Shown here: in pieces, positions 1-64,000 of the stretch
Layout: every line of letters starts with the position of its first letter
Numbering within the stretch: the first letter of the stretch is position 1
NCBI GenBank assembly: GCA_004764695.1
Contig: SMSO01000031.1
Coordinates: 6,443,261-6,507,260 of the forward strand
DNA from: Schizochytrium sp. TIO01
Taxonomy: Eukaryota; Sar; Bigyra; Thraustochytrida; Thraustochytriidae
Direction: 5' to 3'
DNA length: 64,000 nt
Position numbers and translations under genes: made by a program
The notes under the pieces: model-generated
The model's input: only the letters and a program-made list of their open reading frames with translations
Database searches by the model: none
Told to the model about the DNA's origin: nothing

Positions 1-1549
1 TCCACACGCCTTTCTTGCTTGGCAAAATTGTTTCTATAAGATATTGCAGCACGTCAACTTTTCCAAAACGAGCCGCAAGAACGATGGCATAGTAATTCCC
101 CACAGCGGGATTTATCCGATTATCACTTAACAAAGCCTTGATTGGGCCCAGAGCTCCATCTGAAACTGCGTTAAAGAGTGGCAGGTGACTTTGAAATGTC
201 GGGTCAACTCGTTTGTCTGTAAGGAGAACACGGACCACCTCCTCGGAGTACCGACTGCAGCTGCAGATTACACGCTGGTCAAAGGCACCGGGATCCACGT
301 GCTGAATGAAAAATAGAATCAGAGATAGATCCCCAGAAGCACAGGCCTCAGCCAGTAGCGCATTCTGTTCCATGCCAGGGTCTAAGCGGCCTGACCTAAT
401 GAGCCCCTTTATGAATGGTATGTGGCCACGCAAAGCCACACTCCCCTGAAGAGTACTCCACCTCAAGAGCTGTATCACAGCATGTACATCTTTGAGAAAA
501 CGATAATCATTAACTAAGGGTTGGATACAATGAAGGTTCCCACGAGATAAAGCGATCGTCAACGCGTTTGCAGTTGTGTAAGCATGTGCATCTTCCCCGG
601 ATGGGAATCTTCCCGTACGCGAACTTATCGTAGTTGGCGCTACCATTGGACTTATACTTGAGCTTGTTTGCAAAAGTAGCCGTATATGACCTACTAAATC
701 ATGTGAGACGCATACTCGAAGTGCCTCGGATCTACGCGCTGACGAATCGATTCGGCCATCTGCTAAGAGAATTGAAAGTACAGGCAGAGAATACCGGTCT
801 GCATGACGAATCACAAAATTGTCACATGCGCAAGGGTTTATCCCAGGTACATTAAGGAGTGCTTCTACAATAAGACTATTGTCCCTCGCTGCCTCACAAA
901 CAGTCTGTATGAGTATGGCCATTGTAATATTGGTCTCCAGCGTGAGGTTCTTGAGTTGCTGAATGCCTTTGAGCAAAAGTAGGATGTCGGCCTTGGATGG
1001 AAACTCGCCTTCCATGGTGGGCATGAGAAGAATTCGCACTGCACGATCTATGACAACCCAGCTGGGTCGACCACGATGCCATTGCGATTTCGATTCTTTT
1101 ACAAGGATGTGCACCGTATCAAGATAGTAATTTGCGCATGATGCAGGGAGTGAATACGGAAGAGCTCGGCGTAGCTTCTTTCGAATTGAACCTGGCCCGC
1201 GCTCTCGATCCCAAATCGTTCGTGCAGGTAGTGAATCAGTGCCGCTATCGAGTTGCGCAGTAAGTACACGCTGAAGGCAGTCCCGTAGAAGCTCTTCATA
1301 AGAGCCGCGGCTAAAAAAGCTAGCCGTCTTTGGTGGTCTTACATATTTTAGGATCAGCTCTATGATTTTCTTTTGTCCGTATAAGCAAGCTGTGCGCAGA
1401 AAGAGGTGCCCCTGTGTATCTATGGCGATTCTCCATTTGTTCAGGTTATCCATAAAAGCAGAATGGTGCCCTTGTGTAAGTATATACAGTAGCTTTTTCC
1501 GCTTTTCACGCGCAGAGATGGACTCTGCGCGAGCAACTCGAATGATCAT
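1..1549 (-). CDS. Ankyrin-repeat-like protein, 3' end beyond window
   Basis: One reading frame is open on the minus strand from the ATG at 1549 to the window edge, about 516 codons with no stop. I translated it by hand. It contains degenerate helix-loop-helix units of 30 to 40 residues with ankyrin-like signatures, for example TQGHLFLRTACLYGQKKIIE near the N-terminus, LLADGRID, LLTDKRVDP and LLSDNRINP, each followed by a small-residue turn and a helix such as AARFGKVDVLQYLIE. The divergence from consensus (few TPLH motifs) resembles ankyrin proteins expanded in protists. An upstream stop lies just before the ATG in this frame, but another frame at 1550-1809 could be joined if one G were missing from the G5 run near 1570, so the true N-terminus may be longer. 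No catalytic domain is visible in the part present. A role as a protein-interaction scaffold is inference. Confidence 0.55.
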   Translation of the reverse strand, partial: MIIRVARAESISAREKRKKLLYILTQGHHSAFMDNLNKWRIAIDTQGHLFLRTACLYGQKKIIELILKYVRPPKTASFFSRGSYEELLRDCLQRVLTAQLDSGTDSLPARTIWDRERGPGSIRKKLRRALPYSLPASCANYYLDTVHILVKESKSQWHRGRPSWVVIDRAVRILLMPTMEGEFPSKADILLLLKGIQQLKNLTLETNITMAILIQTVCEAARDNSLIVEALLNVPGINPCACDNFVIRHADRYSLPVLSILLADGRIDSSARRSEALRVCVSHDLVGHIRLLLQTSSSISPMVAPTTISSRTGRFPSGEDAHAYTTANALTIALSRGNLHCIQPLVNDYRFLKDVHAVIQLLRWSTLQGSVALRGHIPFIKGLIRSGRLDPGMEQNALLAEACASGDLSLILFFIQHVDPGAFDQRVICSCSRYSEEVVRVLLTDKRVDPTFQSHLPLFNAVSDGALGPIKALLSDNRINPAVGNYYAIVLAARFGKVDVLQYLIETILPSKKGVW

Positions 1550-2630
1550 GATCTCCCACTCGTCTCCCCCGCATGCAAAACCTTAGCTGCGTGGCTTTGA
1601 TCCTGGCCGCAGTGCAGGTGGAGCCAAAGAGCAGCAGCTGCTTTTGCAATCGTGGTTTGGGTATTCTCTTTGCAGCAGTGCTTTCCAATAAAGCTTCTGG
1701 GCATTCGTACTCGCTTTGAGCCTAGTTTGGTCCCGCTCAGCGCGACTTGAAGCTCGCAGGTTTCTTTGGGGCTTACGATCCCTGGGTGAAGTCTACTTCT
1801 GCCTGGCAATTACGGTCTGCAGCCCTCTCAGACCAAGTGAGTGCGCAGAATCTAAATCCCTCAAGATCGAAGAACGCGCAGTTCCAGGCTTTGAGTAGTT
1901 GTCAACGTTTTTGGGTCGTCCCTCGAGTCTGTTTGCTGGTGTAGTATCTTATAGCAGCTAGTGTTTCCGCGTTAGATTTCTCCTGCTCCAGGACCACTTG
2001 CGGGGTTACTACAACAAGTCGAACAGAAACAAATCGCGTCAGCGGGGCCGGTCTTCGCGTCAAGTTCTGATGCCGACGCGTCCAGTCTCCTCGATCCCTG
2101 GCCCAAGCCTCCTGCACCAGCGGTCTCTGCCTCGTTGCAAAGTTCTTTTTCTCTGGGAGTTCTTTTCGACGTCGATTCCATTCCTCGGTTCTTTCACTTT
2201 GACGCTGTATCCTTGGAAAAGCAATTTCTTCACCGGGTCAAGTGGGTCTGCGAACTCAGGGGCCCCAAAGTCACAAACGCCGAACTCAACTTCGATCATC
2301 ATTTGAGCCTTCGCGTAAGTTGTTGCAGCGCTATTGAGGTGCATTCTGGAGAGATTTTCAGGGCAATCTAAGAATGGATCTCGTTCTTGAAAGCTTCCTG
2401 TGCAGTGCACTTTTGACTGCGGATCTGTGATTTGGTGCAGAAAGGAACTGGGATGAGGTTTGTTATTTTACTTTTTATTTACATGATATTACTTTTTTCT
2501 TTCTTTTTTCTTTTTTTAATTTATAAAAAATAAATTGAAAATAAATTAAAATTAAAATTGAAGGTTTAAGTTCTATCTATTATAATTTATTTTATTTATT
2601 TTTTAAATAAAATTGCTTTGTTTTTTATCG

Positions 2631-2676
2631 TTTTATTTTATTTTATTTTATTTTATTTTATTTTATTTTATTTTAT
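2631..2676. repeat. Pentanucleotide microsatellite (TTTTA)n
   Basis: About nine perfect tandem TTTTA units sit in an AT-rich spacer. No coding frame crosses it. Confidence 0.95.
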
Positions 2677-3250
2677 GGGTAAGCTTTATATAGCTATAAG
2701 TGTAAGTAGTAGTAGTTTTCAGTTTTTTTAGTTTTAAAATAAATTAGACTTTTATAAATAAATACTTTAGAAATAATTACTTGTGATATATTGGGCGAAC
2801 CAATGTATGAATCTAGTCGAAGCGCGATTTATGGTTGTACGATTGCAGTGACTGACATTTCGAGTCATCTATTTTGTTGAGGACGTTTGATCATTTCCTG
2901 TCGCCACAAATATCTTACGATAATGACGTCTTCTGGAGACCGCGAACCCCTTCTACGAACCTACTGACGATTAACAGGGACTCTTATGGTTTATGGTAAA
3001 CGCATAATTTGCCTCGGCATGCGCTCATACATAAAAATAAGAGCTCAGAAAACCGAGACATCAAAACCACAATACCTGTATTGCCTCCACGTAGCCAATG
3101 TATACGGGGGGGGGAAGACAACTCGAGCAAAACTCCTCCAAGGCTTGCATATAGACCTTGACGTCATGTGTTGTCCTTGAGCGCATCAGGAGCACTGGTG
3201 GCAGTTTCTAATGTAATTTCTGCTTCCTTTCATTATGATTGGGTGAAAGT

Positions 3251-3292
3251 GAATAAATGAATGAATGAATGAATGAATGAATGAATGAATGA
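3251..3292. repeat. Tetranucleotide microsatellite (GAAT)n
   Basis: About ten tandem GAAT/ATGA units lie 180 bp upstream of the METTL9-like start codon. The same unit recurs near 59.4 kb and 62.0 kb. Confidence 0.95.
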
Positions 3293-3467
3293 GAGATGCA
3301 CTATGCAACATATTCATCCATACCAAAATTGAAAGTGAGCTGAGAGCGACTTCGCCTTCTACTACTTGGAGATCCAGTGCAGGTGCAACATTGGCGGTGG
3401 CTGAGATCTCTCTGACACAAGGTGCTTTCTTGGAGAGAGGTCCTGTTATTTTAAAGTAGAGGGAACG

Positions 3468-4353
3468 ATGCTTCGTGGTTCGACGGCGGGGCTCAAGTAT
3501 AGCGCAGGCCAAGCTCTGCGTAAGTCTTGTGCAGAGCGTAGTGTTCGATTTTGCGAGCTGCATGCCGATGATGCAACCAAGCACTTTGTGGATACTGCTC
3601 CGGTGGCCACACCATCTCAATCTCTTGCCCACAGGTTTTTGGCAATGGTAATGAGCTACTATGATGCAAATGCAACCTTGGGAATATACCCTTTGCACTT
3701 GTTCTCGCGAGATCAATGGACTCAGCTCCTGCACGAGACCACCGATCGATCGAAATTCCCGCAAGGATTTCAACGTGCGCTTGACATTGGTGCGGGAGAT
3801 GGCAGCATGGCACAAACGCTTCTTATGCCAATTGCGCACGAGATTCATGCCACAGAGACGTCCAAAAAAATGGCAGCTCTTGCCCGTGAAAGGGGTGTAG
3901 ATTGCCACGATGTAGATCTTACTGCCGCGAATTTCCAATGAGAGCACCCTCAAGGGCCCCTTCGACCTCATTACCGTCTTCAATGTCCTAGACCGGACGA
4001 ACCGACCCCGCACGCTTCTCGAGAAGGTCTCAGGGTTGCTAGCATCTGATGGAATTTGCGTCATTGCATCGCCGCTTCCCATGCGCCAGGTTTGTTTCGA
4101 AGGCGCGAGACGGAAGAAACCCGAGGAAAGTCTCCCTCTTCCGGATACTAAATCGCCAGCTCTCGCCGCTTATGCAGGGGAAGATGTCTGGGATGCCTAC
4201 GCTTATTCGTTCATGTTCGAATTCCTAAAAGAGCAAGTCCCCGATCTTAAAATTGAGGGATTTACGCGGCTGCCTTATTTGTCGAGTGGAGACTTCTCGG
4301 AGCCCCTCGTCAAATACGATGACATTGCTGTTGTGCTCTCAAAAAGGAATTGA
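3468..4353 (+). CDS. METTL9: METTL9/DREV-type protein histidine methyltransferase, frame broken once
   Basis: This is a seven-beta-strand SAM-dependent methyltransferase. The family (METTL9) methylates the pros-nitrogen of histidine in xHxH sites. The N-terminal frame (3468-3938) has the SAM-binding loop LDIGAGDG and the acidic strand end ATET. The second frame (3940-4353) has VFNVLDRT, matching the NLLDR-type motif of METTL9, and near the C-terminus FTRLPYLSSGD, a near-exact match to the family signature FTRLPYLCEGD. Together they give about 294 residues, close to the human 318. The first frame ends at TGA 3939-3941, and the second frame is open from 3916, so a single extra base (+1) separates the halves. 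A 31-nt GT-AG intron (3912-3942) would also restore the frame, but it would delete residues that look coding. The start is ATG 3468. Identity is confident; whether the gene is intact is not. Confidence 0.85.
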
Positions 4354-5977
4354 GCGGGCGTAATTTGTATGCACAAAATCTGCAAACTGTTGCTGCACGG
4401 ACACTGACTGACACTAACTGATCTCTTGACGGTGTGTATTGGTCTTTGTTTGTCGACTTGTCTTTTCTTTTTTCCTTTTGTTTTAAATGCACAAAGCATA
4501 GGCGGGCATTTGGCATTGGCTTTATCTGTGTGTTCTTTTTGCTCAAAGTACAGGGTATTGCACCTTCAGTCCAGCCCATCTTCATTTATTCGAGATAGAT
4601 GCTGAGCGAAACCTACATTGAACTTTGATGGATTTCCGCTTGTTGGCTTAATTGTTGTGCCTCATCACGCCTTTTACGTGGGTTCACTCGATATTTATCC
4701 TGAATGACCGAGGTGTCTTACAATGGCGGTGATGCTTAAGCACTGAAATGCATACCCTGGTCATTTCGACCCAACCAACCTGAAGATCCCACGGGCAAGC
4801 TTTATGCCTAAGAATTCACGACACTCATAATCCGCACTCGAGCACTGAAGAAGCTGGAGCGCCGCACCCTTTACTTGAGCATAGGTTTTGCGAAATAGCA
4901 AACCCCAAACCGCTCCATCATTCGCTATCGTAGTACCTCTATAGTACCTCTATTGGAGGTACATATGCCACACATACTTTCTTCGACGTCACCCAAAACC
5001 ACTCCTACAGTTTCCCTTATAAACTCCTATCAGCGCGCAATGGTCTCTAAATTCGCCTTTGGGCGGGAATCTCTGCGTGGTCCTGCATCTCATACAAGTA
5101 TTCGCTGGCGCCTTGGCTGGCCTATGTTTTAGAGTAGACGAGGGCCTAAAGGGCTGTGGAGCCCGTAGTTCTGGAGCCCGTTCTAAGCGACAGCGTCGGC
5201 GACTCGCAGGTTTGTTGTGATAGTTCTTCGATGATTCTCGAGAAGACAGAAGGTATCGAAGCGCGTGGCGAAGCAAAAGCCTCGAGGAGCTTCGCAAGAA
5301 CGTAAGCACCATGCAACGCATCTTGGTAAGTGGCTTAGGGCGCTGCGGTGCCCCGGCCAAGCGGCTTTCCATTGGCTCCACCCGTCGAAGTGAAGGACTT
5401 GGAGACAGAAGGAAACAAGAACAAGAACAAGAACGAACAGAACGAACAGAGAAAGAACAGAGAAAAGAACAGAGGAATAAGTTCCTCGCGATGGGAAAAA
5501 TCCGACTTCTTCACGCCCCAGTGCGGCCCAAGAGGAGAGCCGTAAACTTTAAGCAGAATCTTCCCCTCACACCCCCTCCTAGCGCGACTGACCCAACCCC
5601 CCCAACTTGGCTCGTTCCCTCACACCGCAGCCCCCTCCTGCGACCCCCCAGCTCGGCAACCTGCCCCCTCTCAACGCACAAGAGTACCCCCACACCTGCA
5701 GTGCCGTCCCCTCGCGCACTGCAACCTAGGCACGCCCAGTGGGGCTGAAGGGGAAGCAGCTCCGCCTGGCACAGAAGCTGCTCTGTTTGGGCCCCAGAGG
5801 CGGCCAGAGGCAGAGGGGGAGGAGCGGCCAAAGCTAACCCAACCCTAGTTAAACCTAACCCGAGCCACGAGAGCGCGTCGTTCCTGAGCGGCGCCTTTCT
5901 CCAATTTTCGCTCGCGCGGAGGCCGCTGGCGCGCGACCGGCTGCGCAAGAGTGGCACGGAGCCGCCACAGCGGCAGC
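4354..5977. other. Intergenic region upstream of the sirtuin gene
   Basis: I see no supported gene. A short direct repeat (AGTACCTCTAT, twice) followed by its partial inverse lies at 4930-4965. A stretch at 5404-5475 is rich in GAACAA/GAACAGA units. From 5500 to 5970 the DNA is C-rich and probably the sirtuin 5' UTR or promoter. A GTAAGT at about 5326 could be a donor for a 5' UTR intron, but I cannot place its acceptor. Confidence 0.4.
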
Positions 5978-8900
5978 ATGGACCCCCTCGCGGCGGCACC
6001 CGCCGCTGACACCCCCGCGGCCGCCCCTGCAGCGGCGGCGGAATCGGCGATGACCGCGAATCCAGGCCCGAACTGCCAGCAGGCCGCCCCCGCCAGCCCC
6101 GAGGCCGCTGCCGAGGGCGGCGCCGCGGGGGCCGGGGCGGCGCCCGGGGAGGCTGGCCAGGCTCCCGGCAAGCCTCCGGCCGCCCGCGCAGACAGCGGCG
6201 CAGGCAGCGGAGCGGCGCAGGACGGAGGAGCGGCGAGCGAGGGCCTCGCCGCGGGTCCTATAGATTCTGGTAGGGAGGATGCTAAGAGTGCTGCGATAAT
6301 GACAGAGGGTGCCACGAAGCAGGACGGGTTCCGCGACGGTTCTGCGGGAACCGGCGATGTGGAGGCTAAGGCGGAAGCAGAGGGTAAGGGAGAAGCAAGT
6401 GGAGACATGAATAATGCAGCAGCAGCAGCAGAGGGTGCTGAGCGGCAGGAGGGAGCAGGCGTGGTGGATGGTGATGAAGACGACGACGATGATGAGTTTG
6501 AGGAGTTCATGCCGGCGACGGTACCAGCGCACGCTCGCGTGGAGCTGCTGGTGAGGCTGTTTCCGGGTATTTCGTTCGTGCAGAGACTACAGCAGAGCCC
6601 GACGAAACGGAGACTGGTGGAGGCAATGCCACCGCATGAGTTTGAGAAGCTTGTGATGGTTGTGCAGTCTCGCACGCAAGGGTACAGGAAGAGGTGTGTG
6701 GAAATCCGCAGCCTCGCGCAGGTGGCGTCGCTCATCAAGTCGTCCAGACGCATCCTCGTGCTTACGGGGGCTGGAATCTCAACGAGTTGCGGAATTCCAG
6801 ACTTTAGATCCAGCCACGGAGTATACTCCATGCTCGACGGTTACAAGCTCAAGGACCCGCAGGACCTATTCTCCATCCACTATTTCCGCAGAAACACGAA
6901 GCCTTTCTACGACTTTGCGCGGAAACTCTGGCCTGGAACTCATGAACCAGCTCCCACCCATTACTTCATCAAGCGTTTGGAGACTCATGGGCACCTTCAC
7001 CGCAATTATACTCAGAATATCGATACCCTTGAGTGTGTTGCAGGTATTGAGCGTGTCTTGCAATGCCACGGCTCGTTTGCGACGGCTACATGTACACGCT
7101 GCAAATATCGATGCGAAGGAGACCGTATCAAGGATGATATCATGAACAAGCGGGCACCCGTCTGTCCACGCTGCGCTCAGAGCCCTCCCTCGTCCTTAAT
7201 GGAAGAAGTGGTCATGCGCGACCCAAGCATGCGTGCCTTTCGTTTCGGAGGTGGTCGCTCCAACTCTATCTCCAGCGAGAGCGATCTCGAGTCGGACTTA
7301 GGCCTTCGTGGATCTCCCAGTCACGCCGCACAAGCACGCGCCCAGGCTTCAGCCAGTGCTTCTAATCATCATAGCTTGTCTACTGCCCCGAACTCTGGGT
7401 CAACTCCTGAAGCAGAAGGCCAGCATGTTCCTCAGCCCGAGCCCTTTTCTGCCCCGGCCTCGATAGAAGAACGCAATAGCACGGTCTCATTGTCGGGCCC
7501 GATAGCTGGAACTCAGAACTCAACCTCTGCTGTTGATTCAGCTCATGTGTCAGAGGCACAGCCGAAAATACGGCCCACTGTGGCAGTGAGTACCTCTGCT
7601 GCCGCTGCACATCGCGCCATCGGAGGTAGCCATGGTCATGGAAGCTCCTTTGAGCCGGATTCCCCATTTGCCTCTTCTGCAAAGAAGGTGTTTGGCAATA
7701 ACGCTGGTCACCATCAGCCTTCTGGTCTGCAGCACAGCTCAGGCTCTTTGAACAAGCAACAAAATCAACAAGGTAAGGATCAATCGAAGCGCCCTGGAAT
7801 TAGGACAAACAGTCTGGCTTCTGATGGTGACCCGATGGTACCGCCAAGTCCAACCTTGTCCCAACTAAGTCGGTCTAACAGCCTCAGCTCTCTAGCAACG
7901 CCCCGCGCAAACGTTCTGTCTCGTAGCTACCATCGCTCTGCGGCAGAAGCAGCAGATAGTTCTTCCAAGCTGCAAACGCAGAGCGATGACTTTGATACTA
8001 TCAAGTCAGAGAAGGATGCTTCTTCCTTGGCTGCAGTGAAGGCCGAGGCAAGTTTGCTCCCCATGGACATGGCCCAGGATATGGCTAGTAAGGAGGCCTT
8101 GTCTACTGCCGACGAAAATGGTCACGTCGATGACGATAACACTAACAATAATAACCTCTTGCCCTCTGACGTTCAAGCTTTGTATGCTGCACATGGTAAT
8201 CAGGATGATGACCCAAAGGGAACGGGCCTTGACCCAATGCCTGTGCAAGCGACACCAGAGGAACATATGCCCCCTACAGAGATTACAACTGCAAGGCCAC
8301 ATGGAGGCGCTTCCGCAGATGTTTCTATGGGATCCTTTTCCTCTTCTGTTTCTTCTGCCGCTGCCATGCCTCCAGTGGCGCCACCCGCTAACGATAACGG
8401 ACCTACTGCCATGGAGATCTCCAAGCCTTCTCAATCCCAAGAGCACGAGCACGTAGATCGTGCTGAGGAAAGCCACCGGGAGAACAGCACGGATTCCCAT
8501 GCTGAATTTGATGTGGCCAAGGACGGCGACTTGTTAGAGGATGAACTTCCTTTCGTGGATGAAATGTTTGACAAGGGTATCATGAAGCCTGACATTGTCT
8601 TCTTTGGCGAATCCCTACCGAACGAATTCTTCGACTGTATCGAGGAAGACGTTCGACTTTGTGACATGGTTATCGTGCTCGGCACAAGTCTTAAGGTTGC
8701 ACCTGTGTCACGAATTATCGAAATGGTTGATCCTGAAATCCCGCAGATTCTCATCAATCGCGAGGTTGTTGCCCAGCCTCACCAGTTTGATGCAGAACTT
8801 CTTGGCAATTGTGATGCTGTGGTCGCAGCTCTTGCTCGGGAGCTCAACTGGGATCTGCCTGGTGTTGCGTCCCCGAGCAATGAATCAACAGGTGAAAATG

Positions 8901-9289
8901 ATGGCGAACCTGATGATGATGCAGTTGCTAATGAAGAAGGTGAAGATGTTACCGGAGAACCTACAGCTTACCGGCAACACGAAAATCGTCCGCATCGGTT
9001 CTTGTTCCAAGGTGCTTATGAAGACTCTGATGATGAAGAGGATTCCGACGAGGATGATTCTGATCTAGAGAATGGCGAAAATGATGCCTCAGATGAGTCA
9101 TCGTCTTCGGACGAGGAGAACAACGAGGCCCAAGAACTGGGACCCGATATGGTTGCCCGAGACCGTGCGGAAGGTTCAATGTCATCCATTGATCAAGAAC
9201 TTGGTGACAAACGCCCTCCCAAGGCTGGCTTGGAGGGCAGCCCAAAACGAGCTCGAATGAATGGTTCCTTCAGCAATACTATTGAGTGA
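5978..9289 (+). CDS. SIRT1: SIRT1-class NAD-dependent protein deacetylase with a large internal insertion
   Basis: This is a sirtuin, which removes acetyl groups from lysines using NAD+ and is usually nuclear in this subclass. The protein is 1103 residues. Residues 1-180 are Ala/Gly/Glu-rich. The Rossmann start LVLTGAGISTSCGIPDFRS is near residue 257. QNIDTLE precedes the catalytic His at about 364 (QCHGSF). The zinc cysteines are C372/C375 (CTRC) and C396/C399 (CPRC). The fold resumes only at about residue 870 with KPDIVFFGE, then LGTSLKVAPV and PQILINRE, which match SIRT1. In ordinary SIRT1 the gap between the last zinc Cys and KPEIVFFGE is about a dozen residues; here it is about 470 Ser/Ala/Gln-rich residues. 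The tail (about 970-1100) is very acidic. I chose ATG 5978 because the frame's earlier start is only GTG. No stop or clean splice signal interrupts the insertion. Identity is very confident. Confidence 0.93.
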   Translation: MDPLAAAPAADTPAAAPAAAAESAMTANPGPNCQQAAPASPEAAAEGGAAGAGAAPGEAGQAPGKPPAARADSGAGSGAAQDGGAASEGLAAGPIDSGREDAKSAAIMTEGATKQDGFRDGSAGTGDVEAKAEAEGKGEASGDMNNAAAAAEGAERQEGAGVVDGDEDDDDDEFEEFMPATVPAHARVELLVRLFPGISFVQRLQQSPTKRRLVEAMPPHEFEKLVMVVQSRTQGYRKRCVEIRSLAQVASLIKSSRRILVLTGAGISTSCGIPDFRSSHGVYSMLDGYKLKDPQDLFSIHYFRRNTKPFYDFARKLWPGTHEPAPTHYFIKRLETHGHLHRNYTQNIDTLECVAGIERVLQCHGSFATATCTRCKYRCEGDRIKDDIMNKRAPVCPRCAQSPPSSLMEEVVMRDPSMRAFRFGGGRSNSISSESDLESDLGLRGSPSHAAQARAQASASASNHHSLSTAPNSGSTPEAEGQHVPQPEPFSAPASIEERNSTVSLSGPIAGTQNSTSAVDSAHVSEAQPKIRPTVAVSTSAAAAHRAIGGSHGHGSSFEPDSPFASSAKKVFGNNAGHHQPSGLQHSSGSLNKQQNQQGKDQSKRPGIRTNSLASDGDPMVPPSPTLSQLSRSNSLSSLATPRANVLSRSYHRSAAEAADSSSKLQTQSDDFDTIKSEKDASSLAAVKAEASLLPMDMAQDMASKEALSTADENGHVDDDNTNNNNLLPSDVQALYAAHGNQDDDPKGTGLDPMPVQATPEEHMPPTEITTARPHGGASADVSMGSFSSSVSSAAAMPPVAPPANDNGPTAMEISKPSQSQEHEHVDRAEESHRENSTDSHAEFDVAKDGDLLEDELPFVDEMFDKGIMKPDIVFFGESLPNEFFDCIEEDVRLCDMVIVLGTSLKVAPVSRIIEMVDPEIPQILINREVVAQPHQFDAELLGNCDAVVAALARELNWDLPGVASPSNESTGENDGEPDDDAVANEEGEDVTGEPTAYRQHENRPHRFLFQGAYEDSDDEEDSDEDDSDLENGENDASDESSSSDEENNEAQELGPDMVARDRAEGSMSSIDQELGDKRPPKAGLEGSPKRARMNGSFSNTIE

Positions 9290-10133
9290 TAGATAGATGA
9301 ATTGACATGACATCGACCCCAGCATATGTGTTTACGTCGTTTCTTTTTAGAGGCAAGTAATGGAGATTTGGGAGCAAAATGATGTGCATGCTATAACATA
9401 GGTGATAGTTCTCGCTCTTGTTTTCTGCCCTCTCATTGAATGCATGTTTCCCGTTCAACTCTTGTCTCTAAACCTAACTTCTTTGTTTCTGTGTCCTACA
9501 ATGCTGCTCGTTTCGGTGCATTTATTCATGTGCTGAAGAGAGCGAGCGTGCATAAGTTTTGCCTTGACGGTTTTGGGAAGCTCGAGGGGCGTGAGGAGGA
9601 ACTGGCATACACCGTTACTGCAATGTCACTGCAAGGTGCAGTGTAAGTCTTGAGCAGTACAAAGATTACAGCAAAACCATCAACCTTTCTTAGCCAAATC
9701 ATCTGCACAATGGCACAAGAATTAAAAAACAAAACTAAAAATAATAAAATTAAAAAAAAAAATGTTCACCTGCAATTGAATATACAATACTGATGTATTT
9801 TCCGTGGCTTGACATGGCTTTCTCGATAGGGCTCGTAAAGAACATTTCTCAACTCTTGATTAAAAGGTTCTCGCGCTGCTGTTCCATATACCTACCTAGC
9901 AAAGTCAGATTATATTTTGTGTTGAAGGTCCGAGAGAAGCAAGGGTTATTTCTCACCATCACCATCAAGATCTGCATTGCAACATTCAAGCTTATTATAA
10001 GCCAAATGTAATAATTCTATAAACTTCATACTTTCATCAAACCTGATCTCGAACAGTCATATTTTAACCATGCACAACTCTACAGCAAACAAAAGCAGAT
10101 CAAAACTAACAGGATATAGTGATATTGACTTAT
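9290..10133. other. Convergent 3' intergenic region
   Basis: This lies between the convergent sirtuin and ERO1-fumarate reductase genes. It holds A-rich runs (around 9720-9765) suited to 3' ends. I see no supported gene. Confidence 0.6.
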
Positions 10134-13100
10134 TTACTCTACAAAGATACCGATTGGATCGAGATCCTCGAGCAGTGACGCAGTATGGACGTCCATAAAC
10201 GTGGCCGTTCCATCAGTGCCCGCAAGGCTGGTAATTGCATGTTTGCCTCCAGGGTGGTTTTCAGCATAAGCTGTGAGGTCGTATACCTTTCCGTCGATGG
10301 CAACCCAGCAATCCTCAGGCTTGTTGTGCTTCTTGAGGTCAGCAAGAGATATGCTCATTTGCTGGACTTCAGTGCCATCATGAGCATCAGAAGAGCCGAT
10401 CCGTCCTTGGCCGGACGCCACGCGTTTTGTTTGTGTACGGACCGGAACATGGGACCCTACGTGAAGACCAAAGACAGCACATTCCGTAAGACCGTTACCG
10501 CCAAGACGGTTGTTGCCGTGAATTCCGCCCACAACCTCGCCAACAGCGTATAGCTTACCACCAGCAACAGGAACGCCCGCATCGCTCAAACAGCGACCTT
10601 GAGCATCAATCCGCAAACCGCCCATCGAATAGTGGACAGCTGGGGTAATGTAACCAACATAAAAGGGAAAGTCCTTCGCAATAGGAGCGTCGGGACACAC
10701 TGTTCTGTTGTAAGGGTCAGGGAATGACTGCATGTCACTGCAAGATTGATCAAATGCCTCCAACGTCTTTTGAACAACCCCAACATCAGCTCCAAGCTCC
10801 TTTGCTAAACTTTCCACAGAATCAATCTCCCACATCAAACCCTTTCTTTTGTACATGGGGATATGCTTTGGAGCCTGAGCAGCAACTTGCGCACTCAACA
10901 CCATGAGATATTCCGGTTGGGAATCCTTGTCCTCATTGTGTGCAATCATCTTTTCCGAAACATACTTGCGAGTACCTAGTTCATTTACAAAACGGTGGCC
11001 ACGGTGGTCCAGCATCACAGCACCAACACTGCGCAAAAGTTCCGCAGCCAAAGTCTTTGAAGGACTTAGGCGATCTTTTGGGTCTACAAAAGCTGTGGGA
11101 TGGACCTGAACCTGTTCAATATCGACAATATCCGATCCGATAGCCGTTGCAAGCTTAATGCCGTCACCCGTTGCGAATTTTCCGTTTGTTGTTCCGAACT
11201 TTGCAAGGTCCGGTCGGTGCTGCAACAAGAAGGAGTTTTCTCCTCGATGGTACCCGTACCCGCCTGTTGCAATTACAACAGTATGAGCTTCAATGTCAAA
11301 GGTGTGTTGGGATGAAGTGTCGGTGCAGCGAAGCCCGCTAATAGCATGGTTTTCAACTAAAATCTCCTCGACCTTAGTTTTGCGATAGAATTTCAGCTTC
11401 CCAGAGTCCTCGTATTCTTTAACAGCACGGTTGACAGCAACAATAAGTTCGGAACCAGCAAGGCCGGTGGAAGGACGCCATGTACGCGGCCTAGAGTGGC
11501 CACCCAGCTGGCTAACTTCGCCGAGTGACATGCCTACACGAGACCGAAGCCACTCAAGAGCCTCCACACTGCCTTGAGTAAGCACATCAACAAGCGGATT
11601 TGTAGCATATGAGGGGCGTTCACTGCCCTTTACCATATCTTCTTTGAATTGCGCCACTGAATCGTTGAACCTCGACATGCTAGTGCCGTCAATACCATTG
11701 ATTCCACTTGAGGCCTTTGCCGAGTTGCCACCAGGACCTCCTTCTTTGTCAATAAGAATTACAGAACCACCACGATCAAGGATTGAAAGTGCTGTTGTAA
11801 GGCCAGAAAGGCCGGCACCAATGATGACTGCATCTGGGGTCTGAGATCCTTCCCTCAATCCCGCAACAGCTCCAAGACGACGGAGGGCATGCCGAAGAAA
11901 AGAAGCATGGTGTCCCTCCATAGCAAAATTCTTGGCTAAAAGAATCAGTTCCTCATCACCATCCAACAAAGCATCCACGAGAATATCCTCAGAGTCTTCG
12001 TCAAGTGTGCCACTGCCTGCCGCAGAAGATACAATCCCGAGAGCGGTATCCTTTGATACCCTGTAGTCCCTCCTTGGTAGCCAATGGCATGCCGTTCATC
12101 TTTGAGACAGCTGGAGCAGCAGATGCGAACGAATTAGCTTGCCCGGAGAACATTGCATTTTTCATGTTCTCATGAATATCTATCGCCTCTGAAAACTTTG
12201 CAATGGTGTTGAAGAGTGCGACAACTTCCTCACGGGACAAGTTTTCCTTAATCAAGTTTTCAGGCAACAAAAGCATCTTTAAAGCGGTACCCATACCAAG
12301 AAGCTGCAACTTGCCGTGTAATTTGCAACGCTGGCAGCGGATGCAGTTGAAAATACTGCTAATGTTGTGAAAGATATCCTTAAATCGGCGTTTTAGGTTC
12401 GCCAAAGTAGATACCTTCGGGCCATTCTCATCAACAAACAAGAGGCTCTCATCGAATGCTTCAAACACAGTCTGGCATGATTGAAGCACAAATGAATCTA
12501 AAAACAAAGACACCAGCTTATTAGTGCGTTGGTCCTCGCGGGTATCTCCAGTGGCAAACTTAAACTCGCGAAGTACAGGTGTCGCCCTGCGTACTGCTCG
12601 CAGCAAAACGACAAAAGCAAACTCAAGGTTCTTGAATCTCTCGGGATTACTCTCAAATTGGCGTCGGAAGCGTTCTAAATCGCGTTCCCAACGATCCCGT
12701 TTGCCGGGCACAGGCGGTTTGTAGTGTTCTGAAATATGCAAGTTAATACTTGAATGCAAACCAGAGAGCATCCGGTAAAGGAACCTCTCCTCGTAGCACA
12801 TATCTGCTTCCTCAATTTCAAAGCAGTTTTCTCCATAGATTTCATTCCACACTGCACTACCATTATAACCCGTGTACATCTCAGGGTTTAACTGAAGGTT
12901 AATGTACTCCATTGTTGAATCGTTGAAGGGAAGTTTTGCACAAAGATTTGTCCAGAATGAAGGAAGTGACTCATCCTCGCAGTCCTCTTCTGCTTGGGAC
13001 ACAACATCGCCTTCATGCTGTGAAAGAGTCTTGTCGATTCCGACACCAGCACCATTACTTGGACCGCCAAATCCGCCAAATCCACTAGCACCAGGAGAAC

Positions 13101-13512
13101 CTCCAAAAAATGGACTACCTCCTGTGCTATCATCGCTCCCCTTCAACGAACACAAAGGCTCTGGAGCACTACCATCTGGTTCTGGGTCTTCATCTGAGCC
13201 GCAACTTGGCGCTTCTGGTTCCTCACCTTCGGCGTCAAGCGGGCACTCACCATCAAGTTGTACCCTAAAAAGTCTAAAGTAGGTTGTGTTTGTAAGCTCC
13301 TCTAACAGCCGGAGCAAGTAGTCTGAGTTCGCGGTCTTGATTGCCTCTGAATTGCAAACAAGCTCATCATCAAAAAGAACTTTGGCCCGGAGTGGTGGCT
13401 TTCCATCGCGACGACTATCCGCATTGGCAGCACCAGGAAGATCCGATAAGGCCACCACGAGGCAACAGAAAGCTGCGAGCAGCCATTTCCAAGATACTGT
13501 CTTTGATGACAT
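10134..13512 (-). CDS. ERO1 - fumarate reductase flavoprotein - cytochrome b5 fusion (two overlapping frames)
   Basis: The first frame (13512-12001) is ERO1, the ER thiol oxidase that reoxidises protein disulfide isomerase. A signal peptide with core WLLAAFCCLVVAL is followed by LLRLLEELTNTTYFRLFRVQ, LNPEMYTGYNGSAVWNEIYG, LYRMLSGLHSSINLHISEHY and the active site C390-x2-C393-x2-C396 before HGKLQLLGMGTALKML. The second frame is an FAD fumarate reductase (Osm1 family): GAGLSG, QVHPTAF, RFVNELGTRKY, VHYSMGGLRID and NNRLGGNGLTE carry the expected active-site His and Arg. It ends in a cytochrome b5 domain with HPGG and a second His (MDVHTA). The frames overlap, so no promoter or separate signal peptide exists for the reductase, whose first in-frame ATG lies inside the linker region. 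Removing 12017-12059 (43 nt, GT-AG) fuses them as 1111 residues with GAGLSG at about 551 and HPGG at about 1072. A single +1 indel would do the same. Each domain is very confident; the fusion is strongly suggested, not proven. Confidence 0.88.
12017..12059 (-). other. Candidate 43-nt intron joining ERO1 and fumarate reductase frames
   Basis: On the minus strand the segment begins GTATCA after CTACAGG and ends TTCTGCGGCAG. It falls in phase 1, and excising it gives a total coding length of 3336 nt with no stop. It lacks the TGCTAAC-like branch site seen in the 31910-31986 intron and is shorter than the two clear introns here (77 and 181 nt). A one-base frame error is therefore an equal alternative. 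Confidence 0.35.
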
Positions 13513-15438
13513 TTGGACTTTAGAAAAAGCTTCACGTCACAACGCGTTTCGCAAGTTGATGGCAGATAACCCAAGCTAGCGAGTCGCCTTGCTCACAGAG
13601 ACCAAGCAGTTCAAATTGGTGGTAACGTTTCAAGTTCTTCTTTCTTGCAGAGTCTTTGACTAGGAGAGTCAACAACAATCAGGCAGTCCAGGAACGGCAA
13701 CTTGTTGCACGACTCCAACCCTGAAGTTGAGCCGCACAAGCTTTTCCAGTCCGGGCTTCCCCAGTTGCCTCCTCGAGGCGTTTTGTTTCCTGTCAGAACT
13801 GGTCGTCGATTCGGGTCTGGTGGCTCCCTTCGCGGGATCGCCCCCTTCGGTTTGCTCGAAACGTATTGTATTTTATTCGATTTTAGTACAACCGAGCTTC
13901 CACGCTGGCATTTTTGTACACTGGGACGAACGAAACATAGTTAAAAGGGGGTCCACTACACTGTGGCAAGTTCTGACACTGTCCTTCTACCAATGCTTGG
14001 AGAGGACAGATTTGACGATACATTGCTGGCGAAGTCACGTCGAAGGCACGTCAAAGTCACGTCGAAGTCACGTCGAAGGCACACTGGAATTGCAAATGGT
14101 GCGTTTCGTTAGTATACATACATCAGCAGGATAATCAACTTATGCGCCTTGTATTGAATAAAAGGAATAATTTTCTTTGCAAGTTTACTGTTAGGCATAG
14201 TAGTAGATGATATTTAGGGGATGCAATGTTTAAAAGATGTGTAGGGACTAAATTTGGGATAACAGACAATCTGAATTGGGCATTACGCAACTCAGCACGC
14301 AATGGTGGAATGCGGCAGCCCATTCAGTGTTTTTGCGAATGCCTCGTATGAATCTCTCGGGGGAAACCTGGACGCCACGTGGAGGCTTGCAACGCAAGTA
14401 ATGGCTAGAAAGTATTGCTCTACTTGGCCAAGATGAATCACAAGATAGCAAATTATCTGAATTGCGACAGCATACAAAACGCAAAGACAATAGAAAAACA
14501 GCTCCCTTGCCCTTGTGATTAATGGTTTATATGAAACCATATGAAGAAAAGCTGGACACCACCTGGAAGCCTGCATACAAAACTTCAACTTCGTATTTTT
14601 AAAAAATATAGAATCGAATGGATGGTGTCCAAATTTCGTTCTAAAGATGTGGCAATGCATCGAAGTGCAAGCACGGCACTGAAAAAATCTTTTAGCAATC
14701 TAGAACAGAGTGAAAAAAAAAAAATAGACACCAATCGACTCTGGTTTACATCTCACATTGCTGAAGCTTCGTCATTATTCGAAAGTTTCTTCATGTAGTT
14801 TCTTGTTATTTTCAATTTTGGAATTCGCAAATAGAACTATATAGCTAAAATAATATAAGCAAGTTGAATAGAATTATTTTTCATTGAGTGTTGTAGAAGA
14901 GTACCTCTGAAAGAAAATTGAAATAGTAAAATATTGCATGGATGAAAAAGTTGGAAAACACTAACTGTATTTTAAAAAGGATTTTCTAAAGAATGTGTTA
15001 TGATTAAACTTGTATAGAGGTGCACCGAGGCCATTCAAGGCCAGATACATATTTACTCAAAGGCTTGCAGCGCGTCAATGGGTATTTCTTCTTTTGTTGA
15101 TAATGTGAAGACATTCCTTCCGTGCTTTGAAGTGCAATTCTCTACATTGTTCCCCTTCATTCCCATAATTTGATCCGGTACAATAAGTTAGTATTTTGTT
15201 TTTGCTTTTCCTGACTACCTAATAATACTAAACTATGTTACTCAGGCTATACTTATACTAGATAATAGAAGAATAATGCGCTGCTTAGTAAGTCAACATA
15301 TTGACTTTAATTGTGTATAACCTTGAACGAGAACATAGAACAACAATCATTTCTTGTCATAGTATTAATTCTTGAAGCTATCGTTAAATCAGCAGCTCCA
15401 CTAGAGACGCTACGCATTCATGGGTGCATGGGAGGCTC
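13513..15438. other. Divergent intergenic region between the ERO1 fusion and the IQ protein
   Basis: This region of about 1.9 kb separates two genes transcribed away from each other and should hold both promoters. The part near the IQ gene (14500-15400) is AT-rich. It contains the 11-bp repeat array at 14031-14083. I see no supported gene. Confidence 0.6.
14031..14083 (-). promoter_or_regulatory. Tandem 11-bp ACGT-core array upstream of the ERO1 fusion
   Basis: Nearly five copies of GAAGTCACGTC (variants GAAGGCACGTC and AAAGTCACGTC) run head to tail. Read toward the ERO1 gene they give GACGTGAC and TGACGTGCC. The latter contains TGACGTG, the core of the unfolded-protein-response element bound by bZIP factors such as XBP1/ATF6 in animals. 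The array lies about 520 bp upstream of the ERO1 ATG. ERO1 is a standard target of that response in yeast and animals, so a link is plausible. The function is inferred; the repeat itself is plain. Confidence 0.45.
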
Positions 15439-17861
15439 ATGCGCCAATCAGGAGAGTGCAAACGACTAATACGAAGGCGACGCGTGCCGAAAGATGGGCG
15501 TTTGCAACCTCTACAAAGTTCTCAGTCGATGACCGCAATATCTGATAAGAGAGAAGATCGATTCAAGGACGTTCAGATACCCGAGACGAGGCGTCGCTTT
15601 TTGCCAGGATCATCATGGTTGCCTCGTAAGTTAGCCTTCAAAGAGGATCCACCTTATTCATGTGATATTGATCTTCGAGTAGAGAGTAATAAGAAACAAT
15701 ATCGACCTGAACACCAGCATGCAGCAACTACGATTCAAGCATGGCTTCGTGGAGAGGATGCAAGAGAACTTGTATGGGGTGATGGCGGTATTTATGAGAA
15801 TGCAAAAGCGTTGCACATTGAGAGGCTATATCGTGGCATGTGTGGAAGACGCCGTGCAAAGAAAGCTCGACACGAACGAGATACGCGTGCAGCTACACGG
15901 ATTCAATCTATTTGGCGACGCTACATCGCTCGAAAACTTTTCCAGCGTTTATTATGGGAACATTTGAATTATTCTGCAACATCGATACAGCGTGTTGTGA
16001 GAGGCTACTGGGGGCGTATCTTAGCAAAACAGCTTCGAAAAGAACTTGAAGAGCGATCCGCCCAGAGACTCCAGCGAGCTGTACGTTGTCATATTGCTCG
16101 CCGGGAACTCTATAAACGCAGGAAGAAAGAGGAGGAAAGAAAGTCAAAACACCATGTCTGGCAGACGTGCCTTTCTCAAATCCCGTTTCAATTCCACATT
16201 AAAGTAGGTCGTATTTCAGATCGTGAACTTCAAGAAGACTGGAAGTTATATGCGGTAACGCTGCGCGACTGCCTTCTTCTCTTTGCGTACAAGGATGAGC
16301 TAGAGACGATGATATCGGTTCTTACAAAGCTGATTCGTGTTAATCCTCAATGCCGTATCGCATACGAGGCAAAAGCTATCGCACTCCTTGCTTGGGGTGG
16401 TCTTCCAAGGCATCGCCATCAGCATGCATACTATTTTGCTGAGCAGGTTATGGACTTGCTAGCTCACTCGGTAGAGCCCGCCTGTCGACCAGGAAATCCC
16501 AGGAGCTGAAGACGCAGCTTGGAATATCGACAGCATTTTTGAACTATTTTATATCGCTGCAAGAGAGCGTGTACACGCATACGGTGGTTTTAAAGCACAA
16601 ATGAATTTGGCCCTATCGCTAGCTTGCCTTAGTGAAGAACCAGCAAGAGCACTTAAATATTATGCAAAGGCCTACGCGAGTCTTCAATACAAATCGCGTT
16701 ATCGCGCAGAGCTGTTAGCCCATCACCAAGCATGGCTTCAAAAGCTTCAGACAGGTCATGAAGACTTTTGGGGGGCCACGCCCAAAGAAATTATATTTCC
16801 GAAGCGCCCGCCACTTGATGTTTATTCCATGTGGAGGCGAGGAGACGCCCTAGTGATTTATAGGCCAAATGTAACACCTCTCATTGCTCCCTTTCGACAG
16901 GTACTGGCAATAATGAATCGAGCGAGTACAGCAAGCTTAGGAAGTATGAGGAGTGCAGATTTTGAGGCTATGATGAAAACCGAAGAAACTGAGACTTTAG
17001 AGGAGGACTCGCCCGACTTGAAGGTTAACGCAAGCAATGAGGTGAGCACTTGGACTTGCTTGGCTTTCTTGAAGAAAGTGAAGGTTGTAAATGTTCGTAT
17101 GAAATCTCAACCACGGCTACTCGTTCCAATGCTGGAGCGCCAGAGGTTTCTTGAAATTCAGAACGCAGCAAAAGATCGTGCTGCGATTCAAATACAGCGC
17201 ATAGTTCGGGGCGCATTCGGCAGAGCACGATGGCGTCGGTATTTCGCGCGCCGCCAAACAATTACTGGCCAGGAAGAGAGTTTGGTTCTCAAGCGGCTAG
17301 TTTTGTTGCGAGAACGGGAAAGAAAACGAAGAGCAGCAACTCGTATTCAAGCCTTAGTTCGAGGTCGTCAGCTAAGGACTGAAATTGCCTTTAAAACACC
17401 TATGCGCAATTCAAATTCAACGAGTTATAAGAGGTCGTCTTGGGCGCCTTCGGTTCATTGAGTACGAACGAAGGCAGCGTATGGGAGTGCTTGTAAATGA
17501 GGAGTTCCGAGGAGCAATGTCGATTCCTGTCTACAGCCCTGGAAAAGCAGATTCCTGGGGGGGCACTCAAGTTTTGTTGCAAATTCTTCGAGCTGGTTTT
17601 AACTACCTTGTCACTGGAACAGATCTCTGCACAAGTGAGCGTTATAAAGCTACATTTACAGAGCAACATATTCAGCGACTTTTAGTGAAAGCAAATCAAG
17701 GCCAGTCTAAGCTTGAGCAAATACGCCCGACCCAGTATGATCGAGTTTGCAAGTTAATTCGGGTTTCTTTACGACTATGTCCCCCAATCAAAGCAGTTGG
17801 AGATTTGATCTATAAGGAAGCAACGCTAACGTTTGTACTCGCTGGGATAGGAGCGACGTGA
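15439..17861 (+). CDS. Multi-IQ-motif protein with TPR-like middle, frame broken twice
   Basis: Three consecutive frames read as one protein of about 806 residues. The first (to 16509) has a cluster of IQ motifs, the short helices that bind calmodulin or EF-hand light chains: TIQAWLRGEDAR, RIQSIWRRYIARK, SIQRVVRGYWGR and RLQRAVRCHIARR. The middle is helical with TPR-like units, for example EEPARALKYYAKAYASLQYK. The end has further IQ motifs: IQIQRIVRGAFGRARW, RIQALVRGRQLR and IQIQRVIRGRLGRLRF. The second frame is open from about 16474 and the third from about 17375. Both joins are +1. The second join falls at TTTAAAAC, where dropping one A gives a continuous IQ region (EIAFKHLCAIQIQR), so an extra base is the simplest reading there. 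I chose ATG 15439 because the frame's earlier start is GTG. The gene converges with the minus-strand gene ending 82 bp away. Calmodulin binding is inferred from the motifs; the cellular role is unknown. Confidence 0.75.
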
Positions 17862-17943
17862 ATATTTACAAAATGAATATAATATAATTATAGTTTTTAT
17901 CGCAATTCACTTTCCAAATCGAATATATAAGTTCCCTCGGATG

Positions 17944-20900
17944 TTAAATTTCATCCCCTCCATCTGCAAGATTCATAGCGGAAACAGTAATTGTGCTCGG
18001 GCTTTCAACATTCTCTCTCTCACCTTCGTACTTGATCCAGCGCATCCAGTAGGCCAATGCAAGCAAAGCTCTTAAGAGACAGCCTACATTAGGAGGGTTT
18101 GATTTCTTATCATCCTCAAAGTCAGCCACTGAAGCCTCAATCTTCTCCTCCCGCTCCTCGATTGCATGATGTGTAGCTCGGAGGATGATCTGCGACAGAA
18201 TTGTTGTAAGCATTGCACCCATAACCAATAGACCGCAACCGGGTTCCAAACTTGATGAAATGTACAAACAGGTGGCATTTTCTTCAGTTATTAGACCAGC
18301 AGGGAGTAAGACATCCTCAATCAATGGCATAATATGGGTACATACGGGCTTGAGCAAGACGTAAGAGATATGACCAAGTTCCATAACGCCAACAATAAGA
18401 CCGACGACGAAAACATCTACGCATGACCATGCTGAAAAAACCTCTGTCACAAGGTACATCCACTTTTGACGGTGCAACGTCATTGGTTTTAGCCAAATAT
18501 ACAAAAGTCCTCCGAGAGTAAAAAGAGGGAAAAAAGCTGCGGTAAGAAGATAAGCAAAAGCGAGAAATAGAACGCCAATGATAAAGCCGACATTGTCATT
18601 CGTAGACTCAAAAGCTTGACGAACAGCAAAAGCGAAGGTGTCCAGGACAGAATATGGTTTCCAGGATTGTACTTCGTCTATGTCCATAAACATTCCAATT
18701 AAACCCAGAATTTCAAATCCAAAAGAGGGAATGCATAGCCCGACCAATACCAGAATCGAAGTCACACAAAGAAGTAAAGTGATAACGCGTTTTCCAAATG
18801 TCGTAAAACGAACAACTCGACCATCCGCCAATTTAAAATGATGATCGCATAGACATACAAGATCACTGGCAGACTCGCCATGTTCTAGCCATGTCGAAAA
18901 GCGGCGCCGGGCAGGCCTACTTCTTCCTTCCTCATCGCCTCCCATCGGATTTTGAGTCTTAAATCTTGACGCTTCGTAATCTGCAACTGCAGCAGCAAGT
19001 TCAGGATCTTGAAGAGCTTGGCGATCCGCATCAATTGCATTTCGATGATAGTAGACCAGTGTATTGTTTGTAAATAACGATAGCATTGCAGCTGCAGTGA
19101 ATGACACCAGTCCAATAGCCGGGTCAACAAACACCCTTGCTGCATAAAACCCCTCGGGTAAGATGTTCAGGTTCGGGTTTTCGATTTCGAGACCAAAAGC
19201 CACCATGATTAGCAAAAGAACATAGACATCAATCATTGACCATTTTCCGACAGTATCAAAACCATCCAAGATTTTGCCACGCCTAGTGGCTGACATGAAG
19301 CGAGTTGGCGTGAGCCAACAGGTTCCCATTGTTAGCACCTTAATATAAGGGAACGCTCCACTAAGACTGGCGAGAAGGAGAGCCAAAGGAATAATTCCAG
19401 AGTCCCATAGCTGCTTAATACTCTTCCCAATAGAGAACCCCTCTACATTATCCATAAGTATGTCATCTCCAAGGATTGTAAAGAGGACATTGATGTTCGC
19501 TGCAGTGATGACATGACCGATCGCAAAAAGGAAAGTATTAAGGAAAAGCATACCAAGGACCCCAAAGCTTGCGTACCATGGCACAGCAGGATGAAACCCT
19601 AAGCACGACTTACGTTGGGCGAGCAATTTAGCATCAACGTTCCCGTTTCTCGATGTGTCTCTCCTCTCGAATTGCGATGTCAAAGGCGGGGCACTGACTT
19701 CCAAACGATCTTCAATTACAATATCAGGAGGCTCAGATGCACTCGAAGAAAAGCGAAAGTAACGCTTAAAGCTATCAGAAAAACTCCGTGATTTTCCAAC
19801 CTCCTGCGTGGCATCGCCATTAACATTCTCGTCCTCTGAAATCACTGATGCGGCGTGATCTCTTGAAAGCCTCTGCGTGCTCTTGTCCTCGTTCTTCTTA
19901 CAGCATACTTGGCAGCAACAAGAAACGCTCATACAAACGTTGCAACAACCTCGCGTTCCGAACTTTAAGCAACAACCCAAAGTCATACCAAGGATCATTG
20001 TTGCGCCCATTCCTCCAATGATGCCGAAAATACTCAGCCTCGAGTTCGTCTCGGCTTCATATTCTGAGCTAGTAGTTTCTGACTTTGTCAAACCAGTGGC
20101 CTCACATTCCTCCCTAGCTTCTTCTATGGTAAGAGCGAGCTGCTCATGATCCATTTTCTCCCGAATTTTTCGCAAAATTGTGCTTATCCATTCATTGATC
20201 GTAGCTGTAAGCTCCTCTTGATATGCCTCATTCTTTACCTTCTCTTCCATTTCTAACATTCCAGGAGAGGTACAATTTATGCAACGAAGACCAACATGAA
20301 TCGCTTCAAATCCAGCCTCTAGAACTTGCAATTCGGCGTCATCTAAGCGAGACATCACACACGAAATATCAAGAATCTCTTCAATTGTAAGAAGGTCAAA
20401 GTCTGTGCGATTGAATTTCGCCAGAATATCTAACGTTGCATAGAACCCCTGAAATTCTGCCCAAAATTCAAACTTATTAACAAAATTTGTTGCATCCCCG
20501 GCAAAGTTCATTTCCAAAACCAAAGAAAAAATAACTGGTGGAAGTGTATCATTGCTGCTCGAACCCAGCATACGACGCCCTTCATCGTTACTCAATGCAC
20601 CGCCGAGTTTGAAGGAGTTATGAAGAACATAAGGCTCTGGAGATTCCATAAACTCAATGTCATACATTGAATCAAGACCGTTTAAGCTGACTTCTGCAGC
20701 ACTGATGCTGAAGGTCCCTACTGGAATGGTCAATTCTGTCATAGATGCATCCTCTTGAAGAATATATTTGCCATCTACACCACTTTGAGATCTACATGCA
20801 GGGGCAATATAGCCATCATTGATATCTGGAATAACATCCTCATCGACCATATCAACCAGATCACGAAAGTAAGAATCGCTGTTAAAGTCAAAAAACGGAT

Positions 20901-22527
20901 CATCCGTATACGGCGTTGGCTCAGGGCAGTCGCTGTTCTCAATGAGAGAACCAAAGCCTGAAGTTACGAGATCGGGACCTTTCTCGAGCATAAGACCCGG
21001 CAACGCGGCTAAGCCAGATGGACCATATACATGAAGTGCGGTTTCTAGAATACCTTGCATGAGCTGATTGACTTCGGGACTTATGAGTCCAGAAAGATCA
21101 GGAACTTCACTGAAGCTTTCAAGTTTGCCCCACACCCTCGAAGCCTGGAAGAAATCAAACGTGGTAAGTATACAATCAAAAGGGTTTTCTAGTACAGAGC
21201 CGAAACCAAGATTCCATGCATCAACGCTGTTGATTGCTAATGCTAGCGCGAGGCTCACGTCAAGCCTATCTAAGTCCAGGGCTAATTCAAAAACTTCATC
21301 CTGTATGTCGATACCCATATGTTCCAAGCGACGCCGAAACGAGGAAGGCATACCAGTAAGAATCTCCATGTTAAGGACAAGCTCAGCTTTACCACGGAGG
21401 TCCGCGAGGGAAATATTGCTTTCAATGGTATAAGGGCCGTAGACTTTTACTGGATCAAAACTTTGAACACTATCGAGACCAGAAAGGCTGACTTGAGAAA
21501 GATCGAGTTTCACAGCAAAGTAGTCCTTAAAGCTTAACTCAAGAAGGGTTACATTCCCGGCATTTATATCAAAGTTTCCTGTTCCTTGTGTAATAGCTCT
21601 CAAAAGATCTGCTGCAGATGAATTTGTGTTTGCGTAGCCTAGGTCCTCAAGAGTAAAGCCAGAGTTAAAAGCATCAAATGCCATTCCGAAGATATCGCTC
21701 GTTTGAAAATCAACCCAGTCTTCATTAATGTCAGAAATGGAGGCCTCAGCGTTAAGACGGTCCACGTACTGGTTCTCCATACCCTGATATTCTACGAGTA
21801 ATGCAGCAAAATCCTCCAGCGTTGGGGATAAGGCAGTTTCGATCACATCATCTAACATTTGACAGACAATGTTGTTTTCCTGGTCAAGCTGAAGAATATC
21901 ATTCAAAGCGCTGGCTGATACCTCTCTGATAGAATCTGCAAATTCTGTCTCAACATCTTCTATAAATGATGTAAGTGATTTTTTTGATGTATCAGCAGTA
22001 TCAGACGAAAAGTCTATGAAAAAAGAGAAGTCATTTGCCCAATCTACATCTATCGCGCATGAGTCCATACTAATATTTGTGGGTGGCTGAAGAGCAAAAT
22101 CATCGCTTCTAAATGTAAAACCAAGCTCAAACGCATCAATGGTAAAGTCTACCGAAAGAGTTGCTTCTCCAGTAGCAACTTTCACAAAATGGTAATAGTC
22201 AAATGTTGTGACCCATGCACAAGAAACGCTGATATTCCGCAAACCTGTGTCTACAGAACGCTCTGATAAACTTTGAGCAGTGGTAGAGTTAGGTTTAATC
22301 CAAAGCTTGTCAATACTGACGTCTTCGCATGTTAAATTACTCAATCCTACATTTAATGTGCTTCTGCCTGAAGAGACCTTGAAGGAAGTGCTAAAATTTG
22401 ACATTTTGAAAACTGCATCATCAAAGAGAGACTGATATCCACCTTCACCAATTTGAAAAAGGCAAGCAAGAACCCCAATCAGCAGCAGACGAAGTGTCAT
22501 TGCCTTGGAAACTTTCTTTGACGCCAT
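17944..22527 (-). CDS. Secreted TULIP/BPI-like ectodomain fused to two PqiA-like membrane modules
   Basis: This is a 1527-residue type I-like polytopic protein. After a signal peptide (core LRLLLIGVLACLF) come about 800 residues of beta-rich ectodomain with many N-glycosylation sites. Its repeated alternating strands, for example GRSTLNVGLSNLTC, suggest the lipid-binding BPI/LBP (TULIP) fold. A first membrane helix lies at about 830-855, then a Cys-rich stretch (about 856-880, possibly palmitoylated). Two multi-helix modules follow, each with a PqiA-type signature: SGAFPYIKVL plus GKWSMIDVYVLLLIM (about 1053-1105), and SAWSCVDVFVVGLIVGV (about 1365). Bacterial PqiA also has two such modules and works with an MCE protein in moving lipids between membranes. 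I see no MCE domain. The frame opens at GTG 22584, but ATG 22527 places the signal peptide properly. PqiA similarity is fairly confident, TULIP moderate, lipid transport inferred. Confidence 0.75.
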   Translation of the reverse strand: MASKKVSKAMTLRLLLIGVLACLFQIGEGGYQSLFDDAVFKMSNFSTSFKVSSGRSTLNVGLSNLTCEDVSIDKLWIKPNSTTAQSLSERSVDTGLRNISVSCAWVTTFDYYHFVKVATGEATLSVDFTIDAFELGFTFRSDDFALQPPTNISMDSCAIDVDWANDFSFFIDFSSDTADTSKKSLTSFIEDVETEFADSIREVSASALNDILQLDQENNIVCQMLDDVIETALSPTLEDFAALLVEYQGMENQYVDRLNAEASISDINEDWVDFQTSDIFGMAFDAFNSGFTLEDLGYANTNSSAADLLRAITQGTGNFDINAGNVTLLELSFKDYFAVKLDLSQVSLSGLDSVQSFDPVKVYGPYTIESNISLADLRGKAELVLNMEILTGMPSSFRRRLEHMGIDIQDEVFELALDLDRLDVSLALALAINSVDAWNLGFGSVLENPFDCILTTFDFFQASRVWGKLESFSEVPDLSGLISPEVNQLMQGILETALHVYGPSGLAALPGLMLEKGPDLVTSGFGSLIENSDCPEPTPYTDDPFFDFNSDSYFRDLVDMVDEDVIPDINDGYIAPACRSQSGVDGKYILQEDASMTELTIPVGTFSISAAEVSLNGLDSMYDIEFMESPEPYVLHNSFKLGGALSNDEGRRMLGSSSNDTLPPVIFSLVLEMNFAGDATNFVNKFEFWAEFQGFYATLDILAKFNRTDFDLLTIEEILDISCVMSRLDDAELQVLEAGFEAIHVGLRCINCTSPGMLEMEEKVKNEAYQEELTATINEWISTILRKIREKMDHEQLALTIEEAREECEATGLTKSETTSSEYEAETNSRLSIFGIIGGMGATMILGMTLGCCLKFGTRGCCNVCMSVSCCCQVCCKKNEDKSTQRLSRDHAASVISEDENVNGDATQEVGKSRSFSDSFKRYFRFSSSASEPPDIVIEDRLEVSAPPLTSQFERRDTSRNGNVDAKLLAQRKSCLGFHPAVPWYASFGVLGMLFLNTFLFAIGHVITAANINVLFTILGDDILMDNVEGFSIGKSIKQLWDSGIIPLALLLASLSGAFPYIKVLTMGTCWLTPTRFMSATRRGKILDGFDTVGKWSMIDVYVLLLIMVAFGLEIENPNLNILPEGFYAARVFVDPAIGLVSFTAAAMLSLFTNNTLVYYHRNAIDADRQALQDPELAAAVADYEASRFKTQNPMGGDEEGRSRPARRRFSTWLEHGESASDLVCLCDHHFKLADGRVVRFTTFGKRVITLLLCVTSILVLVGLCIPSFGFEILGLIGMFMDIDEVQSWKPYSVLDTFAFAVRQAFESTNDNVGFIIGVLFLAFAYLLTAAFFPLFTLGGLLYIWLKPMTLHRQKWMYLVTEVFSAWSCVDVFVVGLIVGVMELGHISYVLLKPVCTHIMPLIEDVLLPAGLITEENATCLYISSSLEPGCGLLVMGAMLTTILSQIILRATHHAIEEREEKIEASVADFEDDKKSNPPNVGCLLRALLALAYWMRWIKYEGERENVESPSTITVSAMNLADGGDEI

Positions 22528-23688
22528 GACTACCTTTCTTTGGACAATAGTCTTTGCAAGAAAAACAACCTGGTTGAAGCGCACAATGGCACACTCCTGC
22601 TCTGAATGAGAGCAGACCCAGTGATATCTTATCTATGAATTGGTGTTGTTGAGGCTTCGTTTGGTTAAATCTATCCAGGTTCAGTCGAATAGCAAATTTA
22701 GCCGGGCTATATCGATTTATATTGAACGGTTCGGCGGTGACAGTACCAAGTCCAGGTAGATAAGTTTATTGCTCGAAAGAGGAATTTCTCATGAACATGT
22801 ACAGAAAGAGGGAAGCCGAACACCTCTTTTTGGATCTAGATGAACTTATAATTTGAACACTAACGCTGCAATGAGCGTTGAACTCTAACGTCAATATTTT
22901 CTCTTGAATATGCGTATTGTGTATTTTAGTATCTTCCTTTAAAATTAAAACAATGTGCGGGTCTACGATCGGTACGTCTGCATAATGAGAGGAACCTGCG
23001 TACCCTCTCATAGTACCTACCAGACCAACGCATACCAAAGCTTCTCATTAATTATCTTATTCTGTAGTTAATTATAGCTGGGGTATTAAGGATACAAAGA
23101 GTTAAGAGGACAGAATTTATGTGTCCACCCTCTATATTTCGTTATGTATCCGTTGCACTTCACTGCCGCTAATCCAGTCGCTCGGTTGCAACGGATATTA
23201 TGCATTTTTTTGACGGTCAGTGTGCACCGCGACCCTCAGCAAAGCCACGGTCATAAATGGAAAAGACTTATTGCATATACATTTGCGCACGTTGCTGAGA
23301 CCGTTGTAAATGGCCTGTAACCGTGAATTGTAAGTAGGCTCAAATTTTATATTCAGTTCTGCGTATGGATGAAACAAGTTGAGATAGGAGCTAGGAATAG
23401 GAAGCGGCTAATTCTTTTTCCCTATTAGATTGAGCATCTGATGCCACAAGAATTTAAACAGTGCTTGACCTCGTGAATCCATCAGCAAGGTGGACCTTTG
23501 GTAAATTAAATTGAATTTACTGGAGAGACATTCTGTTGTAAGTATCACTACAAGTAGTTTTCTTGCCTGTGTGCGGGCGTGCTCAGGACAATTTATCTTG
23601 CAAGGACAAAGATCCTGCTTATGAATGGCGCAGCTAGCTGCCTACGGCAAGCAGTTAGCAAAAAGCAAATCTTCTCAAGGGTCACCAA
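22528..23688. promoter_or_regulatory. Divergent promoter region
   Basis: This spacer of about 1.16 kb lies between the TULIP-PqiA gene (minus) and the coiled-coil gene (plus), which start away from each other. It must hold both promoters. I see no specific motif I can name and no supported gene. Confidence 0.5.
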
Positions 23689-26600
23689 ATGTCTGAAGCT
23701 TTGCTTGAACAGGAGGAACTCGATGCAGAGCAACTCCAATCAAGACTCGCAGAGCTAGCTGGCGATCTGCAGGATGAAGATTGGCTACGTGAACTTGCAA
23801 GGAGTGACCTCATTCAAGAGGTTCAACGAGAGCTCGAAAGATGTAAAGGAACAGCTATGGACAGTGGCAGGGCACTTCTAGCACAGGATTGCAGTAAAGA
23901 TGGGGAGGAAGCTGATAAATTTAAGGCTTGCAAGAAGGTATTTGATTTGGTTGGACCTCGTCTATTAGCAAGGTTATTGAGCGGACAAGATGCTTGTCTT
24001 CTTGTACTATCTGGGGTAGATCAAGAAAATGCAAACATACGCGCGACAGATTTGTGGGGAAGCCATGTTGAAGCGAGCTTGGATCGCTTTTACACAAGGG
24101 CAGAAGATTCAATCGAGCAAATGCTAGGGCCTCCCTCTAGACATGGCATTCCAAGCCTTCGTGGCATCCTACCCCGACTTCTTGATGGTCTCTTTGAAAT
24201 GCACACAAGCGTTGAGCTGTGGTGCGAGGATCACTGGCAACGGGTCAAAAATGTTGAACATGCATTTTTGTTACGGTCCACTTCTCAGCTGGACTTGGAT
24301 TGTCCACGAATGGAACTTTTGCGCATCACGAATGGAGATCATTACAGTCATGCTGTATGTATTCAAACCCCTGGGACTTTTGCACAAGAGTCTGAGTTAA
24401 AAGCTCTTGAATGCTTCTCACAATTACTTGGTATAACATTTCCCGAGCACGACTCTTGCCCACCAGTTGCCAGATGCGGCGAGGCATTTTGTCGCATATC
24501 TGGGACCCAGATTATAGCAGCAAACGAGCATCTTTATTTCACAGCAATTGATATGCTTCAGAAGGCGGAACAATGTGGAAAGCGGCTCGAAAGGGTTGGG
24601 TTAGAAGGGATCAAACGCATGGAGTCTAAACACCGTAATAGCTTTAGACGTATTCGAAGAAATTCATTCACATTTTGCGTTGACAATATAGCTTCTACTC
24701 AAGCGACTAGCACATATGCAAGTCCGACCCGACCGCAATTTCGCGATAACCTAGACTCATCACCTGCATCTCCTGCTCAAATAATGGCACCAGTTTTAGT
24801 CACAAGTTACATATCCCAGGGTATGGATGCGGTTCATGCCAAACGTCGAGAAGAAGCGCTGCGGCATGTTTGGTCAGATGTTGCCCACCGTAATTTGGAC
24901 GAATATACAAATTCCCGACGCGCCATTGATCGATTGCAACACACCAATAAAGTTCTACGCACACAACGAGACGACGCCTTGCACAGCTTAAAGGATGCAA
25001 AGGTACAGTTACACAAAGTTTATGACAATATAAACGAAGGAAAAGAAGCATTTCAAATAAAAGAAGCAGAGTGCCTGCGACTTACGACTCAGCTTCAATC
25101 CGCTAGAAAGGATATTACAGCTCTCCAGAGAGAATTAGATGAAAATCTTCAAAAACCCAAGTCTGCCGACTCTTCGTTTGTTGAAGGCCAGCCTAACTCA
25201 AGCAATAGTCACAAGACCCCAACAACACCACAGCACTCGAACATGGGTAATCTCGTAGTAGAAACCAATGCTCAGTGTAATGAGCCAGAGGTTGTATCAG
25301 ATGAAGATGAGGACTCTGAGAGAAACGCAACTACGACGCAGTCAGAAATCCAGGCTGTTGTGAAAGTTTCGAGTTCTCAAACTCCATTGCATTCTCCTTT
25401 GAGTGGTAACTCACCGCGTATGCAGCTTGAGGATGCTCTGAATGCACTGTCCGCAAAATACTCAACGCTTTCTCCAAAATCGCCCCTGTGGAAAGATGAT
25501 TACCCTGTGCCCCAATGGATGCAGGCGCCGCAAGCTATCGCACCTATATTAAACCCAACGGAGAATTACGAAGTTAAGCAGGAAGACATCATGTCAGCGT
25601 CATTTGAAGCCCCACCCCAAGAACCGAGCTATGAAGCGCTCGACTCGTCTTCTGTCGAGTCCGAAAAGGGTTCTCGAAGTAGTAAAAGCAAGGTTTCCTG
25701 TCATGAATGCAAAGAAGTACAGAAAAATTCAATGGAAAAACTGGAAGTACTTAATACCGAGATGAGCTGCCTTCAAAGTCAGCTTAAACTCTTTCAGAGA
25801 AGTAACCAACAGCAAAAAGGAGTGATTCTTGAGCAAAGGCGGAGAATTGCGATTATGCAAAGCCAGTTTCAGTCATTTCGCACAGCAGTGGCTCGTTTCG
25901 CAGAAGAACACAAGCAATTCTCTGGAGTAGACCCAGATTGCATGGATTTCTCAGCGTTCGATGATGCAATTGTATTGAATTCTACACAGAACTTTGGTGC
26001 ATCACCATCATTTTACGAACATGAGTTCTTGCCAAACGAAGGCATCTCCATGAATTCAATCGTTGTTAGTCCAAAACATGGGCACGTTGCTTCTGAAACT
26101 TCAGGCTATGAAGAAGAACTAGCGAAAGTGCAACAAGAGCATCAGGAAGGGATGGCTTTTGTTGAAAAGAATTATAAGCAACAAATTCAGAGTCTACAAA
26201 GTATGATGAAAAAAGCACTAAGGGCGGCTCACGAACGGCAAAAGGTTGCTAACACTTCTGAGGAAACAACTGCCGCTACTCGTGTACAAGTTCTCGAAGA
26301 GGAGCTCGAATGGGCGAGAAAGCAGAACATTCAACTTGAAGATCAGTTGCAAACCATGCATGCCCAGCAATGTGAGCACGCGTGCTCACTTGATGAGAAG
26401 GTGGCGGTTTTGCAGGCGAAGGATCAACTTTTGCACGCATATGAAGCGAAAATCAAGCTCTTACGTGCTGCGGCTCCACAACTTCGACATCGCCTACATA
26501 TAGAACTTATGGGCAAGCTACTGTCTCGAGCTCAGAAAGCAGGGAACACAGCGCAATTAGAGAATCAGCTTCACTCAGTGACACATCAACTAAATTCTAT

Positions 26601-27885
26601 TTCAGAAAGCAAGGACACCGTAATAAGTGGCCTTCGACACCAGCTAGAGTCCCAAGCGGCAGCCACATTTGATGCTCGACGTGCAAAGCAAGATGCTCTT
26701 GTGAATGTACAGGTTAGTAAGACCACAATAGAATCTCTCCGGGCAGAGCTGGAGAAGGAGCAACTTGCGCATGCAGGCACCAAATCATTACTTGAAGATG
26801 CAGAGGCGTGTATCCGTTCTCAAATTCAGAGTTATCGAAAAAATTCATCCAAAAGCCATTCTACATCAATGGCTGCATATAATTCAGACTGTGATAGTCC
26901 AATGTCCGCGGCTTTACCTTCCCCTCCAGCACAATATTCGCCGACCATAGTAAATGTATCCAACCAGCGCCCCACACTGCATGTGCAAACCTTGAAACTC
27001 TTGCCTGTTGTTTCCGAACTTTGTACAGGAAGATCGCGTTCGCCTGGAGCTTCTCCGCAGATTTTTGAAATAACTTCCGAACATCTTCAGGAACAGCGCT
27101 CAGCGGTGTCAAATACATCGAGTCGGACTTCGGCTAGTTTCGCACCTGCCTTTGAGCATATTGAGCGTCTTGAGGAGGCATTTCGGTCCCAGCGTGCCCA
27201 GTTGAGGGTGCTTCAAAAGTTAGCAGATTCCTCTCGTGTTCTAGTAGATCATGAGGTACTCCGTATAAGAGTTGTTGCATCTGCTATTCATGCCAGCCGG
27301 GAAGCAATGCGCCGCTTACACAGAATGGAGAGAAACAAGCTTGGAATCCGCATTTGTGATTTGGAAGAGCAAATTAAGCATGCGAACTTTGATTTGAGAC
27401 AACGAATGAAAGAAAGCAATTTAATGGAGGAGAAATTACAAAATATGAAAGACCGACTTATTTATGCAGACTCTCAAGAAGTTCGAGATGCTGTGAGCCA
27501 AATTGTGAAACTACGTGAGCGGCTGCAATTTGAGACTGATATTTTCGCACAGGAGGAGGTCAAAGAAGGGGAAGCACTTCATTCATCACTTCTTGAGGCC
27601 CAATCTCAGATACAAGTTCTGCAATTAGCGAGCGAACGTCAACGTTTAAAGCACGATGAAGCTCTCGCAGAGGCTGCTGCAGAGATCGAGCACCACAGAA
27701 GTTGTCGTGACAATCTCCAAGCAAGATGTGCAGCACTCCGACCTATGAGTGCTTTCGAGCTTTTCGACAGTTTTAAGGTTCCTGATGACGTTGAAGCTGC
27801 AAAGCGAATTCGCATCGAGCGCATTTTAGAGGATCTCAGGGTTACTCTAGCTTCTCTAGAGCCATATCTTATTCGTGATGTATAA
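23689..27885 (+). CDS. Large coiled-coil protein, function unknown
   Basis: This is a single open frame of 1398 residues from ATG 23689 to TAA. Residues 1-300 look globular and helical, with no family I recognise. From about 390 to 490, 680 to 740, 800 to 1050 and 1160 to 1370 there are long heptad-type helices rich in Glu, Gln, Lys and Leu. Ser/Thr/Pro-rich, probably disordered linkers separate them (about 490-650 and 1050-1130). A CHEC motif near residue 670 is isolated. The layout (globular head and broken coiled coils) is common in centrosomal, basal-body, Golgi-tether or cytoskeletal proteins, but nothing distinguishes among these. It is divergently placed to the TULIP-PqiA gene and has no visible intron. 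Confidence 0.8.
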   Translation: MSEALLEQEELDAEQLQSRLAELAGDLQDEDWLRELARSDLIQEVQRELERCKGTAMDSGRALLAQDCSKDGEEADKFKACKKVFDLVGPRLLARLLSGQDACLLVLSGVDQENANIRATDLWGSHVEASLDRFYTRAEDSIEQMLGPPSRHGIPSLRGILPRLLDGLFEMHTSVELWCEDHWQRVKNVEHAFLLRSTSQLDLDCPRMELLRITNGDHYSHAVCIQTPGTFAQESELKALECFSQLLGITFPEHDSCPPVARCGEAFCRISGTQIIAANEHLYFTAIDMLQKAEQCGKRLERVGLEGIKRMESKHRNSFRRIRRNSFTFCVDNIASTQATSTYASPTRPQFRDNLDSSPASPAQIMAPVLVTSYISQGMDAVHAKRREEALRHVWSDVAHRNLDEYTNSRRAIDRLQHTNKVLRTQRDDALHSLKDAKVQLHKVYDNINEGKEAFQIKEAECLRLTTQLQSARKDITALQRELDENLQKPKSADSSFVEGQPNSSNSHKTPTTPQHSNMGNLVVETNAQCNEPEVVSDEDEDSERNATTTQSEIQAVVKVSSSQTPLHSPLSGNSPRMQLEDALNALSAKYSTLSPKSPLWKDDYPVPQWMQAPQAIAPILNPTENYEVKQEDIMSASFEAPPQEPSYEALDSSSVESEKGSRSSKSKVSCHECKEVQKNSMEKLEVLNTEMSCLQSQLKLFQRSNQQQKGVILEQRRRIAIMQSQFQSFRTAVARFAEEHKQFSGVDPDCMDFSAFDDAIVLNSTQNFGASPSFYEHEFLPNEGISMNSIVVSPKHGHVASETSGYEEELAKVQQEHQEGMAFVEKNYKQQIQSLQSMMKKALRAAHERQKVANTSEETTAATRVQVLEEELEWARKQNIQLEDQLQTMHAQQCEHACSLDEKVAVLQAKDQLLHAYEAKIKLLRAAAPQLRHRLHIELMGKLLSRAQKAGNTAQLENQLHSVTHQLNSISESKDTVISGLRHQLESQAAATFDARRAKQDALVNVQVSKTTIESLRAELEKEQLAHAGTKSLLEDAEACIRSQIQSYRKNSSKSHSTSMAAYNSDCDSPMSAALPSPPAQYSPTIVNVSNQRPTLHVQTLKLLPVVSELCTGRSRSPGASPQIFEITSEHLQEQRSAVSNTSSRTSASFAPAFEHIERLEEAFRSQRAQLRVLQKLADSSRVLVDHEVLRIRVVASAIHASREAMRRLHRMERNKLGIRICDLEEQIKHANFDLRQRMKESNLMEEKLQNMKDRLIYADSQEVRDAVSQIVKLRERLQFETDIFAQEEVKEGEALHSSLLEAQSQIQVLQLASERQRLKHDEALAEAAAEIEHHRSCRDNLQARCAALRPMSAFELFDSFKVPDDVEAAKRIRIERILEDLRVTLASLEPYLIRDV

Positions 27886-29363
27886 TTTCTATTCGACTAT
27901 CTGTGTATATACATTCCCATTTGTTGTAATTCTTGTTTACACGGTTTTGTGTTTGTTAAAATTGCGGGGCCTTTGAAAATTCGCTATACCCTTGACACTC
28001 GAACAGCCCCTGCTGATGGCCAGCAATTTACCCTGTATCCTCCACGCTGTAATTACCCGCTCAAAAAATACATGTCAATCTTAGATAATCGAAATGCACG
28101 CTTCAGTTCTGGTCCTAAACTACAATAGTCTTGCGCCTCTTGCGCTGTCCAAGTTTGGTGCAGAGTACTTCAAAGAGTATCTTTCAGCAAGCAATGCGAC
28201 CTTGTTCGGATCCTCCTATTCTGCAATATGCTTCCAGTCAAGTTACAACAGCACGCACCATCTTCATGTCTTCGTAAGCCCTCTTTTCCAGCGCTTCCAA
28301 GTTGTTCTAAGCGAAGCTCGAATTGCGAATTGCCCTTTAACAGTACCTACGAAGCTACTAGCAATACCAAGAGGTTCATGATATCCTCGCTTATCGAGTT
28401 ATCGAGGCCGTTGCCTTTCGAGTTTACCGTAGCTGTCCCTACTGCACTCTTACTCCCGCCTTGGTCTTCAGAGAACACGAAGAAGAATGGAAAAAACCGC
28501 GAAGGTGGCTAAAACTGTGTACGTGCGTGCCGAGGCATTTGTTTATGCGTGCCCTTCCGAGTCGGTTGTCTGTACCTTTGGTTGGTCTGACCGTCGTGGC
28601 AGAGCTCTGGGGACGCCAGCCTCTGCTTCTTTGGCTCTTGCAGGCCTCCTGCGAAGCTTTCTGTTGATTGCCCTTTGCTTTGTGGGTCCCTTCTTACGAC
28701 TAAATAGATAATTGGGGCCGATTAAAATACGCCCTTCTTCTGCTTTCTTCTCCTTTCTGGTCCGTCTTAAAATCGCAGAGCGTCCACTCCTACTGCAGTC
28801 TTACCCGCTACTACTAGCTAGGCAATAAAATACGCGGCCATGCCAGCACTAGTAGCTCAGCGTAGCAGATAGTGGTAGCTGACGTTCCATTGATTTTTCC
28901 CAGAAGAAAGAGAGAAAGAGAGGAATGGCTGAATAAAATACTGAAGGCATGGAGGAATAAAATACCGAATAAAATACGTACGAAGCGAGAAGAAAGAGGG
29001 CATGCAATCCTCGATCTCCGCCCGCCTGACCCCGGCCGCGGCCCAGCCCCGTGCCCTAGCGCTGCTGAGCAGCTTAGGTGCCGCCAGAAGACCCTTACTT
29101 ATTGCTAAGCCTTCGCGCCTTCGCCTCTGAGCCTTGAAGTGGCCTTTTCTTCTCGTCTTGAGCCAGTCTTCAGACTCTGGCAAGATCGTCGCGCTGCTTC
29201 ATACTCACTCCTCTCTACTCAGGCGCATTCCCAGCCTGCTCTAGAGCTTGATAACCGAACACTTCCAGGAAGGTCTTGTTCATTCTCTGCTGCTGCTCAG
29301 CACTAAAGTTTTACATCCACAGGTCTCTCGATAGTAGACTTAAACTTCATCTCTTGTTTCATC
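27886..29363. other. Intergenic region and 5' UTR of the E2 gene
   Basis: I see no supported gene. Several AATAAAATAC-like segments recur around 28825 and 28930-28985. The last 150 bp before ATG 29364 are pyrimidine-rich and probably the UBE2A-like 5' UTR and promoter. Confidence 0.5.
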
Positions 29364-30219
29364 ATGAGCTCATCCCCGCCAGTTGCCGCTCCGGCCTCAA
29401 CTTCGGATGCCGCAGAATCTGCTGCACCTGCTGCACCTGCTGTTTCTGAGGCACCTGCTGCTCCAGCTACTCCTGCCGCCCCTGCTGCTCCTGCTGCTCC
29501 TACGCCTGCTCCTAGCGCCTCAGGCGCCTCAGGTGCGTCTCGATCCGGAGCAGCTTCGAGTTCGACATCCTCTGTGGCGACTCTGACCGCTTCGAAGCAA
29601 CGCCTTATGTCGGATCTTCGCGAGATGCACAACGAGCCTCCTGAAGGCTGCAGTGCCGCGCCTGCCAATGAGACTAACTTGTACGTGTGGAATGCGTCCA
29701 TCATTGGACCTGACGAGAGCCCTTGGGAAGGTGGCATCTACGGACTCCGTCTCCACTTCCCCGAGCAGTATCCTAGCAAGCCACCAAAGGTTCGCTTCAC
29801 TTGTGAGGTAAGTTCGAGAATAATATCGGTTCAAACCATACTTTGAAGACATTGTCAGGGATTATGTCATTGTCAGTGACTGTTTTGAGGATTGTCTCGA
29901 GGCTAACATCCTGCATTGTGTGTTGCACATGGCACTGCTTTTTTTGTTTTTTTTGTTTTTTTTGCATTGTTGCTTCCTAACTGTACAGCTTTTCCACCCG
30001 AACGTATACTCGGATGGAACCTTGTGTCTCGATATCATTCAAGATCAATGGTCACCTATCTACACAACCAGCACAATTCTCACCTCGATCCAGTCTCTGC
30101 TGACTGATCCTAACCCAAACTCGCCTGCAAACCCAGAAGCTGCTAAACTATTCGTCAGCGAACCGAAGGAGTACAAAAAGCGCGTCAGGAGAATTGCTGC
30201 AAAGTCTTTGGATGGCTAA
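29364..30219 (+). CDS. UBE2A: RAD6/UBE2A-type ubiquitin-conjugating enzyme E2, two exons
   Basis: This is an E2 enzyme that carries ubiquitin on a cysteine and passes it to substrates. The RAD6/UBE2A subfamily acts in histone H2B ubiquitination and DNA damage tolerance. Exon 1 (29364-29807) ends after VRFTCE; exon 2 (29989-30219) starts [20 protein letters not shown] and contains the HPN motif, the catalytic Cys (TLCLDI) and [19 protein letters not shown], a near match to RAD6. [19 protein letters not shown] is the usual N-terminal helix. The product is 224 residues against about 150 in the family; the excess is a 75-residue Ala/Pro/Ser-rich N-terminal extension. The intron is in phase 0. E2 identity is very confident and subfamily fairly confident. 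Confidence 0.93.
29808..29988 (+). other. Spliceosomal intron of the E2 gene (181 nt)
   Basis: The donor is GTAAGT directly after the GAG codon. The 3' part has a long T-rich tract (29938-29963), then CTTCCTAAC as a likely branch site and CTGTACAG as acceptor. Removing it joins the conserved E2 fold exactly (CE then LFHPNVY). Confidence 0.95.
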
Positions 30220-31398
30220 GCGCATGTGAAAGCGCCCTTTCTCTCCCCCCCTCTCGTTATCACGCCTTCCTCTCTGAATTATTCCTTCCTGCTTTCCCAC
30301 GCTACCTCACTGTGTCTCACTGTGTGGGACCACTTTATTTTATACCCTGCGAAAGTCCTAGGTACCTATCTATCTATCTTATCTGCAGCTTTTTATAGAA
30401 CCAGTGTATCTAGTTAGCTTAATAAGGGATAGGACCAGTTCTTGCCCTTATTGCTTGCCAAACTGTCTGGACAGCTCGCTGGCTGATTAGCTCACTTCGG
30501 GAGTCAAAGCTTACTAGTTCGGACAGATTGACCACTGTAGGAATAAGTTGTTATACAACGACCAATTAGCAACTAACCATGTTATTCAGGGAGTAGCAAA
30601 GAGGAGATTGTTGTGGAGGAAGTGCGCCGATGTCATTTCTTCCAACTGAAGATATGTAGCCAACCTTATAGGTGCAAGCAAGCCAAGTTACGACTTCACG
30701 CACCAGTGTCACGCTGTGTCAGTGCTTACGATGCTTTTCTCTCTCAAACTATGGCAAAGAATACGTGCATGAAAACAAAACATTAGAAAATTACATAAAA
30801 AATGACAAAATCGAACAAGTAATATGATGAACCTTCCGAAGCGGTTTGCTTTCTCTTTTTCTTTCTTTTTAGACTGTTTGGCATGCACTGCTTTGCCTTC
30901 TGCGCTGAATTTTATGTCTGGATATATGTCTGCGCCTCCTAGTACGACCTCAAACTTTGATTTTCATGAAGCACCGCCAAATCGGCATTGATCTTAGCCA
31001 ACCGCATTAAGGTCAGAATGGGCGCCGGGGATGCGGCGACTTGTCTAAAGCGAAGAGAGAACCTCTTGATCCTTCCGGTGACGATGATACGAAGAGACAG
31101 TGTTTAAACATTTCCAAAGCGATACTGGCGCATATTGAGAACATAGCAAATACCCCTCATCCCTAAAAAAAATAAAATTAAAAAATTGAAAATTCTAAGC
31201 TTTATTTTGTACATCTATCAATGTGTGCGTGTGAGGGTATTATTTTTTCTTTTTACGCTTGGAGGGTCGCCAAATAGAATCCCACACCTCCTTGTTAAAA
31301 TTCTGTACCTGTTTAAAGTATTCTCGCATATTCGGAGGCCGATGAGCGAACGCACCGCGTGATTTGTACTTACCCATCAACATCAGTATCTAATTGTG
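30220..31398. other. Intergenic region
   Basis: This lies between the convergent E2 gene and the minus-strand unknown gene. It is partly T-rich and A-rich near 31165-31190 and 31230-31250. I see no supported gene. Confidence 0.55.
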
Positions 31399-32449
31399 CT
31401 AATTGGCACTATCCAGGATGTTCACGTATATGGGTGCAAATTTGCAAAATAGTTTTAGGATCAATGGATTCTTTAAATTGGTCATTCGCGCATCGAGTTC
31501 TGTTGCTTTTCTTAAAGCGTCAGCTTTCAAGCCTCGTTGATAAAGAGCCTGTACATGCACAAGGTTAGCTTCAAGGCCTAGATCAAGCGATAGATAGATT
31601 TGGTGCATTTCGTAATATACTTCAGCAAGAAGTACCGCTTCTTCAGCATTGTCATAAGAGCTGGTCAGAATCCATGATGAGGCGAGGCAATTCAACGTAA
31701 TCATTGTGTCATTGTATTCCTGCCGGAGGACTCTCTTATGGCTTTCTCGAATACGTTTTTCGCTAATGAGCCATCTGGGTAGATTGGCGACGCACATACG
31801 CGAATGTGGGTCGATGAGTAGTTTCATCACCCCCTTGCATGTAGACTCAAAAATGTTACCTGCGAGAGTGCGGAATTGGCCATGCATCATAGCATCCATG
31901 CCCACATTACTGATAAAATCAATGGCGCGTGTTAGCACATGAGGATATTTTGCCATTTAAGTGTAATGGGCATCGTTTATTCTTACGGGTGTGATAGTTG
32001 CAATGGTTTGCATCCAATCAGAGAAGGGTGGTACCATGGAGGGAGTTTTTCGAGAGGTGTCTGATTCCCTATAAGCTCTTGCATCTTACTACGAAATTGA
32101 GATTTAAAGTTGAAAAATAGACGTATGATACGATTGGTTTGGCCATACTTGATACCAATGCCCATTGTAGCGATAATAAAAGCCATCACTAGAGGCGACG
32201 CGGGCTTTTTTTCAAAGCCTTCGAAGGCGCGGGAGAGCTCTTCGTTCATTCTTGGTGATAATTCTGAATTATTATCGACGGCCCTGGGCTGCTGGTCAAC
32301 GGCCTCCGTTTTTGAGTTCCCTGGGCATCACTTCCATATTCTACCTTGATGTGCACCAGTGGAGGCGCTAGCATCTCGCCGTAGTCTCTCTTGAGGACAG
32401 GCGGTAGCGGCGCCTCATCAAAACGATCTTTTGAATTGGAAGAACTCAT
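31399..32449 (-). CDS. Unrecognised spliced protein-coding gene
   Basis: Three minus-strand frames read as one gene. The last two are joined by a convincing intron (31910-31986), giving LQLSHP followed by NVGMDAMMHGQFRTL. The first frame (ATG at 32449, MSSSNSKDRFDE) and the second (through VDNNSELSPRMNEELSRAFE) overlap. A 53-nt GT-AG intron beginning GTAGAA after HIK and ending GTTGACCAG would join them, or one A may be missing from an A5 run. The C-terminal half is helical, with possible TPR-like pairs (EEAVLLAEVYYEMHQIYLSL, then LVHVQALYQRGLKADALRKA). I recognise no family. The weak resemblance to helical regulatory domains of transcription factors is not enough to name it. Coding is supported by the in-phase splice signals. 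Confidence 0.6.
31910..31986 (-). other. Spliceosomal intron (77 nt)
   Basis: On the minus strand it starts GTAAGA, contains the branch-like TGCTAAC about 28 nt before the end, and ends GATTTTATCAG. Splitting occurs in phase 2 and joins two open frames. This gives a local model for short introns in this genome. Confidence 0.8.
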
Positions 32450-33047
32450 TGATTAGGGTTTTGGATGAGGGTTAACACTCCACAACCCAAAGGCTTGCGT
32501 TTACATATATGCAATACACTAGGGATCACGGCGCTAACACATCCCTGAAATATTAAGACTCAAAACAAATTCAACGTTTTTAATTTTTCTTAACCACCCT
32601 GTTATTCTGCGTCGCTTATTGTGCCAAATGGATAAATCGATGGTCCCCCCAAAAAGTGCCCGCAAGATTATCATGACCATCATCAATGGCAAAAAAATGG
32701 CATGGACTTCGTAGAGAAGTGTATGTGTTTTACTATGGACTAAATAATTCTGAAGAAGTAGCAAGTAGAATTCCTGGTCAAGAGCACGGCAGAGACTTGT
32801 TGAAGACGGTGCTTGGCAACCTGGAGAAAATCATTGAGCCTTCAAAAGTGTCTGAGGGGCTCCACGGGGCCTGCAGCTACATTCGAACACTCCAAAAGTA
32901 ATTCACCTAACTCGCATCGCGCGAAATTGCTCTTTTGTTGGAGTTCTTGCTCAGACTAGGAATGATAAGGCGCGGAGCGCGCAATTTTGTGAATATTGAG
33001 GTTTTACAGGCCTTGCTGAGCACCCGGGCAGCCTGTAATGAAAATAG
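32450..33047. other. Spacer with short open frames
   Basis: A plus-strand frame at 32686-32901 (71 residues, helical, ending SEGLHGACSYIRTLQK) might belong to the transposase-like relic downstream, but no homology supports it. Otherwise I see nothing here. Confidence 0.25.
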
Positions 33048-33605
33048 ATGCTGGTAAATAGACTTCCTCAATTTTTCGCCCATAACATGAGTGGACGAGC
33101 TACCATTCCAGGCGAAGGAATGAGTGAGCGCACTGTCCCTCTGCATGGAGTACACGCCTGGATGAATGAGCGCCAGCAAATCGGATCCTTTGTTGGTACA
33201 AGGTCGACTACAACTCAGGAGCGCAATGCTGTGGCACAGGAGATGAAAGAGAGATTCGAAGAACGAGGCGAAAAGCTTGTTATTGCTTGTTTAGATAAAT
33301 GTTGTAAAGATAGTTTGTGGATCCTTCAACATTTTCCTGATGTCACTCCGATTCTTGACAATGCGCACCTTATAAGTCGATACTTCAAGCCACTCAAAAA
33401 TAAGCCTGAAATGACCGAGGCTATTGAGAAATTTGAAGGGACCTTTCCAAAGCTATAACAGGTACTTCTCAAAGGCAAAAAGGTGTCGAAATTTATTTTT
33501 AAAAAAATCGAAAAAGTCATCGATGACCTCGAGACGATGGTGGATGTTTCACTTGATAAACGGATAGTCACAGAGGATTTACTGAAGGCTCACAGTGATC
33601 AATGA
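33048..33605 (+). pseudogene. Transposase-like DDE domain relic
   Basis: The frame at 33048-33458 contains LVIACLDKCCKDSLWILQHF followed by PDVTPILDNAHLISRYF. This arrangement (Asp, then CC, a lysine or arginine helix, FP, and a later LD.xH) resembles the central part of DDE transposases of several eukaryotic DNA elements, where D-x-CC and LD-x-FH patterns are typical. A TAA at 33456-33458 interrupts it; the same frame then continues with Lys-rich helical sequence to TGA 33603-33605. No terminal inverted repeats are visible and the flanking domains are missing, so this looks like a decayed fragment. The start is arbitrary. The family cannot be fixed from what remains. Confidence 0.4.
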
Positions 33606-34279
33606 TGCCACAATACTTAGTCTAGTGGATAAACCCCAGTGGCTAACCAAGCACTACGTTGTTTATTAGAACGGCCCTAGCGAAGATAGATATCCTGATA
33701 ATTAGCACGTATTCTAAGCCTGGAAAAGAAAGAACCCAACGCCAAAGATAAGATAAAAATGGAAATGATACGCTTAAAATTTAATCGTACAGAGCGACGG
33801 GAACTCATGGGCGGTCTCGACGCTGACTGGGTCGAGGCCCTCCAGGACGCTCGCTTACAACTATGCATCGATGTCTATTTTCATCGCGTCGATCAAGACA
33901 TACATACCCAGGAAAAATTAAAACAAAAGATAAAGTAAACCAAATAGAAAAAAAACATATTAAAAAAAACCAAAAAAATCGATCAACAAACCCTTAATGG
34001 TGAAGCCAACAAAACAAAATGAATGGCCTCCCTTTGTTTTTCGAGGGGGAGATAGCGCCTTCGTTTGACCCCATAGTGTTTTAAGCAAAGGTCGAGTCCC
34101 AAGTATTTCTCATGATAGACAACGATTACCAAGCTCATATAATCGTATCTTTCAGTAGCCAAGATGAGTGAAACTCGACTTATTTACTCGACACCGATCT
34201 ATTTGCGATTTCGATCGCAAATCCGCTCAAAAATTACAATACAAAGATATGTTTGACTCATTAAACCAAATAGAACTGT
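33606..34279. other. Intergenic region
   Basis: This is A-rich 3' flank of the giant ARM gene (33915-34020 is strongly A-rich). I see no supported gene. Confidence 0.5.
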
Positions 34280-37200
34280 TTACATTGTCTTGCGAATTGA
34301 CTTGTCCAAGAATTCCTTTGTCTTACTTTGAGCCATTTTACGCGAAAGCTGTCCAACTGGGTGCGACGTTGCATCCCCACCAACAGCGCCACTTGCTGCT
34401 ACTCCAGATTTTCCCTGGGCACCCGCGGTACCACCCCCTTGAGAGGCAGTAAAACGCTGAAAATCTTCTTGGTCCTCCTGCGGTAACAATTTAACTGCAT
34501 TCGATGCCAAATGGCCCACTGTAAGAGCAGCTTTGTATTGGAGTTCCTCATCCGTAGATCGAGCTCGGGCCAGACGCAAAAGAGCCTGGATGCCTCCTTC
34601 GCTTGCAATTTTGATGTGATTCTCATAATTGTCGGCGAGTTTGAGAAGCGCCAGACCAGCATAATGGCGCGGTTCTGCCTGCGTTGACATCATGGCCACC
34701 AGTGGACGTAAGGCACCAGCATCAACCAACTTGACCTGCAAGTCTCGGTTAGAAGAAAGGTGGGCAAGGGAAAATGCAGCATACTCTTGAACCTCCACGT
34801 CTTCAATGGAAGCATACTCAATGATAACATCCATTGCGCCATCACGAACAAGATCGTCATGGTACACCATATTTTCAGCCAATAATGCAAAGACGTAGGC
34901 ACAATTGCGTTTAATTTCAATGTCGCCATTAGCCGCTTGTGAAAGAACTGTGACAAGTCCTCCTTGCTCCATAATGCGAGCTTTAACTTCATCAGTTTCA
35001 CAACAGCAACCTACACAATAAAGAGCGGTGCGAACACACATGATATCACGAGAATTTGCTACCATGGAGAGGATAGGCATGATGCCCTTCTCCTGGGCAA
35101 TCGACATTTTCGTGACTGCATGCTTACCAAGAGCCAAAGCAGTAAGCCCAAGTATAGCGGAGCGCTGGACTTGCACATCAGGAAACCGAACAAGATCAAC
35201 CAAGGGGCTAACTGCACCTTCTTCCACCAAGCGAATTTTATTATCGCCATGGTCTCCCAGACCAAGCCCAGCAATTGCCAAGGCTGCGTAACGTTGTACT
35301 TCTGCATCGGGGAATCTCGCCAAAAAAAGAAGCGGCCGTGCCGCGCCTTGCTCAACAATCTCAACCTTGTCATCTCCAGCAGCCAAGTTACATAATGCCA
35401 AAGTCGCAAAGCGTTGCGTTGCAATATCAAGAGAGCGAGCCATTGCAAACAACGTAGGTAAAGCTCCCTTCTTTATGAGTAGTGGCTTGAGCTCCCCTGG
35501 TACAGATATGCAAGCAAGAGCACGTGCACAGTCACGCTGTACACGCGCATCCTCGCCTAGTCCAACTTCAGAGAGCACCTCAATACCACCCTCGCGTGCA
35601 ATGTCGACGTGGTATTCTGGTGAGTCTGCAATGTTTGCCATTGCAAATGCACAGTCTCTTTGAACTTCCAGATCTTTAAATTGCATGCAAGCTAAGATTT
35701 GTCCAAGACCTCCTTCTCTAACAAGTTTTGTTTTGTTCTCCTCGTTAAGTGAGAAACTTGCGAGAGCAGCAGATGCAGTGCGCTGATAGTCAAGAAGAGG
35801 AGATTGTGCCAATGCCAGAAAAGGTTTGAGTAAGCCTTCTTTGACAATAAATACACGAATCTGCGCGTTTGTAGAGAGAAATCGTAAGCCCATAGCTGCG
35901 TACCGCTGGCAAACAGTATCAGAAGAGTTCGTCAGCTTAATCAATGCTCGTAGAGCTCCTTGTTTGTAAGCCTTGATATTGTTTTCTTCATTGCTCGTCA
36001 AATTTGCGAAGCATCGAGCGACATCTTGTTGCATTTCGTCATTGTTCACATGAGCTAACTCAACAAGATGAGGAACAGCACCATCTTCTACAATAATGAC
36101 TTGATTCTCTAAATCTTCACTCAGATTTGCAAGTAACCCAGCACATTGAAGTCTGAGATTGAGGTTAAGTGATCCACAGCAACGCAAGACTGGTGGAAGA
36201 CCTCCTTCCTGAATTATCATCTTCTTGATTAGCTTATGCTGCGAAAGATGACGCAGCGAGGCTACAGCTAGAGTACGTAACTCTAATGAATCATCTCGCG
36301 CAAGTTTGATGAGCGCATGAACACCACCTTCCTCAGCATACTTTTGCCTATGATCTGGGTTAGCAGCAAGATCACGCATAGCTGTTGCAGCTTGACGCTG
36401 AATCTTGATATCTTGCACCTGAGTGAGGTAAAAGAGTGACTGTAAACCACCCTTGTTGATGATGTTGGCGTGTGACTCTATATTTGGAGCAAGTTTTCGA
36501 AATGCCAGAGCAGAGTTATATAAGCACTCTGTATCCTGTGACAATGCTAAGTGCACAAGTCCTGTAATGCCACTTTGAATGATGCTATTGTGGTTATCAA
36601 ACGAGGTAAGCAAGTTTGCAATAGCACGAGATGCCTCCCGGTGGACGCTAATGCTAACATGATGCATCAAACCAATCATAAACTCGCCACCGCCACGCTC
36701 GGCAATGTATTTATGAGTATCAGTATCTTCTGCAATGTTAGCAATGGCACCGCAAGCCTGCCGAGCAATTTCTTCATCTGGAGATTGTGCAAGTTTGATC
36801 ATGACAGGTAGGACTTCGCTAGCAGCAATTGCTGGTTTGTTTTCGTCAGATAACGAAAGGTTACTCAGCGTTGCCGCTACCTCCCTTTGGATTTCAATTG
36901 GGCACTCATCTCCCTTTGCATTAACAGCCGCTGCCAAGGGTCCCAAGACACGGTTTTTCACTAATAAACCTCGATTGGCTGCGTTGGTGGCAAGCCGCCG
37001 CAAGGCCGCAAGAGCTAAGCATCTGGCGTTTTCATCCTCCGAGTGAGCAAGAGCAATAAGAGGAGGAATCGCTCCACATTTGCCAAGCTTATCATGCACC
37101 TCGGCGTTGGAGGACATATTTGCTAACGCAAATGCTGCATACTGTACAACATCATCGTCGCCACACTTTGTCAATGCCACGAGACGATCTAAGCAGCCTT

Positions 37201-40200
37201 TACTTAACAGGATACTGTGATTCTCCTCGTTTGCACTAATATTGGTCAGGGCCATGGCTGCGTACCGAAGTATATCGACGTCAACAATCTCGATAGAATC
37301 ATCGTCCCCAATATTTTCCTCACTAGCTTTGGCCTTAGCAATGCCTGCTTCTGTACCACGGATGATAGGTCCTAATCCGCCATGAACAATCACTTGTACC
37401 TGGGTGCCACGGTCGCATGCAAGGTTGCAAAGACCAATCAGTCCATACCGCTTGCAATCCATATCCTCATCTTTAGCTACTAAAACCATGGCCTGAAGTC
37501 CACCGCCCTTTGTTGCGTCAGCTCTCGTTTTGGCATTGGCAGCCAAATTACACAAAGTCATTGCAGCGTAACGGCGGCAGTCTACATCTTGGCTTTGGGC
37601 GAGCTGCACCAATGGCATTGTACCTCGGTTTTTGATGATCATTTCATGGTTTGATTGAACACATGAAAGATTGTACATTGCAAGAGCTGAACTTCTTTGG
37701 CACTCGAGTCGCGAAGAGTTGGCTAATTGTACTAAAGGTTGGAGCCCCCCAGCTTCAACAATTCGACGTCTATTCGCACTATGTACACTGAGGTTGCACA
37801 AACACATCCCACAGTAACGCTGTGTTTCGAGATCTGAAGTTGCCGTACTCCGAATGCCGTCAATAAGAGGGCCAAGTGCGCCTACATCAGCAATTAAGGC
37901 CTGGTTATCAGGATTCTCTGCAAGATTACAAAGAGTCATGGCTGCATATCGCTTACTTTGTGTAGATCCATCACGTAGAACGGCAACCAATGGGCCTAGA
38001 CCATTTGCGTTCACAATAATACCTTGATTTTGTAGATCACTAGCCAAGTTACACAGCGCCATGCAGGCAGAGACCCGGCAATCATCCAGTTGTTCAGCCC
38101 CAAGTAGACCAATCAAAGCAGGGACGCCATTCGCATCGGTGATTCGGCCTTGGTTTTCTGTTGCAGCTGCCAAACGATAAAGTGCTCTTGCTGCATAGTG
38201 CCGACAATCAAGATTTACACTAGAACACAAGTGGACTAAGGGCGGAATTCCACCACACTTGGCAATAGTAGCTTGGTTTTGGTGGTTGATTGCTAAATTT
38301 CCAACTGCCATGGATGCATACCGAGCTGTTTCATCGGAGGAAGACCAACAGAGCTGCAGGAGACTCTTAATGTCGTCTTTAATGTACACATCCGCCTGGT
38401 TGTGTGCATTAGCAGTAAGACTGGCATGCGCACGCGCTGCCCCTTCTCGAACACCTTCGTTCTGAGACCTACTCATATGCAGTAAAGCTAGCAAACCATC
38501 CTCTTCCACAATACTGAGCTGGTTGTCGGGGTTTTCAGCCATGTTTGCCAACGTCTCAGCAATTTGGGTCATGAGATCAATATTTTTTGCCATGCGCGCA
38601 GATTCAACAAGTGCAACGAGCCCTCCCATTTCGGTAATTTGACGCTTGATTCTGTCGTTCAGAGACATATGTCTTAATGCAGCAGTTGCAAGACATGATA
38701 ATTCTACTGCAAAGAGATTCTTTGACACACCTTCATCGTTTACTTCGCGGGGGATTTCAGGGTCATCTTTGAGGCTCTTCTCTCGATGCTTTTCTTGATC
38801 AAATCGCATCTTTACAATAACTTCATTGGCTTGGACCAGCGCGTCGATCATAATCTTGAGCCCACCTTCGCGAAAAAGAGTCCATTTTAAATCAGGATTT
38901 GTGGCCACGTCTCGAAGGGCAGACATTGCGTGCATTTTGATGATAGGCTCTTCAGCATTCAGAATCAGATTGAATAGAGGTTTCAATCCCGCAGAGGTAC
39001 AAATTTCCATGTGAGTACGAACATTGGGGGTAAGTTTTCGATAACAGAGAGCTGCATGGAGCTGACACTGTAAATCTTCCGATCTGGCAACTCGAAAAAC
39101 GGAAGGCAAGCCATCCTCATCTAAAAAGGTCTTGTGCGTAATGTCCATAGAGCCTAGCAAATTACCAATCGCACGGGATGCTTCACGATATACTTCTACT
39201 TTTCGTGACCGCATAAGTACAGAAAGAAAATGAATGCCTTGTTCCTCAGTCATGACTGAATGCGTCTCAGGGTCCTCCAAAATGTTCGCAAGAGCACCAC
39301 ATGCTTGGCGAGATACTTCAACATCGATGCTCTGTGCTAGAGTAAGAAGGGCCCGCAAACAATCCAAGTTAGAACGTTTAGTTCGCAATCCAGAGAGAGC
39401 AAGTTTTGCGTCATCGGAGACACTAAGGTTACAAAGCGCAGCCGCAACTTCTCGTTGAATCTCGATATCGGTACTTCCACCTGCTTCTGCAAAAGCAGGG
39501 AATAAGCGCGATTTCAATTCGAGAGCCTCCTCTCGATTTCTATCATCGTTGAGAATTCGTCGAAGAGCTGAGATTGCCTGACAGCGTGCTTGACCAGAAG
39601 GTGCCTTTTGAGCAATCGTAATGAGCGGAGCCATAGCTCCTGCACGGCCAATTGTCTCGAGCAACGCATCATTCTTGGCAAGTTTGCCAATAGCGAAGGC
39701 GGCATTGAAATGTGTTTCTGGGTCATCAACTACACCCGGTCGCCCTAAAGCAACTACCAGAGGTGCTAATGCTTCGCATTCTAGTATGTGCTCGTGGTTT
39801 ATTGGATTCGCAGCAAGATTACCGAGTGCTAGCGTTGCATATCTGCGCGCTTCCATATCATCACGCTCCGTATCAACACGGCCTAGCTCATCGACAGAAA
39901 TACATACTAAGGCAGTCAATGCCCGAATGGCACCGCCGTGTTCCGGGCTGCCCTCTTCACCTACTTCTCGCTCAACCACTTGGTCATGGAATTTAGGCCG
40001 AGTGGTAAGATTCATAATACCAAGAGCACCAAGACGCTGCGTTACCACGTCACTGTCATGGCACATGGCTCTAACAAAGGCGAAGTGAGCCCCGTCCTTA
40101 ATAAGCTGCTCTTGCATCTGGAAGTCCGCTGCAAGGTTAGCTAAGGCACGGGTGGCTTCACGATGTACTCCAGACATTTTCACAGCTCGCCGTGATGTCA

Positions 40201-43200
40201 AAGCGCACAAGAATCCCACACCCTCCAGTGTTACAATCAATTCATGTGTTGTGTTATTTTCGGCCATATTTGCAATGCATCCACAACAATAGCGAACTAC
40301 ATCTTCCTCACCTGATTTGCATAGGCGAATGAGCTCTGGCAAGAGCTCGTTTTGCGCAATGTCAAGTTTAGTCGTCTCGTTCATAGCTAAATTAAATGCA
40401 CAAGCTGCAAGCTCGCGCCAGATGATGAGGTCCTTTGTGCGGGCGCCCATCAATAAAGCTTCCAGGCCTCCTTCTTGCACAATACGCTCGCGTGAATCTG
40501 GAGAGGCAGCCAATCCACGTAAGGTAGCGATAGCTGCTCGCATGTCGTCAATATCTTCTGAACAAGCCAACGCAATTAAAGGAGGCAAACCACCTTCTGC
40601 AACTACAGCAGGCCGGTTCTCTTCTTTGGAGGCAAGGTTGCACAAAGCATAACCAATTGCGCGCTGAGTTTCTAAATCTGCAGAGTTTGAAACTGTAATC
40701 AAAGGAGCTAATGCACCTTGCTGCATCATACTATCATGGTGCTCTTCTGCGCTTGCAATATTACCCAAAGCTACTGCTCCAAATAAACGATATGTAGTAT
40801 CTGCAGAACAGAGAAATGAAACCAAGCCTGCCACATTGAGCGCTCTTGCTACTGTTGCATGCTGGTCACCAATGCATCCAGAAAGAGAAAGATTGCAGAG
40901 ACATGCTAAAACTTCGTGCTGCACAGCGACATTTTCAGACTTGGCAAGTTCAAGAAGCGGATCAAGCCCCCCTTCTTCAATAATCATGTTGCGAATTATA
41001 GGATCACATGCTAATCCACGTAACGCAGCTGTGGATCTTAGCTGAGCTTCTGCGTCCTCAACACCAAGCAAGAAAACAAGAGGCTCAATTACGCTTTCTT
41101 CCATAAGAAGCTGGTGGTTTTCTGCAGACGCTGCAAAGTTTGCAATACCAAAGGCGGCTGCATTACGAACCTCAACATCATCATGCTCCATCAACTCTGT
41201 TAACAATGGCAGAACCCCTCTTTGAATAAGCGGTGGATGGTTGCTTCGCGTACAAGACAAATTACAAAGGCCAAACACAGCATACCGCTGACATTCCAAA
41301 TCACCGTTTCCAAAGCCTGCGAGGTGGAACCATAGAGTCGAGACCGCCTTCTTGAAGAATGCGCGGCTGATTTGCAACGTGCGTCGCCAAGTTAGAAATA
41401 CCCATGGCTGCGTATCTTTGACTCATAACATCAGGTGAAGCTAGTGCAGCTGTGAGAGGAGGAAGTGCACCACCCGAGGCGATTTCGGAGGTGTGAGCAT
41501 ATTCTGCTGAAAGGTTAGCAATTGCACGGGCTGCTTCGCGCTGGACAGCAATAGATTTAGAACGAAGCACAAATTTCAGATGCTGCAAAACACCAGCTTC
41601 TACCATCGAACCTTGGTTTTCGGTGACTTCTGCAAGATTGGCAAGTACACCACAGGCTTGATGAGCAACTTCCATGTCTCCTGAATGCCCAAAGGTAACA
41701 AGCACTGACAATACACCGGCTCGAACAATACTTAGCTTATTTTCCTCAGAAAGGGAAAGATTTCGTAATGCAGCTGCGACCTCTCGAAGCACCTCAACGT
41801 TTGCGGTGGATCCAAGCTTTATGAGTGGTACAAGGGCTCCCAGTGCAACCAGTTTGACACGATTGGCTGCATTGAGAGCAAGGTGTCGCATTGCAATGAC
41901 CGCGTGCAGATGGGTATCTGCATCTTCTTGCATTGCTAGGCTAACAAGAGGCTGCACTAGTCCAACACGTTCGCCAATGACGTGCGACGCCTCATTGGCG
42001 CACAAACATTCAAGTGCAAACGCTACACACCTGCGGGTTTCAACATCCTCAGATTGTGCGACGTTTACAAGAGCAGGGAGAGTTCCATGTTCGATAAGAT
42101 CGACATGGTTTGAGTGTTGAATAGCGAGATTTGACAGTCCTAGCGCACCATATCTCTGACACTTCATATCCTTACTTCTAACGAAAGCCATGATTTGAGC
42201 AAGTCCGCCACAGGCAATGACATCACGCTGTGAATCCTGATTTGAGGTAAATAATGCAATGCAACGAGCTACCTCGCGACGAATCTCTGCCAGTTCTGAA
42301 CCTGCAACTTTCATCAAGGCTGCCAAAACTCCTTCATCGATCATTGTGCGTTGGGTTCGACCTTCCACCATCTCTGCAATGTTTCCGATTGCAATTAAAG
42401 CATAGCGTTCTCTCTCGCGATCTCCAGATTGCACAAGCTGAATCAACGCTGGCAAACAGCCAGATCGACCAACAGCAATCTTATTTTCCTCGTTTAAAGT
42501 GAGGTTACATAGTGCGGCTGCAGCCTCGCGCTGGGTCTCAATATTATCCGCTTGAGCGGCAAGAATCAAAGGTTCTACTCCTCCATTTCGGACAATGGCT
42601 AATCGCACATCAGCATTCACAGCAAGGCCTCGAAGGGTAGCCACAGCTTGAAACTGAACATTTTCATCTCCAGGAAATGCAAAGGAAATGATAGGCTTAA
42701 GGCATCCTCCTGCAACAATAGTGTCAAGGTTGGCCGGACTAGAAGCAAAATTGCCTAAAGCGTATATGGCATGCTGACGGCATACCACATCGCGGGACTT
42801 GCTAAAACCGACGACAAGGTCAAGTGTTCCGGAATTGATGAGATAATCGTGATTTTCTGGTGAAACTGCCAGATTTGCAAGACAAAGTAACGCATAGCGC
42901 TCCGTCTCAGAATCAGATGTACTATTAGGATCAAGTCCCTTACTTGCCATATTAATCATTGGTTCAACGATCTCCATATGTACTAGCTTTGGCTGCAGTT
43001 TAACGTTGGTAGAGAGATTAGCAAGAGCCATAGAAGCCATCCGCTGACACCCGATGTCATCATGCCGGAGCATAAGTACCAGACAATCGACTACACCTCC
43101 TCGAAACATTTCCTCGCCATACTCGCAATTTGCTGCTAGGTTACCAAGGCACCGGGCTGCCTCACGGTTAGTCTGAGGCGCATCGATCTGAAGCGCACGG

Positions 43201-45710
43201 ATTAATGGAGCAATAGCCCCTTTGTTGATAATCAGCGCTTGGTTCTCTACTTCCTCCGCAAGATTTGCCAAGGTACAGCATGCCTGTCGCGAAACTTCAT
43301 GATCTTCAGAAACATCGCACAACGCAATAAGTGGTTCAAGACCTCCATGGCGACAAATTTCCATTTTATTTGCATCAGCAAATGAGAGCGTGCACAGAGC
43401 AGGTAGAACCTCACAATGGATTTCAGCATCGTTGGTTCTGGCAAGGAAAAGTACCGGCTCTAATCCACCCTCGTCTGTGATCTTTTTTCGAATTTCAGCA
43501 TTATGTGCCATTCGAACTAAGGCAAACGCAGCATATTGACGAACTTCCGGGTCCGGAGAGCTGGACAGGGAGATAAGCAGTGGCAGAGCTCCCTCTTCCA
43601 CGAGTTGGACATGGTTATCCACACAAGATGCTAAGTTAGCAGTTGCCAATACAGCAAAGCGTTGAATCTCCAATTCTAGATCTTCTGAACGGGATAGTGA
43701 CATTAGAGGCTCGAGAGCGCCAGACTGCATGAGAACCTTCCGGTGATTCTCGCTTGTTGACAAGTTACCGATACCCATTGCGCCCACACGTTGTGATGCT
43801 GTATCTGGCGACAAAAGATATGAGATAAGAACCTGGTGACCACCGCCCTCGATGATACGATCCTGGTTATCGCTGTTTGCTGCAAGGTTAGCTACTGCAC
43901 GTCCTGCCTCACGTTGTACTTCTACATATGGTGAGCGCAGGGCTTGGATCAGCTTCTCAACAGCATTTTCATGACCTAGTTTAACTTGGTTCTCTGGGAT
44001 TTCGGCTACATTTGCAAGAGCAGCACAAGCCTGACGGGAGACTTCCATATCTTCATTGAGAGCCAATTGAATAAGAGGGGGCAAAGCACCACTTTTTGCC
44101 ATTTCAAATTTGGTTTCGTCTGATATACTTAAATTACACAGAGCTGCAACAACCTCTCTGAGAACCTCCACATCACGTGATTTCATCAACAAAACTAAAG
44201 GTTCAAGGCCTCCTTCCTGAACAACCTTCATTTTGTTTGTATCATTCACAGACAAACCCCGGATGGCTGCTGCCGCTTGATGATGTACATCAGGGTCTCG
44301 AGAGTAGCAAAGAGTGATGAGAGGCTGCAAACCACCCATCTCTACAATAACTTCATGGTTTCGTGAATTTGATGATAAGTTGGCTAACGCATAAGCCACG
44401 TAGTATTGGCTCATAACATCAGCAGCATTTGAAAGTGAGTATAAAGCGGCGAGAACGCCTTCTTGTAGAAGAGCTGGATGGTTGCTGATTGTAGCTGCCA
44501 GATTTGCAATACATAGCACAGAGTACCGACGTGCTTCGATCTCACGGTCTGGACTACCGGCAAGTTCTATCAGGGGAGCCACAGCACCTTCTTGAACGAT
44601 TTTCACCTGGTATGCCACATTCGTTGCTAAATTGGCAAGGCCGAGCGCACCAAAGCGCTGACAACTGATATCTTTAAAAGTCAATGCATCAATGAGCGGT
44701 CGCATGCCACCCTCACGCATAATTTGCTGTTGAATATCTCTATTGGCTGCCAGATTTGCAATAGCTCGGCAAGCTTCACCTTTGGTTGCAATATCATCAG
44801 ACACCGCAAGAGCAATCAAAGGAGGGAGGCCTGATTCGTCCAAAATCTTATCGTGTAATTCAACCATTTCTAGAAGATTTGCCATCGTGCAAACGGCTTG
44901 TTTCTCAACTTCTGCATCACCTGATAATGCTAAAGAAATGATTGTGGAAATGGCACGATCAGCAATTTCAGATTTATTCTCATCTAGCGAAGAAAGTGAG
45001 TTTAATGCAGCTCCGACTTCACGCTGGATGGCCACATCATCAGATCGTGCCATTAGAACAAGAGGGTCGAGAACGCCTTCCTTGACAATTAAGGAACGAT
45101 TTTCAGGCGATATTGCAAGCCCACGAAGAGCCGAAAGAGCTTGGCGTTGAACATTGGAGTCATCAGAGCATGCTAATTCTACCAAAGGTGCTATCGCGCC
45201 TTCTTCTACAATCTGTGCTCGATGCTTTTCGTTTGATGCCAAATTACTGATTGCAAATGCAGCATACCGACCGCATTGTATATCTTCAGCTCGCAGTAGC
45301 ATTATGAGCGCCTCTATTGCATTTAACTGAACAATTTCCTCGTGGTTAGCCGTATTAGCCGCTAAATTCCCCAACGCAAGAGCAGAGTATTGTCTTCCTA
45401 TAGTATCTCCTGCTTCATTTCCTATATATGCTATAAGAGGGCGGCAGACGCCTGCATGCACCATTTTCACCCGATTCTCCGCCGTCGAAGCCATGTTACC
45501 CAGAGCTAAGGCTGCAAATCGTTGAGTCTCCAGGTCTGCAGACTTCTCCATCAATTGGATGAGAGATGCACATCCTCCCTTCTGCACCATCCGCGTGTGG
45601 ATGTCAGGATGGGTGGACAAGTCAGCGAGTCCAAAGGCCACTTCACGCTGCTCCCGAGGTCGGCGCACTCGCCGACCTCGGGCAATCAACGTCTCAAGCA
45701 CCTTTGCCAT
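34280..45710 (-). CDS. Giant armadillo-repeat protein, frame broken once
   Basis: Two overlapping frames (45710-41301, then 41377-34280) form one protein of about 3,800 residues made almost wholly of armadillo repeats of about 41 residues, roughly 90 of them. A typical unit is GGLxPLVxLAxSxDxExQRYAALALxNLAxNxxNxxxIV. ARM repeats stack into a superhelix that binds extended peptides; the Vac8/beta-catenin/importin-alpha family uses them as scaffolds. The repeats follow a higher-order order of about seven types (see findings). The first frame runs off in the linker of one repeat (after GGLDSMVPP) and the second resumes in the same repeat (AGFGNGDLECQRYAVFGL), so a single extra base near 41305-41335 breaks it. 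A 28-nt GT-AG segment exists there but would delete half a repeat. ATG 45710 starts the frame; the end is Lys/Gln-rich (KMAQSKTKEFLDKS). It is divergent to KAP3. The partner is unknown. Confidence 0.88.
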
Positions 45711-46692
45711 TTTATTCTCGGCCGTAGCAAAGGCTTGCTTGCGGCTCTAGTTCCGATTGCCAATGCGTGTCTCCACACGCTGGCTTTGCTGGAATTCCCT
45801 CTTGGGCCGAGCAGTGTTTACTTCGTCTCTAAACCAAATGCTACCGGTGCTTGCCAAACGTCTCCTTTATAACAAACAATCAGTGAGGGCGTCAATGAGT
45901 CCTAAGGCAGCTTACTTCAGGAAATATATAAGTTACGGAATACTTCCTTCTCTAGAATAGTAGGGCTTGCAGTTTAAGCAAGGCGATGGAGTCCTGCTAC
46001 TATAGAGGAACGCCACCTTCAAGTATCTGGCAAGCTGTCGTAGTGAATTGATCGAATTGGGTAAACAAGTCTTAGTTTTGACTGTGTTGTACCTATTCTA
46101 GTTTTTTTTGCTATATTGTTAAAACTCAACCAACATAGTTCCGAGACGGACCCAGGATGTCCCTACATAATATGATTAAGAGGTACTATGGGTTGTGCAG
46201 TCCGTTAACGGACACATTCAGAGTAATATCTGAAGGAAGGTAGCGGTGCTTAAGAGCGCAGGAACAAAAGTTTTTGATTGTTATGGTTGAAAAGAATAAT
46301 CTATTAAGAGGAGTGTGCGAAGCTTATATGAATGCTACTTTGTTGTGCATAAAGAGGCCAGCTCCGAAGCGACAAAGTTGCAATTGATCAAGGTAAAGGT
46401 GGTCGCGCCAGGTGCCAGAGGTTCATCGCACTCTCGGCTAATATTAGTGCCTGGGAATCTTGAACAAAGCTTTAGAGAATACAACTATAGAGCGTGTGAA
46501 AGTCCTTAGGAAGAATTGGCAAATCAACATCTTTGCAGGTACGCAAATTAGTTGAAAGCCGAGCGAAAACCTTTCGACAGAAAGACAGTTTGCCAGTTTG
46601 CTGGTTCCTTCGCATTCAAATATACCAAGCTATTTAAGAGCAACCCTTAAGAATCAGAAGATTTCGAGTAAGGAATTGCATACTTTGCCAGG
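45711..46692. promoter_or_regulatory. Divergent promoter region between giant ARM gene and KAP3
   Basis: This 982-bp spacer separates two genes transcribed in opposite directions, so it should contain both promoters. I found no motif that I can name and no supported gene. Confidence 0.5.
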
Positions 46693-49386
46693 ATGCAGTC
46701 TGCATACGACGACTATCGCGAATCGCCAAAGTACTTGAAGCGGAAGGTAAAATCAGGCCATGTTACTGCAGACTATGACAAGCGTGATTTGATTCTCACC
46801 TATGAGGTCGAGGCTACAGTTGTTGGTGATACAGGAAAAGCCATGCAAACCGAGCGAAAGACCCATCGCAAAGCAATGAACGTCAAGCTAGATGCGCATA
46901 CTGATGTTCGACTTTATGCAGAGCAGCTTGTGCATCAGAGTGATCTGATCCCGAATAATAAGGTAGATCACGTGGAAAGTCTCTTGCAAGAACTGAAGGA
47001 TATGACTGTCGAGGACCGATATTGTGCTGATTCTATCAAGAAAGTCAAGCGCGATTCCGAACGAAAGCGTAAAGAAGAAAAGCGCAGGCAAAAGATGGAG
47101 CAGAAGCGCCTTCGTGAACAAGAAATGGCAAACGAAGAACTGGCTAAAGCAGATATTGAGGACCTCAATGAGTATCTTGAGAAGCTCTATGATGATGACA
47201 TGGCAACAAAAGTGCAGGGCACCAGCATGATTCTACAACTTGCGCGAAATGCGGGCAATCTTGAAGATCTGTCCGAGAACGAAGCGCTTATTGGAGCACT
47301 GTCACGGATGCTCCGAGAGGACGCCAAGCGAAAAATGGAGCTTGCGCTTAATATTATGAATACCTTTTGTGCATTCTCAACCTTTTCTCAATTTCACCAC
47401 TTCCTCCACAGCTATCAAGTTGGAAATAATACAATGCGAACCATCAAGTGGGAACTGGAGCGTCATGCCGCCCGCAAAGAGGAGATTGCCTTGCTTGAGA
47501 AGGTAGCTGCAGCGCAAGCTCGAGGAGAAAAACCAACGTTTGATCCGCGAAAGGAGAAAAAGCGTCATGAGCCTGTTGACATGAAGCTTGAACATGCTAA
47601 AACGCGTGCAATGGAGCGCAAACAAGACAAGCTTTTGACAGCGTGCTTGCATGTGCTTATTAATTTGGCAGAGGATGATCGGGTCGAGAAGAAAATGGCA
47701 AAACGTGATCTCGCCAAGGATCTAGTACAAGTGCTTGCTTCGCGAAACTCAACCAACGCTGACCTCTTGGTGCTTGTCTGTACATTTATTCAAAAGCTGG
47801 CTGTGACGAGAGAGAATAAAGATGAATTTCGCGACTTTGAGGTTGTGGAGCACCTTGCTCGTTTTATCCCTTGCTCTAACGAGAGGTTAATGAAAGCTGC
47901 TTTATCAGCACTATTTAATCTCTCTTTTGATTCTGCTGTACGGGAGCAAATGATCAAGTGCTCGGCAATTCCCAAACTTGTGGATTTGCTACAGGAGAAA
48001 GAGTTTCGCGCCGCTTCACTTCGACTTTTGTATCACCTCTCTATTGATGATCAATGCAAGTCAATGTTTACATACACGGAGTTGATCCCATATATGATGC
48101 GAATGATCGTTGATTTTCCGGCCCAGCATGTTGGCAAAGAGCTCGCTGCTTTGGCTATTAATTTAAGCCTTAACGAGCGAAATTGCAGTTTTATGTGTCA
48201 AGGAAACAACTTCAAAAACCTCATTGAGCGAGCAATTAAACGTCAAGATCCGTTGTTGCTAAAGGTAGTGCGGAACATTGCTCGTTGGACACTCTCCCTT
48301 CAAGAAGCATTGCCAGACCCAGCTCCTGCTTCTACTAGTGCTCCTTCAGAAAAGGATGAACGAGTTGAAGCTTTGTGCCGAAGCGACAGCCGTAGCGATG
48401 ATTCTGAAGAAAAACGTAAGAAGCCACAAAGTAATCGTGCTCCTACTTACAAGTGCAAGCGTATGTGGAGCCCTTACGTTAAGGATTTAATTATGCTGAT
48501 GAAGATGACAGACAATTCCAGTGTTCTTGTGGAAACAATGGGAACTATTGCTTGCCTAACGCCTGCAGATTTGTCAAAGTCAGATTCCTTCGGTCATATT
48601 ATTCTTGAGCATGATTTAATTGAGTTCCTCCATAAGCACCTACTGCCTGGATTCTCTGAAGATGATGTTCTTTTGGAGGTTATTATCCTGGTCGGCCAAC
48701 TCTGTCTTGATGATGATGCTGCTCGGCTACTGTGCAGTTCCCCGCTTGTCAAACTAATATATGATGTCTTGCATGAAAAGCAAGATGATAGTGAGATAGT
48801 ACTACAGATTCTCTACAGTTTCCATCGCCTGCTTCGCCACCCAGGGACAGGTCATGCACTTTTGTATGAGACTCAGATGCCCCGTGACGTTTGCGAGTTA
48901 TTGGAGCACGAGAATGCTGTGGTGCGGGTCATGGCTGATAACTTGCTTGATCTTGTCGTTGACCATGATGAAGCAAACGAGAAAACAATGGATATCAATC
49001 GGCGTCTTGCTCGGCGGGCCATTTCTGGAACTCGTGGTGAGCATAAAGGTCAGAATCGAGGTCTCGAAGAAAGCTTTGGCGAGGATGAGGACGGAACTAG
49101 CCCTGAGGTTGACCAGAATGCCTATTGTGAGCTTAAGGGTAGCTTGAGTAAAATGATTCGGGCAAAGCGTTTCTCTCTTCACAACAGAGAGTGGATTGAA
49201 ATGGTTACTCAAGAAGAACTTGACGACTTAGAGGAGCATGACGATGATGAAACAGATTCTGACATTCATCCCAGTCGCGCCTCAGCCTACCGGCATCGCT
49301 CGATGGACGACTACGGTCCAGCAAGCCCATTGTCACCTGACTCATTCATGGAGGATGACGGATTTTCCTTGAGCGAAGCATACTGA
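46693..49386 (+). CDS. KIFAP3: Kinesin-associated protein 3 (kinesin-2 accessory subunit)
   Basis: KAP3 is the non-motor subunit of heterotrimeric kinesin-2, which carries intraflagellar transport trains outward in cilia. The 897-residue frame begins YLKRKVKSGHVTADYDKRDL and continues with YEVEATVVGD and ERKTHRKAM, matching the conserved KAP N-terminus (YLKRKVKGG and YEVEATILG in animals). NTDV-like and LIPNNKVDHVESLLQEL segments follow. A charged coiled helix (about 125-160) leads into ARM repeats, including IPCSNERLMKAALSALFNLS. The C-terminal tail is acidic with SASED-like composition. Length is close to the usual 790-ish residues plus a Glu/Lys insertion near 545-580 and a longer tail. 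ATG 46693 opens the frame. It sits just upstream of DNAAF5 on the same strand. Identity is confident. Confidence 0.9.
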   Translation: MQSAYDDYRESPKYLKRKVKSGHVTADYDKRDLILTYEVEATVVGDTGKAMQTERKTHRKAMNVKLDAHTDVRLYAEQLVHQSDLIPNNKVDHVESLLQELKDMTVEDRYCADSIKKVKRDSERKRKEEKRRQKMEQKRLREQEMANEELAKADIEDLNEYLEKLYDDDMATKVQGTSMILQLARNAGNLEDLSENEALIGALSRMLREDAKRKMELALNIMNTFCAFSTFSQFHHFLHSYQVGNNTMRTIKWELERHAARKEEIALLEKVAAAQARGEKPTFDPRKEKKRHEPVDMKLEHAKTRAMERKQDKLLTACLHVLINLAEDDRVEKKMAKRDLAKDLVQVLASRNSTNADLLVLVCTFIQKLAVTRENKDEFRDFEVVEHLARFIPCSNERLMKAALSALFNLSFDSAVREQMIKCSAIPKLVDLLQEKEFRAASLRLLYHLSIDDQCKSMFTYTELIPYMMRMIVDFPAQHVGKELAALAINLSLNERNCSFMCQGNNFKNLIERAIKRQDPLLLKVVRNIARWTLSLQEALPDPAPASTSAPSEKDERVEALCRSDSRSDDSEEKRKKPQSNRAPTYKCKRMWSPYVKDLIMLMKMTDNSSVLVETMGTIACLTPADLSKSDSFGHIILEHDLIEFLHKHLLPGFSEDDVLLEVIILVGQLCLDDDAARLLCSSPLVKLIYDVLHEKQDDSEIVLQILYSFHRLLRHPGTGHALLYETQMPRDVCELLEHENAVVRVMADNLLDLVVDHDEANEKTMDINRRLARRAISGTRGEHKGQNRGLEESFGEDEDGTSPEVDQNAYCELKGSLSKMIRAKRFSLHNREWIEMVTQEELDDLEEHDDDETDSDIHPSRASAYRHRSMDDYGPASPLSPDSFMEDDGFSLSEAY

Positions 49387-49831
49387 AATTTCCGCCTTGA
49401 ACGTTGACTTCGAAAAACTAAACTAGATGATAGAAATTGTACCCCTAAAAAGAAAAAGAAATATAAATGACTCCCACTTTGCTCCAGATCCTCATCATAT
49501 CTGTTGGTGTCTGTGTCGTCTCTCTCTTCTTAGCTGTTTATTTTTGGGGAAAGTCTGTCTGCATTACTTGCCCCATTCCCATAAATAGTATTCATTTGTT
49601 ATGTAACGGATATTGACTGCGCGCTTAAGCGTCGCTCAAATACCAGAGACGTTGAAAATAAAAATAAAAATATTGGAACGAGTCCCATCGTTTCTCAACC
49701 AATATAAAACTCCAAACTTGCTTGGAGGGTCAAGTTGCGAGGTGGCAACAACACGTATTGAGGCTCGCTGTAAAATCACGACACTGAAGATATTACTAGC
49801 TAACTTCTCGATTGCGCAAAAGTGAGGAAGT
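49387..49831. promoter_or_regulatory. KAP3 to DNAAF5 spacer
   Basis: This 445-bp spacer between two same-strand genes contains the KAP3 3' end and the DNAAF5 promoter. An inverted repeat at 49734-49749 is the only structured element I see. Confidence 0.5.
49734..49749. repeat. Perfect 5-bp-arm inverted repeat GTTGC...GCAAC
   Basis: The 16-bp element GTTGCGAGGTGGCAAC lies 83 bp upstream of the DNAAF5 ATG. It resembles the RFX X-box that controls ciliary genes in animals, but its half-sites are slightly too far apart. It is a single occurrence. Confidence 0.3.
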
Positions 49832-52279
49832 ATGTCGCGCGCTCAAACTGCGTGGGCTGAGATGCTCGCAAGCGATGCCAAAACTGCGGAACAACACAAA
49901 GAAAACAATGCAAAGTCTTCTGTGCAGCAGCAGTTTGCAGATGATGAGCTATTGCGCTTGCTCATGAGGCCAGATAAGAAAAATAAGAAGAAGAAGAAGA
50001 AGACGATTACGATAAAATCGTCAGCGTCTGCTTCGAAGCTTGACAATCCGTCAACTGAGGCAAAACTTAGGGAAAAGGACGTCTCTGAAGCAGTCACTGA
50101 TGAGAGGTGCGAGCAGGACCAGCAAAGCCACTTGAGCCCTACGCCTGCAGCTTTGCCATCAACTGCAGTGTTGACAGATCCCGCGATGGTGCTTCGTATG
50201 TTGCAACGTGACATGAATTTATTAAGCGACTCTGCTGAGGCACGTTCACGAATTAACGCTGCAGAGCGATTGCTGAAGGTTCTCTTTCCCGAACATGGCG
50301 AAGATCTTGAAGAAGCTATTCTTAGTGAGGTTTTTGCAGAATTACAAAAGCCTTTGCTTCGCCGGCTTAGCGACAGTGCTGAAAAATGCCGGGAGCTGTC
50401 AATTATTCTGCTCACAAGGTTTTTAAGTAGGTGCGAAGATCTTGGACCAGTGCTGCCTTATATGTTCCCTGCTGTGATGGACCGCAATTCAGACACATTT
50501 GTTTTTGATGTGCAAAACAACGAGATGGTTCGTGATCTGGATGCTCACGAAGCAAAACAGCGAGGTAAAGCAATCCCTTTGGCCGATGGGGGTACTACTT
50601 TTAAACACAGTGTACGCGAGCCTTCGGAAGAGGTTCGACTACTGCTTTGCCAAATGCTTGGTACCCTCATGAATTCATTCACCTCTCGAGGCCTGCACTC
50701 CATGCTCGGCCCGTACTTTCACGACCTTGTCATGTTCTTTCACGCTTGTGCTGTTGACCCATATCCAACTCTTCGTTGTGAAGGTTTGAAAATGTTGCAG
50801 ACCCTTGCGCAAGAACCATCTTTCGAAAACACAATGCATCATTACTGTACCGCTTTGGTAAGGTCGGTCATGCCTAGCTTACGCCATCGGAGGTCGGCTG
50901 TAAAAATTGCAGCTATTCGTTGCATTGGGGCACTTGTTGCTTGTCCATATCGAAATAAGTGTAAAGGTGGCGGAACTGATGCAATCGTGGATTTAGTTGG
51001 TTTTCGAGAAGACAATGTGATTCCTGTAGTTGCGTTCTACCACGGCGAAACTCGCTTGAACTATTTAGGGTGTCTCGTTACAGATGAAAATTCAAATGTG
51101 CGCGTGGAGCTGTACAAAATGCTTGGGATGTGGTTGACTACTCTGCTCGATCGCTGGGATCATGCGGCACGTCTTTTGCCCTTCTTGCTTAGCGCTTTGT
51201 CGGATCAGTGCGAACAGGCACAGAACGCTGCATTGGGAACTCTCGATGAGCTTGGCAAACAATATGAAGAAGAGCATCATGAAGAGATACTCGAAAAGCG
51301 CCAATATGGCGTCGATGGCGCCCAAGGCAGAGCTAATTACGCCAAGCCCTTACCAGCGCCCTGGAAAGGTCGACCTCGGATGGGGACGCGACTTTATGTG
51401 CGCCAGCATTGCCGCCGGTTTCTTCACACAGTTCTACGTGAACTGCAAGATTGGAAGTCAACAACGCGGAGTCATGCTGCAGGTCTTTTGCGTACCATGC
51501 TTGTATATATGGAAGAACATGTCACGATGGAGCTTCATTCGCTCATCGAGACTTACTTTAGATTTTCCGAAAATGAAGAAATTGGAGGTCGTATTAGTGA
51601 GTGTGCTGAAATCACAGGGCGCTACGTAGATCCCAGCGCCTATCTCCCTCTTGTTCTCCCGCACGTGCAAGGTAAAGAGGGAACGCATGGCATCGTTGCT
51701 GGAACTCGTTGGGAGTCAGCTGGCAGGGCAATCACCATACTTGATCACTTGCTAGATGGTACTATTCTTTCTCGTGTGGTCCCGCACTTTTCTGAGCTTG
51801 TGAGTGTGCTAACTGATCGAACACTTGTTCAAGCAGCATCTCAGCGACCATCGTTATGTACACATATGGCCAAGGTACTCCGTCATCCAGCAATGCTTTT
51901 AGACAGTAGTGACGGTCGCAAGGCCGCTGATGCGCACTTTCTTGCTACTGGTAGGCTTAGCTCTCTTCGTACAGAAGCTGTTGATCTTTTGCAAAGTGTT
52001 GTGAATCTATTACGAGTGGAAGGGGGAGATAAAAAACTCTATGATGATCTCCAAGAATTGCTGGTGTCGTTAGTTCAGGCGACTGAACAGTTCGGAAGGC
52101 CCGGCGAGCTCCTGGCCGCACGCGTTTATATTGAGCCAGATTCTGTTTCCAGAGTTGATCAGAACGCTTGGGAGAACTTACGTTCTTTACAGCGGTGGCT
52201 TCCATCTGATGAGACTGGAGAAGTAATTGAAAGGCTTGCCCAAGACTATAGTGAAGAGCTCTTACTTGAGGATCAGTAA
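49832..52279 (+). CDS. DNAAF5: Dynein axonemal assembly factor 5 (HEAT-repeat protein)
   Basis: DNAAF5 (HEATR2) is a cytoplasmic HEAT-repeat protein needed to preassemble axonemal dynein arms. The frame is 815 residues. A disordered N-terminus with a Lys run (residues 50-60) leads into HEAT repeats such as LQKPLLRRLSDSAEKCRELS, which matches the family's ERCRELA-type repeat. The family-typical C-terminal half follows: LLSALSDQCEQAQNAALGTL, then GKQYEEEHHEE, RPRMGTRLYVRQHCRRF and LRELQDWKSTTRSHAAGLL, then MEEHVTMELHSLIETYF. In human DNAAF5 the corresponding parts read LGRQWERENEEELKDKL, RPRLGCREL and LTDWVVGTRVKSAQLL. Length is near the usual 855. ATG 49832 is the only sensible start. Identity is confident. 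Confidence 0.85.
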   Translation: MSRAQTAWAEMLASDAKTAEQHKENNAKSSVQQQFADDELLRLLMRPDKKNKKKKKKTITIKSSASASKLDNPSTEAKLREKDVSEAVTDERCEQDQQSHLSPTPAALPSTAVLTDPAMVLRMLQRDMNLLSDSAEARSRINAAERLLKVLFPEHGEDLEEAILSEVFAELQKPLLRRLSDSAEKCRELSIILLTRFLSRCEDLGPVLPYMFPAVMDRNSDTFVFDVQNNEMVRDLDAHEAKQRGKAIPLADGGTTFKHSVREPSEEVRLLLCQMLGTLMNSFTSRGLHSMLGPYFHDLVMFFHACAVDPYPTLRCEGLKMLQTLAQEPSFENTMHHYCTALVRSVMPSLRHRRSAVKIAAIRCIGALVACPYRNKCKGGGTDAIVDLVGFREDNVIPVVAFYHGETRLNYLGCLVTDENSNVRVELYKMLGMWLTTLLDRWDHAARLLPFLLSALSDQCEQAQNAALGTLDELGKQYEEEHHEEILEKRQYGVDGAQGRANYAKPLPAPWKGRPRMGTRLYVRQHCRRFLHTVLRELQDWKSTTRSHAAGLLRTMLVYMEEHVTMELHSLIETYFRFSENEEIGGRISECAEITGRYVDPSAYLPLVLPHVQGKEGTHGIVAGTRWESAGRAITILDHLLDGTILSRVVPHFSELVSVLTDRTLVQAASQRPSLCTHMAKVLRHPAMLLDSSDGRKAADAHFLATGRLSSLRTEAVDLLQSVVNLLRVEGGDKKLYDDLQELLVSLVQATEQFGRPGELLAARVYIEPDSVSRVDQNAWENLRSLQRWLPSDETGEVIERLAQDYSEELLLEDQ

Positions 52280-52488
52280 GATTTAAGCAATGCATTTGCC
52301 GTTTAAACGATAAAATAGTTTGCAGAATAATTCTATTCTGTATCTAAGGTTCACGTTTCTGGATTACGAGAAACTCCGGAACTTGAGCAGAAATTACCAC
52401 CAAATCTATAGCACTATGTGTTTATAGATGTCGGATCTACTGGGTAAAATATTTTTTCATCCTGGTGATTCAGAAAATACGATAACTT

Positions 52489-55400
52489 TTATATGTGTTG
52501 CAAAAGGGATGATGCATGCGTCGAAAACGCTTGAGTGCGAAGCAGAGCTGCATAAAATGTACGATGTGTGGGGTTGACTGCATCAAGAAAACGGTGCTCA
52601 TTGAAGAGAATGAGCGCATCCGATTTATCAAAGTTAAGCGGGATGCAATGCGGCACGACTTGCTCTAACAGCTTATCAACTACCATATGGAAGGAATCAC
52701 AAATCTCGCGCGATGGAACCTTGGATGCACGCACGGGAGTACCAAACAGGCTATCGCAAGATTCGTAGCGAGGTTGCGTAAGCCTGCGTAGGTCTTGCAC
52801 TAAGTGTGCGCGAAGTTCTTGAGGAAGCATAAGGTGGGAGCCGAGAGAGGTCTCCTCTTCATCATATGCAGCAAGCGTGTCACCCCCTCGTGCAGTCATA
52901 GATGGCATCTGCAAAGTTCCATGGTCGAGGTTTACAACTACTGCATCGAGGACGAATGGAAAATCTTTCTTGAAAGCATAGTCCGTATGAATACCAATAA
53001 TGAATGGCGTGGGACATTCAAGATGGTCAAGCATTCTTCGTGGGAGAATTGGCGCATAAACATGACTCCACTGCATCGGTTTGAGAAGATCGCGCATGGC
53101 TTCCGCAATCGTTGTTAGCGCGGTAAACCGTTTTGACACAAATAACATTTTCCGTTCGAGAAGGCAGCATTCAAAGAGCCTGATGATATCATCGTATGAA
53201 AAAATTTCGAACAGTAAGTCAAGATCAAGCTCATCATTCTTGTATTCATTCTCATGCAAAGATTTGAAGTCAGCTAGACTCGTTTTGATGGTAGATACGA
53301 CAGGCTCGCATAAAAGATTTAAGTCTTGACCCTCCTTTTCGAAGCTAGAGCGGTGCTGCTCTGCAACGGCACGTAAGGACTCTCGATGCATGTCGAGGAA
53401 GCGAGACGTGCTTGTTATACAAATACCTGTATAACTAGAGCCCTCGCGAAATGCAAGACTGCTGCCGTACAGGCCATTTCCCATGACAAAGTTGAACAGC
53501 ATAGGATACTGATTAGGGTCTTCTTCACCAACGCCGACGTGCTCATTACCAAGACGATGGGGCAAGAAAAAACGTTCAATCTGTGGGGGTACAGTGGCAC
53601 CCTCGATTGCAGGAAAAATTTTAGGATCTTGCACTCCTGGCGGGGCTTCAAAAAGCAAAACGTGACTAATAACACCACCAAGGTACTTATCTTGTTGATC
53701 CGTGGAGTCGTGCATAGGAAGGGGGGCAACAGCGCGGTGTGTATTAAGGTAATCTGGCAATTTGGCTTCTTGAAGAATTGCCGAAAGGCGTGGCATATAC
53801 TTATCAAGAAGGGCTTCATTGCCATCATTTTTTGCGGCTGAATTGAATGCCTCCCAGATCATTTTACCAAGTGCATGGTGCACAAATTGGCGGTGCAGAT
53901 CTTTGCATAGGACAAGGAGTCTTTCATGTAGATATGAAAAGTCGAGGTCTTGTGTCTCCTCGTCGTAAACACGTTCTCGACGCGCAACAGGAACAAATGA
54001 TTCTTTGAATAGAGTTGAGCAGAATTTTGCGGTGCTCCAAATAGATAACGCGCTTGCTGCAGGGGCGCTTGCTTTCGTAGGTTCCAGGCCCAACAGGTAA
54101 ATAAGAAAAGCAGCGCAGCACTTTCGGTTCTCCAAAATAAGTTCGAGAGGAACAATTTGTCTCACTAGGCGAGAGAAAACTCGTAGTTTCCATCCATTGC
54201 GCTCGCCAAGCTTTTCCAGCGCTCGTTCGACATCCTTTTCATGAAGAAAGAGAGCAAATGTATCGTTACGTACAAGCTCTTGTACATACTCGAAAAGAAC
54301 TTCGAGAGCCTCGATAGACCCGGAACTCAGAACTTCTCGTCTTGCTTGGTTTGCCGCTGGATTGCGGTAGATAACGTCTCGAATTGAAAAATCAGTGTTT
54401 TTGCCTTGCAAATATTTTGCGGCGATGCCTTTACGAATGGAATTTTCGACCGTGGCTTGGTTGAATCGATGAGATCCAGCCTTGATACGCTGGCGAATTT
54501 TGACGACCTCCACAAGGAACATGATTTGCGCTACAGCCGTATTGACATACTTTCGTGGGGACGATGGTGCATGCCGGCGCATGTCTACATCTGGGCTTTC
54601 AATTTCTTCATCATCCGTCACAGTCGTAGTAGTGTCAGCATCATCGTCCCCTTCTATATCGTCGCTAACTAACGTTGTTGCTCCAACTAGCTGAATATTG
54701 CCCTCCATATTCTCCTCACGCAATATTTTTTCAAGTGCTCGTTCATTCTTTAAAACTTCGCGATAATTGGAGGAGTCTAGGTAACGGTTGACAAAATTGA
54801 GGAAGACCTCAAGGGGGCCGTTCGAGATAAGCACTGAGCCAAGCTGCAGAGGCTCGGGTCTGCGCCAGAATCTAAGGACAATCGGGCGAGAGCTGTCACG
54901 AATAAAATCAGTGAGCTCGTTTAGCGTCTCATTGCAGCGAATCCAACGATCTTCGCACGAGGCGCTGACAATGATGTCACCCTTGGCAATAATTCCTAAT
55001 TTATAGGCAGCAACGCCAGTCAGTGCTTGCACAAATATATGCTCTTTATGCGATAGAGTGAGACCAATTGAACGACTAGAAAAGTAGACATCAAACATCA
55101 TATGGCGGCGTTGGTTACCTTGAACTAAAGGTAATCTGTACGCGTCTCCGTCAGGACGATACCACTTTTCGCGTTGAATGGGTAAACCAATGTTGTCTTT
55201 GTTGATAGTCCCGTGTGGAGAACTTGACGTTCGATGGCTAGAGGCGAGTGGGTTCGACTGCTCGTCATCATCCCCATCTTGAGATAGCGTCCAGGGTCGC
55301 TCCGCACCAAGACGAACTACCTCCTCAAAGGAAACGGCGACGGGTTCACCCAGAACCATGGCACCGCCTACATGGCGCACATGGCGCTTCTCCATTTCTT

Positions 55401-55659
55401 CATGTGACATATCTCCATTAAGTTGTTCTTCTTCTATATCATTTTGGCGAAGGTGGCTTTCCACTTGAAGTTGGCCATCTTCATTTCCGTAGTCACCAAC
55501 TCCGATGCCACCTTCAGTTTCAGAAGCAGAATTTTCTGACATCAGGGATGCCTGGCTAGCTTGTTGAAGTTCTTTGGCCATATGATTCTCTTGAATGGAC
55601 GAGTTTGAAGCTGGTTTAGCGTCGGCTTTATCATGACTTTCATCATCACTACTAATCAT
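52489..55659 (-). CDS. PDZ-RGS-DENN domain protein
   Basis: This is a 1056-residue single frame. The N-terminal 180 residues are acidic and disordered. A PDZ-like domain lies at about 183-275 (SIGLTLSHKEHIFVQALTGV, then AAYKLGIIAKGDIIVSASCE). An RGS-like domain at about 283-485 has the usual FxxFxxxYL start, a long acidic insertion, then FLVEVVKIRQRI and EALEVLFEYVQELVRNDTF. A second helical region at about 490-640 may be a degenerate RGS copy. The C-terminal half is a tripartite DENN module: SHVLLFEAP (u-DENN), SYDDIIRLFECCLLERKMLF and WSHVYAPILPRRMLDHLECP with PTPFIIGI (core DENN), then d-DENN. DENN proteins are usually exchange factors for Rab GTPases; RGS domains act on G-alpha or bind membranes and kinases. 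ATG 55659 opens the frame. DENN is confident, PDZ and RGS moderate. Confidence 0.85.
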   Translation of the reverse strand: MISSDDESHDKADAKPASNSSIQENHMAKELQQASQASLMSENSASETEGGIGVGDYGNEDGQLQVESHLRQNDIEEEQLNGDMSHEEMEKRHVRHVGGAMVLGEPVAVSFEEVVRLGAERPWTLSQDGDDDEQSNPLASSHRTSSSPHGTINKDNIGLPIQREKWYRPDGDAYRLPLVQGNQRRHMMFDVYFSSRSIGLTLSHKEHIFVQALTGVAAYKLGIIAKGDIIVSASCEDRWIRCNETLNELTDFIRDSSRPIVLRFWRRPEPLQLGSVLISNGPLEVFLNFVNRYLDSSNYREVLKNERALEKILREENMEGNIQLVGATTLVSDDIEGDDDADTTTTVTDDEEIESPDVDMRRHAPSSPRKYVNTAVAQIMFLVEVVKIRQRIKAGSHRFNQATVENSIRKGIAAKYLQGKNTDFSIRDVIYRNPAANQARREVLSSGSIEALEVLFEYVQELVRNDTFALFLHEKDVERALEKLGERNGWKLRVFSRLVRQIVPLELILENRKCCAAFLIYLLGLEPTKASAPAASALSIWSTAKFCSTLFKESFVPVARRERVYDEETQDLDFSYLHERLLVLCKDLHRQFVHHALGKMIWEAFNSAAKNDGNEALLDKYMPRLSAILQEAKLPDYLNTHRAVAPLPMHDSTDQQDKYLGGVISHVLLFEAPPGVQDPKIFPAIEGATVPPQIERFFLPHRLGNEHVGVGEEDPNQYPMLFNFVMGNGLYGSSLAFREGSSYTGICITSTSRFLDMHRESLRAVAEQHRSSFEKEGQDLNLLCEPVVSTIKTSLADFKSLHENEYKNDELDLDLLFEIFSYDDIIRLFECCLLERKMLFVSKRFTALTTIAEAMRDLLKPMQWSHVYAPILPRRMLDHLECPTPFIIGIHTDYAFKKDFPFVLDAVVVNLDHGTLQMPSMTARGGDTLAAYDEEETSLGSHLMLPQELRAHLVQDLRRLTQPRYESCDSLFGTPVRASKVPSREICDSFHMVVDKLLEQVVPHCIPLNFDKSDALILFNEHRFLDAVNPTHRTFYAALLRTQAFSTHASSLLQHI

Positions 55660-58470
55660 CTTTGAAAGCGATGTTGCCAGTTATCAGCTAATCCTCACGA
55701 TATATACCTGAAAATTTGTTGCAGTGTCGTACGTAGCTGAGGGTTTTCCAGTATCTAAAATCTTCAAGATGCTAAGCAGGTAGGAAGTTTTTGCAGAGGG
55801 GTCTCGGGTTCGATAGTTTTTGCTAAAAAATATTCGGAATACCTGGATTGATAAGCAGCGGAGGATGTCCTCCTTGTGCTAAAGTAACCCTTTGATTGAA
55901 AGTGATCACAATCTTTCTCCAGCACTCCAAGATATCCAGCTCTTTAAAAAGACGTCTTACAAACGTATTTGCAGTTACAAGCCCAACTGTCGTTCGTATT
56001 TATTTACTTTCTTGGTGAGCGTACAAGTTGCACGTATCAGCTTACTTATCTTTTTTGTTCTGAAGTTCTCCGAAGTTAAATCTTGGACACCTGGTATCTT
56101 CAACGAAAAACAGCTATAAAGCTGAGGGTTCAAACCGGTCCAAGAGTTTCCCAAAGTTGAATATTTCCTCCCAGCGAGAAAAGGCCACTCGAGAAGGTAT
56201 CTGCGCAGCCCCGCGCAACCCTGCGCAAGGCTTCGCCGCACGTTGTCAACTTGCTTGCGAGGTCGCCTGGATGGGCGCCCTCGAACCCAGATTAGAACGC
56301 AAGTATTTTAGAACGATAAGAACAGGTCATAAGATCTACCGGAATTCCGTACTTGGAGACGGAATTCCTATAGTTATCAGTTCTCTCCTCCAACCCTCTT
56401 CGAAGTTCTCGGCACGTGGTTAGGGGCGGACAGAGCAGAGATCACTTATTCTTCATTTTTTTAGTTTTTTCTTTTTCAAATAAATTCTTTTCATCATAGT
56501 AGTAGCTCGCTAACTGAATAGTTCTAACAGATTGCATGTGAGGGGGACGAACTTTACTTGTCTAGAGCTGGTTGGATTGAACCGTTGACGAAGTAGGTAC
56601 TAGTATATCCGGACTGAGTAGCAGCGGCGCTGAGTTTGGGTGTGGAGTAGAGGAGGTGAGGCATCTCTATAGATTATAGAGTCGTTTATGGGTTGTTGAG
56701 GCAAATGTCAGCAAAGGGGTAGTCTGGGACCTGATCACAGAGAAATAGCTTCGTAGATTTCTTCGCTCGTGTTCTCGACATGCTAGAAATGAAAATAAGC
56801 GGGACTTTGACGAGAGGGCGATCTTGAACCACCCTATGGGGATGCGTTGATTACATCAGTGCTACTCTTTTGAGGTTTGTGTTGTGAGAGTTTTAAGTTA
56901 GTTCTATTTCTACTCCTTTGGGGATCCTCTAAAACAAAAAATAGGATACGTAGAATTATTTTAGAATGCAGATCAAAAGCAACCAAATTTAATCGATCCA
57001 GTTAGAGGGGTTCTTGGAAACTCATACACAAGAAACTTGGCTTAGCCACATATGTAGGATCTTTTAAGTATTGCCAAGTGTGAAGTAGAAACGATCTAAT
57101 TTGCTCATAGGAAAGCAGAACAATGTGTTTGCGCTTTTTACTAAGCAAGGGGCTAAGGAGTAGAAAACAAGTCAAAGTTAAAGAAAGTGCTTGCTTTTAA
57201 AAAGAAGAAATCTCTCAACACGCAACTCAAAATTAATGTGATTTATAAAGTCCGTGTTGAGTATGATCTGTGAATCCACTGAAGTGCACAATATGGACTT
57301 TTCGCCAGGCTCTGTGTATTCTAACTTGATTTGCTAACTTGCAAATTTACCCACTTGGAGACCTAGTATGGGATTATTATCCCCCTACAGGGTGTACGTG
57401 TCGTTTAACCACCAAAGTCGTTCTGGAGTGGTGGCGCGGGAGTGCACAAAGCCCAATACTCAGATTACCCTATATATTTCACCTTTTCAGCAAGTCAAGA
57501 CTTTGCACTTCTCATTTGCAAGTTATTTAATGAGCTCCGTATCGAGAAGGCCCATGAGAGCAGCCTCCGTTCAGAGGCAGAGGATCAGCGAGAGTAGCAT
57601 CCACCAGGATAAAAGTTTTGAAATTAAAAAAGTAGAAAAGAAGAGAAAGAGATTGAAAAGATTGAAGTCAAGTTCAAGGTACACACCTACCTGACTTCCA
57701 GGGAAACACCTGCAAGTTTGCCAGCCACACAAAGTATGCTCAATCATGAGAAATATGCACAGGTAAATATGGAAAAACTATGTACAGTCTTGGGAACAAG
57801 TTGACAGGGAAGTTTACTTAAAGATGTAAGACTTGAAGAAAGTGACTGACCTCAGTCTTTCCAGAGTGCAAATGATTAAATCAAGGCTAGGCACAGTTCG
57901 TCTACTGTGTCTTGAGCGAACTGGGTCTTTCCCCTCTCTATCTCCCATGTAGTCTGAAGTAGTCAAATTGAAGTTGGTCAGAGTGAAGGAACATTTTCGC
58001 TCAAGTTTATTATACCCCCTCTACTAGTACTTTGGCTTCCCCGATTATCTCATCTGGCCAGCTTGGCACTAATAGACAGGGTGCCTTGTAGTTATATTAC
58101 CTATCTAGGTGAGTAAATTTGCCTCTTGATCTAAGTGTGAAGATTCTTTGGTATTGTACATTCAACTTTACACGTTACATTCACCCAAACATCTCTCAGA
58201 AAGTCCGAATTAAAATAAGATGAAAATATAAGATCTCAAGTCTACTATGTCTTCTGTTTGGCAGTGTGAGCTAGGAGTTCTCGATAATTCTATTATCATC
58301 TGTAGTCAGCAGAGCATGTGATGGATGATCGAGGCATTAGCTCTTTCACCTCCATCAGGAACGATGGTGCCATTTCACATTAACGGCACGTTTTCTAACC
58401 TGAGATCGAACCTCCATCAGCAAACTGCATGAACCAATCTCGTCATCAGGCACTGTATATCAACGAGCCC

Positions 58471-58513
<43 letters not shown>

Positions 58514-58522
58514 GAAGTAAGT
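58471..58522. repeat. Tetranucleotide microsatellite (AAGT)n
   Basis: About thirteen tandem AAGT units with one GAAG interruption. A short GCTT/GCTC run follows at about 58573-58598. Confidence 0.95.
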
Positions 58523-59043
58523 TTCCTCCAAGCCAGCCTGAGGCTGTGGCTGTGTATAAAGCATGCCACAGCTTGCTTGCTTGCTTGCTCGCTCGCAGAT
58601 TTCGCATCTAAAATCTCGGCGCTGCACATCTCCATCTTGACATTCTTCGAGTGTGCGCCATCTCAGTCTTCTCTGTGTTGCAATGTGCCCTCCCTTCGTG
58701 CAATCCCCAACAAAGTTCAGTCGTAGGTCATGCTGAGGGGACCCTTATAACTGGTCTCACTCCCAGCGTGCCCTTACTTTGCGCACGTCCCCCTCCAAGT
58801 AATGAGCAATACTCTTTAATATTACCTACTAGTCCTAAAAAAAACATGCAATTAAAAAAAGAAAAGAAAAAAGACTAAACGATAATAATAAAAAATGAAA
58901 TTGTAAAAACGAAATTAAAGAATAAAAACTATAAAAGGTTGTCATCAGCTGCAATTGCAATTGCAAGTGAGTGAATTGCAATTCGTCATTGCGAATTGGT
59001 TGAGCAAGTTCTCCGGAGCTCGGCCGGGGCCCTCGCGAACTGG

Positions 59044-59076
59044 AGCGAGCGAGCGAGTGAGTGAGTGAGTGAGTCA
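59044..59076. repeat. Compound tetranucleotide array (GAGC)n(GAGT)n
   Basis: A run of GAGC units changes into GAGT units without a break in period. Confidence 0.9.
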
Positions 59077-59383
59077 GGATCGCCGGAAGGCAGCGTTGAC
59101 GATCGCTCGACCAGACTGGCCAACCGGCAAGTCCCTCGATCACAGGACTTGTCCCGGTACGGTTGAATGGCTCACCGAGTTAAACGAAATTCTCGCGCTC
59201 CTCGAACCGAATCAAATCGAGCCGAGCATGTCAATAACCAAACGAATAATAATAAACACATTCCACTTACGCTGGGCGATGATAGAAACACTCACCTCAC
59301 TGCGAACTGGAATGCAGGGGTATTACTATTTCGCGCGGCCGCAGACGGATTTATGAGCGGAGATGCTGATTGATTCAAGTCTT

Positions 59384-59450
59384 TGAGTGAGTGAGTGAAT
59401 GAATGAATGCATGAATGCATGAATGAATGAATGAATGATTGATTGATTCA
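59384..59450. repeat. Compound tetranucleotide array (GAGT)(GAAT)(GCAT)(GATT)
   Basis: The 4-bp period is kept over about 65 bp while the unit drifts from GAGT through GAAT and GCAT to GATT. Confidence 0.9.
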
Positions 59451-60564
59451 TTGCAAACAACCCAACAGAGAAGCAAAGAAGCGCCTCGTGATGAGAAGAA
59501 CTAACTTCAAGTTGGCCAATAGCTTAGCTATAGCTGGCCTAGAGGCACCTCCTATGCGTATCTCCTATACGCAGCTCTAGCGCTCTGCGAGTAAGAATGA
59601 TCAAAAATGCGCTTGAAAGTCGAAGGGGATCGATCGATCATTGGCGCTCGGCATTTCAGTCGTGCTAAGGCAAAGCAAGGCAAAGCAAATTATCACGTGC
59701 GGTTTATCTCCATTAACGTTGAAAACCCCGGGCTCAACCTTGCTCGTGCGTTATAGATCATGGTTCACACAACCCATCCATGAATCACTGCGCTCGAATA
59801 AAGAGAACTTCGAAAGTAGATAAACAGTAAACAATTAAATTTTAAAAATAAATTTAATTCTTAATTGCAGAGACTTCCTCTCGCGTTTCCTCTCTTTCCC
59901 GTTCTGCAAATTGGATACGAGGAGGGCCTTAGCACTCACCTACATCGATATAGGGCTCAGGACCTCTCACGTCGTCGGTGAAAGACAGTCGTCTTAGCTT
60001 CTCCAGGGCCTAGCCGTAACGCTAGGACCTATACCAATGTGTGCCCTCATAACGTATTCCATAGGAGTGTGCCCATTTCCCCCCAAATTTCTTCCCTCTC
60101 CGTCTCCGCCCTAATTTCCAAGCAAAAGTCTTCGGAAAAGCCAAACGATCGCATGTGAGGCATTAAGTTTCGAAAATAGACTCCCGATTACTTGAAAATC
60201 AAGGACCTCGAGGACTCTGCACCCTTTGCTGACGGCTGTTTATCCAATGCATCAGTCACTTAGCTCCTTCTTGAAACCCATCTGTTCGCTCGCACGTGAA
60301 AACCAGTAGGTACTAGGCGCAGGAGAGGTATCATAGCACTAGCTAGCGTATCTCTAGCGCACTAATTATTTTTGTTCTTTTATTTAATAACTAAGAAATG
60401 GCTGAGAGAAACTTTTTCTAGTAAACTTATTTAATAAAAAAACAAGAAGAAGAATGCTCGAAGGCGGCAGAAAAGCGTTGCTTTACTCATACTTACGCAT
60501 GGGGGAGGAGCGATTAGCAGGCAGTTCTGCAGCTAAACCTTCAAAGCAGCTTTTTCGAAGACGC

Positions 60565-60644
60565 TGGAAAGAGAGCAAGAAAGGGCGAAAGAAAGGGCGA
60601 AAGAAAGAGTTGAAAGAAAGAGTTGAAAGAAAGAAAAAAAAAGG
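60565..60644. repeat. GAAA-rich purine tract with longer duplicated units
   Basis: Units such as GAAAGGGC and GAAAGAGTT recur within an almost pure purine strand; it ends in an A9 run. Confidence 0.8.
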
Positions 60645-61618
60645 TTTCTCGCCTCTTCCGTGGCACTTCTCCCCCTTCGCCCTCCTCAGACAGGTCCCAC
60701 CTTTCCCCCTTTCCCTCCCGCTCTCCCAGTCTGCCCCCTTTTCGGCGTACCTATTTATTTCGCTAAAGCAGGAGGCACTTCGAATGAGAAAGCAGATATA
60801 TACAAATGAAGACCAACCCTCTCGAGAAAACCCGGCCAAGAGCAGCCTCGAGTGCGAGTGGGTTTGTATGCTCATACATTCTTGGCTAGTTTTACTCAAT
60901 TAGCAATGCTTCGATTGTCTCGTGCAACTTTTGCGAATTCGCAGGTGTTTCAAGAATTTGTAAGGCTTAGCTACCAATGAACAAACACAAACGTGGCAGA
61001 ATTGCAGGTGCTATACTTTTATAACAACCTATAGATTTAGGCATTCTGCGATCTCGAGTGAACTTGAACTTGGAGTTAGGGATTCATTCCTCACGCGCGA
61101 GAGTACTCTGAGGGGATCCTCTGCGAAGGTCACTTATCTGCGCAGAGGCTGCTCCATGCCACACAAGTTGGACTTCAAGTGCAGGTGCCGCAGACCACCA
61201 TTGCAGTTAGTTTCGGCGCTGTCCTCCTTTAATTAATATAATAGTCTTAAAACAAACAAAGAAACAAAGAAACAACAAATCACCAGTCAATCAATCATTC
61301 AATCAATCGATTGAATGAATGAGTTGATGAATTGAGAATCAACCGAACGGTCGAATCGTCAATTAGATCGAATGAGCGACTAAATCACTACGAATGAACA
61401 TATAAACGAATGAATCAATCGACCGATCGACCACATATTACCCAACATCACTCGAAGAGAACTAGAAATGACAAATACAAAGCTCTAACCGCTTTGCTAT
61501 TCCTACGTATTACCTCAAAGTTACTTAGCGCAGCTCAGTCTTTTACCACGAACGAAATACATGATTTATCCATGTATTGGTTTCAATTTTAATTAAAAGT
61601 AAAATAATAGAGCAAAAA

Positions 61619-61665
61619 TAGAAAAAGAAAAAGAAAGAAAGAAAGAAAGAAAGAAAGAAATGAAT
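61619..61665. repeat. Tetranucleotide microsatellite (GAAA)n
   Basis: About ten GAAA units. A second, less regular GAAA/GCAAAA tract lies at 61736-61790. Confidence 0.9.
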
Positions 61666-62029
61666 AACTAACTAGCATGGATTGTGGGGTACACTAGCCA
61701 CTTGTTTGGGTAGAGCTCCTAGTAAGAAGCGTAATGGAAAAAGAAAAGAAAGAAAAGCAAAAGAAAGCAAAAGAAAGAAAGAATGTGTTTGTTGTAGCTA
61801 AAAGTTAGCTAGTCGCTCGCTATCTCCTCACCCATGACTTAAGGCATAGCACATACAGCGTTGTTCTCTCTGCGTGAAAGTTGTGGTTAATTGTGAGCTA
61901 TGGATGTATGTGTTTATGGACGTACATGGTAGGTAGGTATATACACACTACTATAGTATAGGGAGGTGGGTGGGTTATAACAGCGCTGTTGTGTGCTTTA
62001 GTTCCTCTTTAGATTGCGCGAGATAACAC

Positions 62030-62070
62030 ATTCACTCATTCATTCATTCATTCATTCATTCATTCACTCA
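62030..62070. repeat. Tetranucleotide microsatellite (CATT)n
   Basis: About nine CATT units, the reverse-complement register of the GAAT arrays elsewhere in the window. Confidence 0.9.
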
Positions 62071-62101
62071 TTTGGATGGGAAATAAAAGTAAAATAAAAG
62101 C

Positions 62102-62173
62102 CATTCGAACATTCAAACATTCAAACATTCAAACATTCAACACTCAAACACTCAAACATTCAAACATTCACTC
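62102..62173. repeat. Octanucleotide tandem repeat (ATTCAAAC)n
   Basis: About nine 8-bp units with ACTCAAAC variants, only 30 bp after the CATT array. Confidence 0.9.
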
Positions 62174-63169
62174 AGGTCTTCTTCCTTGCAGAACAGCGGG
62201 AGCGGCAGCGCAAGGCGGCCTCAGGGAGACTTTGGAATCCTCGACAGCGGCAGGCTCTGAGAGAGGCGGCGGGCGCCAGGCCTCTCCCTCCCTCCCTCCC
62301 AAGTCGCGGCGTTTCGATTCGAACCGCCTTCCTGTTCTACGTAGAAGTGGCAGGTATTTTTGTTTTTGTTTTTGCTCGAGCGCTCGATAAATTGCTTTTC
62401 GTTTGCTTGCTAGCTTCGACTTCTTCCGCATTCACCAATCTCCACCTCTGCGGCGGCCTCTCGTCGCTTTGCTTCGTTTGACTCCGTCGCTCGTGCCCAC
62501 TGCGGCGCCTGGACATCTTCAACCCGCGCCGCGCCGCTCCCTCGTCGCTCGCAGCTCCCTCTGCCCAGCCCGAAGCCTTCACCGCGCGTTCACGAAGTAG
62601 AAAGCAGAGCCAAATTCAACTTTCAGGTTAACCTCGCTAGGACACCAAGAGAGAAACCGCGAGCTCGCTACAGCTCGCTTTCAACACAGCTCCGAACCCC
62701 TTGCTGGAGTCTTTCCTCTCTGGGCGAGCGGGCTGACGAGCAGATTCTGTGCTCGCTGCTCGCTCGCTTCTAGGTTGCTAGTAGCTCTGCCACCTCAATT
62801 TACTCCTCTTTTTATTTTGAGCGAGCGTCTTGATTGAGCCTCTGCTTGTGCTCTACTGGCCCTCAACGTTTCTGGGTTCTTTAGGTCCTGGCACTTTTGC
62901 TTCCCCATCGCAAGGCTGCTACCTTGACGCGTTGGTCCTGCTCCTCTTCGTGAAGCTCTTGACACAAACACGTTTAATTCACTACAGCCTGGGAGGTCTT
63001 TTGATACTTTAATTTGAACCTTTTCAAGTCTCAGCTTCGCACGGGTTGTGTGCAAGCCGAACGATCAGTTGGACTTGATAGTGAGTCCAGCTTACTGTAC
63101 GGTCTGAGAAGAGACGGCCTAGCTAGCTAAGAAAAGGGCTTTTCCTGTTTCTCGATCGAAGCGAATATA

Positions 63170-63811
63170 ATGGTACAATTTGTGTTCAGACACTTGAGCA
63201 TCTTCAAGCGGCCCTCCAGCATTGAAGGCAAGGAGAGCTGGGAAGAAGTTCACGAGCCACGAATTCTCCTAGACTTTAAAGTGGGTATCTCGTGCCTTCT
63301 CTTTCTCCTAGTTGCGGCCGTTTTATGGAGATACGGCGCCTGGTTTGGCGCATACACCTTCATTATCGTCACTCTCTTTTCCACGCTCTCTGATGCCGTC
63401 TACTACCGGCACTATTATCTCGACGTCATTGACCGATTGACCGCGACGCTCGGTGTTTTCTACATGTGTTGGTTCTCAACACGGTGGTTCATCGCAAGCG
63501 ACCTGACTCTCCTCGTAAGCTGGTGCAAACTTTTCTTGCAGGTTGGTAGTGCCATGACGCCATTCAAATTTTTGAACCAGTGCCGTCAATTCCCTGTTCG
63601 CTCAGAGCACTGGCGCAAGAACCACGTCTGGTGGCACATTACAGGTACAACTGCAATGATTCTCTGCATTTACGTTAGTCAGGGGGATCTCGACGACTAT
63701 TTTCAACAATTGCCTAATCTTGACATGGAAGCGCTCAAGGGCTACATCTCCGAGTCCCCTTTAGTGGAGCTCATCGACATCGAGCCTATTGTTAAATTTT
63801 TGGAAATGTAA
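63170..63811 (+). CDS. Small polytopic membrane protein, CREST-like
   Basis: The 213-residue frame starts at ATG 63170 and ends TAA. Four to five membrane helices are visible: VGISCLLFLLVAAVLW (about 38-55), AYTFIIVTLFSTLSD (about 61-76), DRLTATLGVFYMCW (about 88-101), SDLTLLVSWCKLFLQV (about 109-125) and HITGTTAMILCIYV (about 155-168). Ser and Asp in TLSDAVYYRHYYLDVIDR plus NHVWWHITG, with two His, recall the metal-site pattern of the CREST hydrolase group (alkaline ceramidase, PAQR, PER1/PGAP3). The spacing is only roughly right, so this is a suggestion. An unknown membrane protein is the safe description. No stop or splice signal interrupts the frame. Confidence 0.7.
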   Translation: MVQFVFRHLSIFKRPSSIEGKESWEEVHEPRILLDFKVGISCLLFLLVAAVLWRYGAWFGAYTFIIVTLFSTLSDAVYYRHYYLDVIDRLTATLGVFYMCWFSTRWFIASDLTLLVSWCKLFLQVGSAMTPFKFLNQCRQFPVRSEHWRKNHVWWHITGTTAMILCIYVSQGDLDDYFQQLPNLDMEALKGYISESPLVELIDIEPIVKFLEM

Positions 63812-64000
63812 ACTCCCTTTTCATTTATGTGAAACAATTCACGTTTGAAAGAGAGAGGTGAGAGTGAATTTAGTCACAGTGCTCCTACTGTGTTTTCCTT
63901 TGACATTCTTTTTACTTACATTTACCAACGCGCATTCCGCGCCTTTCAACGCATGGACTCAATCATAGCTTTGTTACTTTTGCAGGACTACTCTTTTTAC

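Follow-up and report, generated by a model that had tools for sequence, protein, structure and literature searches.

A thraustochytrid gene that appears to fuse ERO1, fumarate reductase and cytochrome b5

Two overlapping reading frames at one locus

The window analysed here is a 64,000-nucleotide stretch of the genome of Schizochytrium sp. TIO01. Two long reading frames overlap on its minus strand: an ERO1 frame (13512-12004, stop codon at 12001-12003), which carries an ERO1 domain behind a signal-peptide-like leader, and a fumarate reductase (FRD) frame (12095-10137), which contains a FAD_binding_2 domain (Pfam, E=1e-74) and cytochrome b5. That the frames overlap had been described in the first-pass annotation; they share about 92 nt and stand one base apart in phase, and the first in-frame methionine of the FRD frame lies at 11921. 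As deposited, the two do not form one reading frame. In the read-through chain of 1125 residues, Pfam places ERO1 at residues 68-445, FAD_binding_2 at 560-1008 and Cyt-b5 at 1056-1111, with the join at approximately residues 483-487 (Table 1). The protein sequence has neither a C-terminal transmembrane segment nor a KDEL signal. Structure prediction of the whole chain without an alignment gave a mean pLDDT of 34.9 and is unusable; linker residues 487-550 alone reached 50-60, as helices, which is still low.

Table 1. Features of the fused gene and its frame break (window coordinates)
Feature	Position	Strand	Basis or remark
Whole fused gene	10134..13512	-	1125 aa once the one-base break is read past; chain free of stops
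Signal-peptide-like leader, MSSKTVSWKWLLAAFCCLVVALSDLPGAANA, then putative cleavage, then DS	13420..13512	-	inspection and hydropathy
ERO1 domain	12178..13311	-	Pfam PF04137, E=1.6e-83; structure matches
ERO1 active site CIRCQRC (C390-x2-C393-x2-C396)	12325..12345	-	invariant alignment columns
ERO1-FRD interdomain linker, about 114 aa, without Pfam match	11835..12177	-	coding throughout, first in the ERO1 and later in the FRD frame
One-base frame break, optimum 12052, GGTATCAAAGGATACC	12041..12070	-	switch in the coding model
Alternative 43-nt intron GTATCA..GGCAG joining both frames	12017..12059	-	7 bits below the one-base shift
Soluble fumarate reductase (FAD_binding_2) domain	10488..11834	-	Pfam; Osm1 5glg, E=1.2e-76; catalytic residues
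Cytochrome b5 domain, HPGG and second heme-ligand His	10179..10346	-	Pfam PF00173, E=5.9e-21; flavocytochrome b2, E=2.4e-17

Ordinary eukaryotic neighbours share the window: a sirtuin with a long low-complexity insert (5888-9286, plus strand), a kinesin-associated protein (46672-49383, plus), DNAAF5 (49826-52276, plus) and a DENN protein (52492-55680, minus). The window also encodes, at 17947-22632 on the minus strand, a protein of 1562 aa in which two stretches belong to the PqiA domain, a membrane family of bacteria found here in a eukaryote.

Conservation of the ERO1 half

The ERO1 profile matches at 281 bits over positions 4-352 of 354, and human and yeast ERO1 structures match the domain with E values of about 1e-39 to 1e-34. 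All ERO1 landmarks had been reported in the upstream frame at first reading, which holds for the CxxCxxC active site (residues 390-396), where all three cysteines are intact, but not throughout. The CX4C shuttle motif, which we take to be C94/C99 in the human protein and C100/C105 in the yeast one, is absent from the ERO1 half; the sole candidates are C104-x16-C121, and these two cysteines, 16 residues apart, may act as a shuttle pair. Among the presumed FAD-contact residues of ERO1, W222, H253, S250 and R292 are kept, while the arginine of NPER(Y/F)TGY (NPERYTGY) is replaced by methionine. Given the loss of CX4C and the change from arginine to methionine, the ERO1 half may be functionally altered. 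The profile match and the CxxCxxC motif are the grounds for assigning the domain to the ERO1 class; the missing CX4C lowers confidence that it works as a canonical ERO1. The leader, also recognised at first reading, has a clear h-region, an AxA site by inspection and a hydropathy peak of 2.77 over residues 11-23, features that suggest targeting of the fused protein to the ER.

Conservation of the fumarate reductase and cytochrome b5 half

Yeast Osm1 is the closest solved structure to the FRD, with 162 of 448 aligned residues identical (36%). All seven Osm1 substrate and catalytic residues are kept (S78, S79, H281, R326, H435, R477 and G480), as are nine of the 11 listed FAD contacts. Both axial histidine ligands of the cytochrome b5 domain are likewise present (HPGG and VH, in the alignment with flavocytochrome b2, whose heme domain is the nearest solved one). 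The second flavin pocket, a feature of Osm1 that is not general to soluble fumarate reductases, has changed: W295, F297, F362, Y363 and P162 of Osm1 correspond to S, T, M, Y and a gap.

Coding evidence for a single gene

We scored the junction with a phase-specific coding model, for which long ORFs in 224 kb of this genome served as training set. The training set contains the ERO1-FRD gene and is thus slightly biased towards it, equally for both frames and with no bias for the model comparison. The coding signal stays in the ERO1 frame as far as about 12050, where the FRD frame takes over without any non-coding gap. The best single switch falls at 12052, give or take about 10 bases; the Viterbi path switches there under frame-shift penalties of 8, 12 and 16 bits, and does not at 20. 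Over 12200-11900 one gene with a 1-nt shift scores 30.0 bits, a gene with the 43-nt intron 22.7 and two separate genes 2.9. The 131 nt upstream of the first FRD methionine score +20.4 as coding, whereas the corresponding stretches of 23 other long genes score between -46.4 and -4.5, which argues that the FRD does not start at that methionine.

We consider it very probable that ERO1 and FRD form a single fused gene, spliced or not. A GT-AG intron at 12059-12017 would make the fusion real but spliced, with ERO1 alone produced on retention; it has GT..CAG ends and a length of 1 mod 3, and its removal yields LATKEGLQG joined to SGTLDED. The interval itself, however, looks coding in the FRD frame, its removal costs 7 bits, the sampled long genes are mostly uninterrupted, and the comparable +1 break in the IGPS gene described below is not an intron, all of which makes this arrangement very unlikely. 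The case for two tightly packed genes, with ERO1 ending at 12001 and FRD beginning at methionine 11921 (MEGHHASFLRHALRRLG..., which could be a mitochondrial presequence), can point to a stop and a downstream in-frame methionine in the deposited sequence, but is highly improbable: the model is 27 bits worse than one gene with a one-base shift, in the FRD frame the 79 nt from the ERO1 stop to the FRD methionine score +12.4 bits as coding and the preceding 52 nt +8.0, a promoter would not fit between the frames, as had been pointed out in the first-pass annotation, and the same type of break occurs in conserved single-ORF genes.

Nature of the frame break

A single spurious base introduced in the assembly is the most likely cause of the break near 12052, because the same +1 breaks interrupt other genes. 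On the same contig the IGPS gene (indole-3-glycerol phosphate synthase; IGPS-PRAI; C30:6553187, L014) carries one extra base that divides it between two frames: the first matches positions 1-152 of the Pfam profile, the second positions 154-254. PfaA, a subunit of the PUFA synthase that by itself points to a thraustochytrid, is broken by a single additional base within a run of G at about C4:611040-611100 (L027), and within the window the break recurs in an ARM-repeat gene at 41330 and an IQ-motif gene at about 17390. These last three controls depend on the expected sequence continuity as read; the IGPS control is independent of it. In about 108 kb of coding sequence the Viterbi path contains six breaks, five of them of the +1 type.

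Programmed +1 frameshifting was rejected as the leading idea: breaks occur in unrelated genes (IGPS, PfaA, ARM and IQ), no shared slip sequence was seen among them, and the slip site lacks a stop. Extra-base breaks recur in conserved genes, and they should be kept in mind whenever a gene of this assembly is called fused or split.

Paralogues and genomic context

Across the 64 Mb genome (37 contigs), the fused ERO1 is the only one: our search found neither a second ERO1 nor a second haplotype copy, and the junction DNA occurs once. Two further fumarate reductases of the Osm1 type are encoded. One, at C3:1452256-1454136, combines FRD with cytochrome b5, begins with MSQVIIVGGG, has its FAD motif at the start of the chain and is leaderless. 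The other, at C34:1965287-1966744, belongs to a 1217-aa ORF (L003, 646-4299, minus strand) with an ApbE-like N-terminus, an FRD and a flavin-reductase-like C-terminus; the ApbE and reductase labels come from the general character of the sequence, and we take the architecture to be that of the kinetoplastid NADH-dependent fumarate reductase, seen here in a probable stramenopile. Neither paralogue shows an ER leader. The fused FRD alone has a recognisable one, and it belongs to ERO1.

The conclusion reached at first reading, that the locus encodes one ER-targeted ERO1-FRD-cytochrome b5 gene, is strongly supported by these sequence comparisons, through the continuity of the coding frame, the sole ERO1, the leaderless FRD paralogues and the +1 breaks in control genes. 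It requires an amendment: the coding signal is continuous across the junction, but the deposited domains are not in one frame, and a one-base shift or, less probably, the 43-nt intron is needed to join them.

The genome also encodes several Erv/ALR-type oxidases, including a QSOX-sized frame of 599 aa. Three short Erv/ALR proteins (L030, L031 and L032, on C36, C9 and C6), at least one of them with a C-terminal transmembrane segment, resemble the thiol oxidoreductases of giant viruses, which makes them possible endogenous viral genes.

Occurrence elsewhere

ERO1 searches of viral and genome contig collections (viral_contigs, genome_contigs) returned nothing. FRD searches of the contig collections returned bacterial fumarate reductases and a single eukaryote-like contig (L035), on which an FRD with its own hydrophobic leader stands alone at 2839-4508, with no adjoining ERO1; the ERO1-FRD fusion is therefore not universal. 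This contig, JAIYDP010000504.1, is filed as a Verrucomicrobiaceae MAG and looks eukaryotic, its FRD gene having intron-like interruptions. We found no description of an ERO1-FRD fusion in the open-access literature searched, in agreement with the first-pass annotation, although an unremarked database annotation may exist; a 2025 review of ER redox does not mention fumarate. The one-chain architecture of ERO1, FRD and cytochrome b5 appears to be new, while its parts and their pairing are already known.

Proposed function

Yeast Osm1 can re-oxidise Ero1 under anaerobic conditions, either by way of free FAD or on direct contact (Kim et al. 2018, PMC6242907). The two proteins bind weakly, with a Kd of about 200 uM, docking places their flavins more than 20 A apart, and an Osm1-heme chimera that lost Ero1 binding still supported thiol oxidation (PMC6242907).

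On the best overall explanation, to which we assign a probability of roughly 0.6, the locus would encode a single ER fusion protein, interrupted by a spurious base, with an intramolecular electron route from ERO1 to fumarate. One intron-less gene would give a single ER-lumenal protein composed of leader, ERO1, linker, Osm1-type FRD and cytochrome b5. Reduced PDI would pass electrons to the ERO1 cysteines and thence to the ERO1 FAD, which could be re-oxidised by O2 or, intramolecularly, by the flavin of the attached FRD. The latter transfer might be direct or proceed through the heme of the tethered cytochrome b5, and the electrons would finish on fumarate, yielding succinate, so that disulfide formation could go on at low oxygen without H2O2. 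The fusion would remove the problem of weak binding, and the tethered cytochrome b5 could span the distance between flavins. The ER location, the electron path and the physiology are inferred; the proposed transfer of dithiol electrons to fumarate, with no need of O2, fits the published chemistry of yeast Ero1-Osm1 and the conserved active sites. Given the fusion, fumarate is probably the electron sink of ERO1. A bolder version, a self-contained O2-independent disulfide generator in which electrons from PDI would move from flavin to heme to flavin in one chain and reduce fumarate, with this protein as the organism's sole ERO1, is tentative and falls somewhat short of even odds.

The loss of the pocket aromatics of Osm1 means that the free-FAD route of yeast may not apply in the fusion protein. 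It hints at electron flow via the heme or by direct contact, a reading with which it is in keeping. It also weighs against the main functional alternative, in which the fusion would merely give the FRD an ER address and a fixed stoichiometry, the FRD drawing its electrons from free FAD or some other donor while ERO1 used O2 as usual. That alternative draws on the leaderless FRD paralogues and the reliance of the fused FRD on the ERO1 leader, on the yeast chimera, in which coupling did not need binding (PMC6242907), and on the several Erv/ALR-type oxidases of the organism; with the aromatic free-FAD pocket not kept, we regard it as unlikely.

How eukaryotes form disulfides without oxygen is an open question, and direct transfer between Ero1 and Osm1 was disputed because of the weak hand-off (about 200 uM) and the distance of over 20 A between docked flavins (PMC6242907). 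A natural ERO1-FRD fusion would be independent evolutionary evidence for the pairing. It also offers a construct of fixed 1:1 composition on which kinetics and structure could be studied, and points to a heme as a possible bridge across the flavin gap. Because thraustochytrids are cultivated on an industrial scale, often with little oxygen, a folding route that spares oxygen would have practical interest.

Comparison with known systems

Yeast Ero1 and Osm1 are the same two enzymes, with substrate and catalytic residues in common with the fusion, and the route proposed here has been proposed for them as well: within the ER, electrons would leave dithiols, pass the Ero1 FAD and then the FAD of the reductase, and end on fumarate. 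In yeast, however, they are two weakly binding proteins, and Osm1 has its own leader, no heme and an aromatic pocket for a second FAD, whereas the fusion is one chain with a cytochrome b5 domain and has lost the pocket aromatics. QSOX, which joins thioredoxin to Erv, is a precedent for a covalent thiol-oxidation relay in the secretory pathway; unlike ERO1-FRD it fuses the upstream thiol donor and not the downstream electron acceptor, has an Erv fold and uses O2 as acceptor. A flavin and a heme domain share one chain in the flavocytochrome c3 fumarate reductase (Fcc3) of Shewanella and in flavocytochrome b2. Fcc3 has the same FRD fold as the fusion but is bacterial, with c-type hemes and no ERO1, and flavocytochrome b2 uses lactate and FMN, again without ERO1. 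The FRD-cytochrome b5 paralogue on C3 shares the FRD and C-terminal cytochrome b5 (36% identity overall) but has neither ERO1 nor a leader.
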